Below are positions 1-63,250 of a stretch of 63,250 nucleotides of DNA, piece by piece (the first letter of the stretch is position 1; each line of letters starts with the position of its first letter). The notes under the pieces are model-generated. The model saw only the letters and a list, made by a program, of their open reading frames with translations. It had not been told where the DNA came from and searched no databases. This DNA is from Lachnospiraceae bacterium (GTDB taxonomy: Bacteria > Bacillota > Clostridia > Lachnospirales > Lachnospiraceae): positions 1 to 63,250 of the forward strand of contig JAGAOO010000053.1 in NCBI GenBank assembly GCA_017623675.1. Reading direction: 5' to 3'. Made by a program: the position numbers and the translations under genes.

Positions 1-37
1 AGCGTTCATCCTGAGTCAGGATCGAACTCTCATAATA
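1..37 (-). rRNA. rrs: 16S rRNA, 5' end only
   Basis: The first bases are the reverse complement of the conserved 16S 5' region (universal 27F primer site followed by the GGATGAACGCT block). The gene runs off the left edge, so only its first ~37 nt are present. The mature 5' end is estimated by analogy to E. coli, 7-8 nt before the AGAGTT block. Two bases differ from the usual 27F target: E. coli position 14 is C instead of T and position 22 is A instead of G. The position-22 change converts a U-G pair of helix 1 into U-A, so it is compatible with a functional rRNA. Confidence 0.93.
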
Positions 38-247
38 AGTTTGATTCTGGACATTATTAACTTCTGGCTAATAATTTCCTTTTACTGTTTTTAAGGTTGT
101 ATGGTTGGTTTCATGTGCTTCGTTTCCTTCACACACGACCGTTCCCATACGGTCCGTTTTCTGAAATTCTTTAGAATTTTCAGGGTTGTCTTATTGTTTA
201 ATTATCAAGGTTCTGTTGTTTTGTTGCCTCAACGCGACAACGGTAAT

Positions 248-276
248 AATTTATCACAATTAAATTACCTTGTCAA
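248..276 (-). promoter_or_regulatory. rRNA operon promoter
   Basis: On the minus strand there is a perfect -35 TTGACA (271-276), a 17-nt spacer and a -10 TAAATT (248-253) preceded by TG (extended -10). Transcription would start near 240 and give a leader of about 200 nt before 16S. The leader between 38 and 240 carries short inverted repeats typical of rRNA leaders and no gene. Confidence 0.75.
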
Positions 277-336
277 CACATTTCTTAATTATTTTTCATT
301 TTTCTAATTTTTTCTAAAAAAGAGCGAAAAATAAAA

Positions 337-424
337 CGGAGAAAGAGGGATTTGAACCCTCGCGCCGGTTGCCCGACCTACACCCTTAGCAGGGGCGCCT
401 CTTCAGCCTCTTGAGTATTTCTCC
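337..424 (-). tRNA. tRNA-Ser(GCU)
   Basis: The 88-nt minus-strand sequence has a 7-bp acceptor stem (GGAGAAA/TTTCTCC), D arm, anticodon loop CTGCTAA with anticodon GCT, a long type-II variable arm (GTCGGGCAACCGGC) and a TTCAAAT T-loop. The long variable arm and anticodon identify a serine tRNA reading AGC/AGU. The discriminator base is G and CCA is not encoded. It lies directly upstream of the rRNA promoter on the same strand. Confidence 0.96.
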
Positions 425-467
425 ATATCTGAATTATGATAACAATATTCACTTGTGACGCCTAATT

Positions 468-496
468 AGAATAACAAACCAGCTGACATTTGTCAA
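468..496 (-). promoter_or_regulatory. tRNA-Ser promoter
   Basis: Minus strand: -35 TTGACA (491-496), 17-nt spacer, -10 TATTCT (468-473) with an upstream TG (extended -10). Start would be near 461, about 37 nt before the tRNA. The -35 box and most of the spacer lie inside the inverted repeat at 477-502. Confidence 0.65.
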
Positions 497-502
497 CTGG
501 TT
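477..502. terminator. inverted repeat, possible terminator overlapping a promoter
   Basis: A 12-bp stem (AACCAGCTGACA / TGTCAACTGGTT, one mismatch) with a 2-nt loop, followed on the plus strand by a T-run. On the minus strand it would end transcripts of the EAL gene only weakly, since the T-tract there is poor. The -35 of the tRNA-Ser promoter is part of the same repeat. Confidence 0.5.
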
Positions 503-572
503 TTTATTATTTTTCATACTATATTTTGCCTATATTTTGTCCATATTAATTAGTTGTCATCTGAGATTTCTA

Positions 573-2234
573 TCATACACCTTCTGTCTTAAGATATAAC
601 TGATAGAACTTTTCTGCCCCCTCCGGCTTCCCATACAGATAGCCCTGAATGAAATCCAAATCCATTTCAGAAACTACATTCATTTCCTCATCCTCTTCTA
701 CACCTTCCAGGCATACCTTAATGCCCACTTTGTGGCACAGCTCAACAACTACTCGAATGAAGGAAGAATCAAAACTATTTTCCTTAATATTACGGACAAA
801 TATCTTATCAATTTTAACAATGTCTGCCGGTGCTTCTTTCAATAATCCCAAAGAAGAATATCCGGTTCCGAAATCATCCATAGCAATCTTCATTCCCATG
901 GAACGCACAGAATCAAACACCCGCTTTAATAATTCTTTATCAGAGATAAACTTGCTTTCTGTAATTTCTACAATAATATTCTGATAATCAATTCCTGCTT
1001 CTTCTACACATGTCTGCATAAAGTTTACAAAGGTTGGGTCAAACAACTGCAGATAGGATACATTAATACTCATACTGAACTGTGGATACAGGCAAACCCA
1101 ACGTTTACACATTTCTACTGCCTGCTGGAATACCCATTTCCCAACGGATTGTATCATATCGGTCTTTTCCAGTAATGGAACGAATTCAACCGGAGATACT
1201 TTTCCGTATTTCTCGCAATGCCACCGTAACAGTGCCTCAGCACCCTTTAATGTTTTTGTATCTGCATATACCTGTGGTTGGAAATTCAACTCAAAACCTT
1301 CAAAATCATGTTCAATGGAATTTCGTAATAACTCAATTAATTCTAATTCCCGTTCTTTGTATCGCAGAAATTCAGAATTGAAATTTATCAGACGGTTTTT
1401 TCCCTGACGTTTTACTACATTAATTCCAACTTTTAATGCTTTTACAAAGTCTTCATATGAGGTTCCTTCTTCATATTCATGGTAGGTTGCAGAAAATGTA
1501 CAGTAATACCGCTTTCCTTGCAATTCCTTTTGCGTCCTATAGTGATTTGACACCCGCTCAAATAAATGTTCTGCCTCGTTCTCCTGTGGATTCATAATCA
1601 ATACACCAAATTCATCTCCGTCTAAACGGTATACAGATGCATTGCCATCCACTCTGCTTTGTATATAAGTACCTAATGTCCGTAGCACATTATCACCAAA
1701 TGTCTGATCATACAATTCATTAATATGATGAAAATCATCAATATTGAATAATAGTACACCAAATGGTATCTTCTCCTTTATCTTTTGCTTTGCGGTTTCC
1801 CGAAATGCATATTTGTTTAATAACCCGGTGATGTGGTCTAACTGGTTCTGTCTCCCCAGATTACGAATAACTCCTGCAAACATATCCGGATTCTGATTTT
1901 CATCGTAACTTAAATATGCCCGACTTTCTAACCATACCCAGTTTTCATTACGATTCTTTACCCGATATTGCAATACAAATTGCTGGGTTTTATTCTCAAA
2001 AACACATTTTAAACTGCTGATATACCGTTCTTTATCCTCTGGATGTATCCGGCTAACCCATAACTCAAAATACTTTGTCTCATATTCCTGTGGCAGTTCA
2101 AATTCTTCTATAAAATCCTTTGGCAAAGTAACCTTATAATTTTCTTTTTGGCAATCACAAATGACTACATATCCGTCAACACTTTTGCACATTGCCTGAT
2201 AAAGACCGCTTGCACCCCATTTTTCTGCATTCAC
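573..2234 (-). CDS. PAS-GGDEF-EAL cyclic-di-GMP protein, probable phosphodiesterase
   Basis: A 553-residue soluble protein with a PAS-like sensor (about residues 20-130), a GGDEF domain (about 135-290) and an EAL domain (about 300-545). The GGDEF signature reads DGDEF within YRLDGDEF, so cyclase activity is uncertain. The EAL domain keeps the catalytic signatures: EALLRW, EITES, DDFGTGYSSL, KIDK and EGVE. I infer c-di-GMP hydrolysis controlled by the PAS domain. No membrane segment is visible, unlike the second EAL protein in this window (57389-59302). It is the last gene after the fumarase genes, 32 nt below fumB, and may be read through from the same promoter. Confidence 0.88.
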   Translation of the reverse strand: MNAEKWGASGLYQAMCKSVDGYVVICDCQKENYKVTLPKDFIEEFELPQEYETKYFELWVSRIHPEDKERYISSLKCVFENKTQQFVLQYRVKNRNENWVWLESRAYLSYDENQNPDMFAGVIRNLGRQNQLDHITGLLNKYAFRETAKQKIKEKIPFGVLLFNIDDFHHINELYDQTFGDNVLRTLGTYIQSRVDGNASVYRLDGDEFGVLIMNPQENEAEHLFERVSNHYRTQKELQGKRYYCTFSATYHEYEEGTSYEDFVKALKVGINVVKRQGKNRLINFNSEFLRYKERELELIELLRNSIEHDFEGFELNFQPQVYADTKTLKGAEALLRWHCEKYGKVSPVEFVPLLEKTDMIQSVGKWVFQQAVEMCKRWVCLYPQFSMSINVSYLQLFDPTFVNFMQTCVEEAGIDYQNIIVEITESKFISDKELLKRVFDSVRSMGMKIAMDDFGTGYSSLGLLKEAPADIVKIDKIFVRNIKENSFDSSFIRVVVELCHKVGIKVCLEGVEEDEEMNVVSEMDLDFIQGYLYGKPEGAEKFYQLYLKTEGV

Positions 2235-2266
2235 TTGTAATTACCTCCTTTCCTATCCGTCCCATT

Positions 2267-2830
2267 CTATTCTAAACCGTGGGATGCCCGATATTCTTTC
2301 ACCGCTGTTTCATACATATTATTACCGGCAGCATCTGCCACTACTATTACAGGAAGATTCTCTACCTCCAGCTTCCGAATTGCCTCGGTTCCTAAATCCT
2401 CATACGCGATTACTTCAGCCTTTTTTATGCATTTGGAAAGTAATGCACCTGCTCCACCCACTGCTGCAAAATAAACACAGGTCTGTTTTTGCATTGCCTC
2501 TAACACTGCCGGAGAACGTTTTCCTTTTCCAATCATTCCGGACAAACCGTGTTCCATTAAAAGAGGTGCATATTTATCCATTCTGGAACTGGTAGTTGGT
2601 CCGGCAGAACCGATAACCTGTCCTTCTCTTGCCGGTGTCGGTCCCAGATAGTAAATAATATTATCCTTCAAATCAAATGGTGGTTCTTTACCTTCCAGCA
2701 TTCCTTCGTACATTCTTTTATGCGCAGCATCTCTGGCTGTATAAATAGTACCTGTGATATAAACATAATCCCCTGCTTGAAGTGATTTTACGATTTCCTT
2801 TGAAATTGGTGCCTGAATATGTTTCTCCAT
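2267..2830 (-). CDS. fumB: fumarate hydratase, beta subunit (class I, Fe-S)
   Basis: A 187-residue protein matching the C-terminal (beta) part of iron-sulfur fumarases and L(+)-tartrate dehydratases, with the GPTTSSRMD substrate-binding motif near residues 76-84 and a GKGKR segment. With the alpha subunit it would hydrate fumarate to malate reversibly in the cytoplasm. Gene order alpha-beta with a 63-nt gap is the split form usual in Clostridia. L-tartrate dehydratase (ttdB) is the alternative assignment; sequence alone does not separate the two. Symbol used in the generic sense of a beta subunit. Confidence 0.88.
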   Translation of the reverse strand: MEKHIQAPISKEIVKSLQAGDYVYITGTIYTARDAAHKRMYEGMLEGKEPPFDLKDNIIYYLGPTPAREGQVIGSAGPTTSSRMDKYAPLLMEHGLSGMIGKGKRSPAVLEAMQKQTCVYFAAVGGAGALLSKCIKKAEVIAYEDLGTEAIRKLEVENLPVIVVADAAGNNMYETAVKEYRASHGLE

Positions 2831-2893
2831 GTTCTCTTCCTGTTTCTCTTTGTATTCTATCTTACTTTGACGTATGTTCCATTTCTTTTACTT

Positions 2894-3736
2894 CTATAAT
2901 ATACGTTTTGCATGACGGTTCACATGGCAGCATATATTCACCGCCAATGGCATTCCTGCAATATGGGTTGGATAGGTTTCAATATTTACTGCTAAAGCAG
3001 TTGTCTTCCCGCCTAAACCGCCGGGTCCAATGCCCAATTGATTAATTTCTGTCAGCAATTCTTCTTCTATCTTCCGAATATGCGGAAGTGGTGAACCTTC
3101 GTTAATATTTCTGGTTAATGCTGTTTTTGCCAATATTGCAGATTTCTCAAAATCACCGCCTAAGCCCACGCCAACTACCATAGGTGGACAGGCATTTGGC
3201 CCTGCATCCTTTACTGCCTGAAGTACGGAAGCTTTCACTCCTTCTACTCCATCTGCCGGTTTTAACATGAATACCCGGCTCATGTTTTCACTGCCGAATC
3301 CTTTTGGCGCAACCAGCAGTTCTATCTGTTCTCCCGGTACAATATCATAATGGATAATTGCCGGTGTATTGTCTTTGGTATTCTCACGAATCAATGGGTC
3401 TTTTACTACGGATTTTCTTAAATAACCTTCCTGATAACCCTGACGGACACCTTCATTAATTGCATCTGTCAGATTCATTCCTTCAACATGCACATCCTGT
3501 CCTAATTTTACAAATACAATTGCCATTCCTGTATCCTGACAGATTGGAATCTTATCTTCTCCGGCAATCTGCATATTCTCACACAATTGTCCCAGAATCT
3601 GTTTTCCCAATACACTGTCTTCTTCTTCTTTTGCTTTATGAATGACTGTTTCCATATCGGCTGATAAATGTAAATTCGCCTCTATACACATTTCCTTCAG
3701 ATTTTCTATAATTACGTCAGTATGAATGGTTCTCAT
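2894..3736 (-). CDS. fumA: fumarate hydratase, alpha subunit (class I, Fe-S)
   Basis: A 280-residue protein of the Fe-S fumarase alpha family. It carries the cluster-ligand region CQDTGM (near residue 62), the GFGSENMS motif and NACPPMVVGVGLGGDF, where the cysteine is a second cluster ligand. It binds the oxygen-sensitive [4Fe-4S] cluster of fumarate/malate interconversion. It lies 20 nt downstream of the small membrane protein gene and 63 nt upstream of the beta-subunit gene. L-tartrate dehydratase alpha is the alternative reading. Confidence 0.9.
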   Translation of the reverse strand: MRTIHTDVIIENLKEMCIEANLHLSADMETVIHKAKEEEDSVLGKQILGQLCENMQIAGEDKIPICQDTGMAIVFVKLGQDVHVEGMNLTDAINEGVRQGYQEGYLRKSVVKDPLIRENTKDNTPAIIHYDIVPGEQIELLVAPKGFGSENMSRVFMLKPADGVEGVKASVLQAVKDAGPNACPPMVVGVGLGGDFEKSAILAKTALTRNINEGSPLPHIRKIEEELLTEINQLGIGPGGLGGKTTALAVNIETYPTHIAGMPLAVNICCHVNRHAKRIL

Positions 3737-3756
3737 AAATGTATATAACTCCTTTG

Positions 3757-3966
3757 TTATTCACCAAATAATTCTTCTTCATCCGTGGGTTTTTCTTTCA
3801 TGATTGTATGTCCCTTTTTTTGCCGAATCAGTGCCGATAATTTAAATAGCAGCCAGACAATTAACAGTATCAGCAGTAAGATTCCTATGCCTGCAAGAAT
3901 ATACAACAAAATACCACTTAATGAATCAGCAGAATTTGATAAATTCATAAAATCCTTAAAGTCCAT
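3757..3966 (-). CDS. small single-pass membrane protein, unknown function
   Basis: A 69-residue protein with one long hydrophobic helix (about residues 17-45, rich in Leu and Ile) followed by a basic KLSALIRQKKG stretch and an acidic C-terminus. The charge pattern suggests an N-out, C-in single-pass membrane protein. I do not recognise a family. It is the first gene after the promoter at 4050-4078 and sits 20 nt before the fumarase alpha gene. The tight spacing and consistent strand support a real gene. Confidence 0.65.
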   Translation of the reverse strand: MDFKDFMNLSNSADSLSGILLYILAGIGILLLILLIVWLLFKLSALIRQKKGHTIMKEKPTDEEELFGE

Positions 3967-4049
3967 ACAATCCCCCTTTTCTTCTCAAAAATAGCCTGTG
4001 TAACACAAACAGTGAATACTTTTTCACCACTACATCCATGTCTTCCTTG

Positions 4050-4078
4050 ATTATACCATCCGGAATTATCTTCTACAA
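4050..4078 (-). promoter_or_regulatory. promoter of the fumarase operon
   Basis: Minus strand: -35 TTGTAG (4073-4078), 17-nt spacer, perfect -10 TATAAT (4050-4055) with TGG just upstream (extended -10). The start near 4043 gives a ~75-nt leader to the small membrane protein gene. Confidence 0.65.
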
Positions 4079-4141
4079 TTGATTTTATTCACAATATTCT
4101 ACAGTCTTTTGTTTAAATTTGACGATTATTTAAGAAAAAAT

Positions 4142-4175
4142 AAGGCGATACTCGAATTATTTCGAATACCGCCTT
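4142..4175 (-). terminator. terminator of the dnaA-gyrA operon
   Basis: Inverted repeat AAGGCGRTAYTCGAA with a short loop, followed on the minus strand by ATTTTTTC. It lies ~55 nt downstream of the gyrA stop codon. Confidence 0.8.
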
Positions 4176-4229
4176 CAAAAAATTCTTTTCAGTTACTTGA
4201 ATATAATTCAGGATTTCTGTAATTATATT

Positions 4230-6803
4230 CTAAGATTCAGTAGTAGTATCTTCCATATCGTCAATTACTTCACCTTCTGTAATTTCCTCTACAGTTCCCA
4301 CATCCTGTTCCTCTTCCAGCTGAGATTCCAGTTTTTTAATATCCTCTTCCGGATCGCTATCCCGAACCTTTGCAACGCTGGCAACTGTAATATTCTTTTC
4401 GGTATCCATGTTAATCAGCTTCACACCGGAGGTTACACGACTTAACTGTGAAATGTCCTTACATTGCAGACGAATAACGATTCCTTCTGTGGAAATCAAC
4501 ATAATCTCATTATTTTCATTTACTGCCTTCACACCTACAACGTTACCGGTCTTTTCATTAATCTTATAGCATTTTACACCCTTACCGCCACGATTCTGTG
4601 GTGTGAATTCATCCATTGAAGTACGTTTACCCATACCATTTTCAGATACAATTAATAAGTCATCGCCCTGGGTATCCATCTGCATTCCAATTACTTCATC
4701 TCCGGCACCAAGGTTCATACCCTTCACACCCATAGAGGTACGTCCGGTACTTCTTGCATCCGTTTCCTTAAACCGGATACACATACCCAGTTTCGAAACT
4801 AAGATGATTTCCTTCTTATTATTGGTTGATTTTACCTCAATTAATTCATCCTCATCCCGCAGGGTAATCGCTGCCAGACCATTCTTACGAATATTCTGGA
4901 AGTCCGTAATTGGTGTTTTCTTTACCATACCCTTCTTTGTTGCCATGAATAAATATCTGCCCGGCTTGAATTCCCGAATTGGAATTACTGCTGTAATCTT
5001 TTCTTCCGGTAACATCTGCAACAAGTTCACAATTGCAGTACCTCTGGCAGTTCTTCCTGATTCCGGAATCTCATATGCCTTTAAGCGGTATACTCGTCCC
5101 AAATTGGTAAAGAACATGATGAAGTGATGGGTTGTTGTCATAATCAACTCTTCAATAAAATCATCCTCTATGGTCTGCATACCCTTAATGCCTTTACCTC
5201 CACGATTTTGTGAACGGAAATTATCAACGGTCATACGTTTGATATAACCTAATTTGGTCATGGCAATTACTGTATTTTCCCGTTTAATTAATTCTTCATC
5301 TGTAATTTCGTCCTCATCCGGTCCGATAGCTGTTCTTCTGTCATCCCCATATTTGGTAGAAATGATTAACAATTCTTCTTTAATAACTCCTAACAGCTTC
5401 TTCTCATCTGCCAGAATTGCCTTTAATTCTGCAATTCGTTCAATTAATTCCCGGTATTCGGCTTCAATCTTATCCCGTTCCAAACCGGTCAATGCACGCA
5501 GACGCATATCAACAATCGCCTGTGCCTGTACATCGGATAAACCGAATTCCTCCATTAATTTTTCTTTGGCTTCTGCTACATTTTTAGAACCACGAATAAT
5601 CTGAATTACCCGTTCAATATTATCCAAAGCAATTAATAAGCCCTGTAAAATATGAGCCCGTTCTTCTGCTTTATTTAACTCATACTTGGTTCTTCTGGTT
5701 ACTACATCTTCCTGATGTTTCAGGTAATAGGTGAGCATTTCCAGCAAATTCAGAATCTTCGGTTCATTATTTACCAATGCCAGCATAATAACACCAAAGG
5801 TATCCTGTAACTGTGTATGCTTGTATAATTTCTTTAGTACGATATTGGCATTTGCATCTTTTCGTAATTCAATAACAATACGCATACCTTCTCTGGAGGA
5901 TTCATCCCGAAGATCGGTGATACCTTCAATCTTCTTATCCTTAACCAGTTCCGCTATCTTTTGAATCAAGCGTGCTTTATTTACCATATATGGCAATTCT
6001 GTTATAACGATTCTCTGTTTACCATTGGACATAGGCTCGATATTCGAAATGGCACGAACCTTTATCTTTCCTCGTCCGGTACGATATGCTTCTTCTATTT
6101 CACCGGTTCCAAGAATCTGTGCTCCTGTTGGAAAATCCGGTCCCTTAACAACCTGTAATATTTCCTCAATATCGGTTTCTCTGTCTTCCAGAATCCGGTT
6201 ATCAATAATTTTAACCACCGCATCAATGGTTTCCCGAAGATTATGAGGTGGAATATTGGTTGCCATACCAACCGCAATACCGGAAGTACCATTTACCAGA
6301 AGATTTGGATAACGGCTTGGAAGTACCATCGGTTCCTTTTCTGTTTCATCAAAGTTTGGTACAAAATCAACGGTATCCTTATTGATATCTGCCAGCATTT
6401 CCATAGATATCTTTGAAAGTCTTGCCTCAGTATAACGCATTGCCGCTGCACTATCGCCGTCTACGGAACCGAAGTTACCATGACCGTCTACCAGCATATA
6501 ACGGGTATTCCATTCCTGTGCTAATTTTACCAAGGCTTCATATATGGAGCTGTCACCATGCGGATGATATTTACCCATGGTATCACCAACGATACGGGCG
6601 CATTTACGATGTGGCTTATCCGGACCATTGTTCAACTCAATCATAGAAAATAAAATCCTTCTCTGTACCGGCTTTAATCCGTCTCGTACATCCGGTAAGG
6701 CTCTGGCTGCAATTACACTCATCGCATAATCAATGTAATTGCGTTCCATGGTTTTTTTCAAATCTATTTCTTGTACGTTATCAAAGATTGTACTGTCGTC
6801 CAT
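4230..6803 (-). CDS. gyrA: DNA gyrase subunit A
   Basis: 857 residues. The N-terminal breakage-reunion domain has the catalytic tyrosine Tyr124 in [11 protein letters not shown]. The quinolone-resistance region reads [10 protein letters not shown], with Ser85 and Glu89 at the positions equivalent to E. coli Ser83/Asp87; this is the usual drug-sensitive Gram-positive state. The C-terminal beta-pinwheel contains a GyrA-box (QNRGGKG) plus a second related copy, and this supports gyrase rather than topoisomerase IV. The C-terminus is a short acidic tail. It partners GyrB, encoded 17 nt upstream, to introduce negative supercoils. Confidence 0.98.
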
Positions 6804-6820
6804 GTCTGTTCCTCCATTCC

Positions 6821-8731
6821 TTAAATATCCAGATTCTTAACGAATTTTGCGTTAGCTTCAATGAATTCTCTACGTGGCTCAACCTTATCACCCATTAAGG
6901 TATTAAAGGTTAAATCTATTTCAGATTCATTTTCTTCATCAATGGCTACACGAAGTAAAATTCTGTGTTCCGGATCCATAGTAGTTTCCCATAACTGTTC
7001 CGGATCCATCTCACCAAGACCCTTATACCGCTGAATCTTATTATTGGTATCTCTTCCTACTTCCTTCAGAATTCCATCTAATTCTTCGTCGCTGTAGGCA
7101 TACCATACTTTACGATTCTTCTCTAATTTATAAAGTGGTGGCTGTGCCAAATATACATGTCCCTGACGAATCAATTCCGGCATAAACCGATAGAAGAAGG
7201 TCAGCAACAAAGTTGCAATATGTGCACCGTCAACGTCCGCATCGGTCATGATAATAATTTTACCATATCGCAATTTGGATATATCGAAGTTATCATGAAT
7301 ACCGGTACCAAATGCAGTAATCATGGCCTTAATTTCTTCATTTACTAAAATCTTATCGATTCTTGCTTTTTCTACATTCAAAATCTTACCACGCAGAGGC
7401 AGAATTGCCTGATTTGCTCTGTTTCTGGCAGTCTTAGCAGAACCACCGGCGGAATCACCCTCTACGATGTAGATTTCACAATTCTCCGGATTCTTGTCGG
7501 AACAATCTGCCAGTTTTCCCGGAAGAGCCATATTATCTGCAAGATTGCTCTTTCTGGCTACATCTCTTGCTTTTCTGGCTGCAATTCTTGCACGTTGTGC
7601 CAATACGGCTTTATTAATTATAATTTTGGCAATTGCCGGATTCTGCTCTAAGAAATAAGTCATTTGCTCCGTTACAATGCTTTCCACTGCTGTTCTTGCT
7701 TCCGAATTACCCAGCTTCTGCTTCGTCTGACCTTCAAACTGTGGGTCCTCAATCTTAATACTGATAATTGCAGTTAAACCTTCCCGCAAATCATCACCGG
7801 ATAAGTTGTCCTCTTTTTCTTTTAATAACTTATTTACTCTTGCATAGTCATTAAATACCTTGGTAATGGCACTACGGAATCCGGTTAAGTGCATACCACC
7901 TTCCGGTGTATTAATATTGTTTACAAAGCTGTAGGTAGACTCATTGAAGGAATCGTTATGCTGCAATGCAACTTCTACCATAATACCGTCTTTTTGTCCC
8001 TCACAGTAAATGACCTTATTATACAACGGGTCTTTATGACGATTAATATATTCAACAAATTCCTTAATACCACCTTCATAATGGAAGGTACGTTCTACTA
8101 CAGGATCCTGTCTTTTATCATTTAAATTAATCTTTAATGCTTTTGTTAAAAATGCTGTTTCCCGCAAACGAACTTTTAAAGTATCAAAATTAAATACAGT
8201 TGTATCAAAGATTTCGGAATCCGGTTTAAATGTAACCTTTGTTCCTGTGTGATTCGATGTTCCAACTTCCTTTAATTTATAGATAACTTTTCCTCTCTCA
8301 TACCGTTGTCTGTATACCTTACCGTCACGACTGATTTCTACCTCCAGCCATTCTGATAATGCATTTACGACAGATGCACCTACACCATGAAGACCACCGG
8401 ATACCTTGTATCCTCCACCACCGAATTTTCCACCTGCATGAAGTATGGTGAATACAACTTCAACCGCAGGAATTCCGGCTTTCGCATGCATACCTACCGG
8501 AATACCTCGACCGTTATCAATGACTGTAATAGAATTATCTTCATTAATAGTGACATCAATCACTGTACAGAATCCTGCTAATGCTTCATCTACTGCATTA
8601 TCCACAATTTCATATACCAGATGATGAAGTCCCCGTTCTGAGGTACTACCAATGTACATACCTGGTCTTTTCCGAACTGCTTCTAATCCTTCCAGAATTT
8701 GAATCTGTTCAGCTCCGTAATCGTTTGCCAT
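6821..8731 (-). CDS. gyrB: DNA gyrase subunit B
   Basis: 636 residues. The GHKL ATPase domain is at the N-terminus ([37 protein letters not shown]). The transducer follows, then the TOPRIM domain with EGDSAGGSA and DADVDGAHI metal-binding motifs, and the conserved C-terminal YKGLGEM region. The length is that of a standard Firmicute GyrB. It is cotranscribed after recF (48-nt gap) and before gyrA. Confidence 0.98.
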
Positions 8732-8779
8732 TTCTAATCCTCCTACTTCTATGTAACCAGACTTTTATCTGATTTCCTT

Positions 8780-9880
8780 TCACAAATCTGTTACACTTCC
8801 CTCCGGATACACATGTCCTTTTACCACCTTATATACCCGGTTGATTTTCATTCTTTCTTTTATAAAATCATCATATCCGGTACAAGTAATAATTGTCTGG
8901 ATATCATGAATCGAATGCAATAAATAATCTCTGCGATTTTCATCCAATTCTGACATAACATCATCTAACAGTAAAATTGGTGTCTCCTGAATCAACTGTT
9001 TTACAATCTCAATTTCTGCCAGTTTCAAGGATAATGCTGCTGTTCGCTGTTGCCCTTGAGAGCCAAATCGCCGAACTTCAATATCATTGATATAAAAACT
9101 CATATCATCCCGATGAGGTCCACATTGTGTGGTTTGATATTTTAAGTCCATTTCTTGTTTTTGCTTTAATAAATCTTCATATTCTTCTTCTTTTACAGTT
9201 CCCTCATACTGAATCTTTAACAATTCTTTTCCGCCGGTCAGGTTTCCGTGAATTTCTTTCAGTATTTCGTTCAACTGTTCAATGAATTGTTTTCTGGAAC
9301 GAATCAATTCCGTTCCAAACTGAATTAACTGTTGATTCCATATATCTAAGGTTTCTATTAATGCCGGTTGAAAATAAATCTGTTTTAGCAGATTATTTCT
9401 TTGATTTAATACTTTGTTATAATTGGTATAATGATATAAATACAATTTATCTAATTGACAAAGTTCTAAATCCAGAAATCTTCTCCGTTCTGCAGGACCA
9501 TTTTTGATAATACTTAAATCCTCCGGTGAAAAGAAAATTACATTGGCTACCCCAAATAATTCTCCACTTTTTCGTATAGGTAAACCATCAATAGCAATTC
9601 CTTTATTTTTATTTTTTCTCAAATGCATATCAATACGATGCATAATATCGGATTTCACAATCTGTGTCCGAATGTGAGATTCTTCTTGTTCAAATTGTAT
9701 GATATCCCGATCCTTACTTCCCCGGTGGGATTTCGTAGTTGCAGATACATAAATTGCTTCTAAAATGTTGGTTTTGCCCTGTGCATTATCGCCATAAAGA
9801 ATCGTAGTTCCGGAATCAAAATTCATATTCAAATATTCATAATTACGATAATTTTTTAACTCTAAAGAATGAATATGCAT
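8780..9880 (-). CDS. recF: DNA replication and repair protein RecF
   Basis: 366 residues, an SMC-like ABC ATPase that helps load RecA on gapped DNA. Walker A GDNAQGKT is at residues 30-37. The signature GSQGQQRTAALSLKLAE and the Walker B region ILLLDDVMSELD are near residues 275-320. Position between the S4-domain gene and gyrB is the conserved Firmicute order. The gap to the upstream S4 gene is only 8 nt. Confidence 0.97.
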   Translation of the reverse strand: MHIHSLELKNYRNYEYLNMNFDSGTTILYGDNAQGKTNILEAIYVSATTKSHRGSKDRDIIQFEQEESHIRTQIVKSDIMHRIDMHLRKNKNKGIAIDGLPIRKSGELFGVANVIFFSPEDLSIIKNGPAERRRFLDLELCQLDKLYLYHYTNYNKVLNQRNNLLKQIYFQPALIETLDIWNQQLIQFGTELIRSRKQFIEQLNEILKEIHGNLTGGKELLKIQYEGTVKEEEYEDLLKQKQEMDLKYQTTQCGPHRDDMSFYINDIEVRRFGSQGQQRTAALSLKLAEIEIVKQLIQETPILLLDDVMSELDENRRDYLLHSIHDIQTIITCTGYDDFIKERMKINRVYKVVKGHVYPEGSVTDL

Positions 9881-9888
9881 ACTATTTC

Positions 9889-10098
9889 CTAATTCGTTAT
9901 TTCAAATGTCTGATTCATAAAAGTAAAGGTATCTCCGGCATATAATTTTTTACCTCTTCTGGTATCCACTTCACCATTTACTTCTACTTCACCATTTTGA
10001 ATAACTTCCTTTGCAGTTACCCCGGAATCTACTAATCCTGCCAGCTTCAAAGCCTGTCCTAATTTAATAAATTCATCTCTGATTTGAATGACCTGCAT
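9889..10098 (-). CDS. yaaA: S4 RNA-binding domain protein, YaaA/RlbA type
   Basis: A 69-residue protein that is almost entirely one S4 domain (LGQALKLAGLVDSGVTAKEVIQ, then VNGEVDTRRGKKL). In Bacillus the same gene sits between dnaN and recF and is linked to ribosome assembly. Here it is 11 nt after dnaN and 8 nt before recF, so translation is probably coupled. Confidence 0.92.
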   Translation of the reverse strand: MQVIQIRDEFIKLGQALKLAGLVDSGVTAKEVIQNGEVEVNGEVDTRRGKKLYAGDTFTFMNQTFEITN

Positions 10099-10109
10099 AA
10101 TGCTTCTCC

Positions 10110-11219
10110 TTATACACTTACATTACTGATATTTACCGGAAGAATTACATAGCGGTAACTTTCATTATCATCTTTAATATAACAAGGTGCTTTTTGGTTA
10201 ATGAAATAAATACTTACCTCTTCATCATCAATAACGCGTAATGCATCCATTAACAGCTTTGGATTGAATCCAATAATCAAATCCTTACCTTCTTTTTTAA
10301 TATCCAGTTCTTCATTCATAGAACCAATAGAAGAATCAATTTTTAAATAAATATTACTATTACTGATATTTATAATAATTGGTTTTTTATCTGATTCTTT
10401 AATTAACAAGGAAGCCCTGTCTATACAATCCAAAAATTCTTTTTTGTTAATATTAATCTTTGTTTCATAATCATTGGTCAGCATCTGGTTAATCTTATAG
10501 TATTCTCCTTCCAATAATCTAGAAACTACTTTTGTCTCATTAAACTCAAAGAGAATATGCTTATCCGTAAAATAGATATCTACAAAGTCATCGACTCCGC
10601 CATCTAATATTTTACTGACATCATTTAAGGTCTTTCCCGGAACAACTACCTTTATAAATTCATGCTGTTCCTTTAATGCTACATTACGAATAGAAATACG
10701 ATGTCCGTCTAAAGAAACTATTTTTAAATTGTTTCCTTCTATTTCAAATAATTCACCACTCATTAATTTTGTGCTTTCATTTTCAACAGTAGAAAAGATT
10801 GTCTGACGTATGAATTCTTTTACTGTAAATTGAGAAAGACAAATTCCTTTGCTACGTTCTACCTCCGGTAATAGAGAAAAGTCTTCTCCTGATTTACCGG
10901 ATATTGTGAATTTTGATTTTTCACAACGGATGGTAGCCTGATAATTTTCATTGGTTTCAATTGATATTTCACTATCTGGAAGCTTACGAATAATTTCAAA
11001 AAATAATTTCGCATCAATTGCTATTTTTCCCGGTTCAATAATTGTTCCATCCACATATGTTTCAATTCCCAATTCCATATCAGTCGCCGTTAATTTAATT
11101 TTGTCCTCTGATTCTATTAGAATACATTCCAGAATAGGAAGAGTAGTTTTGTTAGAAACTGCTTTCATAACTGTATTAACAGATGAAAGTAAGACAGCTT
11201 TAGAACATGCAATTTTCAT
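10110..11219 (-). CDS. dnaN: DNA polymerase III sliding clamp (beta subunit)
   Basis: 369 residues with the three repeated clamp domains. N-terminus MKIACSKAVLLSSVNTVMKAV and the C-terminal YVILPVNIS are typical; the latter forms part of the hydrophobic pocket that binds polymerase and repair partners. It encircles DNA as a dimer and tethers PolC/DnaE. It starts 282 nt downstream of dnaA, with the origin unwinding region in between. Confidence 0.97.
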   Translation of the reverse strand: MKIACSKAVLLSSVNTVMKAVSNKTTLPILECILIESEDKIKLTATDMELGIETYVDGTIIEPGKIAIDAKLFFEIIRKLPDSEISIETNENYQATIRCEKSKFTISGKSGEDFSLLPEVERSKGICLSQFTVKEFIRQTIFSTVENESTKLMSGELFEIEGNNLKIVSLDGHRISIRNVALKEQHEFIKVVVPGKTLNDVSKILDGGVDDFVDIYFTDKHILFEFNETKVVSRLLEGEYYKINQMLTNDYETKININKKEFLDCIDRASLLIKESDKKPIIINISNSNIYLKIDSSIGSMNEELDIKKEGKDLIIGFNPKLLMDALRVIDDEEVSIYFINQKAPCYIKDDNESYRYVILPVNISNVSV

Positions 11220-11250
11220 AATGTGAAAAACTCCTTTCCCCCCGCAGGGG

Positions 11251-11282
11251 CCTTATTAATATATTAATATTTAAATTCATTT
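11251..11282. other. AT-rich DNA unwinding element of oriC
   Basis: An almost pure A/T stretch next to the DnaA-trio array, in the dnaA-dnaN gap. This is the position where B. subtilis oriC melts first. Confidence 0.6.
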
Positions 11283-11313
11283 TAGAAGTAGTATTATTAG
11301 GGGCTGTGGATAT
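11283..11313. promoter_or_regulatory. DnaA-trio array with adjacent DnaA box (origin unwinding element)
   Basis: Read on the plus strand, 11283-11300 is six in-register triplets: TAG AAG TAG TAT TAT TAG. A G-rich spacer (GGGC) follows, then a DnaA box TGTGGATAT (11305-11313, one mismatch to the consensus). Box, GC-rich spacer, repeated TAG-like trios and then AT-rich DNA is the architecture of the B. subtilis basal unwinding system. Confidence 0.75.
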
Positions 11314-11458
11314 GTTGAAAACCATCCTCAACCCTCATAAATCATAAAAAGTATGATAATTAAAACCTGTGAAAATCAACGCTATAACTTGTTGAAAAAT
11401 GATTAATTATGAACATGGAAAAATAGTTATTTATTCCTGTCGATTCTTTATAAAAAAG

Positions 11459-11467
11459 TTATTCACA
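11459..11467 (+). promoter_or_regulatory. DnaA box
   Basis: TTATTCACA, one mismatch from TTATCCACA, just after the end of dnaA in the dnaA-dnaN gap. Confidence 0.55.
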
Positions 11468-11501
11468 GAAAATAACATACAATTCACATTTCATACACAT
11501 C

Positions 11502-12860
11502 TTAAGAAGGCATTATTTTCTTCTTAATGGTTTCAATTGTAGAAACAAGGTTTTCATTTGTCTGCATGTTTAATTTGATTTTATCAATGGCATGCATAAC
11601 AGTGGAATGGTCTTTTCCTCCAAAGTAATCACCAATTGCTTCTAATGATTTCTCTGTCATAATACGACATAGATACATTGCGATTTGTCTTGCCTGGGCA
11701 ATATCAGCACTTCTTCTTGAAGATAAAATATCTTCCTTGGAAATGCCAAGATGTTCACTAACAACCTCTGTAATTAAGGAAGGAGTTATTTCTCTATTGT
11801 TATTCTTAGAAATTAAATCCTTCAGAGTTTCTTCTGCAAAAGAAACTGTAATTGGTTGATTATCTAATTTGGAAAATACATTGATTTTATTCAAAGCACC
11901 TTCCAGTTCCCGAATGTTGGAAACGATATTCATTGCAATATATTGTATTACATCATCCGGTATATTAATATGATCCTGTTCGGCACGTTTTCTAAGAATT
12001 GCCATACGTGTTTCATAATCCGGTGATTGTATATCTACAGGAAGTCCCCATTCTAAACGGGATTTAATTCTATCCTCCAGATTTTCTATTTCCTTTGGCG
12101 CCTTATCAGAGGAAATGACAATCTGCTTTCCTGCCTCATGAAGGACATTGAAGGTATGGAAGAATTCTTGTTGTGTAGACTCTTTTCCTATAATAAATTG
12201 GATATCATCCAGTAATAACAAATCAATGTTACGGTATTTATTCCGAAATTCTTCTGTTTTATTCTTTTTTAATGCTTCAATCAATTCATTGGTAAAGGTT
12301 TCACTGGTAACATAAAGTACCTTTGCATTTTTATTGTGTTGTAATACATAATGACCTACGGAATGCATTAAATGGGTTTTACCAAGTCCAACACCACCAT
12401 ATAAAAATAATGGATTAAATGCCTGAGCCGGTGCTTCAGCTACAGCAACACAGGCAGCGTGTGCATGACGATTATTATCACCAACTACAAATGTATCAAA
12501 GGTATAACGAGGATTCAGATTACTTGCTTCCATATTATATTCCATATGACTTCCTGCATTGGAAGAAGGAACAGCTTCATTTTCAATATCATCCGGAGAA
12601 GTGATAAAACAAATATCAAAATCTTCATTCATGACAATTTGAATAGATGCTTTAATAAACATGTCATACATTTTTGTTTTTAAGAAATCAATACCTCTTT
12701 GTCCAAGTGTTGAATCTGCCAATAGATAAATTGTATGATCCTTTACATCATATATCTTAAGTGGACGAATCCATGTATTAATTGTAATTGGAGCAACTCC
12801 ATGCTCTAATTGAATCGAATATAAAATTTTTTCCCAGTTTTCTTCAATCTTCTCTTTCAT
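11502..12860 (-). CDS. dnaA: chromosomal replication initiator DnaA
   Basis: 452 residues. Domain I (1-85) is followed by a short linker. The AAA+ domain has Walker A GGVGLGKT at 155-162 and Walker B LLLLDDIQF near 218. The C-terminal DNA-binding domain carries the signature GGKDHSTVMHAIDKI. It binds the DnaA boxes on both sides of its own gene, opens the origin and is probably autoregulated through them. First gene of the replication operon. Confidence 0.98.
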   Translation of the reverse strand: MKEKIEENWEKILYSIQLEHGVAPITINTWIRPLKIYDVKDHTIYLLADSTLGQRGIDFLKTKMYDMFIKASIQIVMNEDFDICFITSPDDIENEAVPSSNAGSHMEYNMEASNLNPRYTFDTFVVGDNNRHAHAACVAVAEAPAQAFNPLFLYGGVGLGKTHLMHSVGHYVLQHNKNAKVLYVTSETFTNELIEALKKNKTEEFRNKYRNIDLLLLDDIQFIIGKESTQQEFFHTFNVLHEAGKQIVISSDKAPKEIENLEDRIKSRLEWGLPVDIQSPDYETRMAILRKRAEQDHINIPDDVIQYIAMNIVSNIRELEGALNKINVFSKLDNQPITVSFAEETLKDLISKNNNREITPSLITEVVSEHLGISKEDILSSRRSADIAQARQIAMYLCRIMTEKSLEAIGDYFGGKDHSTVMHAIDKIKLNMQTNENLVSTIETIKKKIMPS

Positions 12861-12932
12861 AAAAGAAAACGACCTTTCAATCTATTATTTATAGTAACAA
12901 AAATATAAATGTGGGCAAAAAGACCCATATAT

Positions 12933-12961
12933 AATATATAACAATTTTGAATTTTTCGCAA
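12933..12961 (-). promoter_or_regulatory. probable dnaA promoter
   Basis: Minus strand: -35 TTGCGA (12956-12961), 17-nt spacer, -10 TATATT (12933-12938), about 75 nt upstream of the dnaA start. Confidence 0.5.
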
Positions 12962-13026
12962 GGAAAAGGGGAATTTTTCCGTAAGTGTTTTACATAATCT
13001 GTTTCACATAATTATGTAAAATTATG

Positions 13027-13135
13027 TAATTCACAATGAAAATATATGTAAATACGATAAAAAAACGAAAAAATCAGCGAAAAATCCACATTGAAAAAGT
13101 GAGTTTTCCACAGGTTATACACAAATTGTGAATAA
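13027..13135. promoter_or_regulatory. oriC DnaA-box cluster upstream of dnaA
   Basis: The 454-bp gene-free gap between dnaA and rpmH holds a cluster of DnaA-box-like 9-mers: 13027-13035 (TAATTCACA), 13082-13090 (AAATCCACA), 13104-13112 (TTTTCCACA), 13115-13123 (TTATACACA) and, inverted, 13127-13135 (TGTGAATAA). The last three lie within 32 bp. With the dnaA-dnaN gap they form a bipartite origin. The rest of the gap is AT-rich and contains the two divergent promoters. Confidence 0.75.
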
Positions 13136-13195
13136 CATTATGTTAATTGAAAAATAAATCTTACTAAAAAGTTTCTTCAATATTTAAATTAATTC

Positions 13196-13224
13196 TTGAC
13201 TGTTGCAAGGGTTTTCCATATAAT
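13196..13224 (+). promoter_or_regulatory. rpmH promoter
   Basis: -35 TTGACT (13196-13201), 17-nt spacer, perfect -10 TATAAT (13219-13224). It is 90 nt upstream of rpmH. Confidence 0.8.
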
Positions 13225-13314
13225 AAACTAGGTGTTTTTTCAAAAAGCCATATTTGAAAAAAATAAGAATAGTTAAATATAGATTTAACTAATGTTCGAA
13301 GGAGGTGTATAGGT

Positions 13315-13449
13315 ATGAAGATGACATTCCAGCCAAAGAAGAGATCACATGCTAGAGTTCATGGATTCAGAAAGAGAATGAGTACTGCTAATGGCAGAAA
13401 AGTATTATCTGCAAGAAGAGCAAAAGGTAGAAAACGTTTATCAGCATAG
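13315..13449 (+). CDS. rpmH: 50S ribosomal protein L34
   Basis: A 44-residue, very basic protein ([20 protein letters not shown]... to ...[11 protein letters not shown]) that matches bacterial L34 over its whole length. A strong Shine-Dalgarno (GGAGGTG, 13301-13307) precedes the ATG. It is the first gene on the plus-strand side of the origin, followed by rnpA as in nearly all bacteria. Confidence 0.98.
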
Positions 13450-13471
13450 TTCGCAGAAAAGCGAGTAAAGC

Positions 13472-13501
13472 ATAATCTCACAGTTTTCGCTGTGAGATTA
13501 T
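13472..13501 (+). terminator. rpmH-rnpA intergenic hairpin
   Basis: Perfect 12-bp stem (ATAATCTCACAG / CTGTGAGATTAT) with a 6-nt loop, then TTGTATAG. The T-tract is short, so it probably attenuates or processes the transcript and sets the high rpmH to rnpA ratio rather than stopping all transcription. Confidence 0.6.
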
Positions 13502-13518
13502 TTGTATAGGGAAAAAAA

Positions 13519-13854
13519 ATGAAACACTATAATTCTTTGAAAAACAGAAAAGAATTTGGAAACGTATATCAGTGCGGCAAGTCATTTGCCAATAAGTATT
13601 TGGTGATGTACGTCTTGGAGAATCAGGATAAAGAGAATCGACTTGGTATTTCTGTAAGTAAGAAAGTTGGAAATAGTGTAATCCGGCATCGCATTACAAG
13701 ACTTATAAGAGAAAGCTATCGGTTACATCAGGTGGAATTAAAGGCCGGTTATGATATTGTAATTGTTGCCAGAGTAAATGTAAAAGGATGTAATTATTGG
13801 GATGTAGAGAGTGCATTTATGCATTTGGCAAAGTTGCATCATATATTACAGTAG
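13519..13854 (+). CDS. rnpA: ribonuclease P protein component
   Basis: 111 residues, basic. It shows the RNase P protein fold markers: LKNRKEFGNVYQCGKSF near the N-terminus and the RNR-like motif VIRHRITRLIRESYR. It binds the catalytic RNA and pre-tRNA leaders to help 5' processing. Position after rpmH and before yidD is the conserved order. Confidence 0.95.
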   Translation: MKHYNSLKNRKEFGNVYQCGKSFANKYLVMYVLENQDKENRLGISVSKKVGNSVIRHRITRLIRESYRLHQVELKAGYDIVIVARVNVKGCNYWDVESAFMHLAKLHHILQ

Positions 13855-13900
13855 TTTATATCTATAGCAAATAAAAATATTATTAAAGAAGATGATGATT

Positions 13901-14113
13901 ATGAAAAAGATATGTTTGAAGTTGATTCGTTTTTATCAGATTTTTTTGTCACCCTTAAAGGGTCATGGAACTTGTAAATTTTACCCGACGTGTTCCCAGT
14001 ATGCAATTGAAGCAATTCAAAAATATGGCGTATGGAAAGGCATCTTATTAGCAGGCTGGCGGATACTTCGATGCAACCCGTTCTCCAAGGGTGGATATGA
14101 TCCGGTTCCATAA
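13901..14113 (+). CDS. yidD: membrane protein insertion efficiency factor YidD
   Basis: About 70 residues with an amphipathic N-terminal helix ([14 protein letters not shown]) and the family motif [19 protein letters not shown]...[19 protein letters not shown] with three conserved cysteines. It assists YidC/Sec membrane insertion. Three ATGs lie close together; I place the start at 13901 because AAAGAAG then has a usable spacing, while at 13892 it would abut the start codon. Confidence 0.92.
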
Positions 14114-14125
14114 ATATGAAACACG

Positions 14126-14176
14126 ACTCTTAAATAAGAGTATCGTACAACGCGGGTTATGTGTTCGACACATAAC
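14126..14176 (+). other. two small hairpins in the yidC leader
   Basis: 14126-14141 (ACTCTTAAATAAGAGT) and 14156-14176 (GTTATGTG, TTCGA, CACATAAC) are inverted repeats between yidD and yidC. The second ends just before the yidC Shine-Dalgarno (AAGGAGG). Neither has a T-tract, so a role in translation or RNA stability is more likely than termination. Confidence 0.4.
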
Positions 14177-14190
14177 ATAAGGAGGTTAAT

Positions 14191-15468
14191 ATGGTTTTTT
14201 TAACTGCACAGGGAGGTTTTTTAGGCCCCTTTTGTTGGCTGTTAGGAAAGATTCTGAATTTAATATACGAAGGCTTTGCTTCTATTGGAATTGAGAACCT
14301 GGCACTTTGTATTATAGCGTTTACTGTTGTTGTAAAACTGATTTTACTTCCATTTACCTTAAGACAACAGAAGGGTACGAAAATTAATCAGTATATACAG
14401 CCGGAAATTCAGAAAATTCAAAAAAAGTATAAGAATAAAACAGATCAGGAATCCATGCTGAAGCAACAGCAGGAAACTCAGGAAGTGTATAGAAAATATG
14501 GAACCAGTATGACCAGTGGCTGTCTGCTTTCCTTTATTCAGCTTCCGATTATTTATGCATTATATCGAGTAATTTATAATATACCTGCATATGTACCGGC
14601 AATTAAGCAATTATATACTCCGATTGCAGAACAGATTTTGAAGGTAAATGATTATTCAACAATCCTTTCAACATTTGTTTCAGATAATAAGATTAATACA
14701 GCATCAAAAGCAATTAATACATTATCAAAACTAGATGCAGGTGCTGTAACGGATAATCATATCATTGATGTTATTTCTCAATTTAGTTTAAGCCAATGGG
14801 AATCCTTTGGAAACCTGGTTACAGAACATACGGGATTAATCGATGCAATTGCTACGAATGTTCCTCATATTAATAATCTGAACCAATTCATTCTGGGTAT
14901 TAATATATCGGAGGCACCAGGCTGGAAAATCAGTTGGGCATTATTGATTCCTATTTCAGCAGCATTGTTCCAGTTCTTGAGTACCAAGGTCATGCCAACA
15001 CCTCAGACTGACAACAGTGATCCTACAGCAGCACAAACGGCTGCTATGTCCAAGTCTATGTTATACACAATGCCAATTATGTCATTATTCTTCTGTATAA
15101 CATTACCGGCAGGTATTGGTATCTACTGGACCATGAGTGCATTAATCAGTTTATTGATTCAAGTAGGTATTAATATCTACTATGATAAGATTGCTGATAT
15201 GGATAAGATTCTGGAAAAGCAGATGGAAAAGGCAAAGAAGAAGAAAAAGAAAAATAAGAAATCATTTATGGAAAAAATGATGGAAGCTGCCGGAGCGGCA
15301 GAAAGCACAAGTAATTCTGCAAATAGCGTTGCAGGTACCAATTTGAAAAGTTATAATAATACATCTTCTGCAAATAGCGAAACTGTTACTTATCGAAAGG
15401 GAAGTATTGCTTCCAAGGCAAATATTATGCAACAGTATAATACCAATCAGAAGAATAAGGAGGAGTAG
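14191..15468 (+). CDS. yidC: membrane protein insertase YidC/Oxa1/SpoIIIJ
   Basis: 425 residues with the five-helix YidC core: hydrophobic segments at about residues 10-30, 40-60 (ENLALCIIAFTVVVKLILLPFTL), 110-130, 245-265 and 290-320. The cytoplasmic loop after helix 1 is charged and coiled (QPEIQKIQKKYKNK). The C-terminus is a lysine-rich and then Ser/Asn-rich tail of ~90 residues, expected to contact ribosomes. The extracellular loop between helices 2 and 3 is long. It inserts membrane proteins with or without SecYEG. It is followed by jag with a 2-nt gap. Confidence 0.95.
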   Translation: MVFLTAQGGFLGPFCWLLGKILNLIYEGFASIGIENLALCIIAFTVVVKLILLPFTLRQQKGTKINQYIQPEIQKIQKKYKNKTDQESMLKQQQETQEVYRKYGTSMTSGCLLSFIQLPIIYALYRVIYNIPAYVPAIKQLYTPIAEQILKVNDYSTILSTFVSDNKINTASKAINTLSKLDAGAVTDNHIIDVISQFSLSQWESFGNLVTEHTGLIDAIATNVPHINNLNQFILGINISEAPGWKISWALLIPISAALFQFLSTKVMPTPQTDNSDPTAAQTAAMSKSMLYTMPIMSLFFCITLPAGIGIYWTMSALISLLIQVGINIYYDKIADMDKILEKQMEKAKKKKKKNKKSFMEKMMEAAGAAESTSNSANSVAGTNLKSYNNTSSANSETVTYRKGSIASKANIMQQYNTNQKNKEE

Positions 15469-15470
15469 AG

Positions 15471-16103
15471 ATGGAATTTATCGAGTTTAAAGGAAAAAAC
15501 GTTGATGATGCGATTACAGAAGCTTCTATTCATTTCGGTATTGCCAGTGATGAATTAATATATGAAGTTATTGATAAGGGAAGCACCGGTATCTTAGGTT
15601 TTATTAATACCAAGCCTGCTATTATTCGTGCTAAAAAGAAGGACTCCTTTGAAGATATTATATTAGAATTCTTAGAAAATCTGTTTAAGGTTATGGGTGT
15701 TGAAACCGTTGTAGATATTAACTACAATGAGGAAGAAAAGACGATGGATATCAACCTGACCGGTCCGGAAATGGGTGTATTAATCGGTAAGAGAGGACAG
15801 ACCCTGGATGCGTTACAAAAGATTGTACAGTCAGTTGTAAACAAGCATAGTGAAGAGTTTATCCGGGTAAAATTAGATACAGAAAATTACCGTGCAAGAA
15901 GAAGAGATACCTTAGAGAATCTCGCAAAGAATATTGCATATAAGGTAAAGCGTACCAAGAAGTCTGTAGTATTAGAACCAATGAATCCATATGAAAGACG
16001 GATTATTCACTCCGCACTTCAGAATGATAAGTATGTAAGTACCAGAAGTGAAGGTGAGGAGCCATTCAGAAGAGTTGTTATTTACTATAATCGTGCAAAA
16101 TAA
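15471..16103 (+). CDS. jag: RNA-binding protein Jag/KhpB (SpoIIIJ-associated)
   Basis: 210 residues: Jag N-terminal domain (1-55, FKGKNVDDAITEA...GSTGILGF), KH domain with GxxG loop (MGVLIGKRGQTLDAL, about 100-115) and R3H domain (LEPMNPYERRIIHSALQ, about 165-195). It is an RNA-binding partner of KhpA that affects cell division and wall synthesis in other Firmicutes. A strong SD (AAGGAGG) overlaps the end of yidC. Confidence 0.95.
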   Translation: MEFIEFKGKNVDDAITEASIHFGIASDELIYEVIDKGSTGILGFINTKPAIIRAKKKDSFEDIILEFLENLFKVMGVETVVDINYNEEEKTMDINLTGPEMGVLIGKRGQTLDALQKIVQSVVNKHSEEFIRVKLDTENYRARRRDTLENLAKNIAYKVKRTKKSVVLEPMNPYERRIIHSALQNDKYVSTRSEGEEPFRRVVIYYNRAK

Positions 16104-16123
16104 GCAGTAACATAGTAAAACAT

Positions 16124-16166
16124 GGGGCAAATGCAAAATAAGAGAAGGTTTATTTTGTATTGCCCC
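16124..16166 (+). terminator. terminator after jag
   Basis: Long stem (GGGGCAA...CAAAATAA / TTATTTTG...TTGCCCC) followed by TTTTTTC. It ends the rpmH-jag transcript, so mnmE must have its own start downstream. Confidence 0.85.
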
Positions 16167-16219
16167 TTTTTCGTTTAAGAGCTAAAGATTAAAAGAAAGA
16201 AAAAGGAAGGAGGTTTCTT

Positions 16220-17599
16220 ATGTTTCAAAAGGATACAATTGCGGCAATCGCAACCGGAATGACCAATGCAGGGATTGGAATTATCAGAGTAAGTGGAGCA
16301 GAATCAATTCAGATTGTTGATTCCATATTTCACGCAAAACAAGCAGGAAAAACACTTGTTGATTTACCTGGATATTCTGCTTTATTTGGCAATATCTGTG
16401 ATGGTGATTGTGTGTTGGATGAGGCGATTTGTCTGGTTATGAGGGCACCGAATTCTTATACCACTGAGGATGTCGTAGAGATTCAATGTCATGGGGGAAT
16501 TGTTATGCTCCGAAGGATATTGGAATTGGTGATTCGTTCCGGTGCCAGAGCAGCAGAACCGGGAGAATTTACGAAACGTGCATTCCTAGGCGGGCGTATT
16601 GATATTACCCAGGCAGAGTCTGTTATGGACATGATACATGCTAAGAATGAATTGGCAGCACGTTCTTCTGCAACCCAGTTACAGGGAAAGTTATCAGAAA
16701 AAATTAAAGCACTACGTGCTATGATTTTGAATCATATTGCGTATATTGAATCTGCTTTAGATGATCCGGAAAATTACAGTCTGGAAGGATATAGTGAAGA
16801 ATTAAAGCTTCAAGTGGAAGAAACGATTAACCAGGTGAAAGCACTTCTCTCTACAGCAGAAGAGGGTAAGATGATAAAAGAGGGAATACGAACCGTTATT
16901 TTAGGAAAACCAAATGCAGGAAAATCCTCCCTTCTAAATCAATTATTGGGAGAAGAACGTGCAATTGTAACAGAAGTAGCAGGAACCACCAGAGACACTT
17001 TGGAAGAGGATGTGGTTATTCAGGGAATTCCTCTTAAAATAATCGACACTGCAGGGATTCATGATACCGTTGATATTGTGGAAAAGATTGGTGTGGATAA
17101 AGCGAAAAACAGTATGGAAGAGGCGGATTTAATTCTGTATGTTGTAGATGGTGCAAGACCCCTGGATGATGATGATATGCAGATTATGAGCCTTTTAAAA
17201 GACCGGAAGGTTATTACAATTATCAATAAGATTGATATGGAACAGGTAGTGGATAAAGAGTGGATAACTTCGAAATTACACACATCCGTTGTGGAAATCT
17301 CGGCAAAAACAGGAGATGGGGTTCAGGATTTATATGAATGCTTGAAGAATCTGTTCTTCCATGGTAAGCTGACCATGAATGATGAGGTTTATATTACGAA
17401 TCTCCGTCATAAGCAGGGGTTAATGGAAACCATTGAAAGCCTGCAGCGAGTATTAGATAGTATTGAACAACAGATGCCGGAGGATTTTCTGACCATTGAT
17501 TTGATGGCAGCATATGAACAGTTGGGATATATTCTGGGAGAGTCCTTAGGAGATGATTTGGCAAATGAAATATTCAGTAAATTCTGTATGGGAAAATAG
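16220..17599 (+). CDS. mnmE: tRNA modification GTPase MnmE
   Basis: 459 residues. The N-terminal formyl-THF-binding domain (1-120) contains [20 protein letters not shown]. The helical domain is interrupted by a G domain (about 215-375) with [16 protein letters not shown] and NKID motifs. The last residues FCMGK match the C-terminal C-x-GK signature. With MnmG it makes 5-carboxymethylaminomethyl-uridine at U34 of several tRNAs. Strong SD (AAGGAGG) at 16207-16213; mnmG follows after 17 nt. Confidence 0.97.
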
Positions 17600-17616
17600 G
17601 AAGGATGCGAAACAGT

Positions 17617-19485
17617 ATGCCACAGATAGAAGAAACCTATGATGTTGTTGTCGTGGGAGCCGGACACGCAGGTTGTGAAGCGGCTTTGGCAGCAGCAAGA
17701 ATGGGATTAGAAACAATTATATTTACGGTAAGCATGGACAGTGTAGCAATGATGCCATGTAATCCCAATGTAGGAGGAAGTTCAAAGGGACATTTGGTAC
17801 GGGAGATTGATGCCTTAGGTGGAGAAATGGGTAAGAATATTGATAAAACCTATATTCAGTCTAAGATGTTAAATGAATCCAAGGGACCGGCAGTTCATTC
17901 CTTACGGGCACAGGCAGACAAAGCAGAATATTCCAGAGCTATGAGAATGGTTTTGCAGCAGACCGACCACCTTACGCTTCGACAGGCTGAAGTGTCTGGA
18001 ATTATGGCAGAAGGGTCTACGGTAACCGGTGTAAAAACATTTTCCGGGGGTACCTATTATGCAAAGGCTGTTATCCTGTGTACAGGAGTATACCTGAAAG
18101 CACGCTGTATCCATGGGGATGTTAGTTATCCAACCGGGCCAAATGGTTTGCAGGCGGCTAATCATTTAACGGAATCACTGGTAAATCTGGGGATTCCGGT
18201 ACGTCGGTTCAAGACGGGGACTCCGGCACGAATTGATAAGCGAAGTATTGATTTTTCTAAAATGGAAGAGCAGAAGGGTGACGAACGGATTGTTCCTTTT
18301 TCTTTTACCAATACGGAAGAGGATATTAAACGGGACCAGGTTTCCTGTTGGTTAACCTATACCAATGAAACAACCCACTCGATTATTCGAAGTAATATTG
18401 ACCGTTCTCCATTATTTTCCGGTGCGATTGAGGGCACGGGACCGAGATATTGTCCATCGATTGAAGATAAGGTTATGAAGTTTCCTGATAAAGACCGTCA
18501 TCAGGTGTTTATTGAGCCGGAAGGGGAATATACCAATGAAATGTACGTGGGCGGAATGTCCAGTTCTTTACCGGAGGATGTTCAGTATGCCATGTACCGG
18601 AGTGTGCCGGGTTTGGAGCATGCTAAGATTGTAAGAAATGCATATGCGATAGAATATGATTGTATTGACGCGACCCAGTTAAAGCCTTCCTTGGAATTCC
18701 GGCAGTTTGACGGATTGTTTGCAGCAGGTCAGTTCAATGGAAGTTCCGGCTATGAAGAAGCTGCAGCCCAAGGATTTATGGCAGGTGTGAATGCGGCAAG
18801 AAAAATTCAGGGAAAAGAACCGGTTATATTAGATCGTTCACAGGCATATATCGGAGTGTTAATTGATGATTTGGTAACAAAGAAAACTATGGAGCCATAT
18901 CGAATGATGACCTCCCGGGCAGAGTACCGGTTGTTGCTTCGTCAGGATAATGCAGACCTTCGATTAACGGATATTGGATATGAGATTGGTTTGATTGATG
19001 AGGAACGGTATGCGAAATTTAATGCTAAGAGAAGCACCATTGAATCCGAACTGCAACGGCTGGAATCTATTACCGTAGGTGCGAATAAGGAAATACAACA
19101 ATTCTTAGAACGTGTGGGAAGTACGCCATTAAAGACGGCGGCAACATTAGCGGATCTGATTCGCCGACCGGAATTAAGTTATGAATTAATTGCACCGATT
19201 GATAAGCATCGTCAGGAATTACCGGCAGATGTCATCGAGCAGGTAAATATCAATTTGAAATATGAGGGATATATTAAACGGCAGCAACAACAGGTGGAGC
19301 ATTTCAAGAAACTGGAAAAGAAGATGATACCATCCGATATTGATTATGATGATGTTCATAATCTGAGAAAGGAAGCAAGACAGAAACTAAAAGCAATTCG
19401 TCCGGCTTCTGTTGGACAGGCATCCAGAATTTCCGGTGTATCACCGGCAGATATTTCTGTGTTGTTAATATATCTGGGAATGTAG
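17617..19485 (+). CDS. mnmG: tRNA uridine 5-carboxymethylaminomethyl modification enzyme MnmG
   Basis: About 622 residues. FAD-binding Rossmann motif [20 protein letters not shown] is at the N-terminus. The family signatures [11 protein letters not shown] and CDATQLKP-like region ([13 protein letters not shown]) follow, with the helical C-terminal MnmE-binding domain at the end. It acts as a flavoenzyme complex with MnmE. An upstream in-frame ATG at 17605 directly abuts the AGGAAGG ribosome site, so I use the second ATG at 17617. Confidence 0.96.
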
Positions 19486-19489
19486 GTGG

Positions 19490-20206
19490 ATGAATATGAA
19501 AGAGTTACAACGAAAAGCAAAGCAATTGAATATTCATTTGTCAGAAAAACAGTTGGAGCAGTTTCAGATGTACTATGAAATGCTGGTTGAAAAGAATAAG
19601 GTTATGAATCTGACTGCCATAACGGAATATGATGAAGTGATTAACAAGCATTTTATGGATAGTATTCTGCTTGGGGGAATTATGGATTTGAGTGGAAATC
19701 TCAACCTTGTGGATGTTGGAACTGGCGCCGGATTTCCGGGAATTCCATTGAAAATAGCGTTTCCGAAATTGAAGGTAACTCTGTTAGATTCCTTGAATAA
19801 GCGAGTGAAATTCCTTAATGAAGTAATAGAAGCTTTGGAGTTAACAGGCATAGAGGCAATCCATGCAAGAGCCGAAGAGGGTGGACAGAATCCTGTCTTA
19901 CGGGAACAATTTGATTTATGTGTTTCCCGGGCAGTTGCCAATCTTTCCACATTAAGTGAATACTGTCTGCCATTTGTTAAGAAGTCGGGATATTTTATTT
20001 CTTATAAGTCGTCTCAGATTCAGGAGGAGCTGGAGCAGTCAGGAAAGGCTGTTAAGATTCTGGGTGGAAAGCTTCAGGAAGTAAAGTCTGTTTGTTTACC
20101 GGAAACGGATATTGTACGTCAGTTTGTTGTGATTCAGAAGGTTGGGCAGACTCCAAAGGGATATCCGAGAAAAGCCGGAACCGCTTCGAAAAATCCGATT
20201 TTATAA
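19490..20206 (+). CDS. rsmG: 16S rRNA (guanine-527-N7)-methyltransferase RsmG
   Basis: 238 residues with SAM-binding motif VDVGTGAGFPGIPLKI (about 75-90) and the SRAVANLSTLSEYCLPFVKKSG region. It methylates G527 of 16S rRNA; loss gives low-level streptomycin resistance in other bacteria. It starts 4 nt after mnmG and is the last gene of the operon, ending in the bidirectional terminator. Confidence 0.95.
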   Translation: MNMKELQRKAKQLNIHLSEKQLEQFQMYYEMLVEKNKVMNLTAITEYDEVINKHFMDSILLGGIMDLSGNLNLVDVGTGAGFPGIPLKIAFPKLKVTLLDSLNKRVKFLNEVIEALELTGIEAIHARAEEGGQNPVLREQFDLCVSRAVANLSTLSEYCLPFVKKSGYFISYKSSQIQEELEQSGKAVKILGGKLQEVKSVCLPETDIVRQFVVIQKVGQTPKGYPRKAGTASKNPIL

Positions 20207-20242
20207 ACGAAAAAACACTGAGTGTTCAGTGTTTTTTTCGTT
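20206..20242. terminator. bidirectional terminator between rsmG and the exonuclease gene
   Basis: Stem AACGAAAAAACACTGA / TCAGTGTTTTTTTCGTT with a GTGT loop, T-rich in both directions. The minus-strand exonuclease stop codon (20226-20228) lies inside the stem. Confidence 0.85.
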
Positions 20243-21170
20243 TTTCTCTTCTTTTTTCCCGTAACTCTGCCTGACGGGTTCGAATATCTTCAACTTCAGA
20301 TTTTGTAATAGGTGTAATTTTCTTAATAGTAAATAGCTTTCCCGAATTAGAGGTTTTAATTTTAATGACACCCTTTTGATATCCATGATACCAACAATGA
20401 CCTACACTTACAAAAGAGGATGGGTTATAAGAAAACCATTTGATTTTCTTGGAAATCTTTCGCTTACATTTATAGCATCGAAATGAATTAATGTCTTTGT
20501 CTTCCATAATTTCTGCCCGCTGCTCAAAGCCTCTGGAAATATGCTCCGAGTAGGTTCGATGAAATGCGTGTATTTCACTTTCTTTATCCTTTGGTTCATG
20601 ATAACAATCATATGAATATTGATCATTCAGGTGTTTCTTTGATAATTTCTGAAATACAAGAGCTGTATATCTGGCATCATTAATTGCAGTATGGAATTCT
20701 TCTTCTATTGGGAGATTTAATGCAGCTACTGCTTTTTCTAATTTACAGGAACCTAAGTCTTCATAATATTCTGCAAAAATAGATTGAATATTATAATACT
20801 TAAATGGTTCAGAAAACTTGTTCATGTAGTAGTAGTCCATGTTTTTTTGGAGCTGTACCAAATCCCCGGTACCCCATGTACCAAACACATAATCTGCGCC
20901 ACACCATTTCATAAAATCCCGGCATACCATATCAAAAGGACGACCGGTTCGCAGATAAGTCTCATCATAATTTAACATTTGACGGACATGATTGTGAAGG
21001 TATTTATAGATTCTAGGTTTTACAATGCTGCTGAATTCATCTACGATCTCGAAGGAATCATTTAATTTTACTGCCCCAATTTCAATAATTTCAAAAGGGA
21101 TTCTTGGATTCTCGAATTCAGGTCCTCTAGGACACTGATTCCACTCTAAGTCAAAAATGATATAATTCAT
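20226..21170 (-). CDS. DEDDh 3'-5' exonuclease
   Basis: 314 residues. The exonuclease fold shows DEDDh residues: IIFDLEWNQ (Asp7, Glu9) at the start, an Asp in the YVFGTWGTGDLVQL segment, and HTAINDARYTALVFQKL (His and Asp) near residue 160. About 100 C-terminal residues follow the catalytic domain and include a CYKCKRKI zinc-knuckle-like pair of cysteines. It resembles KapD/exonuclease-family proteins annotated in Firmicutes. RNA or DNA as substrate cannot be decided. Convergent with rsmG; 25 nt downstream of the coiled-coil membrane protein gene. No clear SD. Confidence 0.82.
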   Translation of the reverse strand: MNYIIFDLEWNQCPRGPEFENPRIPFEIIEIGAVKLNDSFEIVDEFSSIVKPRIYKYLHNHVRQMLNYDETYLRTGRPFDMVCRDFMKWCGADYVFGTWGTGDLVQLQKNMDYYYMNKFSEPFKYYNIQSIFAEYYEDLGSCKLEKAVAALNLPIEEEFHTAINDARYTALVFQKLSKKHLNDQYSYDCYHEPKDKESEIHAFHRTYSEHISRGFEQRAEIMEDKDINSFRCYKCKRKISKKIKWFSYNPSSFVSVGHCWYHGYQKGVIKIKTSNSGKLFTIKKITPITKSEVEDIRTRQAELREKRREKRKKH

Positions 21171-21195
21171 ATTTTTTTGCTTGCATGTACATTAG

Positions 21196-21762
21196 TTATG
21201 AAGGCATTCTTGTAACCTTGGAACTGCTGATTTCTCCTTCCAAAGATTGGTGAATCTTGTGTAATGTTTCATTTGCCTCAGTAGTGGCAAGCTTGTTGTC
21301 ACCGGAAAGCTGAACTACCTGCTTGGTGATGCGGTCATTACTATTCACAACACGTACCATATTCTCCTGATTCTTTTTCATAATAAGCTTTGTGCAAAGC
21401 TTTTGCTGCTCTACTAATTCGTTATTCAAACGGATGTTATCTGCTTTTAACTCTGCAACCGTAGCAATTAATTCTTCCATCTTCTGGTTCATGGAAAGTT
21501 CTTCTCTCTTTGCAACAGAATAAAGCCCTTTTTCTACCTTCGCTAATTCATTTTGTTTATCCAAAGACCGATTAGCGATTTCATCCACCTTACGAATAAT
21601 ACTATCCACTAAGAAATAAGTATCTGTAACGACAATCAATCCAAAAGCTATAATTAATTCTAAGCGTTCCGGCATGGTTGCCACCAAATAAATCATTGTC
21701 ATTAATGCTGCCATCATGGCAACTGAGCTAATTAATAAATTGGTTTTAATTTTCTGTTTCAT
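21196..21762 (-). CDS. membrane-anchored coiled-coil protein, unknown
   Basis: 188 residues. Two N-terminal membrane helices (about 8-28 and 35-55) are followed by a long charged helical region (60-165) with heptad-like repeats (KMEELIATVAELKADNIRLNNELVEQQ). The C-terminus is short and unstructured. The layout suggests a small inner-membrane scaffold with a cytoplasmic coiled coil. I do not recognise a family. Its upstream region contains tandem ~17-nt repeats (21857-21936). Confidence 0.65.
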   Translation of the reverse strand: MKQKIKTNLLISSVAMMAALMTMIYLVATMPERLELIIAFGLIVVTDTYFLVDSIIRKVDEIANRSLDKQNELAKVEKGLYSVAKREELSMNQKMEELIATVAELKADNIRLNNELVEQQKLCTKLIMKKNQENMVRVVNSNDRITKQVVQLSGDNKLATTEANETLHKIHQSLEGEISSSKVTRMPS

Positions 21763-21856
21763 GTTCCATCTCTCACTTCTATGTATAGTTTATTGATTCT
21801 ATGTCGTCCAAACTCGCTGTTTTTATCATAGCACATTTCATAAATGATTACAAGAA

Positions 21857-21936
21857 ATAGCAAAAATGAAAAACATAGCAAAAATGAAAATATAGCAAAA
21901 TGGAAAACTTTAATATTGTAGCAAAAAATAAAAACG
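21857..21936. repeat. four short direct repeats (~17 bp)
   Basis: Copies of ATAGCAAAAATGAAAAM at 21857, 21875, 21892 and, diverged, 21919. The first three are head-to-tail. They sit 95-175 bp upstream of the start of the minus-strand gene at 21762, in a 210-bp gap without genes. Confidence 0.7.
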
Positions 21937-21968
21937 CCGAAATTCTCATTTTGAGAAAAATCGGCGTT
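21933..21968 (-). terminator. terminator of tRNA-Arg
   Basis: Inverted repeat AACGCCGA...TCGGCGTT enclosing TTCTCA/TGAGAA; on the minus strand it is followed by TTTATTTTTT. Confidence 0.75.
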
Positions 21969-21972
21969 GCTA

Positions 21973-22046
21973 CGTCCCCGAGAGGAGTCGAACCTCCGGC
22001 CTACTGCTTAGGAGGCAGTCGCTCTATCCTACTGAGCTACGAGGAC
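21973..22046 (-). tRNA. tRNA-Arg(CCU)
   Basis: A 74-nt minus-strand cloverleaf: acceptor GTCCTCG/CGGGGAC, D arm GCTCAGTAGGATAGAGC, anticodon stem ACTGC/GCAGT with loop CTCCTAA (anticodon CCT), T arm GGAGG TTCGACT CCTCT. CCA is not encoded. It decodes AGG. Confidence 0.96.
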
Positions 22047-22094
22047 ATAATGAGATATATGATTTCAACTGTGATTTAGAAGAAATCCTTACTT

Positions 22095-22123
22095 ATTTTA
22101 TGAAAAAAATGTGCAACCGTCAA
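22095..22123 (-). promoter_or_regulatory. tRNA-Arg promoter
   Basis: Minus strand: -35 TTGACG (22118-22123), 17-nt spacer, -10 TAAAAT (22095-22100), about 45 nt upstream of the tRNA. Confidence 0.7.
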
Positions 22124-22179
22124 GGCATACTTGGAATTATCGAAAACACTTTTAAAATGTTTTTCATACATTTCAAAAA

Positions 22180-23058
22180 CTATGGAAGATATACATATCC
22201 TTGTACCCATACACTTCCCTTGAATCGCCTGCCAATTGCCGGTTCACCAAGAAGGTCTATGGCATTTATCATAATGTCAATGGGAATTTCATTTACATCC
22301 ACCAAAAGCTGATACATGGTTTCTCCTGTTATAGGGTTCTTCAATGTATGCAGGTCTTGGATGGTTCCCATGATGGAATACTGTTCGCTGTTGACTCCGT
22401 AAGGTATAAAGCTAGAATCAACAATAGAATAGAGGTCTTCGTTTTTGGCACGTTTGGAGATGGTAGAATACAAATCAATATCCTCCAGGGTTAAGCTTTC
22501 AATGGCTTCGGTATCGCCTTCCTTGGCTGCTGCAATCATGCGGTTACGGTTTTTCTGGCTACGCTTTTCCAGTTGAATTTGTTCTTCGTCTTTATCAATG
22601 CCAAGAAGAATTCTTCCTTCTGTAGAGAGTCCGCCATATGTTACTTGATTTAATGGCCGATTGTATTCATTGGACCATTTATTTCGGACATAGTCTGTAA
22701 TATTTTGCAGAAAGAAAATAAGAGGAATTCCAATGTTAGTATTTTCACTGACTCCGGCATATGCTTCCTTATCAGAATGGGGTTCGATAATAATACTATC
22801 TTCCCATTTTGTTGCAGTTCCTATAACGTAAGGAAAATAATGTTCTAAAATCAGGTTATTATCCTCATCATATTCACCGACTGCACTGATTCCATAGGAT
22901 TCTCCAAATTCTCTGGATATCTGAACCAGTGATGTATTGGCACCGATTGTAGTAATCGAGCGATTTGTCGGATGAGATGTAATGTCTTTTAGCAATTCAT
23001 TTATCTGTTTTAAATTGTGCAGTTTACTAAAGCCGATGGCTCGTAAATATTGATGCAT
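22180..23058 (-). CDS. DUF3881 family protein
   Basis: 292 residues, no signal peptide or membrane helix. The N-terminus MHQYLRAIGFSKLHNL and the block around ISREFGESYGISAVGEYDED resemble the Clostridia-specific DUF3881 family, whose function is unknown. It follows the parA-parB-DUF4446 genes on the same strand with a 72-nt gap, so it may be cotranscribed with the chromosome partition genes. Assigned from memory of the family, not from a search. Confidence 0.65.
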   Translation of the reverse strand: MHQYLRAIGFSKLHNLKQINELLKDITSHPTNRSITTIGANTSLVQISREFGESYGISAVGEYDEDNNLILEHYFPYVIGTATKWEDSIIIEPHSDKEAYAGVSENTNIGIPLIFFLQNITDYVRNKWSNEYNRPLNQVTYGGLSTEGRILLGIDKDEEQIQLEKRSQKNRNRMIAAAKEGDTEAIESLTLEDIDLYSTISKRAKNEDLYSIVDSSFIPYGVNSEQYSIMGTIQDLHTLKNPITGETMYQLLVDVNEIPIDIMINAIDLLGEPAIGRRFKGSVWVQGYVYLP

Positions 23059-23130
23059 ATTTTCAACTCCAATTCATGATAGGATACTGGATTACTTCTA
23101 ATTTGAAAGTCGGGATATGGTGGAAAATCA

Positions 23131-23646
23131 TTAATCAGCCAGTGGATCTTTCATATTGACTGCATTTTTCAAGGCTTGTTTCTCTTCCTCAGACAAGGCA
23201 ATATAAGATTCTCCATGTATAATTTCTTTAATATAGGTATAGCAACCTTCTCGGCTGTGCATGCAGTTAATGATAAAACCACTGTTGCGATCCGTTAATA
23301 AAGCAAGGGCAAAACTTAAGGTGCCGCCCATTTCTTTAAATGCATCGTATTTTACCATTCCTACTTTGCTGAAAGAAGAACGAAATTGTCGTTTTAAATT
23401 CTTGATTTCAATTGCATGTTGCTCAGCAATTTTCTGCATGATATCCAACTCACCAAATCGCTCATAGATTACCTGTTCTAATTCTTCCCCGTTTTTTCCT
23501 TTCATAAATTTCTGGTAACGGGTATTTAATTTCTTGTTTTGAATAATAAGTATTATAACCGTTATCAATAAAGCGATTACTAAAACAAAGAGGGCAATAA
23601 CAATGTAGCCTATATCGATTCCCAGATTGTCAAATATTGAACTCAT
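23131..23646 (-). CDS. DUF4446 family membrane protein
   Basis: 171 residues. One N-terminal membrane helix (about 12-36) is followed by a coiled region and a conserved globular part with KVGMVKYDAFKEMGGTLSFALALLTDRNSGFI, the hallmark of DUF4446 proteins. Family function is unknown. It starts 16 nt after parB with a strong SD (AAGGAGG), and members of this family are often found beside parAB in Firmicutes, so a link to origin segregation or the membrane is possible. Confidence 0.8.
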   Translation of the reverse strand: MSSIFDNLGIDIGYIVIALFVLVIALLITVIILIIQNKKLNTRYQKFMKGKNGEELEQVIYERFGELDIMQKIAEQHAIEIKNLKRQFRSSFSKVGMVKYDAFKEMGGTLSFALALLTDRNSGFIINCMHSREGCYTYIKEIIHGESYIALSEEEKQALKNAVNMKDPLAD

Positions 23647-23662
23647 TTGTGGCCTCCTTATA

Positions 23663-24613
23663 TTACTTTTGAATTTCTTTCAATTTATCAACTAAAGCAT
23701 CCAACTCTTCACTGGAATAATATTCAATTTCGATTTTACCCTTTTCGTTGGATTTGGCTTTAATTGTTACCTTGCTTCCGAGAATTTCTTTTAAGCGTTC
23801 TTCGGTATCGGTGTAAAGGTATTTATATGCCAATTCTTCTGATTCCTTTTTCGGTTTAGGGTCACTGTTTAACTTCTTGACTAAGGCTTCAGTTTGACGA
23901 ACACTCAGGCTTTCATCAAATACTTTGCAGGCAATTTCATATTGTAAATCAGGGTCTTCAATCGAAATTAAAGTTCTTGCATGTCCACTGCTCAATTTAT
24001 CTTCTATAACCATTTGCTGAACTTTTTCACATAACTTCAACAAACGCATGGAATTGGTAATGGCAGTACGGCTTTTCGAAACCCGCTCAGCAACTTCATC
24101 CTGTTTGAGTGAAAATTCCTGAATTAATCTTTGATAGGCAAGTGCTTCTTCAATTGGATTCAGATTCTCACGCTGAATATTTTCAATTAAAGATATTTCA
24201 ACGATTTCCTGATCGGTATAATCGCGAATAATGACCGGCACTTCTTTTAAACCTGCCATTCGAGCAGCACGCCAACGACGTTCACCGGCAATAATTTCAT
24301 AATAACCATTTTTCGGTGTGACTACAATGGGTTGAATAATACCGAATTCTTTTATGGATTCCGATAATTCTTGTAGAGGATCCTCTTCAAAAAAGCGGCG
24401 TGGTTGGTTTGGATTTGGCTCCAACTCCGTAATCTTTAATGTCTTTTCTACTTCCTTAATGACTTCCTTTACTTCATCCTGTGATTTTGAAGATTTTTTC
24501 TTGGATTGTCCGTTTGTGGATTTTGATTCTGTATTGTATTCAACTTCGGCTTCCCTTACCTCGGTTGGAATTAATGAAGCCAAACCTCTTCCGAGTCCTC
24601 TTTTCTGTGCCAT
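23663..24613 (-). CDS. parB: chromosome partitioning protein ParB (Spo0J-like)
   Basis: About 316 residues. The N-terminal KRGLGRGLASLIP peptide matches the ParA-stimulating peptide. The CTP-binding ParB domain carries GERRWRAARMAGLKEVPVI and ENIQRENLNPIEEA; the helix-turn-helix that reads parS (KQDEVAERVSKSRTAITNSMRLL) and a C-terminal dimerisation region follow. It loads at the three parS sites 25490-25648. An in-frame ATG exists 30 nt upstream, but AGGAGG stands 9 nt before the ATG at 24613, so I use that start. Confidence 0.96.
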   Translation of the reverse strand: MAQKRGLGRGLASLIPTEVREAEVEYNTESKSTNGQSKKKSSKSQDEVKEVIKEVEKTLKITELEPNPNQPRRFFEEDPLQELSESIKEFGIIQPIVVTPKNGYYEIIAGERRWRAARMAGLKEVPVIIRDYTDQEIVEISLIENIQRENLNPIEEALAYQRLIQEFSLKQDEVAERVSKSRTAITNSMRLLKLCEKVQQMVIEDKLSSGHARTLISIEDPDLQYEIACKVFDESLSVRQTEALVKKLNSDPKPKKESEELAYKYLYTDTEERLKEILGSKVTIKAKSNEKGKIEIEYYSSEELDALVDKLKEIQK

Positions 24614-24635
24614 TTTATAAAACCTCCTGTTCAAT

Positions 24636-25400
24636 CTATCCAATATTTGTTATTACTTCATCTGCTAATAATCGATAGCTTTCTGCTCCGGCTGATCGAG
24701 CATCATATAAATTGATTGGCAAGCCGTGACTTGGTGCTTCCGCAAGCCGTACATTTCTTGGAATGATAGTTTTGTATATGTTCTGTTTTAGGGTGTCCTT
24801 AACATTCTCAACAACTTGAAGGGATAGGTTCGTTCTGGAATCATACATGGTAAATACCACACCTTCTATGGTCAAGTTAGTGTTCAATTTCTTTTGAATT
24901 AATTCAATCGTATAAATCAATTGAGATAGACCGTCCAAAGCAAAGAATTCACATTGGATTGGGACAAGAACCGTGTCAGCGGCAGTCATGGAGTTAACGG
25001 TTAATAATCCAAGAGCAGGTGGACAGTCAATAATAATAAAATCAAATTTGTCTCGGATTTTATCTAAATTTTGTTTTAATATGTATTGCATGTCCGGTAT
25101 GCCTACAAATTCAACTTCGGCACCTGCCAACATACGATTCGCAGGAATTAGATTCAAGTCAGGTATAACATTAATTAACATGCATTCACCAATGTTGCAT
25201 TCATCACACATGACATCATAAATTGTGTAATCCAAAGTATTTTTGTCAACACCAAGACCGGTAGTCATATTTCCCTGAGGATCCATATCTACAGCCAGTA
25301 CCTTTAGACCTTTTTCAGCGATGCAAGCTGCAAGATTGATGGCAGTTGTTGTTTTGCCGACTCCACCCTTTTGGTTTGCAATTGCAATAATTCTTCCCAT
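24636..25400 (-). CDS. parA: chromosome partitioning ATPase ParA (Soj)
   Basis: 254 residues. Deviant Walker [16 protein letters not shown] at the N-terminus, Walker A' VDMDPQGN, and Walker [11 protein letters not shown]. No N-terminal DNA-binding extension, so it is the chromosomal Soj type. It works with ParB and parS in origin segregation and in control of DnaA. It lies 22 nt upstream of parB, and a parS site lies in its promoter region. Confidence 0.96.
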
Positions 25401-25452
25401 AACGACGCCTCCTGCGTTTTCATATTCTCTAATATCTTATTATTCTTTTGAT

Positions 25453-25458
25453 AGTATA
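25453..25458 (-). promoter_or_regulatory. parAB promoter -10 element
   Basis: Minus strand TATACT with TGG upstream (extended -10) at 25453-25458. No good -35 is visible. The parS site at 25490-25505 lies only ~30 bp upstream, so ParB could repress this promoter. Confidence 0.45.
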
Positions 25459-25489
25459 CCATTAAATTTCTTATCTATCTACAAAAAAA

Positions 25490-25505
25490 TGTTTCACGTG
25501 AAACA
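25490..25505. promoter_or_regulatory. parS site 1
   Basis: Perfect 16-bp palindrome TGTTTCACGTGAAACA, the universal Spo0J/ParB binding site. Confidence 0.95.
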
Positions 25506-25590
25506 TTTTATGAAAAATGTAATTTTTGTGGTAGAAAAACTGATTTTGGATTTAAGCATATAAAATTATCGATATGTAAATATAGACAAA

Positions 25591-25606
25591 CGTTTCACGT
25601 GAAACA
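25591..25606. promoter_or_regulatory. parS site 2
   Basis: CGTTTCACGTGAAACA, identical to the parS consensus except for the first base. Confidence 0.9.
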
Positions 25607-25632
25607 TTATTTGCAAATTGAAAACACAACAA

Positions 25633-25648
25633 TGTTTCACGTGAAACA
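25633..25648. promoter_or_regulatory. parS site 3
   Basis: Perfect TGTTTCACGTGAAACA. Three sites within 160 bp form one loading zone about 12.5 kb from oriC. Confidence 0.95.
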
Positions 25649-25705
25649 TTAAGAGGGAAGAAATGAAATAGAAAGAAATAAGTATTAGTAACCCAACTAT
25701 CCCTG

Positions 25706-25714
25706 TGATATAAT
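25706..25714 (+). promoter_or_regulatory. extended -10 promoter before the structured repeat
   Basis: TGATATAAT (extended -10 at 25706-25714) without a clear -35. It would transcribe the structured repeat 25725-25964 as a ~260-nt leader of the GNAT gene. Confidence 0.5.
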
Positions 25715-25724
25715 GAACGCATAA

Positions 25725-25964
25725 GCATGAACGCAGTGACGCAGAACCATCCACTGATTGCTTGCAAGCAAGTGGATGGTCAAGGCACTATGTGAGTGCA
25801 ACGAACACCGAGAGCGCGAGGCGGGCGAGGTGAGCGTTCATGCGAGGAAGAGACGCAAGGTCGAAAGGCAAGCACTGACTGCTGGCAGGCAAGTGCTTGG
25901 CAGAGAGCTTATGAGAGTGCAACGAACACCGAGTTTGCGGAGCGAACGAGGTGAGCGTTCATGC
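25725..25964 (+). repeat. tandem pair of structured repeat units (family A)
   Basis: Two ~120-bp imperfect units (25725-25843 and 25834-25964), G+C-richer than the surroundings. GCATGAACGC at 25725 pairs with GCGTTCATGC at 25834-25843 and again at 25955-25964. Each unit holds a hairpin with a conserved TGA bulge but a different stem sequence (25747-25779; CAAGCAC/GTGCTTG in unit 2). A shared tail follows: ...GCAACGAACACCGA, a small stem-loop, GAGGTGAGCGTTCATGC. Stem changes that keep pairing argue for a functional fold. No protein is expected: the reading frame through it is open by chance. Confidence 0.7.
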
Positions 25965-25994
25965 AACCTACTAATTATACGAAGGAGAAAACAA

Positions 25995-26420
25995 ATGTTG
26001 AACTTTGTTACAACGGATTATCTGACAGATGGTGCAAGAATGATTCGGGAAGAAGTGTTTGTAAAAGAACAAAAATTCTGTGATGAGTTTGATGATATAG
26101 ATAATGAAGCCTGCTGCATGACTGTTTATGAAGAGGAATTACCAATTGCGTGTTGTAGATTCTTTAAGGGGCATGAACAAGATGAATATGTATTGGGGCG
26201 ATTAGCAATTTTAAAAAGTTATCGGGGAAAAGGTTTAGGTGAAGAAATAATTCGGCAAGTAGAAAAAATAGTAATGGAAATGGGTGGAAAGAAACTGTCC
26301 TTATCAGCCCAAGTACGAGCAAAAGGATTTTATGAAAAACAGGGTTTTCAAGAACAAGGAAACATTTATTATGAAGAATATTGCAAGCATATTCATATGG
26401 TGAAGAAACTGGTAAGTTGA
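25995..26420 (+). CDS. GNAT family N-acetyltransferase
   Basis: About 141 residues with the GNAT acetyl-CoA motif LAILKSYRGKGLGEEIIRQVE (about 70-90) and the C-terminal motif AKGFYEKQGFQEQG. It resembles YjcF/ElaA-type small acetyltransferases with unknown substrate. The frame is open upstream to 25758, but that part overlaps the structured repeat. GAAGGAG (25981-25987) precedes the ATG at 25995, which fits the normal family length, so I start there. Confidence 0.85.
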   Translation: MLNFVTTDYLTDGARMIREEVFVKEQKFCDEFDDIDNEACCMTVYEEELPIACCRFFKGHEQDEYVLGRLAILKSYRGKGLGEEIIRQVEKIVMEMGGKKLSLSAQVRAKGFYEKQGFQEQGNIYYEEYCKHIHMVKKLVS

Positions 26421-26485
26421 CAAAATAGAAATTTGAATAAATGCAATAATAGAAAGCAATAAAAGATAGTTAAGGAGCCTGCACA

Positions 26486-27037
26486 ATGGAATTGAAAAAA
26501 GGACGTCCGGTTAATACAACCGGAAGACTGGAACGAGAAATAAAAGTATATGATTTGTTGGATAGACTGGGAATTGAATATGAGAGAACAGATCATGAAG
26601 AAGCAAATACTATGGAAGCGTGTAATGAAATTGACCGGGTTTTGAATACAATCATATGTAAGAACTTATTTCTGTGCAACCGACAGGAAACCCAATTTTA
26701 TTTATTAATGATGCCGGGAGATAAACCATTTAAAACAAAGGATTTATCCGCACAGATTCAAAGTGCCAGATTGTCATTTGGAAAACCGGAATATATGGAG
26801 GAATTTCTACACATTAAACCGGGAGCTGTTTCTATTATGGGATTAATGAATGACACAGCCAACCGGGTACAATTGTTAATTGATAAGCCTGTGATCGAAA
26901 GTGAATATATTGGCTGCCACCCATGTGTTAGTACCTCAAGCTTAAAATTAAAAACGGAAGACGTTTTGAAAAAATTTTTACCTGCTGTGAATCATAAACC
27001 GATAATAGTTGAATTGCCAAGAGGTGAAGAATTATGA
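26486..27037 (+). CDS. YbaK/EbsC-type prolyl-tRNA editing domain protein (ProX/PrdX-like)
   Basis: 183 residues covering one YbaK/ProRS-INS fold: YERTDHEEANTMEACNEID near the N-terminus, the CKNLFLCNR strand, a FKTKDLSAQIQSARLSFG segment and the YIGCHPCVSTSSLKL loop. Relatives remove alanine mischarged on tRNA-Pro in trans. A strong SD (AAGGAG) precedes the ATG. It overlaps the next gene by 4 nt. Confidence 0.85.
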   Translation: MELKKGRPVNTTGRLEREIKVYDLLDRLGIEYERTDHEEANTMEACNEIDRVLNTIICKNLFLCNRQETQFYLLMMPGDKPFKTKDLSAQIQSARLSFGKPEYMEEFLHIKPGAVSIMGLMNDTANRVQLLIDKPVIESEYIGCHPCVSTSSLKLKTEDVLKKFLPAVNHKPIIVELPRGEEL

Positions 27038-27423
27038 GTACAATCATATATGATGCAAGACTGATAAAAACATATGAGGCATTCCTTGGATTATGTGAAT
27101 ATACAAATAAAGAAGAATCATTTATTGAAATCCTATGGCAAGGATTGATAGAAGATTCAGAACTAATGAAAGAATTTATGTATTATTTGGATAATCATGC
27201 TTTATTGGATCAAATACGCTTTGAAGGTTATGGCTTAACAGATTTATATTTTTGGAAAATGCGTGAGTATAATTACTATAGTGACTGGGGAAAGAATACG
27301 GAAGAATGTAATAAGGAAAGTTTGGTGTTAGAGACCTTCTATGCTATGGTTGATATGAAGAAGAATCCGGAGGAATACCGAAAACGATTAGGTACAGATG
27401 AAGGAATGGATCGATTTCGATAA
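27034..27423 (+). CDS. hypothetical protein
   Basis: 129 residues, acidic, no signal peptide or membrane helix, rich in Tyr, Glu and Leu, predicted mostly helical. No family recognised. Its ATGA overlap with the upstream YbaK-like gene and GAGGTGA ribosome site indicate translational coupling. The repeated aromatic segment LYFWKMREYNYYSDWG is distinctive and may form a protein-binding surface. Confidence 0.7.
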   Translation: MSTIIYDARLIKTYEAFLGLCEYTNKEESFIEILWQGLIEDSELMKEFMYYLDNHALLDQIRFEGYGLTDLYFWKMREYNYYSDWGKNTEECNKESLVLETFYAMVDMKKNPEEYRKRLGTDEGMDRFR

Positions 27424-27441
27424 AATATGTGAGGTAACGTT

Positions 27442-28089
27442 ATGAAAAAGGTAATACTATTTGATCTGGATGGAACACTGGTGGATACGGGTCCCGGTAT
27501 AATTCATTCATTAGAGTATGCAATGAGTAAACTGGGAATCCCGGTGGGTGATCCCACTGAATTGCATAAATTCATTGGTCCACCGCTGTCGGAATCCTTT
27601 CAGCAATTCTATGGTTTCAATCAGGAACAGACAGAGTTGGGAATAAAATACTATCGGGAACACTATCGAGCGGAAGGAATGTATGAAGTAGAATTTTATC
27701 CGGGAATGATGGAACTTCTGGAACATTTAAGAGAGAGTGGAAAAACGCTTGCTGTAGCAACATCAAAACCAGAAGAGTTTGCAATTAAAATATTGGAAAG
27801 AATAGATTTCGCAAAATATTTTTCTTTTATTTGTGGTTCGACGCTGGATTCGCAAAGAACAACAAAAGCTGAAGTAATTGCCTATGCCTTGCAGAAATGT
27901 GGTGTAACAGATTTCGGTAGTGCTGTAATTGTAGGGGATCGAAAATACGATGTAATTGGAGCAAAGAAAGTTGGAATCGATTCAATTGGTGTACTGTTCG
28001 GATATGGAAATCGAAAGGAACTGGAAGAGGAGGGTGTCACTTGGATTGCAGAAACAGTAGAGGAGATATATGATATTTTACTCACATAG
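27442..28089 (+). CDS. HAD family hydrolase, phosphoglycolate phosphatase-like
   Basis: 215 residues. HAD motif I LFDLDGTLVDTG, motif II ATSKP, the motif III lysine region and motif IV VGDRKYDVIGAK are present, with an alpha-helical cap (about 18-85). This is the Gph/PpaX-type subfamily; the substrate is likely a small phosphate ester. 18 nt after the previous gene. Confidence 0.88.
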   Translation: MKKVILFDLDGTLVDTGPGIIHSLEYAMSKLGIPVGDPTELHKFIGPPLSESFQQFYGFNQEQTELGIKYYREHYRAEGMYEVEFYPGMMELLEHLRESGKTLAVATSKPEEFAIKILERIDFAKYFSFICGSTLDSQRTTKAEVIAYALQKCGVTDFGSAVIVGDRKYDVIGAKKVGIDSIGVLFGYGNRKELEEEGVTWIAETVEEIYDILLT

Positions 28090-28145
28090 GTTTACATAAT
28101 ACATATGGCGATTAAACATGCGGAAAATGAAAGGGAGACAGTGAT

Positions 28146-28622
28146 ATGAAATTATTAATTAAGCAGAGAGTGTTTTCATGGACAGATACTTATGATATTT
28201 TCGATGAACAGGGAAATGCCAAGTATTTTGTAAAAGCAGAATTTCTTGCACTTGGACATCAGTTACATGTATATGATGCAGGGCAACGGGAAATCGGTAA
28301 CATTCAACAGCGAATAATATCGTTCTTACCTACATTTGATATAGAAACAGTGAACGGAATTGTAGGAAGTATTCAAAAGAAATTCACCCTATTTCACCCG
28401 GAGTATGAGGTAAATTATAATGGCTATCGGGTGGAAGGAGATTTTTTGGGATGGGAATATGATGTATATCAGGGAAGCAGTGTTGTTATGCATATTAGCA
28501 AAGAATTGTTGAACTGGGGAGATACTTATGTCATTGATATATTGAATCCAAGGGACGAAATCCTAGGATTGATGTTGGTAATTGCTATTGATGCAGCAAA
28601 TTGTTCAAATAAAAATGATTAA
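28146..28622 (+). CDS. LURP-one-related (tubby-like fold) protein
   Basis: 158 residues. The pattern KQRVFSWTDTYDIFDEQGNAKYFVKAEFL...LHVYDAGQREIGNIQQRI matches the LURP-one/Tubby C-terminal-like family, a closed beta-barrel with a central helix. Bacterial members have no firm role. SD AAAGGGAG precedes the ATG. Confidence 0.78.
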   Translation: MKLLIKQRVFSWTDTYDIFDEQGNAKYFVKAEFLALGHQLHVYDAGQREIGNIQQRIISFLPTFDIETVNGIVGSIQKKFTLFHPEYEVNYNGYRVEGDFLGWEYDVYQGSSVVMHISKELLNWGDTYVIDILNPRDEILGLMLVIAIDAANCSNKND

Positions 28623-28670
28623 AAATAACTAGTTAATTCAGAAGGATAAAAATGGGTAAGGTGAGTCAGT

Positions 28671-29288
28671 ATGAATTATAGAGAACATATACAAGAGAAT
28701 CGTGGATATTATTCTAAACATACAGATGAGACAGAAGACATTCAACTACGAGCAAAGGAATTGTGTTGGCGATATAACCAAACCAGTCCAAGAGAACAGG
28801 AGAAGCGAGCAGAGATACTAAAAGAGCTGTTCGGAACCTGTGATGCAAGAACTTTTATACAGCCAATGTTTCAGTGTGATTATGGTTTTAACATCCATAC
28901 ATATGGGTTAACAGTTGTGAATTATAACTGTTCTATACTAGATACCTCACCGGTTCGGATTGGAGCAAATGCTTTTATTGGACCGGGAACTTGTTTGGCA
29001 TGCTCGGGACATGCACTGGATGCTTCGCAACGGGCAGAAGGAGTTCTGTCGTCAAAGCCGATAACCTTAGAAGAAGATGTGTGGATTGGGGCAAATGTAA
29101 CAGTTATGGGTGGTGTTACCATAGGAAAGGGTAGTATTATTGGTGCAGGCAGCGTGGTAAATCATGATATTCCTGCCGGAGTAATAGCGGCTGGTGTGCC
29201 ATGCAAGGTGATACGTGCGGTTACAGAAGCTGATCGGTTGAATATTTCTTTTGAACGTGAGAGCGTTATTTTTATGGAGGAAGTATGA
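28671..29288 (+). CDS. maa: maltose/sugar O-acetyltransferase (hexapeptide repeat)
   Basis: 205 residues with an N-terminal Mac domain (RAKELCWRYNQTSPREQEKRAEILKELFG) and left-handed beta-helix hexapeptide repeats, including the catalytic histidine region CSGHALD and VWIGANVTVMGGVTIGKGSIIGAGSVV. It transfers acetyl from acetyl-CoA to sugars. It overlaps the next gene by 4 nt. Confidence 0.88.
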   Translation: MNYREHIQENRGYYSKHTDETEDIQLRAKELCWRYNQTSPREQEKRAEILKELFGTCDARTFIQPMFQCDYGFNIHTYGLTVVNYNCSILDTSPVRIGANAFIGPGTCLACSGHALDASQRAEGVLSSKPITLEEDVWIGANVTVMGGVTIGKGSIIGAGSVVNHDIPAGVIAAGVPCKVIRAVTEADRLNISFERESVIFMEEV

Positions 29289-29773
29289 AGTTAAAAAACA
29301 TATTAATTGTAGTTAATGATATAGAAGTATCAAAGAGGTTCTATAAATCCTTATTTGGATTGGATGTAGTTACTGATTTCGGCGGAAATGTAATATTGAC
29401 AGAAGGGTTGGTTTTGCAGGAGCGAAAGATATGGGAAGAATTTATTCATGATACTGTAACCTACAAAGGTAAGGATGCAGAATTGTATTTTGAAGAAAAT
29501 GATATGGATGGATTTGCCGAGAAATTAAAAAATAGTGATTTTCAGATTTCATATGTGAATGAGAATATGGTACATGACTGGGGACAGCGAGTTATTCGTA
29601 TCTATGACCCGGATGGACATATCATTGAAATTGGTGAAGCATTGGAATATGTTGCGAAGAGATTTCTGAAGGATGGTATGAACGTGGAACAGGTGGCAGC
29701 AAAGACACAATTACCGGTTGCACAGGTGATGGAAATTGAAAACTCGATGTTCATTAAAAGGGATGAGGAATAA
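29285..29773 (+). CDS. VOC family (glyoxalase/bleomycin-resistance fold) protein
   Basis: 162 residues. The N-terminal 115 residues form two beta-alpha-beta-beta-beta units (IVVNDIEVSKRFYKSLFGLDVV... and VIRIYDPDGHIIEIGE), the usual metal-binding dioxygenase/glyoxalase fold. An extra ~40-residue C-terminal helical part (FLKDGMNVEQVAAKTQLPVAQV) looks like a short helix-turn-helix of the type seen in transposase-like or antitoxin tails. Substrate unknown. Confidence 0.85.
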   Translation: MKLKNILIVVNDIEVSKRFYKSLFGLDVVTDFGGNVILTEGLVLQERKIWEEFIHDTVTYKGKDAELYFEENDMDGFAEKLKNSDFQISYVNENMVHDWGQRVIRIYDPDGHIIEIGEALEYVAKRFLKDGMNVEQVAAKTQLPVAQVMEIENSMFIKRDEE

Positions 29774-29782
29774 GAAAATCAA

Positions 29783-30592
29783 ATGATTCAATTAAAATAT
29801 CCAATTCTAATGGTGCATGGTATGGGCTTTCGTGACCGAAAGCACATTAACTATTGGGGACGGACACCAAAGCGATTGCAGAAATTGGGCTGTGACGTGT
29901 ACCATGGTTGCCAGGATAGTAATGCATCCATTGAAACCAATGCTGAAATATTAAAAAGGAGAATAGAAGAAATTCTGAAAGAAAGCAAAGCGGAAAAGTT
30001 AAATGTAATTGCACATTCCAAAGGTGGTTTGGAAATTCGTTATGTGATTTCTACCATGGGCATGGGGGATAAGATTGCTTCGGTAACCACAATTAATACT
30101 CCGCATCATGGCTCTATTACAGTTGATAAGCTGCTTGTGGTTCCGGATGTGTTAATTCGAATCGGCTGTAAATGTACGGATGTATGGATGAGGATATTAG
30201 GGGATAAAAAGCCGGATACTTATGCCGCAATTCAAGCATTTCGAACCAATAAGGCAGAAGAATTCAATCAGCAGAATCCAGATGTAGCGGGGATTTATTA
30301 TCAGAGCTATGCCTTTGTGATGAAGCATGCTTTTAGCGATATTTTCATGTGTTGGACCTATCCGGTTGTGTATCTGTTTGAAGGTGAAAATGATGGCTTG
30401 TTACCACCAAGAGCAACGGAGTGGACAAACTTTCGAGGCGTTTATAGGAGTAATTCGGGACGTGGAATTTCTCACTGTGACCAAGTGGATATGCGGAGAT
30501 GGCGATTGACGAAAAAGACCGGAGATGGCATATCAGATATCGTGGATTTCTATGAAGGTGTGGTAAGAGAACTGGCAGAAATGGGGTATTAA
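29783..30592 (+). CDS. lipase-like alpha/beta hydrolase
   Basis: 269 residues. ILMVHGMGFRD gives the oxyanion-hole region. VIAHSKGGLEIRY near residue 78 provides the nucleophile serine in an xHSxG elbow. TTINTPHHGS, an Asp in EGENDGLLPP and a His in ISHCDQVD complete a plausible triad. It matches the triacylglycerol lipase/GPI-PGAP1-like family. No signal peptide, so it is cytoplasmic. Confidence 0.83.
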   Translation: MIQLKYPILMVHGMGFRDRKHINYWGRTPKRLQKLGCDVYHGCQDSNASIETNAEILKRRIEEILKESKAEKLNVIAHSKGGLEIRYVISTMGMGDKIASVTTINTPHHGSITVDKLLVVPDVLIRIGCKCTDVWMRILGDKKPDTYAAIQAFRTNKAEEFNQQNPDVAGIYYQSYAFVMKHAFSDIFMCWTYPVVYLFEGENDGLLPPRATEWTNFRGVYRSNSGRGISHCDQVDMRRWRLTKKTGDGISDIVDFYEGVVRELAEMGY

Positions 30593-30645
30593 AATAGAGG
30601 GAAATTGCAATTGTCACTAGTCAGTGTATATAAAAGGTGAACGAT

Positions 30646-31287
30646 ATGTTATACGATAAGGATATTCGGGAAAGTCTGTTTGATTTTCTTGATGAAACAT
30701 ATGGAAAAAATCGAATTATAGAAGAAAAGCAAATGGGAAAATCCAGGGCAGATGTTGTCATGGTAACACCGGAGGCAGTTTACGGAATCGAGATAAAAAG
30801 TGATGCGGATACCTATGCAAGACTTAAACGGCAGGTTCGAGATTACAATCAGTATTATGATTACAATTATGTTGTAGTGGGAACGCGTCATGCCATGCAT
30901 ATTGAGGAGCATGTGCCGTCGTGCTGGGGAATTATAACGGTTGAGCAGGATAATGGAATTCTTGATTTCTATATTCTACGAAAGCCGGAGAACAATCCGA
31001 AAATGAAGTGGAAAAAGAAACTGGGTATGCTATGGCGGCCGGAGCTTGCACACATTCAGGAATTGAATCAACTTCCAAAGTACAAGGAAAAGAGTAAGGA
31101 TTTTGTTATTGAGAAAATTCTGGAAAGGGTGCCGGAAGATGTACTTCAAGTCCAGCTTTGCGAAGAATTATTTCAGCGAGATTACAGCACCATTGCAGAG
31201 CAGATAGCAACATACAAAAAGGTGTCTCGAAAAGTATCCAAAACGACAACAAAGAGAGGGTACAAATCCAAAAAAAAGAGCAGATGA
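30646..31287 (+). CDS. PD-(D/E)XK nuclease-like protein (sce7726/MmcB-type)
   Basis: 213 residues. The N-terminal ~110 residues carry the restriction-like core: RADVVMVTPEAVYGIEIKSDADTYARLKRQVRDYNQYYDYNYVVVG, with D...EIK catalytic residues and a Q/Y helix. The C-terminus is very lysine-rich. An upstream in-frame GTG (30637) lies within the ribosome site, so the ATG at 30646 is preferred. It ends tail to tail against argS with no spacer. Repair or DNA uptake role is possible but not shown. Confidence 0.75.
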   Translation: MLYDKDIRESLFDFLDETYGKNRIIEEKQMGKSRADVVMVTPEAVYGIEIKSDADTYARLKRQVRDYNQYYDYNYVVVGTRHAMHIEEHVPSCWGIITVEQDNGILDFYILRKPENNPKMKWKKKLGMLWRPELAHIQELNQLPKYKEKSKDFVIEKILERVPEDVLQVQLCEELFQRDYSTIAEQIATYKKVSRKVSKTTTKRGYKSKKKSR

Positions 31288-31299
31288 TTACATCTGCTC
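31278..31299 (-). terminator. argS terminator overlapping two stop codons
   Basis: Perfect 9-bp stem GAGCAGATG/CATCTGCTC with a 4-nt loop, followed on the minus strand by nine Ts. The stop codons of the nuclease (31285-31287) and argS (31288-31290) both lie in the hairpin. Confidence 0.85.
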
Positions 31300-32982
31300 C
31301 GGACAATTGATACCTAACAAATCCATTGCATCCCGTAAGGTTTTTCGGGTGACTGCAACCAATTTCAATCTTGCATTTCGAATATCCTCTTCCGGTACAT
31401 TAATTCGATTGCTGGTATAGAATCGGTTAAATGCCTGTGCAACTTCAATTGCGAATCTGGAAACCATAAATGGTTCATACTTTTCTGCCGCATCTGCCAC
31501 TACCTTAGGAAACTTACTAATTGCCTTCAATAATTCCATGGAATCTAAATCGGTAAGAATGGAATAATCAATAGGAGCAGTTTCATCAAATTCCGGCACT
31601 GCACGAAGCAGGCTGCTGCAACGGGCATAGGTATATTGTGCATATGGTCCGGTCTCGCCCTCGAAGTTTAGAATCTTGTCCCATTTAAAGGAAACATCTT
31701 TGATTCTCTGGTTGTACAAATCATTAAAGATAATGGCCCCTACACCCACCATTTTAGCAACTTCATCTTTATTCTCCAGGTTTGGATTCTTTTCCTGAAT
31801 CACTTCTTTTACCTTTGCAATTGCTTCTAATAAAATGTCTTCTGCATAAATAATATTGCCGCTACGGGTAGAGAGTTTCGCTCCTTCCAAGCTGACTAAC
31901 CCATATGGAATATGAACTAACTGGGTGGAAGCCCAATCATTTCCTAATAATTCTACTACCTTGAATACCTGTGCAAAGTGCAACTTCTGCTCCTGCCCGG
32001 TAACGTATAAGCATTTTACAAAATTATAGGTTTCCTTTCGATAAAAAATGGCAGCCAAGTCACGGGTCGCATATATGGAACCGCCATCGGCTTTCTTAAT
32101 AATACATGGTGCCATGTCATATTCCGACAGGTCTACAATATAGGCACCTTCGCTTTCCTTTAATAAATGGGCATTTTCAATTCTGTCAACGACAGCCTGA
32201 GTCTTGTCTCGATAGAAGCTTTCCCCATTATAAGAGTCGAACTCTACGCCCAGAAGCTGGTAGGTACGACGGTATTCAATCATGCTGATATCTTTAAACC
32301 ATTGCCAGATGGATAGGGCTTCTTCATCACCCTGCTCCATTTTTACGAACCAGGCACGTGCCTGCTCGATTAAGGTTTCGTCCTTCTCCGCTTCGGCATG
32401 GAACTTGACATATAAGTCCATTAATTCTGCAATGCCACGTTCTTCTACGGCTTCCTTAGAACCCCATTTTTTGTAGGCTACAATTAATTTTCCAAACTGG
32501 GTACCCCAGTCGCCCAAGTGATTGATACGGTGAACGGTATAACCTAATTTGCTGTAAATCTTGTACAAGGAATTGCCAATGATGGTAGTACGAAGGTGAC
32601 CAACATGAAAATTCTTGGCAACGTTTGGAGAAGAGTAGTCAATACAAATGGACTGTCCTTTGCCAACATCGGAGCCACCAAAGTTTTCTGCACAGGCAGC
32701 ATCTAACATAGTCTTTACAAATAAATCCTTCTTGATATAGAAGTTGCAGTACGCGCCCTGTACCTTGATTTCGTCAATAAAATCAAGGGCTCCTGTAATG
32801 GCTTGTTTCAAATCTTCTGCAATCAAATTCGGTGCCTTATGCATGGTTTTTGCCAGACGGAAACAAGGAAATGCATAATCGCCAAGCTCCGGCTTTGGTG
32901 GCACTTCCAATAATCCTAAGATATCTGCAGAAGAAAGCCCTTCTACATTTTGAGAAATAATTTCAGCTAATTGTTCTTTCAT
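31288..32982 (-). CDS. argS: arginyl-tRNA synthetase
   Basis: 564 residues, class I synthetase. The HIGH motif appears as HVGH in NVAKNFHVGHLRTTIIGN. The KMSKS-like loop is KLSTRSGN. The C-terminal DALR anticodon-binding domain ends the protein. An N-terminal Add1-like domain (1-95) binds the tRNA D-loop. No T-box leader is visible upstream: the gene starts 37 nt after the preceding DegS-like gene, so it is probably read from the dacF promoter. Confidence 0.96.
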   Translation of the reverse strand: MKEQLAEIISQNVEGLSSADILGLLEVPPKPELGDYAFPCFRLAKTMHKAPNLIAEDLKQAITGALDFIDEIKVQGAYCNFYIKKDLFVKTMLDAACAENFGGSDVGKGQSICIDYSSPNVAKNFHVGHLRTTIIGNSLYKIYSKLGYTVHRINHLGDWGTQFGKLIVAYKKWGSKEAVEERGIAELMDLYVKFHAEAEKDETLIEQARAWFVKMEQGDEEALSIWQWFKDISMIEYRRTYQLLGVEFDSYNGESFYRDKTQAVVDRIENAHLLKESEGAYIVDLSEYDMAPCIIKKADGGSIYATRDLAAIFYRKETYNFVKCLYVTGQEQKLHFAQVFKVVELLGNDWASTQLVHIPYGLVSLEGAKLSTRSGNIIYAEDILLEAIAKVKEVIQEKNPNLENKDEVAKMVGVGAIIFNDLYNQRIKDVSFKWDKILNFEGETGPYAQYTYARCSSLLRAVPEFDETAPIDYSILTDLDSMELLKAISKFPKVVADAAEKYEPFMVSRFAIEVAQAFNRFYTSNRINVPEEDIRNARLKLVAVTRKTLRDAMDLLGINCPEQM

Positions 32983-33019
32983 GGGTCAAAATCCTTTCAT
33001 CGTTTCTATAATTAATTTC

Positions 33020-34246
33020 TTATTTATCATTTTCAACCAATGCGACTGGGAAAGAGAAGCGGACGTTAGTACCGCTGATGATATCACCATCAATCTGTAC
33101 TTTTCCTCCAAGCAGGTACATGATTTCATGCAGTCGATGTAAGCCACTATGCCACGGGCTGGAAGTCAGGTAGTCGGAACCAATCCCGACGCCATTATCA
33201 TTTACATATACATCAATCATACGACTGTTGATATATACCTTTACCAAGACCTTGTTTGCATTGGAATAGAAGAAGATATTATTCATAACCTCCTGCAATA
33301 GTTGCAATAAAGTTATTGTAATGATTGGCAAAACTTTAATATCATAATCAGTACAATCCACAGATGCATCAATGGTACATTCCGGGTGCTGTGTCCGATA
33401 TTGTTGAATACAATCATCGATTGCCAGCCAGATTGGGCACTGGTAATGTAAGCTCTTATCCAATTCCTGTAAGATAGAATCGGTAGCGTTTAGTAAACGC
33501 TGGTTAGAATCCTGTAATTCCTGAAGGGTTAATCGGGCTCTGGTTGGGTCAGATTGTATTAACCATTTTAATACATCTAATTTATTTTGATTGTTTTCAA
33601 TGCCTTGGCGAATAGAAGTGCGAATCCGTTCTGCTGCCTGAGATTTGTCATGTTGATTCAACATTAAAATCTGAGTTGCATGTGTCAAAGAGGTATCTTC
33701 GGTGCTGACAGATGTTAATGCGATTTCCGGTGTTTCCGGTGCAGGTTCCTCTTCTGTCTGAGGCATATTCTGATACAGAGAGGACAGGCATTGATTGGCA
33801 TCCTCCAGTGCCTGAATATGATTTCGGATTGTGTTAAGCTCAAGGTCTAAGCTGTTAATTTTCTCAGATAAGGAAACTCGAATTCCTTGTAGCTCCTCCA
33901 ACTGTGCCTGAATAATTTGTCCTTTACTTTGTGTAGTCGATGCAGGTGGCAAAGGAGAAAAAATGTTTCTTCGGGTATCGGATTGAAAGGAGTAAATATC
34001 CTTGGTTTTTTGTAATTCTTCAATTTTAACATCCAGCTCAAATAATTCTGTTTTTAAGCTTTGAATCTGCTCTGACTGGGTAACATATGTGGAACGAAAA
34101 TAATTTAAAATATCCCAGTTGGTAGTGCGAAGGGTATTCAAATTGTCATCAATAGAAGAAGGCTGCTCTGCTTTTGATTCTTCAGATGCATCTTCCTTGG
34201 CGATGGAATCTAATTCTTCAATTATATTAAATGTATGGTCGCCCAT
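33020..34246 (-). CDS. DegS-like histidine kinase homologue without the acceptor histidine
   Basis: 408 residues, no membrane segment. The N-terminal half is coiled coil (about 35-140). The HisKA_3-like helix reads AAERIRTSIRQGIENNQ; against DegS-type ER.R..REIHDG the phospho-accepting His is Gly. The GHKL ATPase domain is conserved: N-box EVMNNIFFYSNA and G1 box NDNGVGIG, then SGLHRLHE and SGTNVRFSF. I infer an ATP-binding regulator that does not autophosphorylate in the usual way, or acts on another protein. Strong SD (AAGGAGG). It sits between dacF (21 nt) and argS (37 nt). Confidence 0.75.
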   Translation of the reverse strand: MGDHTFNIIEELDSIAKEDASEESKAEQPSSIDDNLNTLRTTNWDILNYFRSTYVTQSEQIQSLKTELFELDVKIEELQKTKDIYSFQSDTRRNIFSPLPPASTTQSKGQIIQAQLEELQGIRVSLSEKINSLDLELNTIRNHIQALEDANQCLSSLYQNMPQTEEEPAPETPEIALTSVSTEDTSLTHATQILMLNQHDKSQAAERIRTSIRQGIENNQNKLDVLKWLIQSDPTRARLTLQELQDSNQRLLNATDSILQELDKSLHYQCPIWLAIDDCIQQYRTQHPECTIDASVDCTDYDIKVLPIITITLLQLLQEVMNNIFFYSNANKVLVKVYINSRMIDVYVNDNGVGIGSDYLTSSPWHSGLHRLHEIMYLLGGKVQIDGDIISGTNVRFSFPVALVENDK

Positions 34247-34267
34247 TGCGCTACCTCCTTGTATGAT

Positions 34268-35707
34268 TTACCAGTGCAGTTTACTGTCACGACTACGGCG
34301 TTTCAAATACCGATATCGTCGGTTTTTAATTCGAAACAGTATAAATAAAGTCAATGTAATCAAAGTGACAGAGGAGATTGCAACAACCAGCGTCACGTTG
34401 ACTCGCCGTTTATGTTCCTCGGGTGTTACACCCCAACGAAGTACTTCGCCATCGACTGTCATATCATTGTAAATGATGTCGGATTCGCCCACTATAGTTC
34501 CATTATATAAAACAGAAACCTTACCTACTACATTATTTTCGAAGGTGGTATAGTAGGTGGTCTGGGTTGTAAGTGCGGCAGCATCCATATCCCTTGGAAC
34601 TAATACAGTTAAATCATTATCAACAGATAAATTCAAGGTGTCATGATCCAGTCCTCGATAAAAATTATTTAAAATGGTATCTGTATGATTTCTGGAATTC
34701 GGTTCAAAGGTCTGTAAAGGATAAGTATAAGTATAGTTATTAAAATAATACTCATAAAGTGCGGCAGTATCCTTGTAACAGTTGGCAGCACCTTCACAAT
34801 CCAACATAACGCAGATTAACTCCATACCATTTTTCTCAGCATAAGTCACTAAGGTATTACGGGCTTGATCTGTAAATCCGGTTTTGCCGCCTTCTATCGG
34901 TTCATAATAATATGGACTGGTAGGATAAAGCATTTTTAACTGATGCCACAAATCCCTCTGTTCTTCACACAGATTTGTAGGTGGAATTGCGTAGTAAAGC
35001 GTTTCATCAATGGTTCGAAACATTGGGTTCTGAATGGCGGCCTGCATAATTAATGCCATGTCATAGGCAGTGGTGTAATGATTGTCATCGTGTAGACCAT
35101 TGGCATTCACAAAATGGGTATCCTGACAACCAAGAGCCTCTGCCTTTTGGTTCATCATATCTGCAAATCCCTCCAGAGAGCCGGCAACATGTTCGGCCAT
35201 TCCCCAGGATGCTTCGTTCGCAGATTGCAACATAATTGCATAGAGACATTGCTCTGCGGTAATCTGTTCTCCTACATCTAAAGCAATATGATTACTGTCA
35301 CGTTCGATTCCCCAGATTGCATCTTCCGAGAAAGTAACAGTATCATTTAGGTTTATATGCTCCAATGCAACCATACAGGTCATAACTTTTGTGATACTGG
35401 CCGGATAACAGCGAGTAGTCTCATTTTTTCCATATAAGATATATCCGGTTTTAGCATCTATAACGATAGCAGAATTTGCTACGATTGCAGGTGCGTTCGG
35501 GTCAGAAATGACAGCAGGCGTTTCTGTGGAAGCGGCTTCATCGGAAGCAGTTGTGTCTGCGTCGCCATTGCCGGTGTTTTCTGTATCTGTGCTTCCCGTT
35601 TCGGTAGCAAGGACTGTTGTTTTGTTCCAATCAGGTGTTGTTATATAGGAAAGTGTAAGCAGACAGCTTACAATAAGAGCCGTTGCTTTATAAACTAATT
35701 TATTCAA
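34268..35707 (-). CDS. dacF: D-alanyl-D-alanine carboxypeptidase (DacF type)
   Basis: About 479 residues. Penicillin-binding motifs of peptidase family S11: ASITK (SxxK), SAN (SxN) and KTG. A signal peptide is at the N-terminus (NKLVYKATALIVSCLLTLSYI). A C-terminal membrane helix (VVAISSVTLITLTLFILF) and a basic tail anchor the protein. I choose the TTG at 35707: GGAGG stands 6 nt upstream, and the upstream candidate starts overlap the promoter at 35745-35773. It trims D-Ala from peptidoglycan pentapeptides. Confidence 0.9.
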   Translation of the reverse strand: MNKLVYKATALIVSCLLTLSYITTPDWNKTTVLATETGSTDTENTGNGDADTTASDEAASTETPAVISDPNAPAIVANSAIVIDAKTGYILYGKNETTRCYPASITKVMTCMVALEHINLNDTVTFSEDAIWGIERDSNHIALDVGEQITAEQCLYAIMLQSANEASWGMAEHVAGSLEGFADMMNQKAEALGCQDTHFVNANGLHDDNHYTTAYDMALIMQAAIQNPMFRTIDETLYYAIPPTNLCEEQRDLWHQLKMLYPTSPYYYEPIEGGKTGFTDQARNTLVTYAEKNGMELICVMLDCEGAANCYKDTAALYEYYFNNYTYTYPLQTFEPNSRNHTDTILNNFYRGLDHDTLNLSVDNDLTVLVPRDMDAAALTTQTTYYTTFENNVVGKVSVLYNGTIVGESDIIYNDMTVDGEVLRWGVTPEEHKRRVNVTLVVAISSVTLITLTLFILFRIKNRRYRYLKRRSRDSKLHW

Positions 35708-35744
35708 AATTTTCCTCCAAAATGCATAGTCATACTTATTTAAC

Positions 35745-35773
35745 ATTTTATTATAGATGGGGAGAATAGTCAA
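35745..35773 (-). promoter_or_regulatory. promoter of the dacF-kinase homologue-argS unit
   Basis: Minus strand: -35 TTGACT (35768-35773), 17-nt spacer, -10 TAAAAT (35745-35750). The start near 35738 leaves ~30 nt to the TTG start codon. Confidence 0.7.
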
Positions 35774-35850
35774 TGAAAACAAGGATAGAATCCGTTGCGT
35801 TGCCGTTGCCCTGTCTGGCAGGGGGGAGTTAAAAAACTATAAAGTGAAAG

Positions 35851-35879
35851 TTGAAGTAGAAGAAATTGTTTGGTAGTAT
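35851..35879 (+). promoter_or_regulatory. promoter of the S41 peptidase gene
   Basis: -35 TTGAAG (35851-35856), 17-nt spacer, -10 TAGTAT (35874-35879) with TGG upstream. Confidence 0.5.
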
Positions 35880-35941
35880 ACTATTAAGTAATTTTGAAAT
35901 TTCGATGGTTTCATGAGAATCCGGGGAGGTATATTTGGAAG

Positions 35942-37402
35942 ATGAAAAAACGGTATGTGTTACTTAGTATCATTGTAGATTTATTGATGATAGGGCTGAT
36001 CCCTTTGAATCTCTTCGTACTTTCAATACCAGAGTGGGTTATGATTGTGGTGGCCGTCATTCTGGTAGGGATACTGGTATTATTTTATATGAAAGGAAAT
36101 GGACGCTGGATTTCAAAAGTGTTGTTGAGCCTGCTTACGATTGTATCATGTATCACTGTCTTGTTTGGAAGCTATTGTAATCCGTATTGGAATAGTGTTA
36201 TGTTTCGTGGAGGCCCGGATACACTGGTTTATGATACAGAAATAACATATGAAGAAGCGAAGGCAGATATTGATTGTGCTATGCAGGATTTAAGAAAGAC
36301 GCATCCTGCGTTTCAAAATGGAATACCGATGGAAGTAGAACAGGAATACCAGAATGTAATGACGCAGTTGCAAGCGGCAGAAACGATAGATGTTGCATTG
36401 GTAAAACAAAAGCTACAGCAGATTCTATCAGTTTTGGGAGATGGACATACCTGTTCCTATACGGTATTTCAACAGTATCATTATTTAAAAGACATTTATC
36501 CTCGAAGTCAGGAAAACTGGCAGTTGGTTCAGGTGAATGGAATGACTTTGGAACAATTATTGGAAGAATACAACAGCCTTTATTGTTATGAGGTGGAATC
36601 CTGGGGAATCCATATGTTAAAGCAGGACTTATCTACCTTGGAGGGTTTGACATTCCTAAAGATACCTATGGAGAACGGAATTGATTATACCTATGAAAAC
36701 CCACAGGGCCTGCAGGAAACTGTGACTTACTATGCAGAGGATTATGTAACATATGAGGAATACATGGCATTGAATCAGATTAGTGAATCGGAGGATACTC
36801 CATTTGTATCCTATTCCATTGATGAGGATCGGAGTCTGGCATTATTAACTCTTACTTCCTGTCAGTACAATGAAGTATATCGTAATTGCCTAAAGGAAAT
36901 GTTTACAGAGGTACAGGAAAAGGGAATTCAACATGTAGCAGTTGATATCAGAGATAATGGTGGTGGCAATTCTTTGGTCGTGAATGAATTCATCCGCTAC
37001 TTGGAAACGGAAAGTTATCAGGTGGAAACCTCTGTCTGGCGGTTGGGATGCTTCCGTCTGCCATTGGGGAGCGGAACCGTCCAAAATAAAAAGTATACAG
37101 ATTTGACATTTTCGGGAGATGTATATGTTTTAACTTCCGTAGGAAGCTTCAGTTCTGCCATGATGTTTGCAGAATATATGAAAGATAATCAATTGGGAAC
37201 CGTTATTGGAGAAGCCCCGGGAAATACGCCATCCGGGTACGGAGATATATCAGTATTCCGTCTGCCGAATACCGGTCTGTTTATGCAGGTATCTACCAAG
37301 GAATTCTATCGTGCAGATACGGATACGCAGGAGCTTCTGGTTGAGCCGGATATTGAATGTGATGCAGACGATGCATTGGAAATCTTATATCAACAATTAT
37401 AG
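35942..37402 (+). CDS. membrane-anchored S41 family peptidase
   Basis: About 486 residues. Three hydrophobic segments in the first ~85 residues anchor it. The extracytoplasmic part has the LGDGHTCS motif (His), VDIRDNGGGNS, TSVGSFSSAMMFAEYM with the serine nucleophile, and EAPGNTPSGYGD. These match the tricorn-like S41B layout (H, S, E) rather than the Ser-Lys CtpA type, and no PDZ domain is evident. The start at 35942 follows GGGGAGG; an upstream TTG at 35894 is less likely. Substrate unknown. Confidence 0.8.
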   Translation: MKKRYVLLSIIVDLLMIGLIPLNLFVLSIPEWVMIVVAVILVGILVLFYMKGNGRWISKVLLSLLTIVSCITVLFGSYCNPYWNSVMFRGGPDTLVYDTEITYEEAKADIDCAMQDLRKTHPAFQNGIPMEVEQEYQNVMTQLQAAETIDVALVKQKLQQILSVLGDGHTCSYTVFQQYHYLKDIYPRSQENWQLVQVNGMTLEQLLEEYNSLYCYEVESWGIHMLKQDLSTLEGLTFLKIPMENGIDYTYENPQGLQETVTYYAEDYVTYEEYMALNQISESEDTPFVSYSIDEDRSLALLTLTSCQYNEVYRNCLKEMFTEVQEKGIQHVAVDIRDNGGGNSLVVNEFIRYLETESYQVETSVWRLGCFRLPLGSGTVQNKKYTDLTFSGDVYVLTSVGSFSSAMMFAEYMKDNQLGTVIGEAPGNTPSGYGDISVFRLPNTGLFMQVSTKEFYRADTDTQELLVEPDIECDADDALEILYQQL

Positions 37403-37410
37403 AAAGAGGA

Positions 37411-38067
37411 ATGAATATGCGTTTAAGAAATGTAAGAGGCTCGCGGGAAACGATTGCAGCTAACGAGTATGTGATTAAAAATGAAGCAGAGTATAAAGGA
37501 AAATGGAATCAGGTATTTGGCAATGAGAATCCCATTCATATTGAAATCGGAATGGGAAAGGGTCAGTTTATTACTACACTGGCACAGCAGAATCCGGATA
37601 TTAACTACGTTGGAATTGAAAAATACTCCAGTGTTCTGATTCGAGCCATAGAAAAGCAGGAGGAATTGCAACTGCCGAATCTGTTCTTTATTCGTATGGA
37701 AGCAGAATATATTGCAGATGTCTTTGCTAAAAACGAGGTGGCACGTATTTATCTCAATTTCTCAGACCCTTGGCCGAAAGATCGCCATGCAAAACGGCGT
37801 CTGACCTCAAAGGAATTTCTGACCCGCTATAATCAGATATTGGTGCCGGAAGGTGTGGTAATATTCAAGACAGACAATCGGGAGCTATTTGATTTTTCTG
37901 TTGAGCAGGTGCCGGAGGCAGGATGGAATCTTGTGAACTGTACCTATGATTTGCATAACAGTGAATTCGTAGAGGGGAACATTATGACGGAATATGAAAC
38001 CAAGTTTGCGGCAGAAGGAAAACCGATTCACCGGCTGGTGGCAAACAGGGCTGTGGATGAGGTTTGA
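37411..38067 (+). CDS. trmB: tRNA (guanine-N7-)-methyltransferase
   Basis: 218 residues. SAM-binding IHIEIGMGKGQFI (about 45-57), YVGIEKYSSVLIRAIEK, and the family signature LNFSDPWPKDRHAKRRL (about 113-130). It methylates G46 in the tRNA variable loop. 8 nt after the S41 peptidase gene and 32 nt before the hydrolase. Confidence 0.96.
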   Translation: MNMRLRNVRGSRETIAANEYVIKNEAEYKGKWNQVFGNENPIHIEIGMGKGQFITTLAQQNPDINYVGIEKYSSVLIRAIEKQEELQLPNLFFIRMEAEYIADVFAKNEVARIYLNFSDPWPKDRHAKRRLTSKEFLTRYNQILVPEGVVIFKTDNRELFDFSVEQVPEAGWNLVNCTYDLHNSEFVEGNIMTEYETKFAAEGKPIHRLVANRAVDEV

Positions 38068-38099
38068 GGAAATGTGGATAGATGAAAGAAGGAATTGAT

Positions 38100-38843
38100 A
38101 TGTACGTCGATGAGTATGGAAAAGAAAACAAACAGATATTGGTTATGTTGCATGGGGCTAATTTTGTACATGCCTTTGGAAAACAATATGTTCTGTCCGA
38201 GAGGTATCATATCATGGTTCCTCATCTTATGGGCTTTGGAAATGAAACTCAAAAGACCTTTCATACCAGTCAGCAAATAGAAGAATTGGTTGAGTTTATA
38301 ACCGGTCTGAATCAAAAAGTTGTGTTAATTGGATTTTCTCTGGGAGCGCAGATTGCATACAAAATGATTGCAGAGCATTCGGAATTATTTTCCGCAGCTA
38401 TTATAATCAGTCCATGGCTGATTAAGAGTGATGAGATGCTGCAAGATGTTATGACTCAAAATGAAAAGCAATTCGCATCCTTTAAGAAAAGATGGATTTG
38501 CAACTTGGTTGGTTTTATGAATGGCCTGCCAAAAGATCAAAGAAAAGAATTCGTAAATCAAATGCAACAAGTAACAATAGAAACGATTCGAAATTCGGTA
38601 AACAATGGAATAACTTTGGATTCTGTGGAGGGATTTGAGAGAGTATCTATTCCGGTTATTGCTCTGGCAGGAGAAAAAGAACCGAATGAAGTAAAAGACA
38701 GCGTTAAGCTTATGGCGGAAAAGAATCCAAATTGTACTTATGAAATCTGGCAAAAAGCTGCACATAACATTCCGCCCGTGTATGCCAAGCAACTTAACCA
38801 GTTGATAATTAAAGTGGTAGCGGATGTGGAAGAGAAAGTATAA
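38100..38843 (+). CDS. alpha/beta hydrolase
   Basis: About 247 residues. LVMLHGANFVHAF (oxyanion region), LIGFSLGAQIAYKM with the GxSxG nucleophile elbow, and a C-terminal HNIPPV histidine. Small esterase/thioesterase-like fold with a helical cap. I start at 38100, where GAAGGA gives a proper spacing; an in-frame ATG 18 nt upstream has no SD. Confidence 0.85.
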   Translation: MYVDEYGKENKQILVMLHGANFVHAFGKQYVLSERYHIMVPHLMGFGNETQKTFHTSQQIEELVEFITGLNQKVVLIGFSLGAQIAYKMIAEHSELFSAAIIISPWLIKSDEMLQDVMTQNEKQFASFKKRWICNLVGFMNGLPKDQRKEFVNQMQQVTIETIRNSVNNGITLDSVEGFERVSIPVIALAGEKEPNEVKDSVKLMAEKNPNCTYEIWQKAAHNIPPVYAKQLNQLIIKVVADVEEKV

Positions 38844-38858
38844 AAACTGATAAACTGG

Positions 38859-38913
38859 AAAAACTGTTGTTAAGTGGAAGGATTAAAAATAAAACGACTT
38901 ATCAACAGTTTTT
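38859..38913 (+). terminator. terminator after the hydrolase
   Basis: 17-bp stem (AAAAACTGTTGTTAAGT / ACTTATCAACAGTTTTT, one mismatch) with a ~20-nt loop, ending in TTTTTC. Confidence 0.65.
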
Positions 38914-38997
38914 CTAGAATAAAAGGATAGAAAAACCTAGGAAAATCATTGGAATTGACTTAATTTATCAAAAAATTAAAAATATTGAAAAAAGTGC

Positions 38998-39026
38998 TTG
39001 CATTTTGGATATTGCTGGGTTATAAT
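38998..39026 (+). promoter_or_regulatory. tRNA-Lys promoter
   Basis: -35 TTGCAT (38998-39003), 17-nt spacer, perfect -10 TATAAT (39021-39026), 40 nt before the tRNA. Confidence 0.75.
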
Positions 39027-39065
39027 CATTCTTGCGTTGTGAGGTACAAGCAAACAATCAAATAT

Positions 39066-39138
39066 GCGCTTCTAGCTCATTTGGTAGAGCACCTGACTCT
39101 TAATCAGGGTGTGCGGGGTTCGAGCCCCCGGAGGCGCA
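39066..39138 (+). tRNA. tRNA-Lys(CUU)
   Basis: 73-nt cloverleaf: acceptor GCGCTTC/GAGGCGC, D arm GCTCATTTGGTAGAGC, anticodon stem CCTGA/TCAGG with loop CTCTTAA (anticodon CTT), T arm CGGGG TTCGAGC CCCCG, discriminator A. CCA is not encoded. It reads AAG. Confidence 0.96.
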
Positions 39139-39143
39139 CTTGT

Positions 39144-39192
39144 AAAGGTCCTAGTTTGACAGACATATGAGCTGTTGGGTTGGGGCTTTTTT
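39144..39192 (+). terminator. tRNA-Lys terminator
   Basis: Hairpin rich in G-U pairs (GGTCCTAGTTTGACAG / CTGTTGGGTTGGGGC) followed by eight Ts. Confidence 0.7.
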
Positions 39193-39227
39193 TTGCGCGA
39201 TATTACGAGAAAGATAATAATCATTAA

Positions 39228-39369
39228 GCGATTGTCGTGGGAACAGGATGATAAAAGGCAACGTGTATGCTTGCATACGAAGTTGCCTTTTTCAGACTGT
39301 GCAGATGTAATCTGTTAGGATTACATCTGGCGACAATCGCGACAACGAATAGCGGAGCTATGAGGTGGG
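39228..39369 (+). repeat. structured repeat unit (family A relative)
   Basis: GCGATTGTCG (39228-39237) pairs with CGACAATCGC (39331-39340) and encloses two strong hairpins: 39253-39291 (AAAAGGCAAC...GTTGCCTTTT with an inner TATGC/GCATA stem) and 39302-39329 (CAGATGTAATC/GATTACATCTG). After it come ACAACGA, a stem-loop with a GGA loop (ATAGC/GCTAT, 39349-39361) and GAGGTGGG. This tail has the same layout as in the tandem units at 25725-25964. It fills most of the 300-bp gap between tRNA-Lys and the MNT gene. Confidence 0.6.
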
Positions 39370-39375
39370 TTTCGC

Positions 39376-39404
39376 TTGAGTATGAAAATGGTGTATGGTA
39401 ATAT
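39376..39404 (+). promoter_or_regulatory. promoter of the MNT gene
   Basis: -35 TTGAGT (39376-39381), 17-nt spacer, -10 TAATAT (39399-39404) with TGG upstream. Confidence 0.5.
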
Positions 39405-39440
39405 GATAGAAACAGAGGTTGATTTGAGGGGTGATATGAA

Positions 39441-39725
39441 ATGAAAAATAATGAATATATAAAAAAAATGGTATTAGAGATTGTAAACGATTATCCAATT
39501 ACAAAAGTAAGCTTATTTGGTTCTAGAGCACAAGGTACAAATCGGGAAGATAGTGATGTTGATTTACTTATGGAATTTTCAAAACCGGTATCCTTAATTA
39601 TGATTTGTACAATTAAGGATGTTCTTGAAGAGAAATTAGGATTGAATGTGGATTTAGTACATGGTCCACTAGGGCAAGATGCTATGATTGAGATAAATGA
39701 GGTGATTGAACTATATGCAGCATGA
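39441..39725 (+). CDS. MNT-domain nucleotidyltransferase, MntA-type antitoxin
   Basis: 94 residues, minimal nucleotidyltransferase fold: SLFGSRAQGTNREDSDVDLLMEF has the GSR and DxD catalytic residues. MntA-like antitoxins of HEPN/MNT (type VII) systems adenylylate a partner HEPN RNase toxin. Such genes normally overlap or adjoin a ~110-150-residue HEPN gene. Here only a 28-codon open frame follows, so this looks like an orphan antitoxin. Confidence 0.85.
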   Translation: MKNNEYIKKMVLEIVNDYPITKVSLFGSRAQGTNREDSDVDLLMEFSKPVSLIMICTIKDVLEEKLGLNVDLVHGPLGQDAMIEINEVIELYAA

Positions 39726-39801
39726 TGTATATATTACGGTAACAGAGGAATTTCCAAAGATTCTGTCCAGTATGTTAGCGATAGATTTGAAAGAAGATTA
39801 G
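39715..39801 (+). pseudogene. 28-codon remnant, possibly C-terminal end of a HEPN toxin
   Basis: An open frame of 28 codons overlaps the end of the MNT gene by 11 nt, the arrangement in which HEPN partners usually start. The peptide (HDVYITVTEEFPKILSSML...) resembles the C-terminal helix of HEPN partners, of the form W-x-T-x(3)-D-x-P. The catalytic R-x4-6-H core is missing. I read it as a deletion product, with modest confidence; it could also be chance. Confidence 0.35.
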
Positions 39802-39816
39802 TTACTATGCTACAAT
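39787..39816 (+). promoter_or_regulatory. promoter of the radical SAM/GH3 operon
   Basis: -35 TTGAAA (39787-39792), 18-nt spacer, -10 TACAAT (39811-39816) with TGC upstream (extended -10). Start near 39823, 42 nt before the first gene. No other promoter is obvious up to 49820. Confidence 0.55.
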
Positions 39817-39864
39817 CAATTTATAAGAACTTGGTAGTTAATTATAGTAAGGGAGATAAAATAT

Positions 39865-41166
39865 ATGAAGCTGCTAATGATACATGCATGGAACGAAAAA
39901 GAAGGTTCCTACAGGGGAAAATTTTCAAGTCTGCTTTCCTATCCGTCGCTGACTCTTGCTACGTTATATTCGCTGATTCCGGAAGGAATATTTGAACGAA
40001 TTGATATCATTGATGAAAATTCCCAAGTAGTAAAATATGATAAAGAAACCTATGACCTGGTAATGATTTCCTTTGAAACCTCCTCTAGTCTTACTGCATA
40101 CAAGCACTGTAAAGAGTTTAAGGAACGGGGTGTATATGTGGTGTGTGGGGGCTACCATGCCACTGCACTACCGGATGAGGTAGGGGAGCATTGCGATACG
40201 GTGATTATCGGTCCGGCGGAGATTTCCATTCCTCAGTTTATTGAGGACTTTGTACAGGGAAAACCGCAGAAGCAATATCGCAATTATGATGTATGTGTGG
40301 CAGAATTCCCGATTCCTGCAAGGGATAGAATTACGAAGCATAAGAAGTTGAAGATTCCTGCAATTGTGGCAGACCGGGGATGCGATAACTGTTGTAAATA
40401 CTGCTCCATGAGAACCATGTGGAAGAGCAATCCACGCCCGGTGGAGCAGGTGATTCGGGAATTAAAAGAATTGAAATCAAAGATGGTCATTTTCTATGAT
40501 CCGAATTTCTTTGCCAAACGGGAATATGCACTGGAACTCATGGAAGCCATGAAACCGTTGAAAATCTTGTGGGCATCCAATGCCACGGCAGATTTCGGAT
40601 ATGACCATGAATTAATGCAGGCGGCGTATGAAAGTGGATGCCGGGGAGTGTTGATTGGACTGGAATCGGTAAACACCCAATCCTTGACCAATGCAGCCAA
40701 GCGATTTCATGATGCAGATAAATATGTAGAAATCATTGAAAATATTCATCAGCACGGAATAGCAGTCAATGGCTGTTTTGTCTTGGGCTTTGACCAGGAT
40801 ACAGAAGAGGAGTTGTTATCCTTGCCGGACCGGGTGAATAAATTAGGCTTGGATTTGTGCCGGTTTGCAATTCTTACACCATATCCGGGAACCCGATTTT
40901 ATCAGGAATACGAGGCAGCAGGACGGATTATTACCCATGACTGGAGCCGATATAATCAGCATTATGCCGTATTTCAGCCGGTGAACATGTCGCCGGAACG
41001 ATTGAATGAAATCTATCGTCAGGTGTGGAAGGAAGCTTTTAGTTGGAAACGAATTCTGAAACGGACATTTTCTTCTCCATGGCGGAAGAATCTGTATGTG
41101 TTTATTTTGTTAGGAGCAAATATCGGATTCAAGTTCTTGGGAATTGATAAGGGGCATAAGCATTGA
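39865..41166 (+). CDS. B12-type radical SAM protein 1
   Basis: 433 residues. N-terminal Rossmann-like cobalamin-binding domain (about 1-135) with the GGYHAT motif (95-100); the classical DxHxxG is replaced by DENSQ. The radical SAM core has CxxxCxxC at Cys173, Cys177 and Cys180, then FYDPNFFA, GVLIGLES and TPYPGTRFY. A hydrophobic segment near the C-terminus (NLYVFILLGANIGFKFLG) could touch the membrane. Relatives include BchE-, HpnP- and HpnR-like enzymes that methylate or rearrange unactivated carbons; this substrate is unknown. First gene of an eight-gene operon; overlaps the next by 4 nt. Confidence 0.88.
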   Translation: MKLLMIHAWNEKEGSYRGKFSSLLSYPSLTLATLYSLIPEGIFERIDIIDENSQVVKYDKETYDLVMISFETSSSLTAYKHCKEFKERGVYVVCGGYHATALPDEVGEHCDTVIIGPAEISIPQFIEDFVQGKPQKQYRNYDVCVAEFPIPARDRITKHKKLKIPAIVADRGCDNCCKYCSMRTMWKSNPRPVEQVIRELKELKSKMVIFYDPNFFAKREYALELMEAMKPLKILWASNATADFGYDHELMQAAYESGCRGVLIGLESVNTQSLTNAAKRFHDADKYVEIIENIHQHGIAVNGCFVLGFDQDTEEELLSLPDRVNKLGLDLCRFAILTPYPGTRFYQEYEAAGRIITHDWSRYNQHYAVFQPVNMSPERLNEIYRQVWKEAFSWKRILKRTFSSPWRKNLYVFILLGANIGFKFLGIDKGHKH

Positions 41167-42482
41167 AAATTACATTTATTCGATTAAATATGTTTGAACA
41201 CATCAGCTCAGATGCCATGAAGCCATTGCTGTTCGGCATCATAAAGAGTCTGACACCAGAGGAATTTGATATCGATTTTATCGATGAGCGGGCAGAGAAG
41301 TTGCCGGAGCAGATTGATTCGGATATTATTGCTTTTTCCGTAGAAACCTATACGGCAAAACGGGCGTACATATTAGCAAAGAAATACAAGACAGACAAGA
41401 ATATTATCGTAATGGGTGGTTTTCATCCAACCGTTCTGCCGGAGGAAGTATTGCAGTATGCGGATACGGTAATAGTGGGAGATGCAGAGGATACCTGGGA
41501 ACCATTTTTAAGAGATTGTCAAAAGGGAAGACCCAAGGCACGATATGTGTCCGGAGAAACCTGTAAGCTGACTGCTTTAATAGAGGACAAGAGTATATAT
41601 AAGCATAAATACTATGGAATCGGTGTGTATCAGATATCAAGAGGCTGCAAATTCAACTGCGATTTCTGCTCCATTAAAACCATGTACAAGCAGGTTCGTA
41701 GAAAAACCACAGAGGATGTGGTAAAGGAATTGACTCAGGCGAAGGAAAAAATCATTTTCTTTGTAGATGACAATCTGTTCTATGACCGGCAGTCTGCAAT
41801 GGAATTGTTCCGTGCTATGGCGCCGTTGAAGAAGAAATGGGCATGCCAGATTAGTATGGATGTGGCACAGGATGATGAGTTGCTGGCAGAAATGAAGAAG
41901 GCAGGTTGTTTTTTAGTTTTGCTGGGTTTCGAAAGTCTGAATCCTCAAAGCCTGACGACCATGAAGAAATCTGCCAATAAGGCGGCAGGAGATTATGATG
42001 AGGTTATTCAGAGGATTTATCGTCATAAGATGTTGATTTATGGAACCTTTGTATTCGGTTATGATAATGATGATAAAGGGGTATTTGATGAAACCTTTGC
42101 ATTTGCAGTACGGAATCATCTGGCAGTTACGAACTTCAATCCCCTTATACCCATGCCGGGAACACCGGTATATGACCGTATGGAGCAGGAGGGTCGGTTG
42201 TTGTATAAGAAATGGTGGCTTTCTGACCAATATCGGTATGGAGAAACGGCTTACCGTCCAAAACATATGACACCGGAAGAGTTGCGTGACGGCTGTTTGC
42301 GTATTCGTACCCGATTCTATTCGCCCGGATGTATTTTGAAACGGTTCTTTGCTAACCCGATTCATTTGCTGCCATGGAACTTTGTAGTGTTTCTGTTGGT
42401 CAATGTGATTTCCGCAAAGGAAATTCATGCAAAGCAGGGACAGATGCTTGGAGGAATTTTGAATGAAACTGACGTTGATTAA
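41163..42482 (+). CDS. B12-type radical SAM protein 2
   Basis: 439 residues, TTG start overlapping the previous stop by 4 nt. Cobalamin domain with GGFHPT and DERAE in place of DxHxxG. Iron-sulfur cysteines Cys162, Cys166, Cys169 (SRGCKFNCDFCS). FVDDNLFY, VLLGFESLNPQS, IPMPGTPVYDRMEQEGRLLYKKWW follow. Its pattern VETYTAKRAY and the KWW...Y.YGE segment group it with copies 3 and 5 rather than 1 and 4. Hydrophobic C-terminal stretch LPWNFVVFLLVNVI. Overlaps the next gene by 20 nt. Confidence 0.88.
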   Translation: MKITFIRLNMFEHISSDAMKPLLFGIIKSLTPEEFDIDFIDERAEKLPEQIDSDIIAFSVETYTAKRAYILAKKYKTDKNIIVMGGFHPTVLPEEVLQYADTVIVGDAEDTWEPFLRDCQKGRPKARYVSGETCKLTALIEDKSIYKHKYYGIGVYQISRGCKFNCDFCSIKTMYKQVRRKTTEDVVKELTQAKEKIIFFVDDNLFYDRQSAMELFRAMAPLKKKWACQISMDVAQDDELLAEMKKAGCFLVLLGFESLNPQSLTTMKKSANKAAGDYDEVIQRIYRHKMLIYGTFVFGYDNDDKGVFDETFAFAVRNHLAVTNFNPLIPMPGTPVYDRMEQEGRLLYKKWWLSDQYRYGETAYRPKHMTPEELRDGCLRIRTRFYSPGCILKRFFANPIHLLPWNFVVFLLVNVISAKEIHAKQGQMLGGILNETDVD

Positions 42483-43797
42483 ACCGAATATCGGCAGACG
42501 GGAGCATAGCCTGTATGTGGATGAGGCGAGAATGGAACCCTTGCAGCTTGGAATATTGGCAGCACTGACCCCGGAGGATGTAGAAGTGGTAATGTATGAT
42601 GACCGTATGGAGGAAATACCTTACGATGAGCCGACGGATTTGGTGGCAATTACCGTAGAGACCTTTACTGCCAGACGGGCATATGAGATTAGTGAAGAGT
42701 TTCGTAAACGAGGGGTGAAAACGGTAATGGGCGGTATGCATGCCATGTTGATATCGGAAGAAGTGGCTGAGCATTGCGACTGTGTCATGGTGGGTGATGC
42801 GGAGCCGGTTTGGAAGGAAATGATTGAAGACTGCAGAGCCGGAAGATTAAAAAATCGCTATGATGCGGTTCAGCCGGAATGTCCTCAGATGAATGTGATT
42901 ACCCGCAGGGATATATTCGAAGGAAAGGGCTATCTTCCCATTACGTTATTACAGTTTTCCAGAGGGTGTAATCACAGCTGTAGCTTTTGTGCATCTTCCG
43001 TTTATTTTAAAGCCCGGCATTATTGCAGACCGGTGGAGGATGTGATTGCAGAAATCAAATCCCAGAAACGGAAGCTGTTATTCTTTGTTGATGATAATAT
43101 TGTATGTAACCGGGAAAAAGCAAAGGAATTATTTCGTGCCTTAATTCCCCTAAAGATTCATTGGGTCAGTCAGGGAAGTATGGATATGTTGCAGGATCCG
43201 GAACTAATGGAATTAATGGTGAAAAGTGGATGCTTGGGGCTGGTCATAGGCTTTGAGTCCATTTCTCCGGACTGTATTTCGGAAATGCATAAATATACGA
43301 ATAAAAAGGGCTCCGGTAACATGTATGAATCGGAGATTGAACAGTTAAGACAGTGGGGCTTGCAGACTTGGGCGGCCTTTACCGTAGGACATGATGGAGA
43401 TACGTTGGAATCCATTCGAGCAACCTGTGATTTTGCCATTCGGAATAAGTTCACTTTTGCAGCTTTTAATATTTTAATGCCATATCCCAATACTCCCCTT
43501 TACCGGAAAATGGAGCAGGAAGGGCGGTTGTTGTATGGCGGAAAATGGTGGTTACATGAGGACTATCGATTCAACTATTGCAGCATCGTGCCAAAGAACA
43601 TGACGCCGGATGAACTGACGGAGATTTCTTTTGATTGCAGGAGAAGATTTAACAGCCCTATGTCTATTGTGAAACGGGCATTGGAGCCTCGAACGAATCT
43701 ACGAACGCCATATCGGTTTGGTACGTATTTAATATATAATCCTTTATTCCGCAAAGAGGTGTTTAAAAAGCAGGGAATGAAATTCGGATTGAAATAG
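42463..43797 (+). CDS. B12-type radical SAM protein 3
   Basis: 444 residues. SD GGAGG lies inside the end of gene 2. Cobalamin domain with VETFTARRAYEI and GGMHAM; DDRME replaces DxHxxG. Cluster cysteines Cys169, Cys173, Cys176 (SRGCNHSCSFC). FVDDNIV, LVIGFESISPD, MPYPNTPLYRKMEQEGRLLYGGKWW. Closest in pattern to copies 2 and 5. Ends 42 nt before the first GNAT-like gene; a small CCCTG/CAGGG hairpin lies in that gap. Confidence 0.88.
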   Translation: MKLTLIKPNIGRREHSLYVDEARMEPLQLGILAALTPEDVEVVMYDDRMEEIPYDEPTDLVAITVETFTARRAYEISEEFRKRGVKTVMGGMHAMLISEEVAEHCDCVMVGDAEPVWKEMIEDCRAGRLKNRYDAVQPECPQMNVITRRDIFEGKGYLPITLLQFSRGCNHSCSFCASSVYFKARHYCRPVEDVIAEIKSQKRKLLFFVDDNIVCNREKAKELFRALIPLKIHWVSQGSMDMLQDPELMELMVKSGCLGLVIGFESISPDCISEMHKYTNKKGSGNMYESEIEQLRQWGLQTWAAFTVGHDGDTLESIRATCDFAIRNKFTFAAFNILMPYPNTPLYRKMEQEGRLLYGGKWWLHEDYRFNYCSIVPKNMTPDELTEISFDCRRRFNSPMSIVKRALEPRTNLRTPYRFGTYLIYNPLFRKEVFKKQGMKFGLK

Positions 43798-43839
43798 TGC
43801 AATTCCCCTGAAGACAGGGCAACGCTGGGAGGTGTCAGC

Positions 43840-44538
43840 ATGTTAAAAGGACAGATAAAACCAATTGGAGAATATACGGAAACAGAGATTTCAGAAATGT
43901 ATACGCTGATGAATACCTTTTATGACAATGTGGAGGAAGATGTATTCCGAAGGGATTTTTTTGACAAGGATTATTGTCTGGTGTTATATCATGAAACCGG
44001 TGGACTGGTTGGATTTACCACCCAGAAATTAGTGAATTTGAACGTGGATGGCAAGGTGGTACATGGAATGTTTTCCGGCGATACCATTATTCACAAGGAC
44101 TATTGGGGGGATATTGAACTGTTTAAAGTGTGGGCAAGATTCTGGTTCGAATATGCCGAACAGTATGAGGAGTTCTACTGGTTCTTAATCTGTAAGGGAT
44201 ATAAGACCTACCGGATTCTTCCGCTGTTCTGGACAGAATTCTACCCTAGCCGAAAGGCAGAAATTCCGGCATATGAACAGAGGATTATAGATGCGTATGC
44301 TTCCTTACTTTATCCTCAGGAATACAATCCATCAACAGGTGTGATAGAATACAAATCAGTGAAGGATAAATTAAAAGAGGGTGTAGCAGACATTGGAGAA
44401 CGGGAATTGAAAAATCCGGATGTTGCTTATTTTGTAAAACGGAACCCGGATTATAAGATGGGAAATGACTTGGCATGCTTGGCAAGAATTGACCGGTCCC
44501 TATTGAAAAAACCGGTATTGGGGATGTTATTTGAATGA
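43840..44538 (+). CDS. GNAT-like acyltransferase 1 of the radical SAM operon
   Basis: 232 residues with a GNAT-like core: YCLVLYHETGGLVGFTTQKLVNLNVDGKVVHGMFSGDTIIHKDYWG, in which the last strand and loop resemble GNAT motif A. The second half (YYPSRKAEIPAYEQRII...DPDYKMGNDLACLARID-like) is family-specific. No close family recognised. It could transfer an acyl group, or bind the product of the GH3-like enzyme whose gene it overlaps by 4 nt. SD GGAGGTG. Confidence 0.6.
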   Translation: MLKGQIKPIGEYTETEISEMYTLMNTFYDNVEEDVFRRDFFDKDYCLVLYHETGGLVGFTTQKLVNLNVDGKVVHGMFSGDTIIHKDYWGDIELFKVWARFWFEYAEQYEEFYWFLICKGYKTYRILPLFWTEFYPSRKAEIPAYEQRIIDAYASLLYPQEYNPSTGVIEYKSVKDKLKEGVADIGERELKNPDVAYFVKRNPDYKMGNDLACLARIDRSLLKKPVLGMLFE

Positions 44539-46130
44539 GTATAGGAAGTGAAATCTGTAATCGGATTTGTAAAGCCTTATATCAAAATGAATATCGCAGA
44601 TTTGTGACACCCTGTGAATTGGAAAGGGTGCAGACGGATTATTTACTGGAACTGCTTCATAAAAATGCGGATACGGTGTATGGGGAGAAATATGGTTTTG
44701 CAGACATAAAAAGCTATAAGGAATTTGCTGAAACAGTACCCTTAACTACGTATGAGGATTATGAAGCTTATATTGAGGAGATTGGCAAGGGAAAGAAAGG
44801 GGTTCTCACCAAAGAACCGGTATTACTGCTGGAATTAACCAGTGGTTCCTCCGGTGGCAAGAAGTTCATCCCTTATACCAAGTCCTTAAAGCAGGAATTC
44901 CAAAAGGGAATTAAGCCCTGGCTTTATAATATTTATGATCAGGTGGAAGGTGTGTGTCAGGGAAGAAGCTATTGGTCTATTACTCCGGTGACGGCAAAAA
45001 AGAGTTATACGGAAGCCGGAATTCCCATTGGGTTTGAGGAGGATGCAGAATATTTTGGAGGAATCGAACAGGGGATTATGAAGCAGTTATTTGCAGTCAG
45101 TTCCAAGGTGAAATTCTCATCAGATATGGAAGCATTTTATATGCAGACCTCCGTAGAACTTCTGCAGTGTAAGGAACTGACCCTGATTTCCGTTTGGAAT
45201 CCTACCTTTTTAACGATTCTTTGTGATTTTATGAGAGAGCATGTGGAGGAGATTTTGCTACAGGTGCCGGAGCGTGAGAGCAGGAAGACTTCTCATCATG
45301 GCAAGGAGTCAGAAGCAGTCCAAGTGGCGGAGGCAATTCGTACCAATCAATGGGAGCAGGTATTTCCAAAGTTGAAAATCATTAGCTGTTGGGCAGATGG
45401 AAGTGCTGCTGATTCGGTGAAACGGGTGCGGGAATATTTTCCCAATACTTACATTCAGCCAAAGGGCTTGCTGGCAACGGAATGTTTTGTATCCTTTCCG
45501 ATGGTTGGTGAAGAAGGCAGTAGATTAAGTCTGTACTCTCATTTCTTTGAGTTTCGAAGTGTAGAGAATGACCGCATTTATATGGTGCATCAGTTGAAAA
45601 AGGGAATGTATGAAGTGATTGTTACAACCGGTGGTGGTCTTTACCGATATTGCATCGGTGACATGATAGAGGTATTAGAGACATACGAAGCGGCACCGCC
45701 AAGAGTTCGCTTCCTGAGACGGAAGGGTATCACCTGTGACTTGTATGGAGAAAAGCTGACAGAGGAATTCGTAAGAAAAGTGTGCATGAAGCTTGGCTTG
45801 CAGGAGGGGTTCTGTCTGCTGGCACCGGAAGGGAATCGGTATTGTCTGTATACGCAGGAGGTTTGTATTTCGGAACAGGCATTGGATGAGGCGTTGTGTG
45901 AAAATTATCATTATGATTATTGCAGGAGGCTGGGACAGCTACAACCGGTAATAATACAGTTGGTGACCGGCAATCCGGGACAGGATTATTTGAAGCGACT
46001 GACCACAGAGGGAATGCGGTTGGGTGATATTAAACCGGCATATTTAAGTGGGAAAAGCGGATGGAATGAATGGTTTCATCTTGCAGAAATGAAAGAGATT
46101 AATAGGGAAAGGACAGATACAGATGATTAA
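44535..46130 (+). CDS. GH3-family acyl-adenylating enzyme (amidosynthetase-like)
   Basis: 531 residues, clear member of the GH3 family named for plant auxin/jasmonate amidosynthetases. ATP motif ELTSGSSGGKKFIPYTK (about 96-113), SYWSITPV, LLATECFVSFPM, and the acid motif GGGLYRYCIGDMIEV, then RFLRRKGI...GEKLTEEFV. GH3 enzymes adenylate a carboxylic acid and join it to an amine, usually an amino acid, without a carrier protein. In this operon it would activate an acyl acid for amide formation. Translationally coupled on both sides (4 and 8-nt overlaps). Confidence 0.88.
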   Translation: MSIGSEICNRICKALYQNEYRRFVTPCELERVQTDYLLELLHKNADTVYGEKYGFADIKSYKEFAETVPLTTYEDYEAYIEEIGKGKKGVLTKEPVLLLELTSGSSGGKKFIPYTKSLKQEFQKGIKPWLYNIYDQVEGVCQGRSYWSITPVTAKKSYTEAGIPIGFEEDAEYFGGIEQGIMKQLFAVSSKVKFSSDMEAFYMQTSVELLQCKELTLISVWNPTFLTILCDFMREHVEEILLQVPERESRKTSHHGKESEAVQVAEAIRTNQWEQVFPKLKIISCWADGSAADSVKRVREYFPNTYIQPKGLLATECFVSFPMVGEEGSRLSLYSHFFEFRSVENDRIYMVHQLKKGMYEVIVTTGGGLYRYCIGDMIEVLETYEAAPPRVRFLRRKGITCDLYGEKLTEEFVRKVCMKLGLQEGFCLLAPEGNRYCLYTQEVCISEQALDEALCENYHYDYCRRLGQLQPVIIQLVTGNPGQDYLKRLTTEGMRLGDIKPAYLSGKSGWNEWFHLAEMKEINRERTDTDD

Positions 46131-47457
46131 GATTGCATTACTGGCACCGGCAGGAGCCATGCACCGGTATTCGGGAAGTTTTGGAAAATCCTTACATTAT
46201 GCACCACTCACATTGACGACTCTAGCGGCATTGGTGCCGGAAGACGTAGAAGCAGATGTGGTGATTTATGATGAAACAGCAGGGAAGATTCCCTTAGATA
46301 TAGATGCAGAGTTAATCGGCATCACCTGTATAACCGGAACGGCACCCCGGTGCTATGCTTACGCAGATTATTTCCGCAAAAAGGGAAAAACGGTTTTTAT
46401 GGGTGGCGTTCATCCAAGCTTTATGCCGGAAGAGGCGGGACAGCATGCAGATGTTGTCTTTACCGGATTTTCTGAACAGACCTTCCCACAGTTTATTCAT
46501 GATTATGTGAATGGTAATTATCAGAAGCTTTATCGCCAGAATTGTGATTTTACCATTGAGGGAAAACCAATACCAAGACGAGAGCTTTTGAATAAAAAAC
46601 GGTACATTACCACAAAGACAGTAGAAGCGATTCGGGGTTGTTCTCTGCCATGTAGTTTTTGTGCTTATCCGGCAGCTTTCGGACGAACCGTATATAAGCG
46701 TCCGGTAAAAGAGGTTGTGGCAGAAATTGAGGCCTTGCATACCAAGCATGTGCTGTTTCCGGATGTGAATCTGATTACAGACCGGAAGTATGCCATTGAA
46801 TTATTTACTGCATTAATTCCACTGAACATTATCTGGCTGGGGTTGGCAACCTCCTCCGTTGGGATTGATGATGAGCTGATGACCGTATTTCGAAAAAGTG
46901 GCTGTAAGGGCTTGCTGATTGGATTTGAGTCCATTACCCAGGAGTCTCAAAAGTATATTAATAAAGGCGTGAACCGGGTGGACGGTTACATAGAATTAAT
47001 GAAGAAGCTTCATGACAATGGAATATTAGTACAAGGCTGTTTTGCATTTGGCGGTGATGAAGAGGATGAAAGCGTATTTGACCGTACCGTGGAAACGGTA
47101 ATCAAGGCAAAAATCGACTTGCCTCGATATTCCATCCTGACTCCGTTTCCTAAGACACAGTATTACAATCAATTGGAACAGGAAGGCAGAATTATAGAGC
47201 GGAATTGGGCCATGTATGACGTAGAGCATTGTGTGTTCCTACCTAAGAAAATGACTAAGGAACAGCTGGAGGCAGGAACGGAACGGGCATGGCGGGATAC
47301 CTATTCTACATCATCAATTCTAAAACGGTTGGCTCCATTTAATCACAGTCCATGGCTGGCTTTTCCGGTGAACATGGGATATAAGGGATATGCAGACAAG
47401 TGGCATAAATTTACCAGAGAGGTTATGTGTGATAACTCGGATATACCGGTACTTTAA
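46123..47457 (+). CDS. B12-type radical SAM protein 4
   Basis: 444 residues. Cobalamin domain with GGVHPS and DETAG in place of DxHxxG. Cluster cysteines Cys173, Cys177, Cys180 (IRGCSLPCSFC). FPDVNLITDRKYA, LLIGFESITQES, TPFPKTQYYNQLEQEGR. The IPRRELLNKKRY linker before the cluster resembles the PARDRITKHKKL linker of copy 1, so copies 1 and 4 form one subgroup. Starts within the last codons of the GH3-like gene. Confidence 0.88.
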   Translation: MIKIALLAPAGAMHRYSGSFGKSLHYAPLTLTTLAALVPEDVEADVVIYDETAGKIPLDIDAELIGITCITGTAPRCYAYADYFRKKGKTVFMGGVHPSFMPEEAGQHADVVFTGFSEQTFPQFIHDYVNGNYQKLYRQNCDFTIEGKPIPRRELLNKKRYITTKTVEAIRGCSLPCSFCAYPAAFGRTVYKRPVKEVVAEIEALHTKHVLFPDVNLITDRKYAIELFTALIPLNIIWLGLATSSVGIDDELMTVFRKSGCKGLLIGFESITQESQKYINKGVNRVDGYIELMKKLHDNGILVQGCFAFGGDEEDESVFDRTVETVIKAKIDLPRYSILTPFPKTQYYNQLEQEGRIIERNWAMYDVEHCVFLPKKMTKEQLEAGTERAWRDTYSTSSILKRLAPFNHSPWLAFPVNMGYKGYADKWHKFTREVMCDNSDIPVL

Positions 47458-47476
47458 GGAAGGGATGGAAACAAAG

Positions 47477-48808
47477 ATGAAGATAACTTATATACTTCCT
47501 GCCATTGGGAAGAAACCGGGAAAAAAGTATATTGGGACATGGAAAATGGAGCCCCTAACCATGGCGGTATTAAAGGCCTTGACACCGAGAGAAATCGAAA
47601 CGGAATTCTTTGATGACCGGATTGAGTTAATTAATTATGAGACACAGACGGATTTGGTGTGCATTACAGTGGAAACTTATACGGCAAAACGAAGCTACGG
47701 AATTGCAAAACGGTTTCGGGAGCGTGGAATACCTGTGGTTCTGGGAGGCTATCACGTTACCCTTTGTCCGGAAGAAGCACAGGAATATTGTGACAGCGTG
47801 ATTGTGGGAAACGGGGAAACGGTCTGGAAAGAAATGCTGGATGATGCACAGCAGGGAAGACTGAAGCCTGTGTATCAGGGTGGTATAGGAGAGTATGATG
47901 TGACACCGGATAAGAGTATTTTTGAGGGTAAGAAATACCTGCCTGTATCTTTGGTGGAAACCGGACGGGGCTGTTGTCATTCCTGTGAGTTTTGTTCCAT
48001 TTCGAAGTTCTATTGCAGCCGGTATTATTGTCGAGACCATAAGCTGATAGCAGAGGACATTCGGCGTTCGGAGCATAAGTATACGTTCCTGGTAGATGAT
48101 AATTTGGTTGCCAATCGGGAAAATGCCATGGGTATTTTTCGGGAGATTGAACCCTTCAAGATTAAATGGGCAGGGCAGGGAACCTTATCTATGGCAAGAG
48201 ATGAGGAATTGTTAAAAGCCATGAAGAAAAGTGGCTGTGAAATTATTTTAATTGGGTTTGAGAGCTTGAACAAAGAGAACCTAAAGCAGATGAACAAATC
48301 CTTTAACTATGCATTGGGAGAACGGGATGAACTGGTGAAGCGGATTCATGATGCAGGAATCGGAATCTATGCCACCTTTGTATTTGGATATGATAATGAT
48401 GATGAACGGACAGTGGAGGAGGCAGTAGCTTTTGCGAAAAAGCATAACTTTTATACGGCAGCATTTAATCATTTGCTTCCGTTTCCAAACACGCCTCTGT
48501 ATCATCGCCTAAAGCAGGATGACCGGCTGCTTTATGACAAATGGTGGTTGCAGGAGGACTATAACTATGGAGAACTCGCATTTCGCCCAAAGCAATTGTC
48601 ACCGGAGAAATTAAGCCAGCTTTGTCATGATGCCAGAAAGGAATTCGCATCACCAAAGACTGTGTTAAGCAGAGGATTTGCATCGCTTGGAAGAACCAGT
48701 CCGTTACTTTGGGGATTGTTCTGGGGTATGAATCTGCGGTTAGGAGAAGAAGTAGATCAGAAGATGAATGTACCGATAGGAGAGAATCTGGATGAACTTC
48801 CAAAATAA
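47477..48808 (+). CDS. B12-type radical SAM protein 5
   Basis: About 443 residues. The frame is open from 47390, but the N-terminus MKITYILPAIG aligns with the starts of the four paralogues, so I start at 47477, 12 nt after GGAAGGG. Cobalamin domain with VETYTAKRSYGI and GGYHVT; DDRIE replaces DxHxxG. Cluster cysteines Cys166, Cys170, Cys173 (GRGCCHSCEFC). FLVDDNLVA, ILIGFESLN, LPFPNTPLYHRL, DKWWLQEDYNYGE. Subgroup with copies 2 and 3. Overlaps the last operon gene by 17 nt. Confidence 0.88.
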   Translation: MKITYILPAIGKKPGKKYIGTWKMEPLTMAVLKALTPREIETEFFDDRIELINYETQTDLVCITVETYTAKRSYGIAKRFRERGIPVVLGGYHVTLCPEEAQEYCDSVIVGNGETVWKEMLDDAQQGRLKPVYQGGIGEYDVTPDKSIFEGKKYLPVSLVETGRGCCHSCEFCSISKFYCSRYYCRDHKLIAEDIRRSEHKYTFLVDDNLVANRENAMGIFREIEPFKIKWAGQGTLSMARDEELLKAMKKSGCEIILIGFESLNKENLKQMNKSFNYALGERDELVKRIHDAGIGIYATFVFGYDNDDERTVEEAVAFAKKHNFYTAAFNHLLPFPNTPLYHRLKQDDRLLYDKWWLQEDYNYGELAFRPKQLSPEKLSQLCHDARKEFASPKTVLSRGFASLGRTSPLLWGLFWGMNLRLGEEVDQKMNVPIGENLDELPK

Positions 48809-49820
48809 TAAATACACGCTGGAATTTGCAACAAGTGAAGATAACGCCGGAATTCGAGAAATATTTGAAGCCGGTGAATTTCGTGGCGGAATCAGTGTCA
48901 GATATCTTCGTAATCCACTGCCACTTGCTTCCTTTGAGGCAGATGGAGATGCCAGAATAATGGTGATTCGGGATAACGAATGTCAGAGAATTATTGCAGT
49001 TGGCGGGGCGGTACTCCGCAGGGAATATGTGAATGGAAAAGAAGAAACCTGTGGTTATCTTACCGGGCTAAAGATTCACCCGGATTATCAGAAGAAGACC
49101 ACATTTATTGCCAAATCCTATCAGTTTTTATATGAACATATTCAGGGTTGTTACTGTTATTATACAACCATTCTGGATGAAAATGAGACGGCAATCCGGC
49201 TTCTGGAAAAGAAGCATAAGAATATGCCTGTCTATCACTATCTGGGGCATTATACCACTTATTGTTTTCATAATGGAAAGCATATACTGGATCTGGAACA
49301 GGATTGCATGGAAGGATTTGAGGAGCTGATGAAAACATATTTTTCTAACCACAGTCTGACACCGGTGGATTATCAGTGTGCCGGATTTGGAGATACTCAT
49401 TTTTACTGTGTCCGGGAAAAGGGAGAAATCATTGCCTGCTGTTTTGTAGGAAATCAGCAGGCACATAAGCAGTATCACATGTGTTCCTATAGCGGAATTT
49501 ATAAGATACTATCTTGTCTGCCGACAAAGTGGTTTGGTTATCCGGCATTTCCAAAGCCGGACAGCGATGTGAATTTCGGGGTTGTTTCGTATCTGTATGT
49601 AAAGGATGACCAAAAAAAGCTGTGCTCAGATTTCTTGCGTTCAGTGGCAGCAGAAGCAGGATTTGATTTGCTGCTTTGGGGCGGTTTTGAGAATCATCCC
49701 TTGTGTAAAGCAATGAATTCTATGAAAGCCATTCATTATGGCAGTCGACTGTATTCCGTTGCGTGGGAGCAGGAGGCACCCATAGATGGAATCATTGGAA
49801 TGGAAGCTGCGCTGCTATAA
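48792..49820 (+). CDS. GNAT-like acyltransferase 2 of the radical SAM operon
   Basis: 342 residues. GNAT motif A-like segment GYLTGLKIHPDYQKKTTFIAKSYQFLYEH (about 96-125) and YYTTILDENETAIRLLEKK. The length suggests two tandem GNAT-like folds, the second around VVSYLYVKDDQKKLCSDFLRSVAAEAGFDLLLWGGF. Cysteine-rich for its kind. Probably uses an acyl-CoA, but the substrate is unknown. AGGAG ribosome site within the end of copy 5; last gene of the operon. Confidence 0.7.
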   Translation: MNFQNNKYTLEFATSEDNAGIREIFEAGEFRGGISVRYLRNPLPLASFEADGDARIMVIRDNECQRIIAVGGAVLRREYVNGKEETCGYLTGLKIHPDYQKKTTFIAKSYQFLYEHIQGCYCYYTTILDENETAIRLLEKKHKNMPVYHYLGHYTTYCFHNGKHILDLEQDCMEGFEELMKTYFSNHSLTPVDYQCAGFGDTHFYCVREKGEIIACCFVGNQQAHKQYHMCSYSGIYKILSCLPTKWFGYPAFPKPDSDVNFGVVSYLYVKDDQKKLCSDFLRSVAAEAGFDLLLWGGFENHPLCKAMNSMKAIHYGSRLYSVAWEQEAPIDGIIGMEAALL

Positions 49821-49878
49821 AAGTCAAAATCCACCTATTATCATGTCATAGAATACCCTATCCGGTGACTTTTTCATT

Positions 49879-49887
49879 TGTTATAAT
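49879..49887 (+). promoter_or_regulatory. extended -10 promoter before the beta-glucosidase
   Basis: TGTTATAAT (extended -10) with no convincing -35, ~70 nt upstream of the GH1 gene. The operon before it has no clear terminator. Confidence 0.4.
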
Positions 49888-49953
49888 CGGCACATACAAA
49901 GGAAGAATAGAGATTATGAAAGTCAACGAGATAAGAGAAAGGAGATAATAGGT

Positions 49954-51300
49954 ATGGGATTTAGTAAGGATTTTATGTGGGGTGCTGCTTCTGCTGCCTA
50001 TCAGGTTGAGGGAGCATGGAATGAAGATGGAAAAGGTCCAAGCATCTGGGATGTTTGTGGCAGAGACAGAAATGTAATTCAATATAATGAAACCGGTGAT
50101 GTGGCTTGTGACCATTATCATAGATATAAAGAAGATGTTGCAATCATGAAGGAAATGGGACTGAAATGCTATCGGTTTTCCATTAGCTGGTCAAGAGTAA
50201 TTCCGAATGGGGTTGGAGCCGTCAATGAAAAGGGGTTGCAGTTTTATTCGGATTTAGTAGATGAATTAAAGGCAAATGGAATTGAACCATTGGTTTCCCT
50301 GTTTCATTGGGACTATCCGTATGCTTTGTACCAGAAGGGTGGCTGGATGAATCCGGAGTCTTCAGACTGGTTTTTAGAATATACAAAGGTGGTTGTGGAT
50401 GCGTTATCTGACCGGGTATCTTATTGGATTACTATGAATGAGCCACAGTGTTTTATTGGCTGTGGATATGAGTTCGGTTCCCATGCACCATTCCTTCAAA
50501 CAAATCGAAAAGACTTAATTACCATGACACATAATGTATTGCTGGCACACGGAAAAGCGGTCAAATATATTCGGGAGCATGCGAAAACGAAAGCAGAGAT
50601 TTCCTTTGCACCAATTGCACCGGCATATATTCCGACAAATGATTCAAAGGAAGCCATAGAAGTGGCCAGAAAGAAGACCTTTGGAATGCGGGAAAAGGGC
50701 TTTACCTTTGGATTGACCTGGTGGAGCGATCCGGTTATCTTTGGTAAGTACCCGGAAGAGGCATATGAGTTGTTTGGAGATGATATGCCGGTATATAGTG
50801 AAGAAGATATGAAGCTGATTAGCCAGCCATTGGATTTCTATGGCATGAATGTATATTATTCGGCTTGTGATTATGTAGACAAAGGATATCCGGAAAATAT
50901 GTGGCAGGGACGAGGAATGACCGGCATGGGCTGGGTGGTTTCTCCGGAAGTTATGTACTGGTCATCGAAATTCATATATGAGCGTTATGGTCTGCCAATC
51001 ATGATTACAGAAAACGGTATGGCAGGTATGGATTGGATTCATATGGATGGCAAGGTGCATGACACCTATCGAATTGATTTCCTGCATCGCTATCTGTTGG
51101 AATATCGTCGGGCAGCAGAGGAAGGAATTCCTTTGAAGGGCTATATGCATTGGTCAACCATGGATAACTTTGAGTGGGCATTGGGCTATAATAAGCGATT
51201 TGGTCTGGTGTATGTGGATTATGCGACGCAGGAGAGAACCATTAAGGATTCCGGTTACTGGTATAAAGAAGTGATTGAGACAAATGGAAAAAATCTATAG
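49954..51300 (+). CDS. bglA: GH1 family beta-glucosidase
   Basis: 448 residues. N-terminal signature FMWGAASAAYQVEGAWNEDGKG. Acid/base glutamate in TMNEPQ and nucleophile glutamate in ITENGMAG. The segment NFEWALGYNKRFGL carries the Glu-Trp pair that binds an unphosphorylated glucose; 6-phospho-glycosidases have a Ser/Lys/Tyr set here. So I infer hydrolysis of free cellobiose-like or aryl beta-glucosides in the cytoplasm. SD AAAGGAG. No sugar transporter is adjacent. Confidence 0.95.
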   Translation: MGFSKDFMWGAASAAYQVEGAWNEDGKGPSIWDVCGRDRNVIQYNETGDVACDHYHRYKEDVAIMKEMGLKCYRFSISWSRVIPNGVGAVNEKGLQFYSDLVDELKANGIEPLVSLFHWDYPYALYQKGGWMNPESSDWFLEYTKVVVDALSDRVSYWITMNEPQCFIGCGYEFGSHAPFLQTNRKDLITMTHNVLLAHGKAVKYIREHAKTKAEISFAPIAPAYIPTNDSKEAIEVARKKTFGMREKGFTFGLTWWSDPVIFGKYPEEAYELFGDDMPVYSEEDMKLISQPLDFYGMNVYYSACDYVDKGYPENMWQGRGMTGMGWVVSPEVMYWSSKFIYERYGLPIMITENGMAGMDWIHMDGKVHDTYRIDFLHRYLLEYRRAAEEGIPLKGYMHWSTMDNFEWALGYNKRFGLVYVDYATQERTIKDSGYWYKEVIETNGKNL

Positions 51301-51344
51301 ATTTCAGAAGAATATAAAAAAGTAGTGCAATTTAAATATAGGTG

Positions 51345-51384
51345 TGATATAATGCAAGAGTTGTCAGTCATGTGCTGACAACTC
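51345..51384 (+). promoter_or_regulatory. tRNA-Pro promoter and leader hairpin
   Basis: Extended -10 TGATATAAT (51345-51353) is followed by a perfect 10-bp hairpin (GAGTTGTCAG / CTGACAACTC, 51358-51384) and TTATTA just before the tRNA. The hairpin may end the bglA transcript or be part of the tRNA leader. Confidence 0.5.
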
Positions 51385-51390
51385 TTATTA

Positions 51391-51544
<154 letters not shown>

Positions 51545-51555
51545 CTCTATTCAAG

Positions 51556-51747
51556 TGGTTAGAACGACAGAGACGACAGGATGATGATATTAAATCATTG
51601 AAAAAAGAAATGACGCTAGTATGCTACTGCATGAGTAGTGTATTAGACGGATTACTGCAGCAAGGATGCAATCATACTGTACCGGCTGCAAAGGAAAAGT
51701 TAGATAAATATCTAAATCAAAAGGCACATGATCAGTTTGATGAATAG
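51556..51747 (+). pseudogene. truncated small phage protein upstream of the holin
   Basis: An open frame of 63 codons (WLERQRRQDDDIKSLKKE... to ...NQKAHDQFDE) with no start at its upstream end. The frame begins right where repeat copy 1 ends. Small proteins of this type, with a charged helix and a conserved LDGLLQQGCN segment, stand just before the holin in Firmicute phage lysis modules. An internal ATG at 51610 could still give a 45-residue product. I infer that the element boundary cut off its N-terminus. Confidence 0.55.
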
Positions 51748-51770
51748 TATATTATGAAAGGATGATGAAC

Positions 51771-52067
51771 ATGGAAGTAATAATGAATTATATAAAACCA
51801 GAGCTGATAATAGTAGCTATAGCGCTATACTTCGTAGGTCTGGCATTAAAGAAGACTGAACGGGTATCGGATAAGTATATTCCGGTCATTCTAGGAGTTG
51901 TCGGAATCGTCATGGCATTAATCTATGTGTTAGCAGTTTCATTGCCGATTTCGGGTGCAGGTGAAGTCATGATGGCAATATTCACCGCAATCGTGCAGGG
52001 AGTACTCTGTGCAGGATTAAGTACGTACGCAAATCAGATTTGGAAGCAGCTTGGAAAGAATGAATAG
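51771..52067 (+). CDS. phage holin
   Basis: About 98 residues with three hydrophobic segments (roughly 8-28, 40-60, 65-88) and a charged C-terminal tail. Size, helices and the position just before an endolysin support a class I/II phage holin that makes membrane holes at lysis. The first ATG (51762) abuts the ribosome site GAAAGG, so the start at 51771 is preferred. Confidence 0.75.
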   Translation: MEVIMNYIKPELIIVAIALYFVGLALKKTERVSDKYIPVILGVVGIVMALIYVLAVSLPISGAGEVMMAIFTAIVQGVLCAGLSTYANQIWKQLGKNE

Positions 52068-52086
52068 AAAGGAATAGGTGATAGAA

Positions 52087-52794
52087 ATGAGTAAAAAGAT
52101 AGTTCTGGATGCAGGTCATGGATTGAACACACCAGGCAAGCGTTGTATGAAGTCAATTGACGCTAAAGAAACAAGAGAGTGGTTCTTAAATCAAAGAATT
52201 GTATCAAAGGTTCAGGAGAAGCTTAAGAACTATGATGTGGAAGTGCTACGTGTGGATGATCCAACGGGGAAAAATGATATTGATTTGAATACAAGATGTC
52301 GTAAAGCAAATGAATTTGGTGCTGATATTTATTGTGCATTCCATCATAATGCAGGTATTGCCGGTGGTACCGGTGGCGGTATCGTGGTAATTACTTATGA
52401 TGATTCAAAAGAAGCGGTTTCGTTGCGTGATTGCTTATATGATTGCTTACTTAACGCCGGAGGATTGAAGGGTAATAGAAGCAATCCGAAGTATGCAAAT
52501 GGCAGCTTGCGAGTGTTGAACGGTACAAGAATGATAGCTGTACTTGCAGAGCATGGATTTATGGACAGTGTGGTTGATACACCTGTCATTCTGACGGATG
52601 ATTATGCAGAGAAAATGGCAAATGGATGGATTGCATTTTTTGAACAGTATCTTGGCATTACAAAAATCAAGAAGGAAGAACAAGTGACAGGAAAACTATA
52701 CTATGTGCAGGTTGGAGCGTTCAGAAGTAAAGAAAATGCAGATGCCCTTGTTGCAGAACTGGCCGGAAAAGGGTATAGTGCAATTATTAAATAG
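52087..52794 (+). CDS. phage endolysin, N-acetylmuramoyl-L-alanine amidase (Amidase_3) with SPOR-like tail
   Basis: About 235 residues. Amidase_3 fold: VLDAGHGLNTPGK (zinc His), the Glu region KSIDAKETREW, CAFHHNAG (zinc His), and AVLAEHGFMD with the catalytic Glu. The last ~35 residues (LYYVQVGAFRSKENADALVAELAGKGYSAIIK) are SPOR/sporulation-repeat-like and should bind the cell wall. It cleaves the amide bond between muramic acid and L-Ala. With the holin it forms a lysis cassette isolated from all other phage genes. Confidence 0.88.
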   Translation: MSKKIVLDAGHGLNTPGKRCMKSIDAKETREWFLNQRIVSKVQEKLKNYDVEVLRVDDPTGKNDIDLNTRCRKANEFGADIYCAFHHNAGIAGGTGGGIVVITYDDSKEAVSLRDCLYDCLLNAGGLKGNRSNPKYANGSLRVLNGTRMIAVLAEHGFMDSVVDTPVILTDDYAEKMANGWIAFFEQYLGITKIKKEEQVTGKLYYVQVGAFRSKENADALVAELAGKGYSAIIK

Positions 52795-52826
52795 TTGCGA
52801 CGTCGCAACAAATTGATTTGAAAATA

Positions 52827-53064
52827 ATTGAATAAATTTAGTCAAAATTTAGTCAGATAAACGAAAAAATATTGAAAAATCAATGTTTTTTGACGCTTAT
52901 AATTCGTTCGGGACGTAGAGGTCGCAGGTTCGAATCCTGTCACGCCGATACAAGAAAAAACAGCCTTAATCCTTGTAAAATCAAGGATTGGGGCTGTTTT
53001 GATATTGGTTGAAATTATCAAAAATCAGTAAAAATAAATTTAGTCAAATTTAGTCAAAATGGTG
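52827..53064. repeat. paired TTTAGTCA repeats flanking the second att-like copy
   Basis: AATTTAGTCAAAATTTAGTCA occurs near 52836-52857, and a close copy (AATTTAGTCAAATTTAGTCA) near 53038-53058. They flank the att-like repeat 52905-53028 on both sides. Paired short direct repeats around a core site are typical of integrase arm sites. The rest of this 422-bp gene-free gap holds only the att copy and a TTGCGACGTCGCAA palindrome right after the endolysin stop. Confidence 0.55.
52905..53028 (+). repeat. att-like direct repeat, copy 2
   Basis: Second copy of the 124-bp repeat. It holds the 3' 44 nt of tRNA-Pro and its terminator but no 5' half, so it is not a functional tRNA. The two copies are 1484 bp apart. 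Confidence 0.9.
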
Positions 53065-53216
53065 TTTTTAGCCACTTTTTGAATCAACTTAAAATAGAGC
53101 AGTTATAGAAAATATTTTCAAATAATTTGGTGAAGGCAGCAGGATTGTACTTTGATAATTGAATATTTGAGGTTGGTCTGATATAATTTCTCCATTAATT
53201 GTGAAAGGAGAATAAT

Positions 53217-53306
53217 ATGGGTAGTAAAAATTTTTTTGAAATAAACATCGAGAAAAAGAAAGATTATTTGCAGAATGAACACAGAAGTATTAAAAGCTAT
53301 ATATGA
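53217..53306 (+). CDS. 29-residue leader or truncated ORF
   Basis: Starts with ATGGGTAGT 7-8 nt after a strong ribosome site (GAAAGGAG) and stops after 29 codons. It overlaps the 88-residue ORF that starts at 53275 in another frame. Either it is a leader peptide, or a frameshift has split one gene. No similarity recognised. Confidence 0.4.
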   Translation: MGSKNFFEINIEKKKDYLQNEHRSIKSYI

Positions 53307-53541
53307 TGCTGCTTGTAGTAATAATATAATTAATAATTATAAATTTAATGAAAATATAGTACAATCTATGAATTATACAGATATAAAAAATAAAGTTCAA
53401 ATGGATGAACAGATTTTACTTGTATGCTTGATGGATTTAGAAAGTATTGGATTTATTATTAATACTATGAGAAATCCATATAAAGAATGTGAATATGCTA
53501 TTTCTTTTCTTGGAATAGAGTACTTCAAGCAGTTGAATTAA
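53275..53541 (+). CDS. hypothetical protein of the tRNA-Pro island
   Basis: 88 residues, Asn/Ile-rich, more AT-rich than the core genes. It looks like a small winged-helix-type fold by pattern (DEQILLVCLMDLESIGFIINTM), but I cannot name a family. It lacks its own ribosome site and would depend on translation of the overlapping 29-codon frame. Confidence 0.5.
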   Translation: MNTEVLKAIYDAACSNNIINNYKFNENIVQSMNYTDIKNKVQMDEQILLVCLMDLESIGFIINTMRNPYKECEYAISFLGIEYFKQLN

Positions 53542-53625
53542 TTATATTTATTCACCAACCGTCAATACCTATGATATATTGTTTAATTAATATGTTTTAA
53601 TTAAAAGATAGTTAGAATATTTTAT

Positions 53626-53668
53626 GAGGGTGTTCCGAAAGTTATAAAATAATTCGGGGAACACCCTC
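53626..53668 (+). terminator. terminator in the island
   Basis: Perfect 11-bp stem GAGGGTGTTCC/GGAACACCCTC with a long loop, followed by TTCTTTTC. Confidence 0.75.
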
Positions 53669-53724
53669 TTCTTTTCAGTTAGAAAGAAGGTGTTTGTAAT
53701 GACAAGAGAATTTGTAAAAGGATT

Positions 53725-53814
53725 TTATAAGTCAGAAGATAAACGGGATAGGCATCTATGTTTAAGTAATTCAATTTGTTCATCAACGGTTCTGTACTCT
53801 TGTGGATGGCTCAT
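53725..53814 (-). pseudogene. Abi-family (Abi_2/AbiD-AbiF) gene remnant
   Basis: On the minus strand a good SD (GAAAGGAAGTG) leads to an ATG and 29 codons: MSHPQEYRTVDEQIELLKHR..., then an unrelated tail and a stop. The start matches the N-terminus of Abi_2-type abortive infection proteins (T-x-x-EQI-x-LLK-x-R). The remaining ~250 residues are absent. Upstream at 53846-53873 is a hairpin followed on the minus strand by TTTTT, possibly an attenuator. The apparent plus-strand ORF over this region is spurious. Confidence 0.55.
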
Positions 53815-54094
53815 AGCAAATCACTTCCTTTCTATATACGCAAAAAGAGCCTTGGACAAATGCCCAAAGCTCTCTTTGCAGCCGGAAACCAGCCAATACT
53901 TAACTTCATATGTATTGTAGAGTATTTGACATAAAAGTCAATACACCAATATGAAATTTTATAAATTAAATTATTCTGTATATATGCAAATAAACGCAAA
54001 TATGTAAAAATAATGAATAATATTTAAAATGTTGTATCTCCCATCCTATGTAGTGTGGAATTATAGTAGTATATACCATTGCCAAACTATGGTA

Positions 54095-54484
54095 TTATTC
54101 CTCTCGTTCTTTTTGCTTTAAAAATAAAAGCATGTCATGAACCTGTCTTAGGTATTCTGGCTTTGCATCTCTGGCAACTTCAAACAGAAGTAATAAATCT
54201 TTGTTTTCGTATATTTCCTGTGCAATCTGGGCGGTTGCAGGGTTGGTGTAGTAGGATTCTTCTGTTGATTTATCCTCGACCAAATCCGCCTTACTGATTC
54301 CGAAGTAATTTGCCATGAGTTCTATTTTGTCGATTCTTGGATATGTATTTCCTTTTACCCAATCGGTGAAAGTTGTATATTTTACACCAAGAGCTTCACA
54401 CATCTCTATTCTAGTCTTTCCTTGCTTGTCCATGTAATATTGTATATTTTTTGCCATTACTGCCTTGTTACCTAAGTCACTCAT
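54095..54484 (-). CDS. XRE-family (Cro/CI-type) repressor
   Basis: About 129 residues. Helix-turn-helix at about 15-60: NIQYYMDKQGKTRIEMCEALGVKYTTFTDWVKGNTYPRIDKI. The C-terminal part is helical (YENKDLLLLFEVARDAKPEYLRQVHDMLLFL), probably for oligomerisation; no LexA-type peptidase. I start at 54484, where GGAGGTG lies just upstream; an open frame extends 54 nt further without support. Divergent from the XRE gene at 54642, with repeated operators between. Confidence 0.88.
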   Translation of the reverse strand: MSDLGNKAVMAKNIQYYMDKQGKTRIEMCEALGVKYTTFTDWVKGNTYPRIDKIELMANYFGISKADLVEDKSTEESYYTNPATAQIAQEIYENKDLLLLFEVARDAKPEYLRQVHDMLLFLKQKEREE

Positions 54485-54554
54485 TGTTTCACCTCCATGA
54501 TTTGTGTTTATTATATGGTTTACTCGTAAAAAAATCAATATAAAACGAAAAAGA

Positions 54555-54617
54555 TTACGGGCAAACCGTTGACATTACGGAAAAACCGTAGTATATTTTT
54601 ATTACGGAAAAAGTAAA
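54555..54617. promoter_or_regulatory. operator-promoter region of the divergent XRE pair
   Basis: A plus-strand promoter, TTGACA (54569-54574), 17-nt spacer and TATATT (54592-54597), is overlaid by three copies of TTACGG-N4-CCGTAA-like sites: 54555-54569, 54575-54590 (filling the spacer) and 54602-54617. A related half-palindrome lies near 54523 on the repressor side and another (ACGGTTAAACCGT) at 54836-54848, at the end of the second XRE gene. This is the layout of a lysogeny-type switch. Confidence 0.75.
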
Positions 54618-54641
54618 TCAATAAAGAATGGAGGAAAAATA

Positions 54642-54866
54642 ATGGCAATAACATTAAAAAGTGCAAGAGTAAATAAAGACTTGACACAAGCACAAGCAGC
54701 AAAATTGATAGGAATTACAGTTGATACATTAAGTAATTATGAACGTGGTAAATCGTATCCTGATGTACCAGTTATTCAAAAAATAGAAGAGGTTTATGAA
54801 GTGTCATATAGTGACCTTATTTTTTGTCCCAAACAACGGTTAAACCGTAAATACATAGAAAACTAG
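54642..54866 (+). CDS. XRE-family (Cro-like) regulator
   Basis: 74 residues, one HTH_3 domain: ARVNKDLTQAQAAKLIGITVDTLSNYERGKSYPDVPVIQKIEEVYEVSYSDLI. Strong SD (GGAGG). Its promoter carries the operator triplet. A further operator-like sequence lies in its last codons. It is the Cro-like partner of the divergent repressor. Confidence 0.88.
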   Translation: MAITLKSARVNKDLTQAQAAKLIGITVDTLSNYERGKSYPDVPVIQKIEEVYEVSYSDLIFCPKQRLNRKYIEN

Positions 54867-54912
54867 TATATATTCAGTAAGATTTTTAAATTTGTTATAA
54901 GGAGGAAGAATT

Positions 54913-55608
54913 ATGTATTGTAAAAATTGTGGAACAGAAATTAAAGAGGGAGGGAGGTTTTGCCCTGCTTGCGGAACTCCAGTTGTTTCGAGTGAGGATA
55001 GTAACTTAATGAATAGAAATACCCAACCTCAATCGATGACGAATGTGGGTAATACAGAAAAATTAGTAAACCATGCTTTGTATAGTGGACAAGCAACATC
55101 TGGTGCACTTATTTTAGATTCAACTGCTTCGATAAAAAATGAAATGGGATATGTACCTGTTGTTACTTGGATTGCTGTAGGTTTTTGCATTTGTTTAATG
55201 CCTGTTTATGGCATTGGTATAGTATTAGCATTCTGCTTTTTCCCGGTATGGGGATTTGTTATAAAAACCGTTGCAAGGAAAAAAGCAGAAAAGTTAAAAT
55301 GGATTCAGTTTCAATTTGTCCCTGGTGTAGGAATAGATGAGGTAATAAGCAGGCTTCAACCTGCATTAATTTCAAAATATGGAACAAGCATGTCTTTTGA
55401 AAGAAACAAAAATGGAAGTGTTAGTATAATTTATAAAGGGGTAGATTATCTTATGGAGATAAATGAAAATGCAACATTTTGTATATGGGGTGGATGTACT
55501 AATGTAGGGCGTGCACTGACAACAAGTTGGTATGGAATGTACAAAAAAATGAGAGAGGGTATTGGTATTATAGCATATGAATTGCAATTATTATATGGGA
55601 TAAAGTAA
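54913..55608 (+). CDS. zinc-ribbon membrane protein, unknown
   Basis: 231 residues. N-terminal zinc ribbon (CKNCGTEIKEGGRFCPACGTPV), a ~45-residue Ser/Thr/Gln-rich linker, two hydrophobic segments (about 78-120, GYVPVVTWIAVGFCICLMPVYGIGIVLAFCFFPVWGFVI), and a ~110-residue C-terminal domain of mixed alpha/beta pattern. Strong SD (AAGGAGGA). Function unknown. It follows the Cro-like gene by 46 nt and is probably part of the same island. Confidence 0.7.
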   Translation: MYCKNCGTEIKEGGRFCPACGTPVVSSEDSNLMNRNTQPQSMTNVGNTEKLVNHALYSGQATSGALILDSTASIKNEMGYVPVVTWIAVGFCICLMPVYGIGIVLAFCFFPVWGFVIKTVARKKAEKLKWIQFQFVPGVGIDEVISRLQPALISKYGTSMSFERNKNGSVSIIYKGVDYLMEINENATFCIWGGCTNVGRALTTSWYGMYKKMREGIGIIAYELQLLYGIK

Positions 55609-55671
55609 GGATAACCTATGTTTCAACTTAGTATTTTGTAAAAATCTTTTGATTACCCTTAATAGGCATCG

Positions 55672-56937
55672 CTACTGCTCTGGTGGCAGTTCTCCCAGCA
55701 CGCCCGTACGTTTCTCTTTGGATAAACCGCCGGTCATGTGTGCCTGTTCGGTATTGATGAATCTGGCACGTACAATAGAATCTTCCCCATAACGGGTACG
55801 AATGCTGTCAATGGCGGAATTCAGCTTTGACAGCTTTTCATTTTTCTCTGAGGAAAACAAATTATACTGCTGGCAGTCGTCCCCTGTAACGTGACTGGTG
55901 GATACTCCGAGCTGCCGGATTGGCTCCTGATTCCAAATCTGGTCAAATAACCGGCAGGCAGTTTCATAGATGACTTCAGTTACATTGGTTGCAGTCAGCA
56001 GAGTGGTCTGGTGAGACTGGCGTTGGAAGTTATAGTCCATGACAGAAACCGAAACTACGCTTATGAATGCTTTATCCATGCGAATTCTGGCACCTACTGT
56101 TTCACACAAAGAAAGTAGAAAGGTTTTGGCAGTTTCTGCATCGGTGACATCATAAGAAATAGTAATAGAATTACCATAGCTTTTATTGGCTGCCTTATGG
56201 TCGGTAATTGCTTCAACATCTCGTCCGTTAGCATAGTTCCAGATGACTTCTCCATGCTTTTTAAAATGATATCGCAGGGTACTCACATCACATTTTGCCA
56301 AGTCGCCTATGGTATGGATTCCCAGCTCATGCAACTTCCGGCCGGTAGAACGCCCGACAAAAAATAAGTCGTCTACCGGTAACGGCCACATTTTATCGGG
56401 AATTTCATTTGGAAACAGGGTATGAACCAGATTGGGTTTCTTGAAGTCAGATGCCATTTTTGCCAGCAGGCGGTTACTGGAAACACCAATGTTAACGGTA
56501 AAACCCAAATCCGAATAAATCTTGTTCTTCAGGTGTTCAGCAAAGACCACAGGGGACCCATACAAGCGGGTGGTACCGGTCATGTCGCAGAAAGCTTCGT
56601 CAATGCTATACTGTTCTACGACTGGTGCAAATTCCCGTAACAGCTCCATAAGACGTCTGGAGCAGTCCACATAAAGAGCATAATTGGGTGGAGCAATGAC
56701 TAAGTCAGGACATTTCTTTCTGGCACTTACCAAGGGTTCTCCCGTCTGAATCCGATATTTCTTTGCAGGGGTGGATTTAGCCAGAACAATTCCATGTCGT
56801 TTTTTTTCACTTCCTCCGATTACAGAGGGAATGGTACGCAAATCCAGGGCAGCAGGGTCCTCCTCTAAGCGGTGGGCTGCTTCCCAGGAAAGAAAAGCAC
56901 TATTCACATCTACATGATAAATGATTGGTTCCGGCAT
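55672..56937 (-). CDS. Y-family DNA polymerase (DinB/ImuB-like)
   Basis: About 421 residues. Palm motif IYHVDVNSAFLSWEA with the first catalytic Asp and YSIDEAFCDMT with the second Asp-Glu pair. Little-finger and helix-hairpin-helix parts follow (FFVGRSTGRKLHELGIHTIGDLA). This is a Firmicute UmuC/DinB-type translesion polymerase. I start at 56937 (MPEP...), where GAAAGG precedes the ATG. 17 nt downstream of a small partner gene; the operon is under a LexA box. Confidence 0.92.
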   Translation of the reverse strand: MPEPIIYHVDVNSAFLSWEAAHRLEEDPAALDLRTIPSVIGGSEKKRHGIVLAKSTPAKKYRIQTGEPLVSARKKCPDLVIAPPNYALYVDCSRRLMELLREFAPVVEQYSIDEAFCDMTGTTRLYGSPVVFAEHLKNKIYSDLGFTVNIGVSSNRLLAKMASDFKKPNLVHTLFPNEIPDKMWPLPVDDLFFVGRSTGRKLHELGIHTIGDLAKCDVSTLRYHFKKHGEVIWNYANGRDVEAITDHKAANKSYGNSITISYDVTDAETAKTFLLSLCETVGARIRMDKAFISVVSVSVMDYNFQRQSHQTTLLTATNVTEVIYETACRLFDQIWNQEPIRQLGVSTSHVTGDDCQQYNLFSSEKNEKLSKLNSAIDSIRTRYGEDSIVRARFINTEQAHMTGGLSKEKRTGVLGELPPEQ

Positions 56938-56954
56938 ACATGTTCCTTTCAGCT

Positions 56955-57227
56955 TCAAGTTAAGAATCTGGCAAATATCCAACGGTGAGAATTAACCTGA
57001 TATTTCAAGTTGAAAATCTGGGTTCGCTTTTCTATGGTGGCAGTACAGGTATAAAGAATCTCCCGGGTTCCTGCCATTCGCAGTTCCTTGTGACTGAGTA
57101 TTTCTGCAATTTCAACGGTAATAATCCGGTGGTCGTCTGATTCAAATCGGAATCGCACCGGTGTCAGGTCTCCCATGGTAGAAACCACACAGAAAACCTG
57201 AATGGGAATATTAAAGGTCTGCTCCAT
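56955..57227 (-). CDS. small protein upstream of the Y-family polymerase
   Basis: About 90 residues, mostly beta-strand by pattern (FNIPIQVFCVVSTMGDLTPVRFRFE...). SD GAGGTGA precedes the ATG at 57227. Small genes upstream of SOS-controlled Y-family polymerases are common in Firmicutes (YolD-like or others), but I do not recognise this one as YolD. A regulator or accessory subunit of the polymerase is a reasonable guess from the operon only. Confidence 0.7.
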   Translation of the reverse strand: MEQTFNIPIQVFCVVSTMGDLTPVRFRFESDDHRIITVEIAEILSHKELRMAGTREILYTCTATIEKRTQIFNLKYQVNSHRWIFARFLT

Positions 57228-57319
57228 GGGGTTCACCTCTTTTCTAAATCTGTTTCATGATGAATAAGTTCAACGATAAGCAGTTTTCGCAACACAAGCA
57301 ATTTTCATGTTGTGTTATC

Positions 57320-57348
57320 ATTTTAACAGAACATACGTTCTGTGTAAA
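57320..57348 (-). promoter_or_regulatory. SOS promoter with LexA box
   Basis: Minus strand: -35 TTTACA (57343-57348), 17-nt spacer, -10 TAAAAT (57320-57325). The spacer is occupied by the palindrome ACAGAAC-GTAT-GTTCTGT (57326-57343), whose GAAC-N4-GTTC core is the Gram-positive LexA (Cheo) box. Confidence 0.85.
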
Positions 57349-57388
57349 TAGGAAAAAAGAGGTTTTGAATTCGAAAATCTATAAGCTT

Positions 57389-59302
57389 TTATGAATGGAA
57401 TGGAGTATTTAAAAATGTAATATAATCTTCTTCCGGGAGTGGCTTAGAATACAGGTAGCCTTGCAGATAATCGCAGTGCATTTCCGTTAGAACATCTACC
57501 ATTTCCTGGGTTTCCACACCCTCGACAATAATTTTTTTGTGAAGGGCTTTCAACATCTCTACGGTATGACGTAAAATAATAAATGCTTCCTGCTCCTCCA
57601 TGGCAGACCATAGAATACTCTTATCTATCTTTACAAGTTGTAGCGGCAAATTAACCAGGTAATTGGCAGTGGAAAATCCGGTTCCATAATCGTCCATAGA
57701 GAACGTACTTCCAAGCTCAATTAGCTTGTCCATATTTCGATGAAGCGTATCTGCTTTTACGGAGCCGGCAGTTTCAGTGATTTCAAAATTAATCTGATTT
57801 GGTGCAATGTTATATTCCTGCATGATATCTGCTAATTGCTGTGCAAGATTTTCCTGCATGCACTGTACAAAGGAAAGATTGACTTCTATGTAATCTACAC
57901 CCAAGGCTTTGATATCATGATTTTGAATAAAGGTACAGACTTGTCGGAATACAATTTCCCCGATTTCAATAATCATGCCATTTTGTTCCGCCATAGGAAT
58001 GAATTCATCCGGTGGGATATAGCCAAGATGTTCATCCCAAAGACGAATTAAAGCTTCTGCAGAAGAAAAGTCGCCTGTTTCAATATGATAAATAGGCTGA
58101 TAATATACCTGAAATTCCTGATTGCGAATCGCCCGTTTCATGATATGAATAATCTGGGTCTTTCTCTGACTTTCATGCAAAGAAGCCTGAGAGGCAGTAA
58201 TGACATTTTGCGTATGTGTGGCAATAGCGGTCTTCAAGGTGTATTCAATAGCATTGCTGATATCCTCGGTAGTTTCTGCAAAGTCCGGATAGTGAACAAT
58301 ACAAATATATGGAGTTAACAATACATCTAACTGCTGAATGGTACGTGGGGTTTTGAAATATTCCATAAGAACGGAAGTGACCGTATCTTCTTCTACGGAA
58401 TCCTCCAGAACAATAGCAAAACGACAGCCGGTTAATCGGTAGACATTCTTCTTGCCAAAGGAGGTGTGGAGGAATGTTACAATGGAATCGATTAATTCAT
58501 TTCCGGCAGGAACGCCTAATACCTGATTGATATATTGAAAGCCATCTAAGGTAAAAGCAACAAGAGTAAATGAAGTTTTGTGTTTCATATAGCGGTTGAC
58601 GGTTTCAAAAAATGCGTTTTGATTATAGCACTGATTATTGCTGTCAATGTAATGTTCCGGTCCTTGCAGGGAAACATAAACCAGCAACAGGAACAAAGCA
58701 GATGCCAGATTACCAACTAAATGGCGAGGACAAAGCAATTGGAAAATAACGGCACCTATGGTTACCACATTGAAAAAGAGAATGGAAACCACCTGATAAC
58801 GATTTAGTTTCTTTCTGTTTCGAAAGTATACGACAAATGCACAAACCAATAATAACAGGGAACAGACATAAAGCAGAGGGAATAAAAATCCATGTTGATA
58901 ATTATTTTGAGTGTCAAAATAAATGCCCCAATGAGTAATTGGTGTTGGAAGTAAAACCATCATAACAATGGCAGAAGTTGTATAGGCAATTGCAGTTAAA
59001 CCTGTGGTATTCTTTGGTTTAGTAAGAGTTAAAACATAAGAATAGAAAGTGATGGCGCTGCCATTATATGCTAGCAGGTACAGAATATTAATGGCATAAT
59101 TTAACCCCAAGGGAAGAGTATCTGCCCGTGGTATGGTATAAATACTGATTAAGTCAGTAATAGTAGAAAGGCTAATACAGATTAACATTGCCAGGTAAGC
59201 TTTATTGGTAGAAGTGGGATAGTTGCGCCGCATAAAATACAAGGCAAACAACATGGACAAAAGAACTGCTGCTATAATATCATAATAACATATGTAATTC
59301 AT
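57389..59302 (-). CDS. membrane-bound degenerate GGDEF-EAL phosphodiesterase
   Basis: 637 residues. Seven hydrophobic helices fill the first ~215 residues (MASE-like sensor). A GGDEF-like domain follows (about 225-370) in which the signature is TGCRF, so it cannot be an active cyclase. The EAL domain (about 385-630) is complete: EALIRLWD, NFEITET, MDDYGTGFSTANYL, KIDKSIL, VEGVET. I infer a membrane sensor that hydrolyses c-di-GMP. It shares the EAL half design with the soluble protein at 573-2234 but is only distantly similar. Confidence 0.9.
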   Translation of the reverse strand: MNYICYYDIIAAVLLSMLFALYFMRRNYPTSTNKAYLAMLICISLSTITDLISIYTIPRADTLPLGLNYAINILYLLAYNGSAITFYSYVLTLTKPKNTTGLTAIAYTTSAIVMMVLLPTPITHWGIYFDTQNNYQHGFLFPLLYVCSLLLLVCAFVVYFRNRKKLNRYQVVSILFFNVVTIGAVIFQLLCPRHLVGNLASALFLLLVYVSLQGPEHYIDSNNQCYNQNAFFETVNRYMKHKTSFTLVAFTLDGFQYINQVLGVPAGNELIDSIVTFLHTSFGKKNVYRLTGCRFAIVLEDSVEEDTVTSVLMEYFKTPRTIQQLDVLLTPYICIVHYPDFAETTEDISNAIEYTLKTAIATHTQNVITASQASLHESQRKTQIIHIMKRAIRNQEFQVYYQPIYHIETGDFSSAEALIRLWDEHLGYIPPDEFIPMAEQNGMIIEIGEIVFRQVCTFIQNHDIKALGVDYIEVNLSFVQCMQENLAQQLADIMQEYNIAPNQINFEITETAGSVKADTLHRNMDKLIELGSTFSMDDYGTGFSTANYLVNLPLQLVKIDKSILWSAMEEQEAFIILRHTVEMLKALHKKIIVEGVETQEMVDVLTEMHCDYLQGYLYSKPLPEEDYITFLNTPFHS

Positions 59303-59490
59303 ACCATTTCCTCCCCTCAGCCTTGCAGTTTTTAAGAATTCATCATATTATCTGCTAAAGCTATTGTAACTTACAGCAGGTAGAAAGTCAAAATATTCCA
59401 TATGGGCTTGAATAAATTATGAAGATAAGCTATTGTGATAGGGACTTATACAAATGAGAATTTTTATAATAAAAATAAAGGAGTTTTATT

Positions 59491-60435
59491 ATGAAACAAA
59501 CGGCACCGATGCTGGTATGCCTGGCTGGTATTCTATGGGGCACCATGGGTATCTTTGTAAGACAATATAATGAATTAGGACTTGGCTCAATGGAAATTGT
59601 TGCGGTACGGGCAGTAGTAACCGTTGTTATGCTTTTCGTTTTTTTGCTGATTTATAACAGGAAATTATTACGGATACACATAAGGGATTTATGGTGTTTT
59701 CTGGGAACCGGGTTGTGCAGTATTTTGTTTTTTAATTTTTGCTATTTTAAGGCAATTACCATGACATCCCTTTCTGTGGCAGCAGTCTTATTATATACAG
59801 CCCCGGCCATTGTCATGGTATTGTCACGCATCCTGTTTCAGGAGAAGCTGACATGGATAAAAGTGCTGGCATTGGCAACTACGTTTTTAGGCTGTGTTTT
59901 GGTAACCGGAGTGATTGGAAGTGATACTCAACTAAGTATCGGCGGAATTTTGATAGGACTGGGCGCCGGACTTGGATATGCTTTGTATTCCATTTTCAGT
60001 CGTTATGCGTTGGAGCGAGGGTACCACAGTTTTACCATTTCTTTTTATACATTTTTGATTGCGTCTGCCGGTGTCATGCTTTATGTGATATTGAATGCAT
60101 TTCTTCCTGTATTGCCATCAATTCAAATGGGAAAGGCAATGCTAATCTGTGTGAAGGATGGGTATATGCTGGGCTTTACGCTGTTGTTCGGACTGGTTAG
60201 TACAGTGCTTCCGTACATTTTGTATACAATCGGACTGACGGCAGTGGAAAATGGAAAGGCGTCTATTATTGCCTCCATAGAACCGGTAGTGGCTACGGTA
60301 CTTGGTGTGGTGCTCTTTCATGAGAAGCTGACTTGGAATGGAATTCTTGGGATTCTATTGGTCTTAGGTGCTATTATAATGTGTAATACAAAGATAAAAA
60401 GTCAATCAATAAAATGTAAAAAAAATATGAAATAG
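59491..60435 (+). CDS. EamA/DMT-family transporter
   Basis: 314 residues with ten membrane helices in two repeats. Each repeat starts with the EamA pattern (LAGILWGTMGIFVRQYNELG... and GGILIGLGAGLGYALYSIFSRYAL). Members export amino acids or small metabolites. SD AAAGGAG. No partner gene nearby tells the substrate. Confidence 0.9.
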   Translation: MKQTAPMLVCLAGILWGTMGIFVRQYNELGLGSMEIVAVRAVVTVVMLFVFLLIYNRKLLRIHIRDLWCFLGTGLCSILFFNFCYFKAITMTSLSVAAVLLYTAPAIVMVLSRILFQEKLTWIKVLALATTFLGCVLVTGVIGSDTQLSIGGILIGLGAGLGYALYSIFSRYALERGYHSFTISFYTFLIASAGVMLYVILNAFLPVLPSIQMGKAMLICVKDGYMLGFTLLFGLVSTVLPYILYTIGLTAVENGKASIIASIEPVVATVLGVVLFHEKLTWNGILGILLVLGAIIMCNTKIKSQSIKCKKNMK

Positions 60436-60482
60436 TAACAACATGCATTGATTTTTTTCTAAAAAACATATATTATTAATAA

Positions 60483-60624
60483 GGCGAGAGAGTGATTCCC
60501 TCGCCCTTTCTTACATATGACACAGGTTCTGAAATCAGAGAGAGTGATAGTTTCAATTTATTTTAAGATTGTGTAAAGTAAAAAAGGCATCAGGACTCTG
60601 TCATCTGCGGTGACACCTCATGCC
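60483..60624 (+). other. hairpins in the gap before the MarR-like gene
   Basis: 60483-60505 is a GGCGAG/CTCGCC hairpin followed by CTTTCTT, a weak terminator of the transporter gene. 60586-60624 is an interrupted stem (GGCAT, AGG, TGTCA / TGACA, CCT, ATGCC) ending 13 nt before the ribosome site of the next gene. It could affect its translation. Confidence 0.5.
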
Positions 60625-60649
60625 AAATTTCAAATAGGAGGTAGCAGAT

Positions 60650-61135
60650 ATGGAAAAAGTAAATGAGCAGGAAGAAGTAGCAGCATTGGCAAATGATATA
60701 ACCCTCCAGTCTTATCGTTGGAATCAGGTAGACTTACATAAGTTATTTCACAATATGTCCTCTACGGATTATGCCGCCATGTGGATTATATCCAGACACA
60801 TGGAAGGTGCAGAGGAAAACAAAAAGATTTATCTAAAAGATATTTCCGCACAGATGAAGCTGCCGATGTCCCGGGTATCTAAGATGGTGCAGAGATTACA
60901 GGAAAAAGGATTGGTATACTGGAAGCATGACGGAAAGGGTGAAGACGGCACTTACATTCAGATTACGGAGCATGGTATTCAACAGGCATTGGAACAGCAG
61001 GACATTTTACAGAAGTTCTATCATAAGGTTATTCAGCAATTTGGAAAAGAACGATTTATACAGTTATTGGGAGAAATGAAAGAGCTGGAAGATATTATGA
61101 ATCAGGAAATTGAAAATCGAGGAAAGGAAGCATAA
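60650..61135 (+). CDS. MarR-like winged-helix regulator
   Basis: 161 residues. The central part has a MarR-type winged helix: IYLKDISAQMKLPMSRVSKMVQRLQEKGLVYWKHDGKGEDGTYIQITEHGIQ. Flanking helices (DLHKLFHNMSSTDYAAMWII and the C-terminal FIQLLGEMKELEDIM) form the dimer interface. SD AGGAGG. Ligand and target genes cannot be inferred. Confidence 0.85.
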   Translation: MEKVNEQEEVAALANDITLQSYRWNQVDLHKLFHNMSSTDYAAMWIISRHMEGAEENKKIYLKDISAQMKLPMSRVSKMVQRLQEKGLVYWKHDGKGEDGTYIQITEHGIQQALEQQDILQKFYHKVIQQFGKERFIQLLGEMKELEDIMNQEIENRGKEA

Positions 61136-61178
61136 TACTTTCAGTGCTGATTTGGTCTTTGATTTAAGAAAGATGAAT

Positions 61179-61225
61179 AACGGGAAGCCAACTACGGTTA
61201 CAGTACAACCGGTTGGCTTCCCGTT
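61179..61225. terminator. bidirectional terminator
   Basis: 14-bp stem AACGGGAAGCCAAC/GTTGGCTTCCCGTT with a ~19-nt loop, then TTATT on the plus strand. Confidence 0.8.
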
Positions 61226-61232
61226 TTATTAA

Positions 61233-61257
61233 AAATGGAGATTGCAAAGCTCCATTT
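61233..61257 (-). terminator. terminator of the DUF2935 gene
   Basis: AAATGGAG/CTCCATTT hairpin overlapping the stop codon at 61256, followed on the minus strand by TTTAATAAAA. Confidence 0.7.
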
Positions 61258-62248
61258 ATATTTCCCCCTGCTGGCTTCCGATTTTTAGAATTCGGATATA
61301 GTGGTTGGCTTCCCGAAGCACATGGTCGGCAAGAAGCGGTAAAATGATAGATGCAATCTTGCAGTCCAGAATTCCTTCTGTTCCGGCAGCTTTGAACTTG
61401 CTGTATTCTATGGTCTTTTCAAGCGTTCGTTTGGTTAATTCTTCAGATGCTTCACAGTCTTTTTCCTTTGCCATCTCAAGGAGTTTTTTGTAATCCATGG
61501 CGAAATCATTTGCAGTATTGATTAACTGGCATTCGGTAGGATCTAACAGTCCCCGAATGAATAAAGCATGCTCCATCATAATCTGATTCCAGAAGGTTTC
61601 CGTACCCAGCAGGGCTTCATAGGTACAGGTACGATTTTGCTGTAAATTCATTATGGTATCCCGATAGAGCTTCGCTTCTCTGATGATATGCTGAATCAGC
61701 AGAGGGTAATTGGCATTGAATATTTTACAGTTGTTGACTCCCTGTAACAGACGCTCCTTGAAATCAATGAGACCATTCACCAATTGTAATGCGCGCTCAT
61801 TTATACGTCGTACCTGCTGGAACAACATCCGGTCGTTGGGACAGGTAGAATGATTCCGATAGTTCATGTTACGATTCATATTTCGGTTTGTATTTCCGTT
61901 CATATGGTGGTTCAAGTTACGGTTTTCTCTGGCATGAAGCTCTTTGGTGTCACGGGTAATCTGTGTATCGATTGGGACACCGCTAAGGTTGGAGGTTCGT
62001 TCTTCTGCCGGAATGGTGAATTCTGTTGTCAGTTCGTCGGAACGAAGAACACTGGAGGTTACACGCTGGTCACTCATTCGCACCACGTCCCGCAGCAGGT
62101 CTTCGAACTGTTCACGGAACCAGTCAGCTTTCTTAATCCATGATTCATCCTTGCAAGGAAATCCTGCCATTAAGAACAGGGAATGTTCTTTCATGATTCT
62201 TGCAAAATACAGGTGGGTTTCTAATGATAAAACTGCATAATTTTCCAT
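61256..62248 (-). CDS. DUF2935 domain protein with Asn/Met/Arg-rich linker
   Basis: 330 residues: two helical DUF2935 units (about 5-60 plus 130-200, and 205-320) with repeated HxxF/HALF and EAxxY patterns (ARIMKEHSLFLMAG; QIMMEHALFIRGL; REANHYIRIL). Such four-helix units bind metal in related ferritin-like folds; Clostridia and Bacillus members are of unknown function and are often spore-linked. A low-complexity insert (HMNGNTNRNMNRNMNYRNHS) sits near residues 113-133. No signal peptide. Terminators on both sides mark it as a single-gene unit. Confidence 0.8.
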   Translation of the reverse strand: MENYAVLSLETHLYFARIMKEHSLFLMAGFPCKDESWIKKADWFREQFEDLLRDVVRMSDQRVTSSVLRSDELTTEFTIPAEERTSNLSGVPIDTQITRDTKELHARENRNLNHHMNGNTNRNMNRNMNYRNHSTCPNDRMLFQQVRRINERALQLVNGLIDFKERLLQGVNNCKIFNANYPLLIQHIIREAKLYRDTIMNLQQNRTCTYEALLGTETFWNQIMMEHALFIRGLLDPTECQLINTANDFAMDYKKLLEMAKEKDCEASEELTKRTLEKTIEYSKFKAAGTEGILDCKIASIILPLLADHVLREANHYIRILKIGSQQGEI

Positions 62249-62413
62249 AGTGTCACATACCTTTTTAAATTAGGGTTCTGTATAGTATATGTGGAGAAGG
62301 GGAAAGGGGTGCCGGGGCTTGTATGGATGAAAATCTGCTTGTATTACGAAATATAGATGAGATAAAATACAATTTATAATACAATAAAACTCGAAGATGA
62401 AAGGAGGCTCGAA

Positions 62414-63061
62414 ATGAAAGCCTTTGATGCAGTTATATTTGATATGGACGGAGTGATATTTGACTCCGAAAGATTAGTAATCCTGTGTTGGAAAGTGGTT
62501 GCCGAAAAATACGGGATAGAAAACATAGAAGAAGCTTGCAGGGAATGTCTGGGACTGAACCGGGAAGCCGCCAAAGAAAAAATGCTTCTCCGGTATGGAG
62601 CAGACTTCCCTTATGATACATACAAAAAGGAAATGTCAGATCTGTTTCACAGCCGTTACAGTGGAGGGCGGCTTCCGTTGAAGACCGGTGTAGTGGAATT
62701 GTTAACGTACTTGAAAGAACAGGGAATAGCAGTTGCACTGGCATCCTCTACACGAAGTGAGGTGGTGCTGGCAGAACTTCGGGACGGAGGAATTCTTCCC
62801 TTTTTTGACAAAGTGATATGTGGTGACATGGTGAAGCGGAGCAAACCGGCACCGGATATTTATCTAAAAGCCTGCGAAGAATTACAGGTGGAACCGGAAC
62901 GGGCATATGCCATTGAGGATTCCTATAATGGGATTCGTTCTGCACATAGCGGTGGTCTGCGACCTATAATGGTGCCGGATTTGGCAGAACCAACAGAAGA
63001 AATGAGGGAGTTGGCAGAGGTGATTTTGCCGGACTTGGTGGAGGTGCGCAAGGTATTATAA
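62414..63061 (+). CDS. HAD hydrolase, beta-phosphoglucomutase-like
   Basis: 215 residues. HAD motif I IFDMDGVIFDSE, motif II ASSTRSEV, motif III KPAPDIYLKA and motif IV AIEDSYNGIRSA. The EDSxxG form of motif IV and the cap domain after motif I place it with the beta-phosphoglucomutase/CbbY subfamily. Substrate is a sugar phosphate at best guess. SD AAAGGAGG. Confidence 0.88.
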   Translation: MKAFDAVIFDMDGVIFDSERLVILCWKVVAEKYGIENIEEACRECLGLNREAAKEKMLLRYGADFPYDTYKKEMSDLFHSRYSGGRLPLKTGVVELLTYLKEQGIAVALASSTRSEVVLAELRDGGILPFFDKVICGDMVKRSKPAPDIYLKACEELQVEPERAYAIEDSYNGIRSAHSGGLRPIMVPDLAEPTEEMRELAEVILPDLVEVRKVL

Positions 63062-63084
63062 ATTATGGTTTTACCAGAGTAGAT

Positions 63085-63229
63085 GTTCGGCGGATGAATA
63101 TATATGCTTGAATGCAGACTCTAAAAGTACGTCGGTACTTGGATTGCGTCTTTTGCAATCCTACGTACCGCTACGTACTGACCGAAGCGGAAGCGCGTCT
63201 GCATCAAGTATATATATTCGAAGCCGAAC
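63085..63229. repeat. 145-bp imperfect palindrome at the window end
   Basis: GTTCGGC...GAATATATAT...CTTGA...TGCAGAC (63085-63119) pairs with its inverted copy at 63197-63229. Inside is a second long stem (AGTACGT, GGTAC, GGATTGC / GCAATCC, GTACC, ACGTACT) closed by a GTCTTTT loop. After it comes ACCGAAGCGGAAGCGCG, reminiscent of the ACCGA...GCGGA tail of the structured repeats at 25725 and 39228. It lies downstream of the HAD gene; no T-tract is visible, so it is not a simple terminator. Confidence 0.65.
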
Positions 63230-63250
63230 ACTAGTCAGTACACTAAACCA

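What the first reader, a model, noticed from the sequence alone, without database searches (positions are those of the whole stretch)
39865..49820. Eight-gene operon with five B12-type radical SAM paralogues, a GH3-family amidosynthetase-like enzyme and two GNAT-like acyltransferases
Seen: five paralogous ~440-residue proteins, each with a cobalamin-type N-domain and CxxxCxxC; a clear GH3 enzyme; two GNAT-like proteins; overlaps of 4, 20, 4, 8 and 17 nt; one promoter at 39787. Known: B12 radical SAM enzymes methylate, cyclise or couple unactivated carbons (HpnP, HpnR, BchE), and GH3 enzymes adenylate a carboxylic acid and form amides. Inference: a pathway making an acyl amide or lipid-like compound that is modified by several successive radical steps. 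No peptide-precursor gene, NRPS or PKS is visible, so it is neither a RiPP nor a standard assembly line. I know of no described product for this gene set. It is the strongest candidate for an undescribed system here.
Basis: partly seen in the sequence, partly recalled or inferred. Interest (0 to 1): 0.88.

Follow-up and report, generated by a model that had tools for sequence, protein, structure and literature searches.

The report
Modular anaerobic acyl-amide gene cassette
A gut bacterium carries a mobile block of eight genes, kept in the same order by other gut bacteria and, rearranged, on a plasmid of a distant relative, that looks like an undescribed way of building a fatty amide and then modifying it with several vitamin-B12 radical enzymes instead of oxygen.

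Summary
In detail: five B12-type radical SAM enzymes (rSAMs), one GH3 amide synthetase and two GNAT-fold acyltransferases lie in one tight operon at 39865-49820. It is not unique to this genome. Of 16 related loci from a named-genome scan, 13 show all eight genes in the same order; surrounding genes mostly differ, and three congeners lack the block at this site. A Citrobacter plasmid carries the same kinds of genes, five rSAMs included. Sparser relatives show a modular system: X4-GH3-B6-B7-N8 as core, with B1 and the pair B2+B3 added separately. Acinetobacter and Burkholderia records keep X4, GH3 and an N8-like gene with no rSAM near; Burkholderia has desaturases and a Rieske oxygenase there. 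N8 folds most like tandem GNATs, N-myristoyltransferases among them, and ends flush in E/D-x-x-x-hydrophobic in 21 of 22 copies, as expected if its C-terminal carboxylate is the catalytic base.

Most likely GH3 activates a carboxylic acid and makes an amide, N8 adds a long acyl chain, X4 a further acyl group, and the rSAMs tailor the scaffold without oxygen. Substrates, product and reactions are inferred, not shown. No described product turned up in the literature searched.

The parts
39865..41166 (+). B1: B12-type radical SAM, 433 aa, optional module
   Evidence: PF04055 64.1 bits, PF02310 28.2 bits (sub-cutoff); starred clade with a Citrobacter and a G557 member
41163..42482 (+). B2: B12-type radical SAM, 439 aa (TTG start), optional module, found only together with B3
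42463..43797 (+). B3: B12-type radical SAM, 444 aa, optional module with B2; the most alike to its Citrobacter counterpart (59%)
43840..44538 (+). X4: 232-aa single GNAT-fold protein, no Pfam family, core gene
   Evidence: AF2 pLDDT 92.4, Foldseek to GNATs, in one cluster with GH3 and B6 in 7 of 7 new genomes found by X4
44535..46130 (+). GH3 acyl-acid amido synthetase-like enzyme, 531 aa, core gene
   Evidence: PF03321 160.5 bits; three GH3 nucleotide motifs; plant GH3 structures by profile search
46123..47457 (+). B6: B12-type radical SAM, 444 aa, core gene
47477..48808 (+). B7: B12-type radical SAM, 443 aa, core gene
   Evidence: start from alignment with relatives
48792..49820 (+). N8: tandem GNAT, 342 aa, N-myristoyltransferase-like fold with flush C-terminal E/D-x-x-x-hydrophobic-COOH, core gene
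   Evidence: Pfam Acetyltransf_1; AF2 pLDDT 88.9; Foldseek 7q3a E 1.7e-11, then NMTs from E 1.1e-10; C-terminus
39787..39816 (+). possible sigma-70 promoter TTGAAA-18-TACAAT with extended -10
   Evidence: number of such sites in the region is at chance level
37411..38067 (+). left border gene of the island (putative methyltransferase PF02390, trmB-like)
   Evidence: PF02390 156.5 bits; in congeners G398, G106, G402 it lies 0.5, 1.0 and 1.6 kb from the right border gene, with no cassette GH3 in the genome
49954..51300 (+). right border gene of the island (glycosyl hydrolase family 1)
   Evidence: PF00232 489.4 bits

Best explanation
A horizontally moving, modular cassette for an acyl-amide (lipid-like) small molecule made without NRPS, PKS or a carrier protein of its own. 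Inferred scheme: GH3 adenylates a carboxylic acid with ATP and couples it to an amine. N8, an N-myristoyltransferase-like tandem GNAT, puts a long-chain acyl group from acyl-CoA or acyl-ACP on a second amine, using its free C-terminal carboxylate as base. X4, a single GNAT, transfers a further acyl or acetyl group. B6 and B7 carry out the obligatory oxygen-independent modifications of the scaffold (C-methylation, cyclisation or desaturation at unactivated carbons). B2+B3 and B1 are independent add-on tailoring modules. In Burkholderia, fatty acid desaturases, a Rieske oxygenase and a PF10118 protein (a di-iron type, as I recall) stand beside the same X4/GH3/N8-like set where anaerobes have B12-rSAMs. 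Shown: gene set, order, families, modular occurrence, phylogeny, empty sites, predicted folds, C-terminal conservation. Inferred: every substrate, every reaction, the product.
For: Conserved order: 13 of 16 related loci show all eight genes in order. Modular sets by whole-genome search of 9 genomes: B6+B7 in 4, B1+B6+B7 in 1, B2+B3+B6+B7 in 4 (the B7 of G557 and G1140 named by identity only). Five Citrobacter rSAMs: three fall inside starred B1, B2 and B3 clades; two are best BLAST matches of B6 and B7 but unresolved in the tree. X4 found by profile has GH3 and B6 in the same cluster in 7 of 7 further genomes. Acinetobacter and Burkholderia keep X4, GH3 and an N8-like gene without rSAM matches in the 25-kb stretches read. 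Lipid context: PAP2 and desaturase in Citrobacter; desaturase fused to a sub-cutoff PAP2 domain, further desaturases and Rieske in Burkholderia; PAP2 (72.5 bits) directly after N8 in L045. N8 fold and flush C-terminus in 21 of 22 examined; all 15 rows of A3 end in one column, GH3 and X4 tails are ragged. NMT mechanism: C-terminal carboxylate as base, called unique to NMT among GNATs (passages of PMC7048800 and PMC4964394). A bacterial GH3, OlsH, forms N-acyl ornithine from diverse fatty acids (abstract and sections 6, 8 of PMC12493201). The rSAMs are the most conserved parts (medians B3 87, B6 86, B7 81%), GH3 the least (60%). The genome has one cobalamin riboswitch.
Against: No substrate or product is known for any member. 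GH3 enzymes also use small acids, so 'fatty' is not forced. N8's best structural match is a non-NMT tandem GNAT (7q3a), TM-scores are moderate (about 0.56-0.63), and it hits no NMT Pfam family; the last two residues of the model have low confidence. PAP2 was seen beside only one Bacillota cassette, and no desaturase among the ten flank proteins scanned there. Burkholderia and Acinetobacter X4/GH3/N8-like proteins are only 21-32% identical to the window's where BLAST aligned them, and their N8-like genes have a sub-cutoff or no GNAT Pfam match, so equal function is a stretch. No transporter is conserved beside the Bacillota cassettes (L042 and L045 alone share an ABC-type pair).
Confidence: 0.55

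Rival explanations
1. A structural membrane lipid pathway: an amino-lipid of the ornithine-lipid type (GH3 makes the N-acyl amino acid, GNATs add the second chain, rSAMs modify the chains), kept in the membrane rather than exported.
For: OlsH precedent; weak OlsH equivalog hit of the window GH3 (45 bits); no exporter conserved in Bacillota; PAP2 and desaturase neighbours.
Against: Patchy occurrence within one genus (3 of 8) and insertion as an island suggest an accessory product; the Acinetobacter version lies among efflux-type genes (HlyD, MFS, OEP); the OlsH cut-off of 620 bits is far from met.
Confidence: 0.25
2. A polar, non-lipid natural product: GH3 activates a small or aromatic acid, the GNATs acetylate, the rSAMs C-methylate or rearrange, as B12-rSAMs do in antibiotic pathways.
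For: Plant GH3 enzymes in the profile search use small acids; N8's weak PDB sequence hits are acetyltransferases; AprD4-type rSAM models match (66 bits for B1).
Against: Desaturase and PAP2 context; NMT-like fold and C-terminus of N8; no precursor-supply gene conserved beside the block.
Confidence: 0.15
3. A protein- or peptide-modifying system (RiPP or protein lipidation) with N8 acylating a polypeptide.
For: NMT-like N8; rSAM enzymes are common RiPP tailoring enzymes (general knowledge).
Against: No conserved small ORF of 18 aa or more within 700 nt upstream (14 loci) or downstream (12 loci) except between two close pairs; gaps of at most 42 nt leave no room inside the window's operon.
Confidence: 0.05

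Closest known systems
OlsH/OlsI ornithine-lipid pathway of planctomycetes (PMC12493201; abstract, sections 6 and 8, found passages)
   Same: Bacterial GH3 enzyme in a short operon making an acyl amide, with the three GH3 nucleotide motifs
   Different: Curated OlsH model not met (45 of 620 bits); 'radical', 'GNAT' and 'acetyltransferase' do not occur in that paper's text; OlsI is an alpha/beta hydrolase, not a GNAT
Eukaryotic N-myristoyltransferase (PMC7048800, PMC4964394; passages read)
   Same: Tandem GNAT fold, flush C-terminus expected to supply the base
   Different: No NMT family hit by Pfam; top structural match is another tandem GNAT, 7q3a; substrate probably not a protein
HpnJ / BchE / PhpK class of B12-rSAMs
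   Same: Best NCBIfam matches of B1-B7
   Different: All far below curated cut-offs (at most 95 of 480-600 bits); no squalene-hopene cyclase found in the genome
AFC-BC11 of Burkholderia (PMC12186527; outline and parts 1-3 of 5 read)
   Same: N-acyl amide built without condensation domains, beside desaturases
   Different: Uses an A domain, carrier protein, FAAL and KASIII-like enzymes; no GH3 or GNAT described in the parts read
Ladderane gene clusters of anammox bacteria (PMC2649909, passages read)
   Same: B12-rSAM enzyme proposed to act on lipid chains without oxygen
   Different: Fatty acid synthesis genes; 'GH3' and 'acetyltransferase' have 0 occurrences

Membership tests
GH3 acyl-acid amido synthetase | PF03321 above Pfam cut-off | tested here: met
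   160.5 vs 23.6 bits
GH3 acyl-acid amido synthetase | three nucleotide-binding motifs | tested here: met
   TSGSSGGK, LLATE, LYRYCIGD in the window; strict motif I in 16 of 17 aligned, L052 variant
GH3 acyl-acid amido synthetase | ATP-dependent amide formation | not testable with these tools
   needs enzyme assay
OlsH (NF052613) | curated score 620 bits | tested here: not met
   45.4 bits
B12-type radical SAM enzymes | Radical_SAM domain and CxxxCxxC | tested here: met
   5 of 5 over cut-off; 84 of 84 rows with motif
B12-type radical SAM enzymes | B12-binding domain over cut-off | tested here: inconclusive
   3 of 5 over 32.1 bits, B1 28.2 and B3 27.9 below
HpnJ, BchE, PhpK, HpnR equivalogs | curated NCBIfam cut-off | tested here: not met
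   best 94.7 vs 577.6 bits for HpnJ, 94.3 vs 481 for BchE, 94.7 vs 600 for PhpK, 56 vs 650 for HpnR
Hopanoid pathway | squalene-hopene cyclase in genome | tested here: not met
   PF13243 0 of 1 (own genome, 94% complete; control rings in 2 of 14)
N-myristoyltransferase | NMT sequence family | tested here: not met
   only Acetyltransf_1 in Pfam
N-myristoyltransferase | tandem GNAT fold | tested here: met
   (predicted model)
N-myristoyltransferase | C-terminal carboxylate at active site | tested here: inconclusive
   flush conserved C-terminus in 21 of 22; position in model not measured
RiPP | precursor peptide gene | tested here: not met
   no conserved small ORF
NRPS/PKS or AFC-like thiotemplated assembly | adenylation, condensation, ketosynthase or carrier domain in the cluster | tested here: not met
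   Pfam of the eight proteins; no generally shared flanking gene

The most novel reading that the evidence does not exclude
A new class of biosynthetic system: an assembly core (GH3 + single GNAT + myristoyltransferase-like tandem GNAT, needing no carrier protein of its own) shared by anaerobes and aerobes, in which the oxidative tailoring is swapped wholesale: B12-radical-SAM modules in anaerobes, desaturase/Rieske/di-iron enzymes in aerobes. It would include a bacterial GNAT that uses its C-terminal carboxylate, a trait called unique to NMT.
Probability: 0.4. Interest if true: 0.87.

Novelty: new variant of a known kind. Interest (0 to 1): 0.72.

Why it matters
If right, gut Clostridia make an undescribed family of amide-linked acyl compounds whose carbon skeletons are edited by up to five dedicated radical enzymes, and the natural series of reduced cassettes (2, 3, 4 and 5 rSAMs) gives a ready-made set of intermediates with which to read each enzyme's reaction. 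It would also link anaerobic radical tailoring and aerobic oxygenase tailoring on one scaffold, and offer a bacterial counterpart of N-myristoyltransferase chemistry.

Tried and rejected
Cobalamin riboswitch or other Rfam element at the operon: only tRNAs reached the gathering score in the window and four loci; one cobalamin riboswitch lies elsewhere in the genome. Hopanoid reading: no SHC found. RiPP reading: no precursor. The distant GH3 genes of other Lachnospiraceae were followed: 15 of 15 fetched stretches, from 14 of the 22 other genomes with a match, had no rSAM, X4 or N8 match at E 1e-5; one 33-bit B7 match at E 1e-4 lies in an unrelated-looking gene of L079. Viral contigs: 9 pattern matches, none a relative. 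E. coli genomes: no match with 4 kb of the Citrobacter cluster. AFC-BC11: I suspected from memory that it was the Burkholderia cluster; the paper shows another enzyme set. Azospirillum X4-like loci: two of eight listed were read; no Azospirillum record matched the Citrobacter GH3. Literature: of ten searches, seven aimed at this gene set or GH3 in bacteria and gave no paper on it; the others were for AFC, NMT and ladderanes. Longer hit lists were seen only as their first 20 (8), and only open-licence full texts are held, so absence in print is not proven.

Results against the reading, told above: weak B12-domain scores for B1 and B3; N8's top structural hit is not an NMT; lipid genes are not generally conserved beside the Bacillota cassettes; L063 N8 and L040 B7 have broken frames. 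In the tree several deep joins involve long branches (Citrobacter, L066, L002, L092 rows), flagged by the program; the Citrobacter and L066 rows of B6 and B7 type are unresolved. Dropped before the tree as too short: L065 B7 and the two pieces of L040 B7; L039, L041, L042 and L044 were not given to it. The B7 genes of G557 and G1140 found lie on other contigs and are not in the tree. N8 ends of L043 and L044 are cut by contig ends and were not counted.
Full report
OBSERVATION. The window holds eight + strand genes at 39865-49820, here called B1, B2, B3, X4, GH3, B6, B7, N8. Junctions overlap by 4, 20, 4, 8 and 17 nt, with gaps of 42 (B3-X4) and 19 nt (B6-B7). Pfam: Radical_SAM in B1, B2, B3, B6, B7; B12-binding above cut-off in B2, B6, B7 and below it in B1 and B3; GH3 in the fifth gene; Acetyltransf_1 in N8; nothing in X4. 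NCBIfam places the rSAMs nearest to HpnJ, BchE and PhpK but far under every curated cut-off, and the GH3 nearest to OlsH at 45 of 620 bits. The GH3 nucleotide motifs are intact. The proposed promoter is at chance level as a pattern.

CONSERVATION. A scan of one genome per species (84,980) with the GH3 protein, which finds close relatives only, gave 17 loci; one, archaeal, is a remote GH3. Of the other 16, 13 show all eight genes in the same order (L040-L048, L050, L051, L053, L054; L041, L043 and L044 cut at a contig end; L053 with one 812-aa peptidase-GGDEF-EAL frame between GH3 and B6; L040 with B7 in two frames). L039 begins inside GH3 and continues B6-B7-N8; L049 lacks B1; L052 (Limnochordia) has X4-GH3-B6-B7-N8 only. 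In the clustering no flanking gene family is shared by more than three of 15 loci; L042 and L045 share an ABC-type transporter pair upstream, and L045 has a PAP2 gene directly after N8. Ten flank proteins of seven loci were Pfam-scanned, not all.

ISLAND. In the window's genus 3 of 8 genomes have the GH3. Three of the five without it, G398, G106 and G402, have the left border gene (37411-38067, PF02390) and right border gene (49954-51300, glycosyl hydrolase family 1) 0.5, 1.0 and 1.6 kb apart, against 11.9 kb in the window: an empty site. In the other two, G399 and G401, the right border gene was not found at the limit used. Operon GC is 43.3% against 39.7 and 37.8% in the 10-kb flanks. In a family sample 23 of 397 genomes have some GH3; apart from the window's own, matches are mostly 24-31% identical over longer stretches, up to 45% over short ones, and 15 of 15 fetched stretches (14 of the 22 other genomes) lack rSAM, X4 and N8 matches.

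MODULARITY. A profile of X4 found it in 5 of 398 phylum-sample and 4 of 391 class-sample genomes, the window's own counted in each. In all 7 others GH3 and B6 lie in the same cluster. A whole-genome search of nine genomes with B3 (E 1e-20) counted this rSAM group per genome: two in G513, G635, G916 and G1166 (L052); three in G557; four in G711, G941, G1140 and G1165 (L049). With the tree and, for B7 of G557 and G1140, identity alone, these are B6+B7; B1+B6+B7; and B2+B3+B6+B7. B2 and B3 thus come and go together, B1 independently. N8 is visible on the stretch in four of the seven (L063 with a broken frame, L066, L090, L091); L064 and L065 end before it and in L092 it is not seen.

ACROSS PHYLA. 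tblastn of GH3 against plasmid records gave five records. On a Citrobacter portucalensis plasmid the order is X4-GH3-B6-B7-N8-B2-B3-PAP2-hypothetical, then a B1-clade rSAM and a fatty acid desaturase on the other strand. In the 84-row tree the Citrobacter proteins join the B1, B2 and B3 clades with starred support; the other two, best BLAST matches of B6 (44%) and B7 (41%), branch openly. An Acinetobacter baumannii record has amidase, HlyD, MFS, X4, GH3, an outer membrane efflux protein and an N8-like gene. A Burkholderia arboris record has a desaturase fused to a sub-cutoff PAP2 domain, X4, an N8-like gene, a PF10118 protein, a desaturase, GH3, a Rieske oxygenase and a further desaturase frame. 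Neither 25-kb stretch gave an rSAM match.

ACYLTRANSFERASES. X4 is predicted with pLDDT 92.4 and matches GNATs such as 2hv2 and AAC(2')-Ia. N8 (pLDDT 88.9) matches the tandem GNAT 7q3a (E 1.7e-11) and then N-myristoyltransferases (from E 1.1e-10, TM about 0.58-0.63). N8 proteins end exactly at E/D-x-x-x-hydrophobic in 21 of 22 sequences examined, including those only 14-24% identical to the window's; the 22nd, L063, is broken and the frame behind the break ends in the same pattern. In the alignments GH3 and X4 have ragged tails while all 15 N8 rows end in the same column. In human NMT1 the C-terminal carboxylate is the catalytic base (passages of PMC7048800), and a review calls its involvement in catalysis unique to NMT among GNATs (passage of PMC4964394). 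That N8 works the same way is inference.

MECHANISM AND CHOICE. GH3 chemistry (acid + ATP to acyl-AMP, then amide) is established for plant enzymes (general knowledge), and OlsH forms N-acyl ornithine from diverse fatty acids (abstract and sections 6 and 8 of PMC12493201). With an NMT-like N8, PAP2 and desaturase neighbours in some relatives, and no NRPS, PKS, carrier or peptide gene, an acylated amide is the simplest product. The rSAMs are more conserved than the assembly enzymes (medians B3 87, B6 86, B7 81, B1 75, B2 74, X4 69, N8 65, GH3 60%; 11 loci), which fits fixed scaffold chemistry with varying acyl or amine partners, though it could also reflect stricter folding constraints of rSAMs. 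Which reaction each rSAM performs cannot be told from sequence.

KNOWN OR NEW. No paper on this gene set was found in seven aimed searches of an open-licence library (longer lists seen only in part). AFC-BC11 and ladderane clusters were compared and differ. I rate it a new variant of a known kind (GH3-dependent acyl amide synthesis with B12-rSAM tailoring); the bolder reading, a new class with exchangeable tailoring, is not excluded.

Noticed in passing
L088 (NZ_CP064203.1) 6255-16050: Acinetobacter baumannii record with amidase, HlyD, MFS, X4, GH3, outer membrane efflux protein and N8-like genes in a row: an rSAM-free relative of the core among efflux-type genes.
   Followed up: partly
L087 5728-7200, minus strand: Burkholderia arboris frame joining a PAP2 domain (sub-cutoff) and a fatty acid desaturase, divergent from X4 and the N8-like gene.
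   Followed up: partly
L053 11550-13985: An 812-aa frame with Peptidase_S51, GGDEF and EAL domains sits between GH3 and B6 of an otherwise intact cassette.
   Followed up: no
L045 11888-12814: A PAP2-family gene (72.5 bits) directly follows N8 on the same strand, as PAP2 genes stand beside the Citrobacter and Burkholderia versions.
   Followed up: partly
L068, L070, L074-L076, L081: Other Lachnospiraceae carry distant GH3 genes, several beside what look by eye like ABC exporters or MATE-type transporters; a second, unexplored GH3 subfamily.
   Followed up: partly
L052 6458-8803: A penicillin-amidase family gene stands upstream of the five-gene Limnochordia cassette on the opposite strand.
   Followed up: no
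L093 and L094 about 9962-10790: Azospirillum has a distant X4-like GNAT beside what looks by eye like a thioester-reductase-like SDR and ABC transporters.
   Followed up: no
window 39066-39138 and 39441-39725: A tRNA gene and a low-GC (31%) MNT-type nucleotidyltransferase gene stand just upstream of the operon at the island's left side.
   Followed up: no
window 4230-12860: A gyrA-gyrB-recF-dnaN-dnaA order (named by eye) suggests the replication origin lies about 27 kb from the operon.
   Followed up: no
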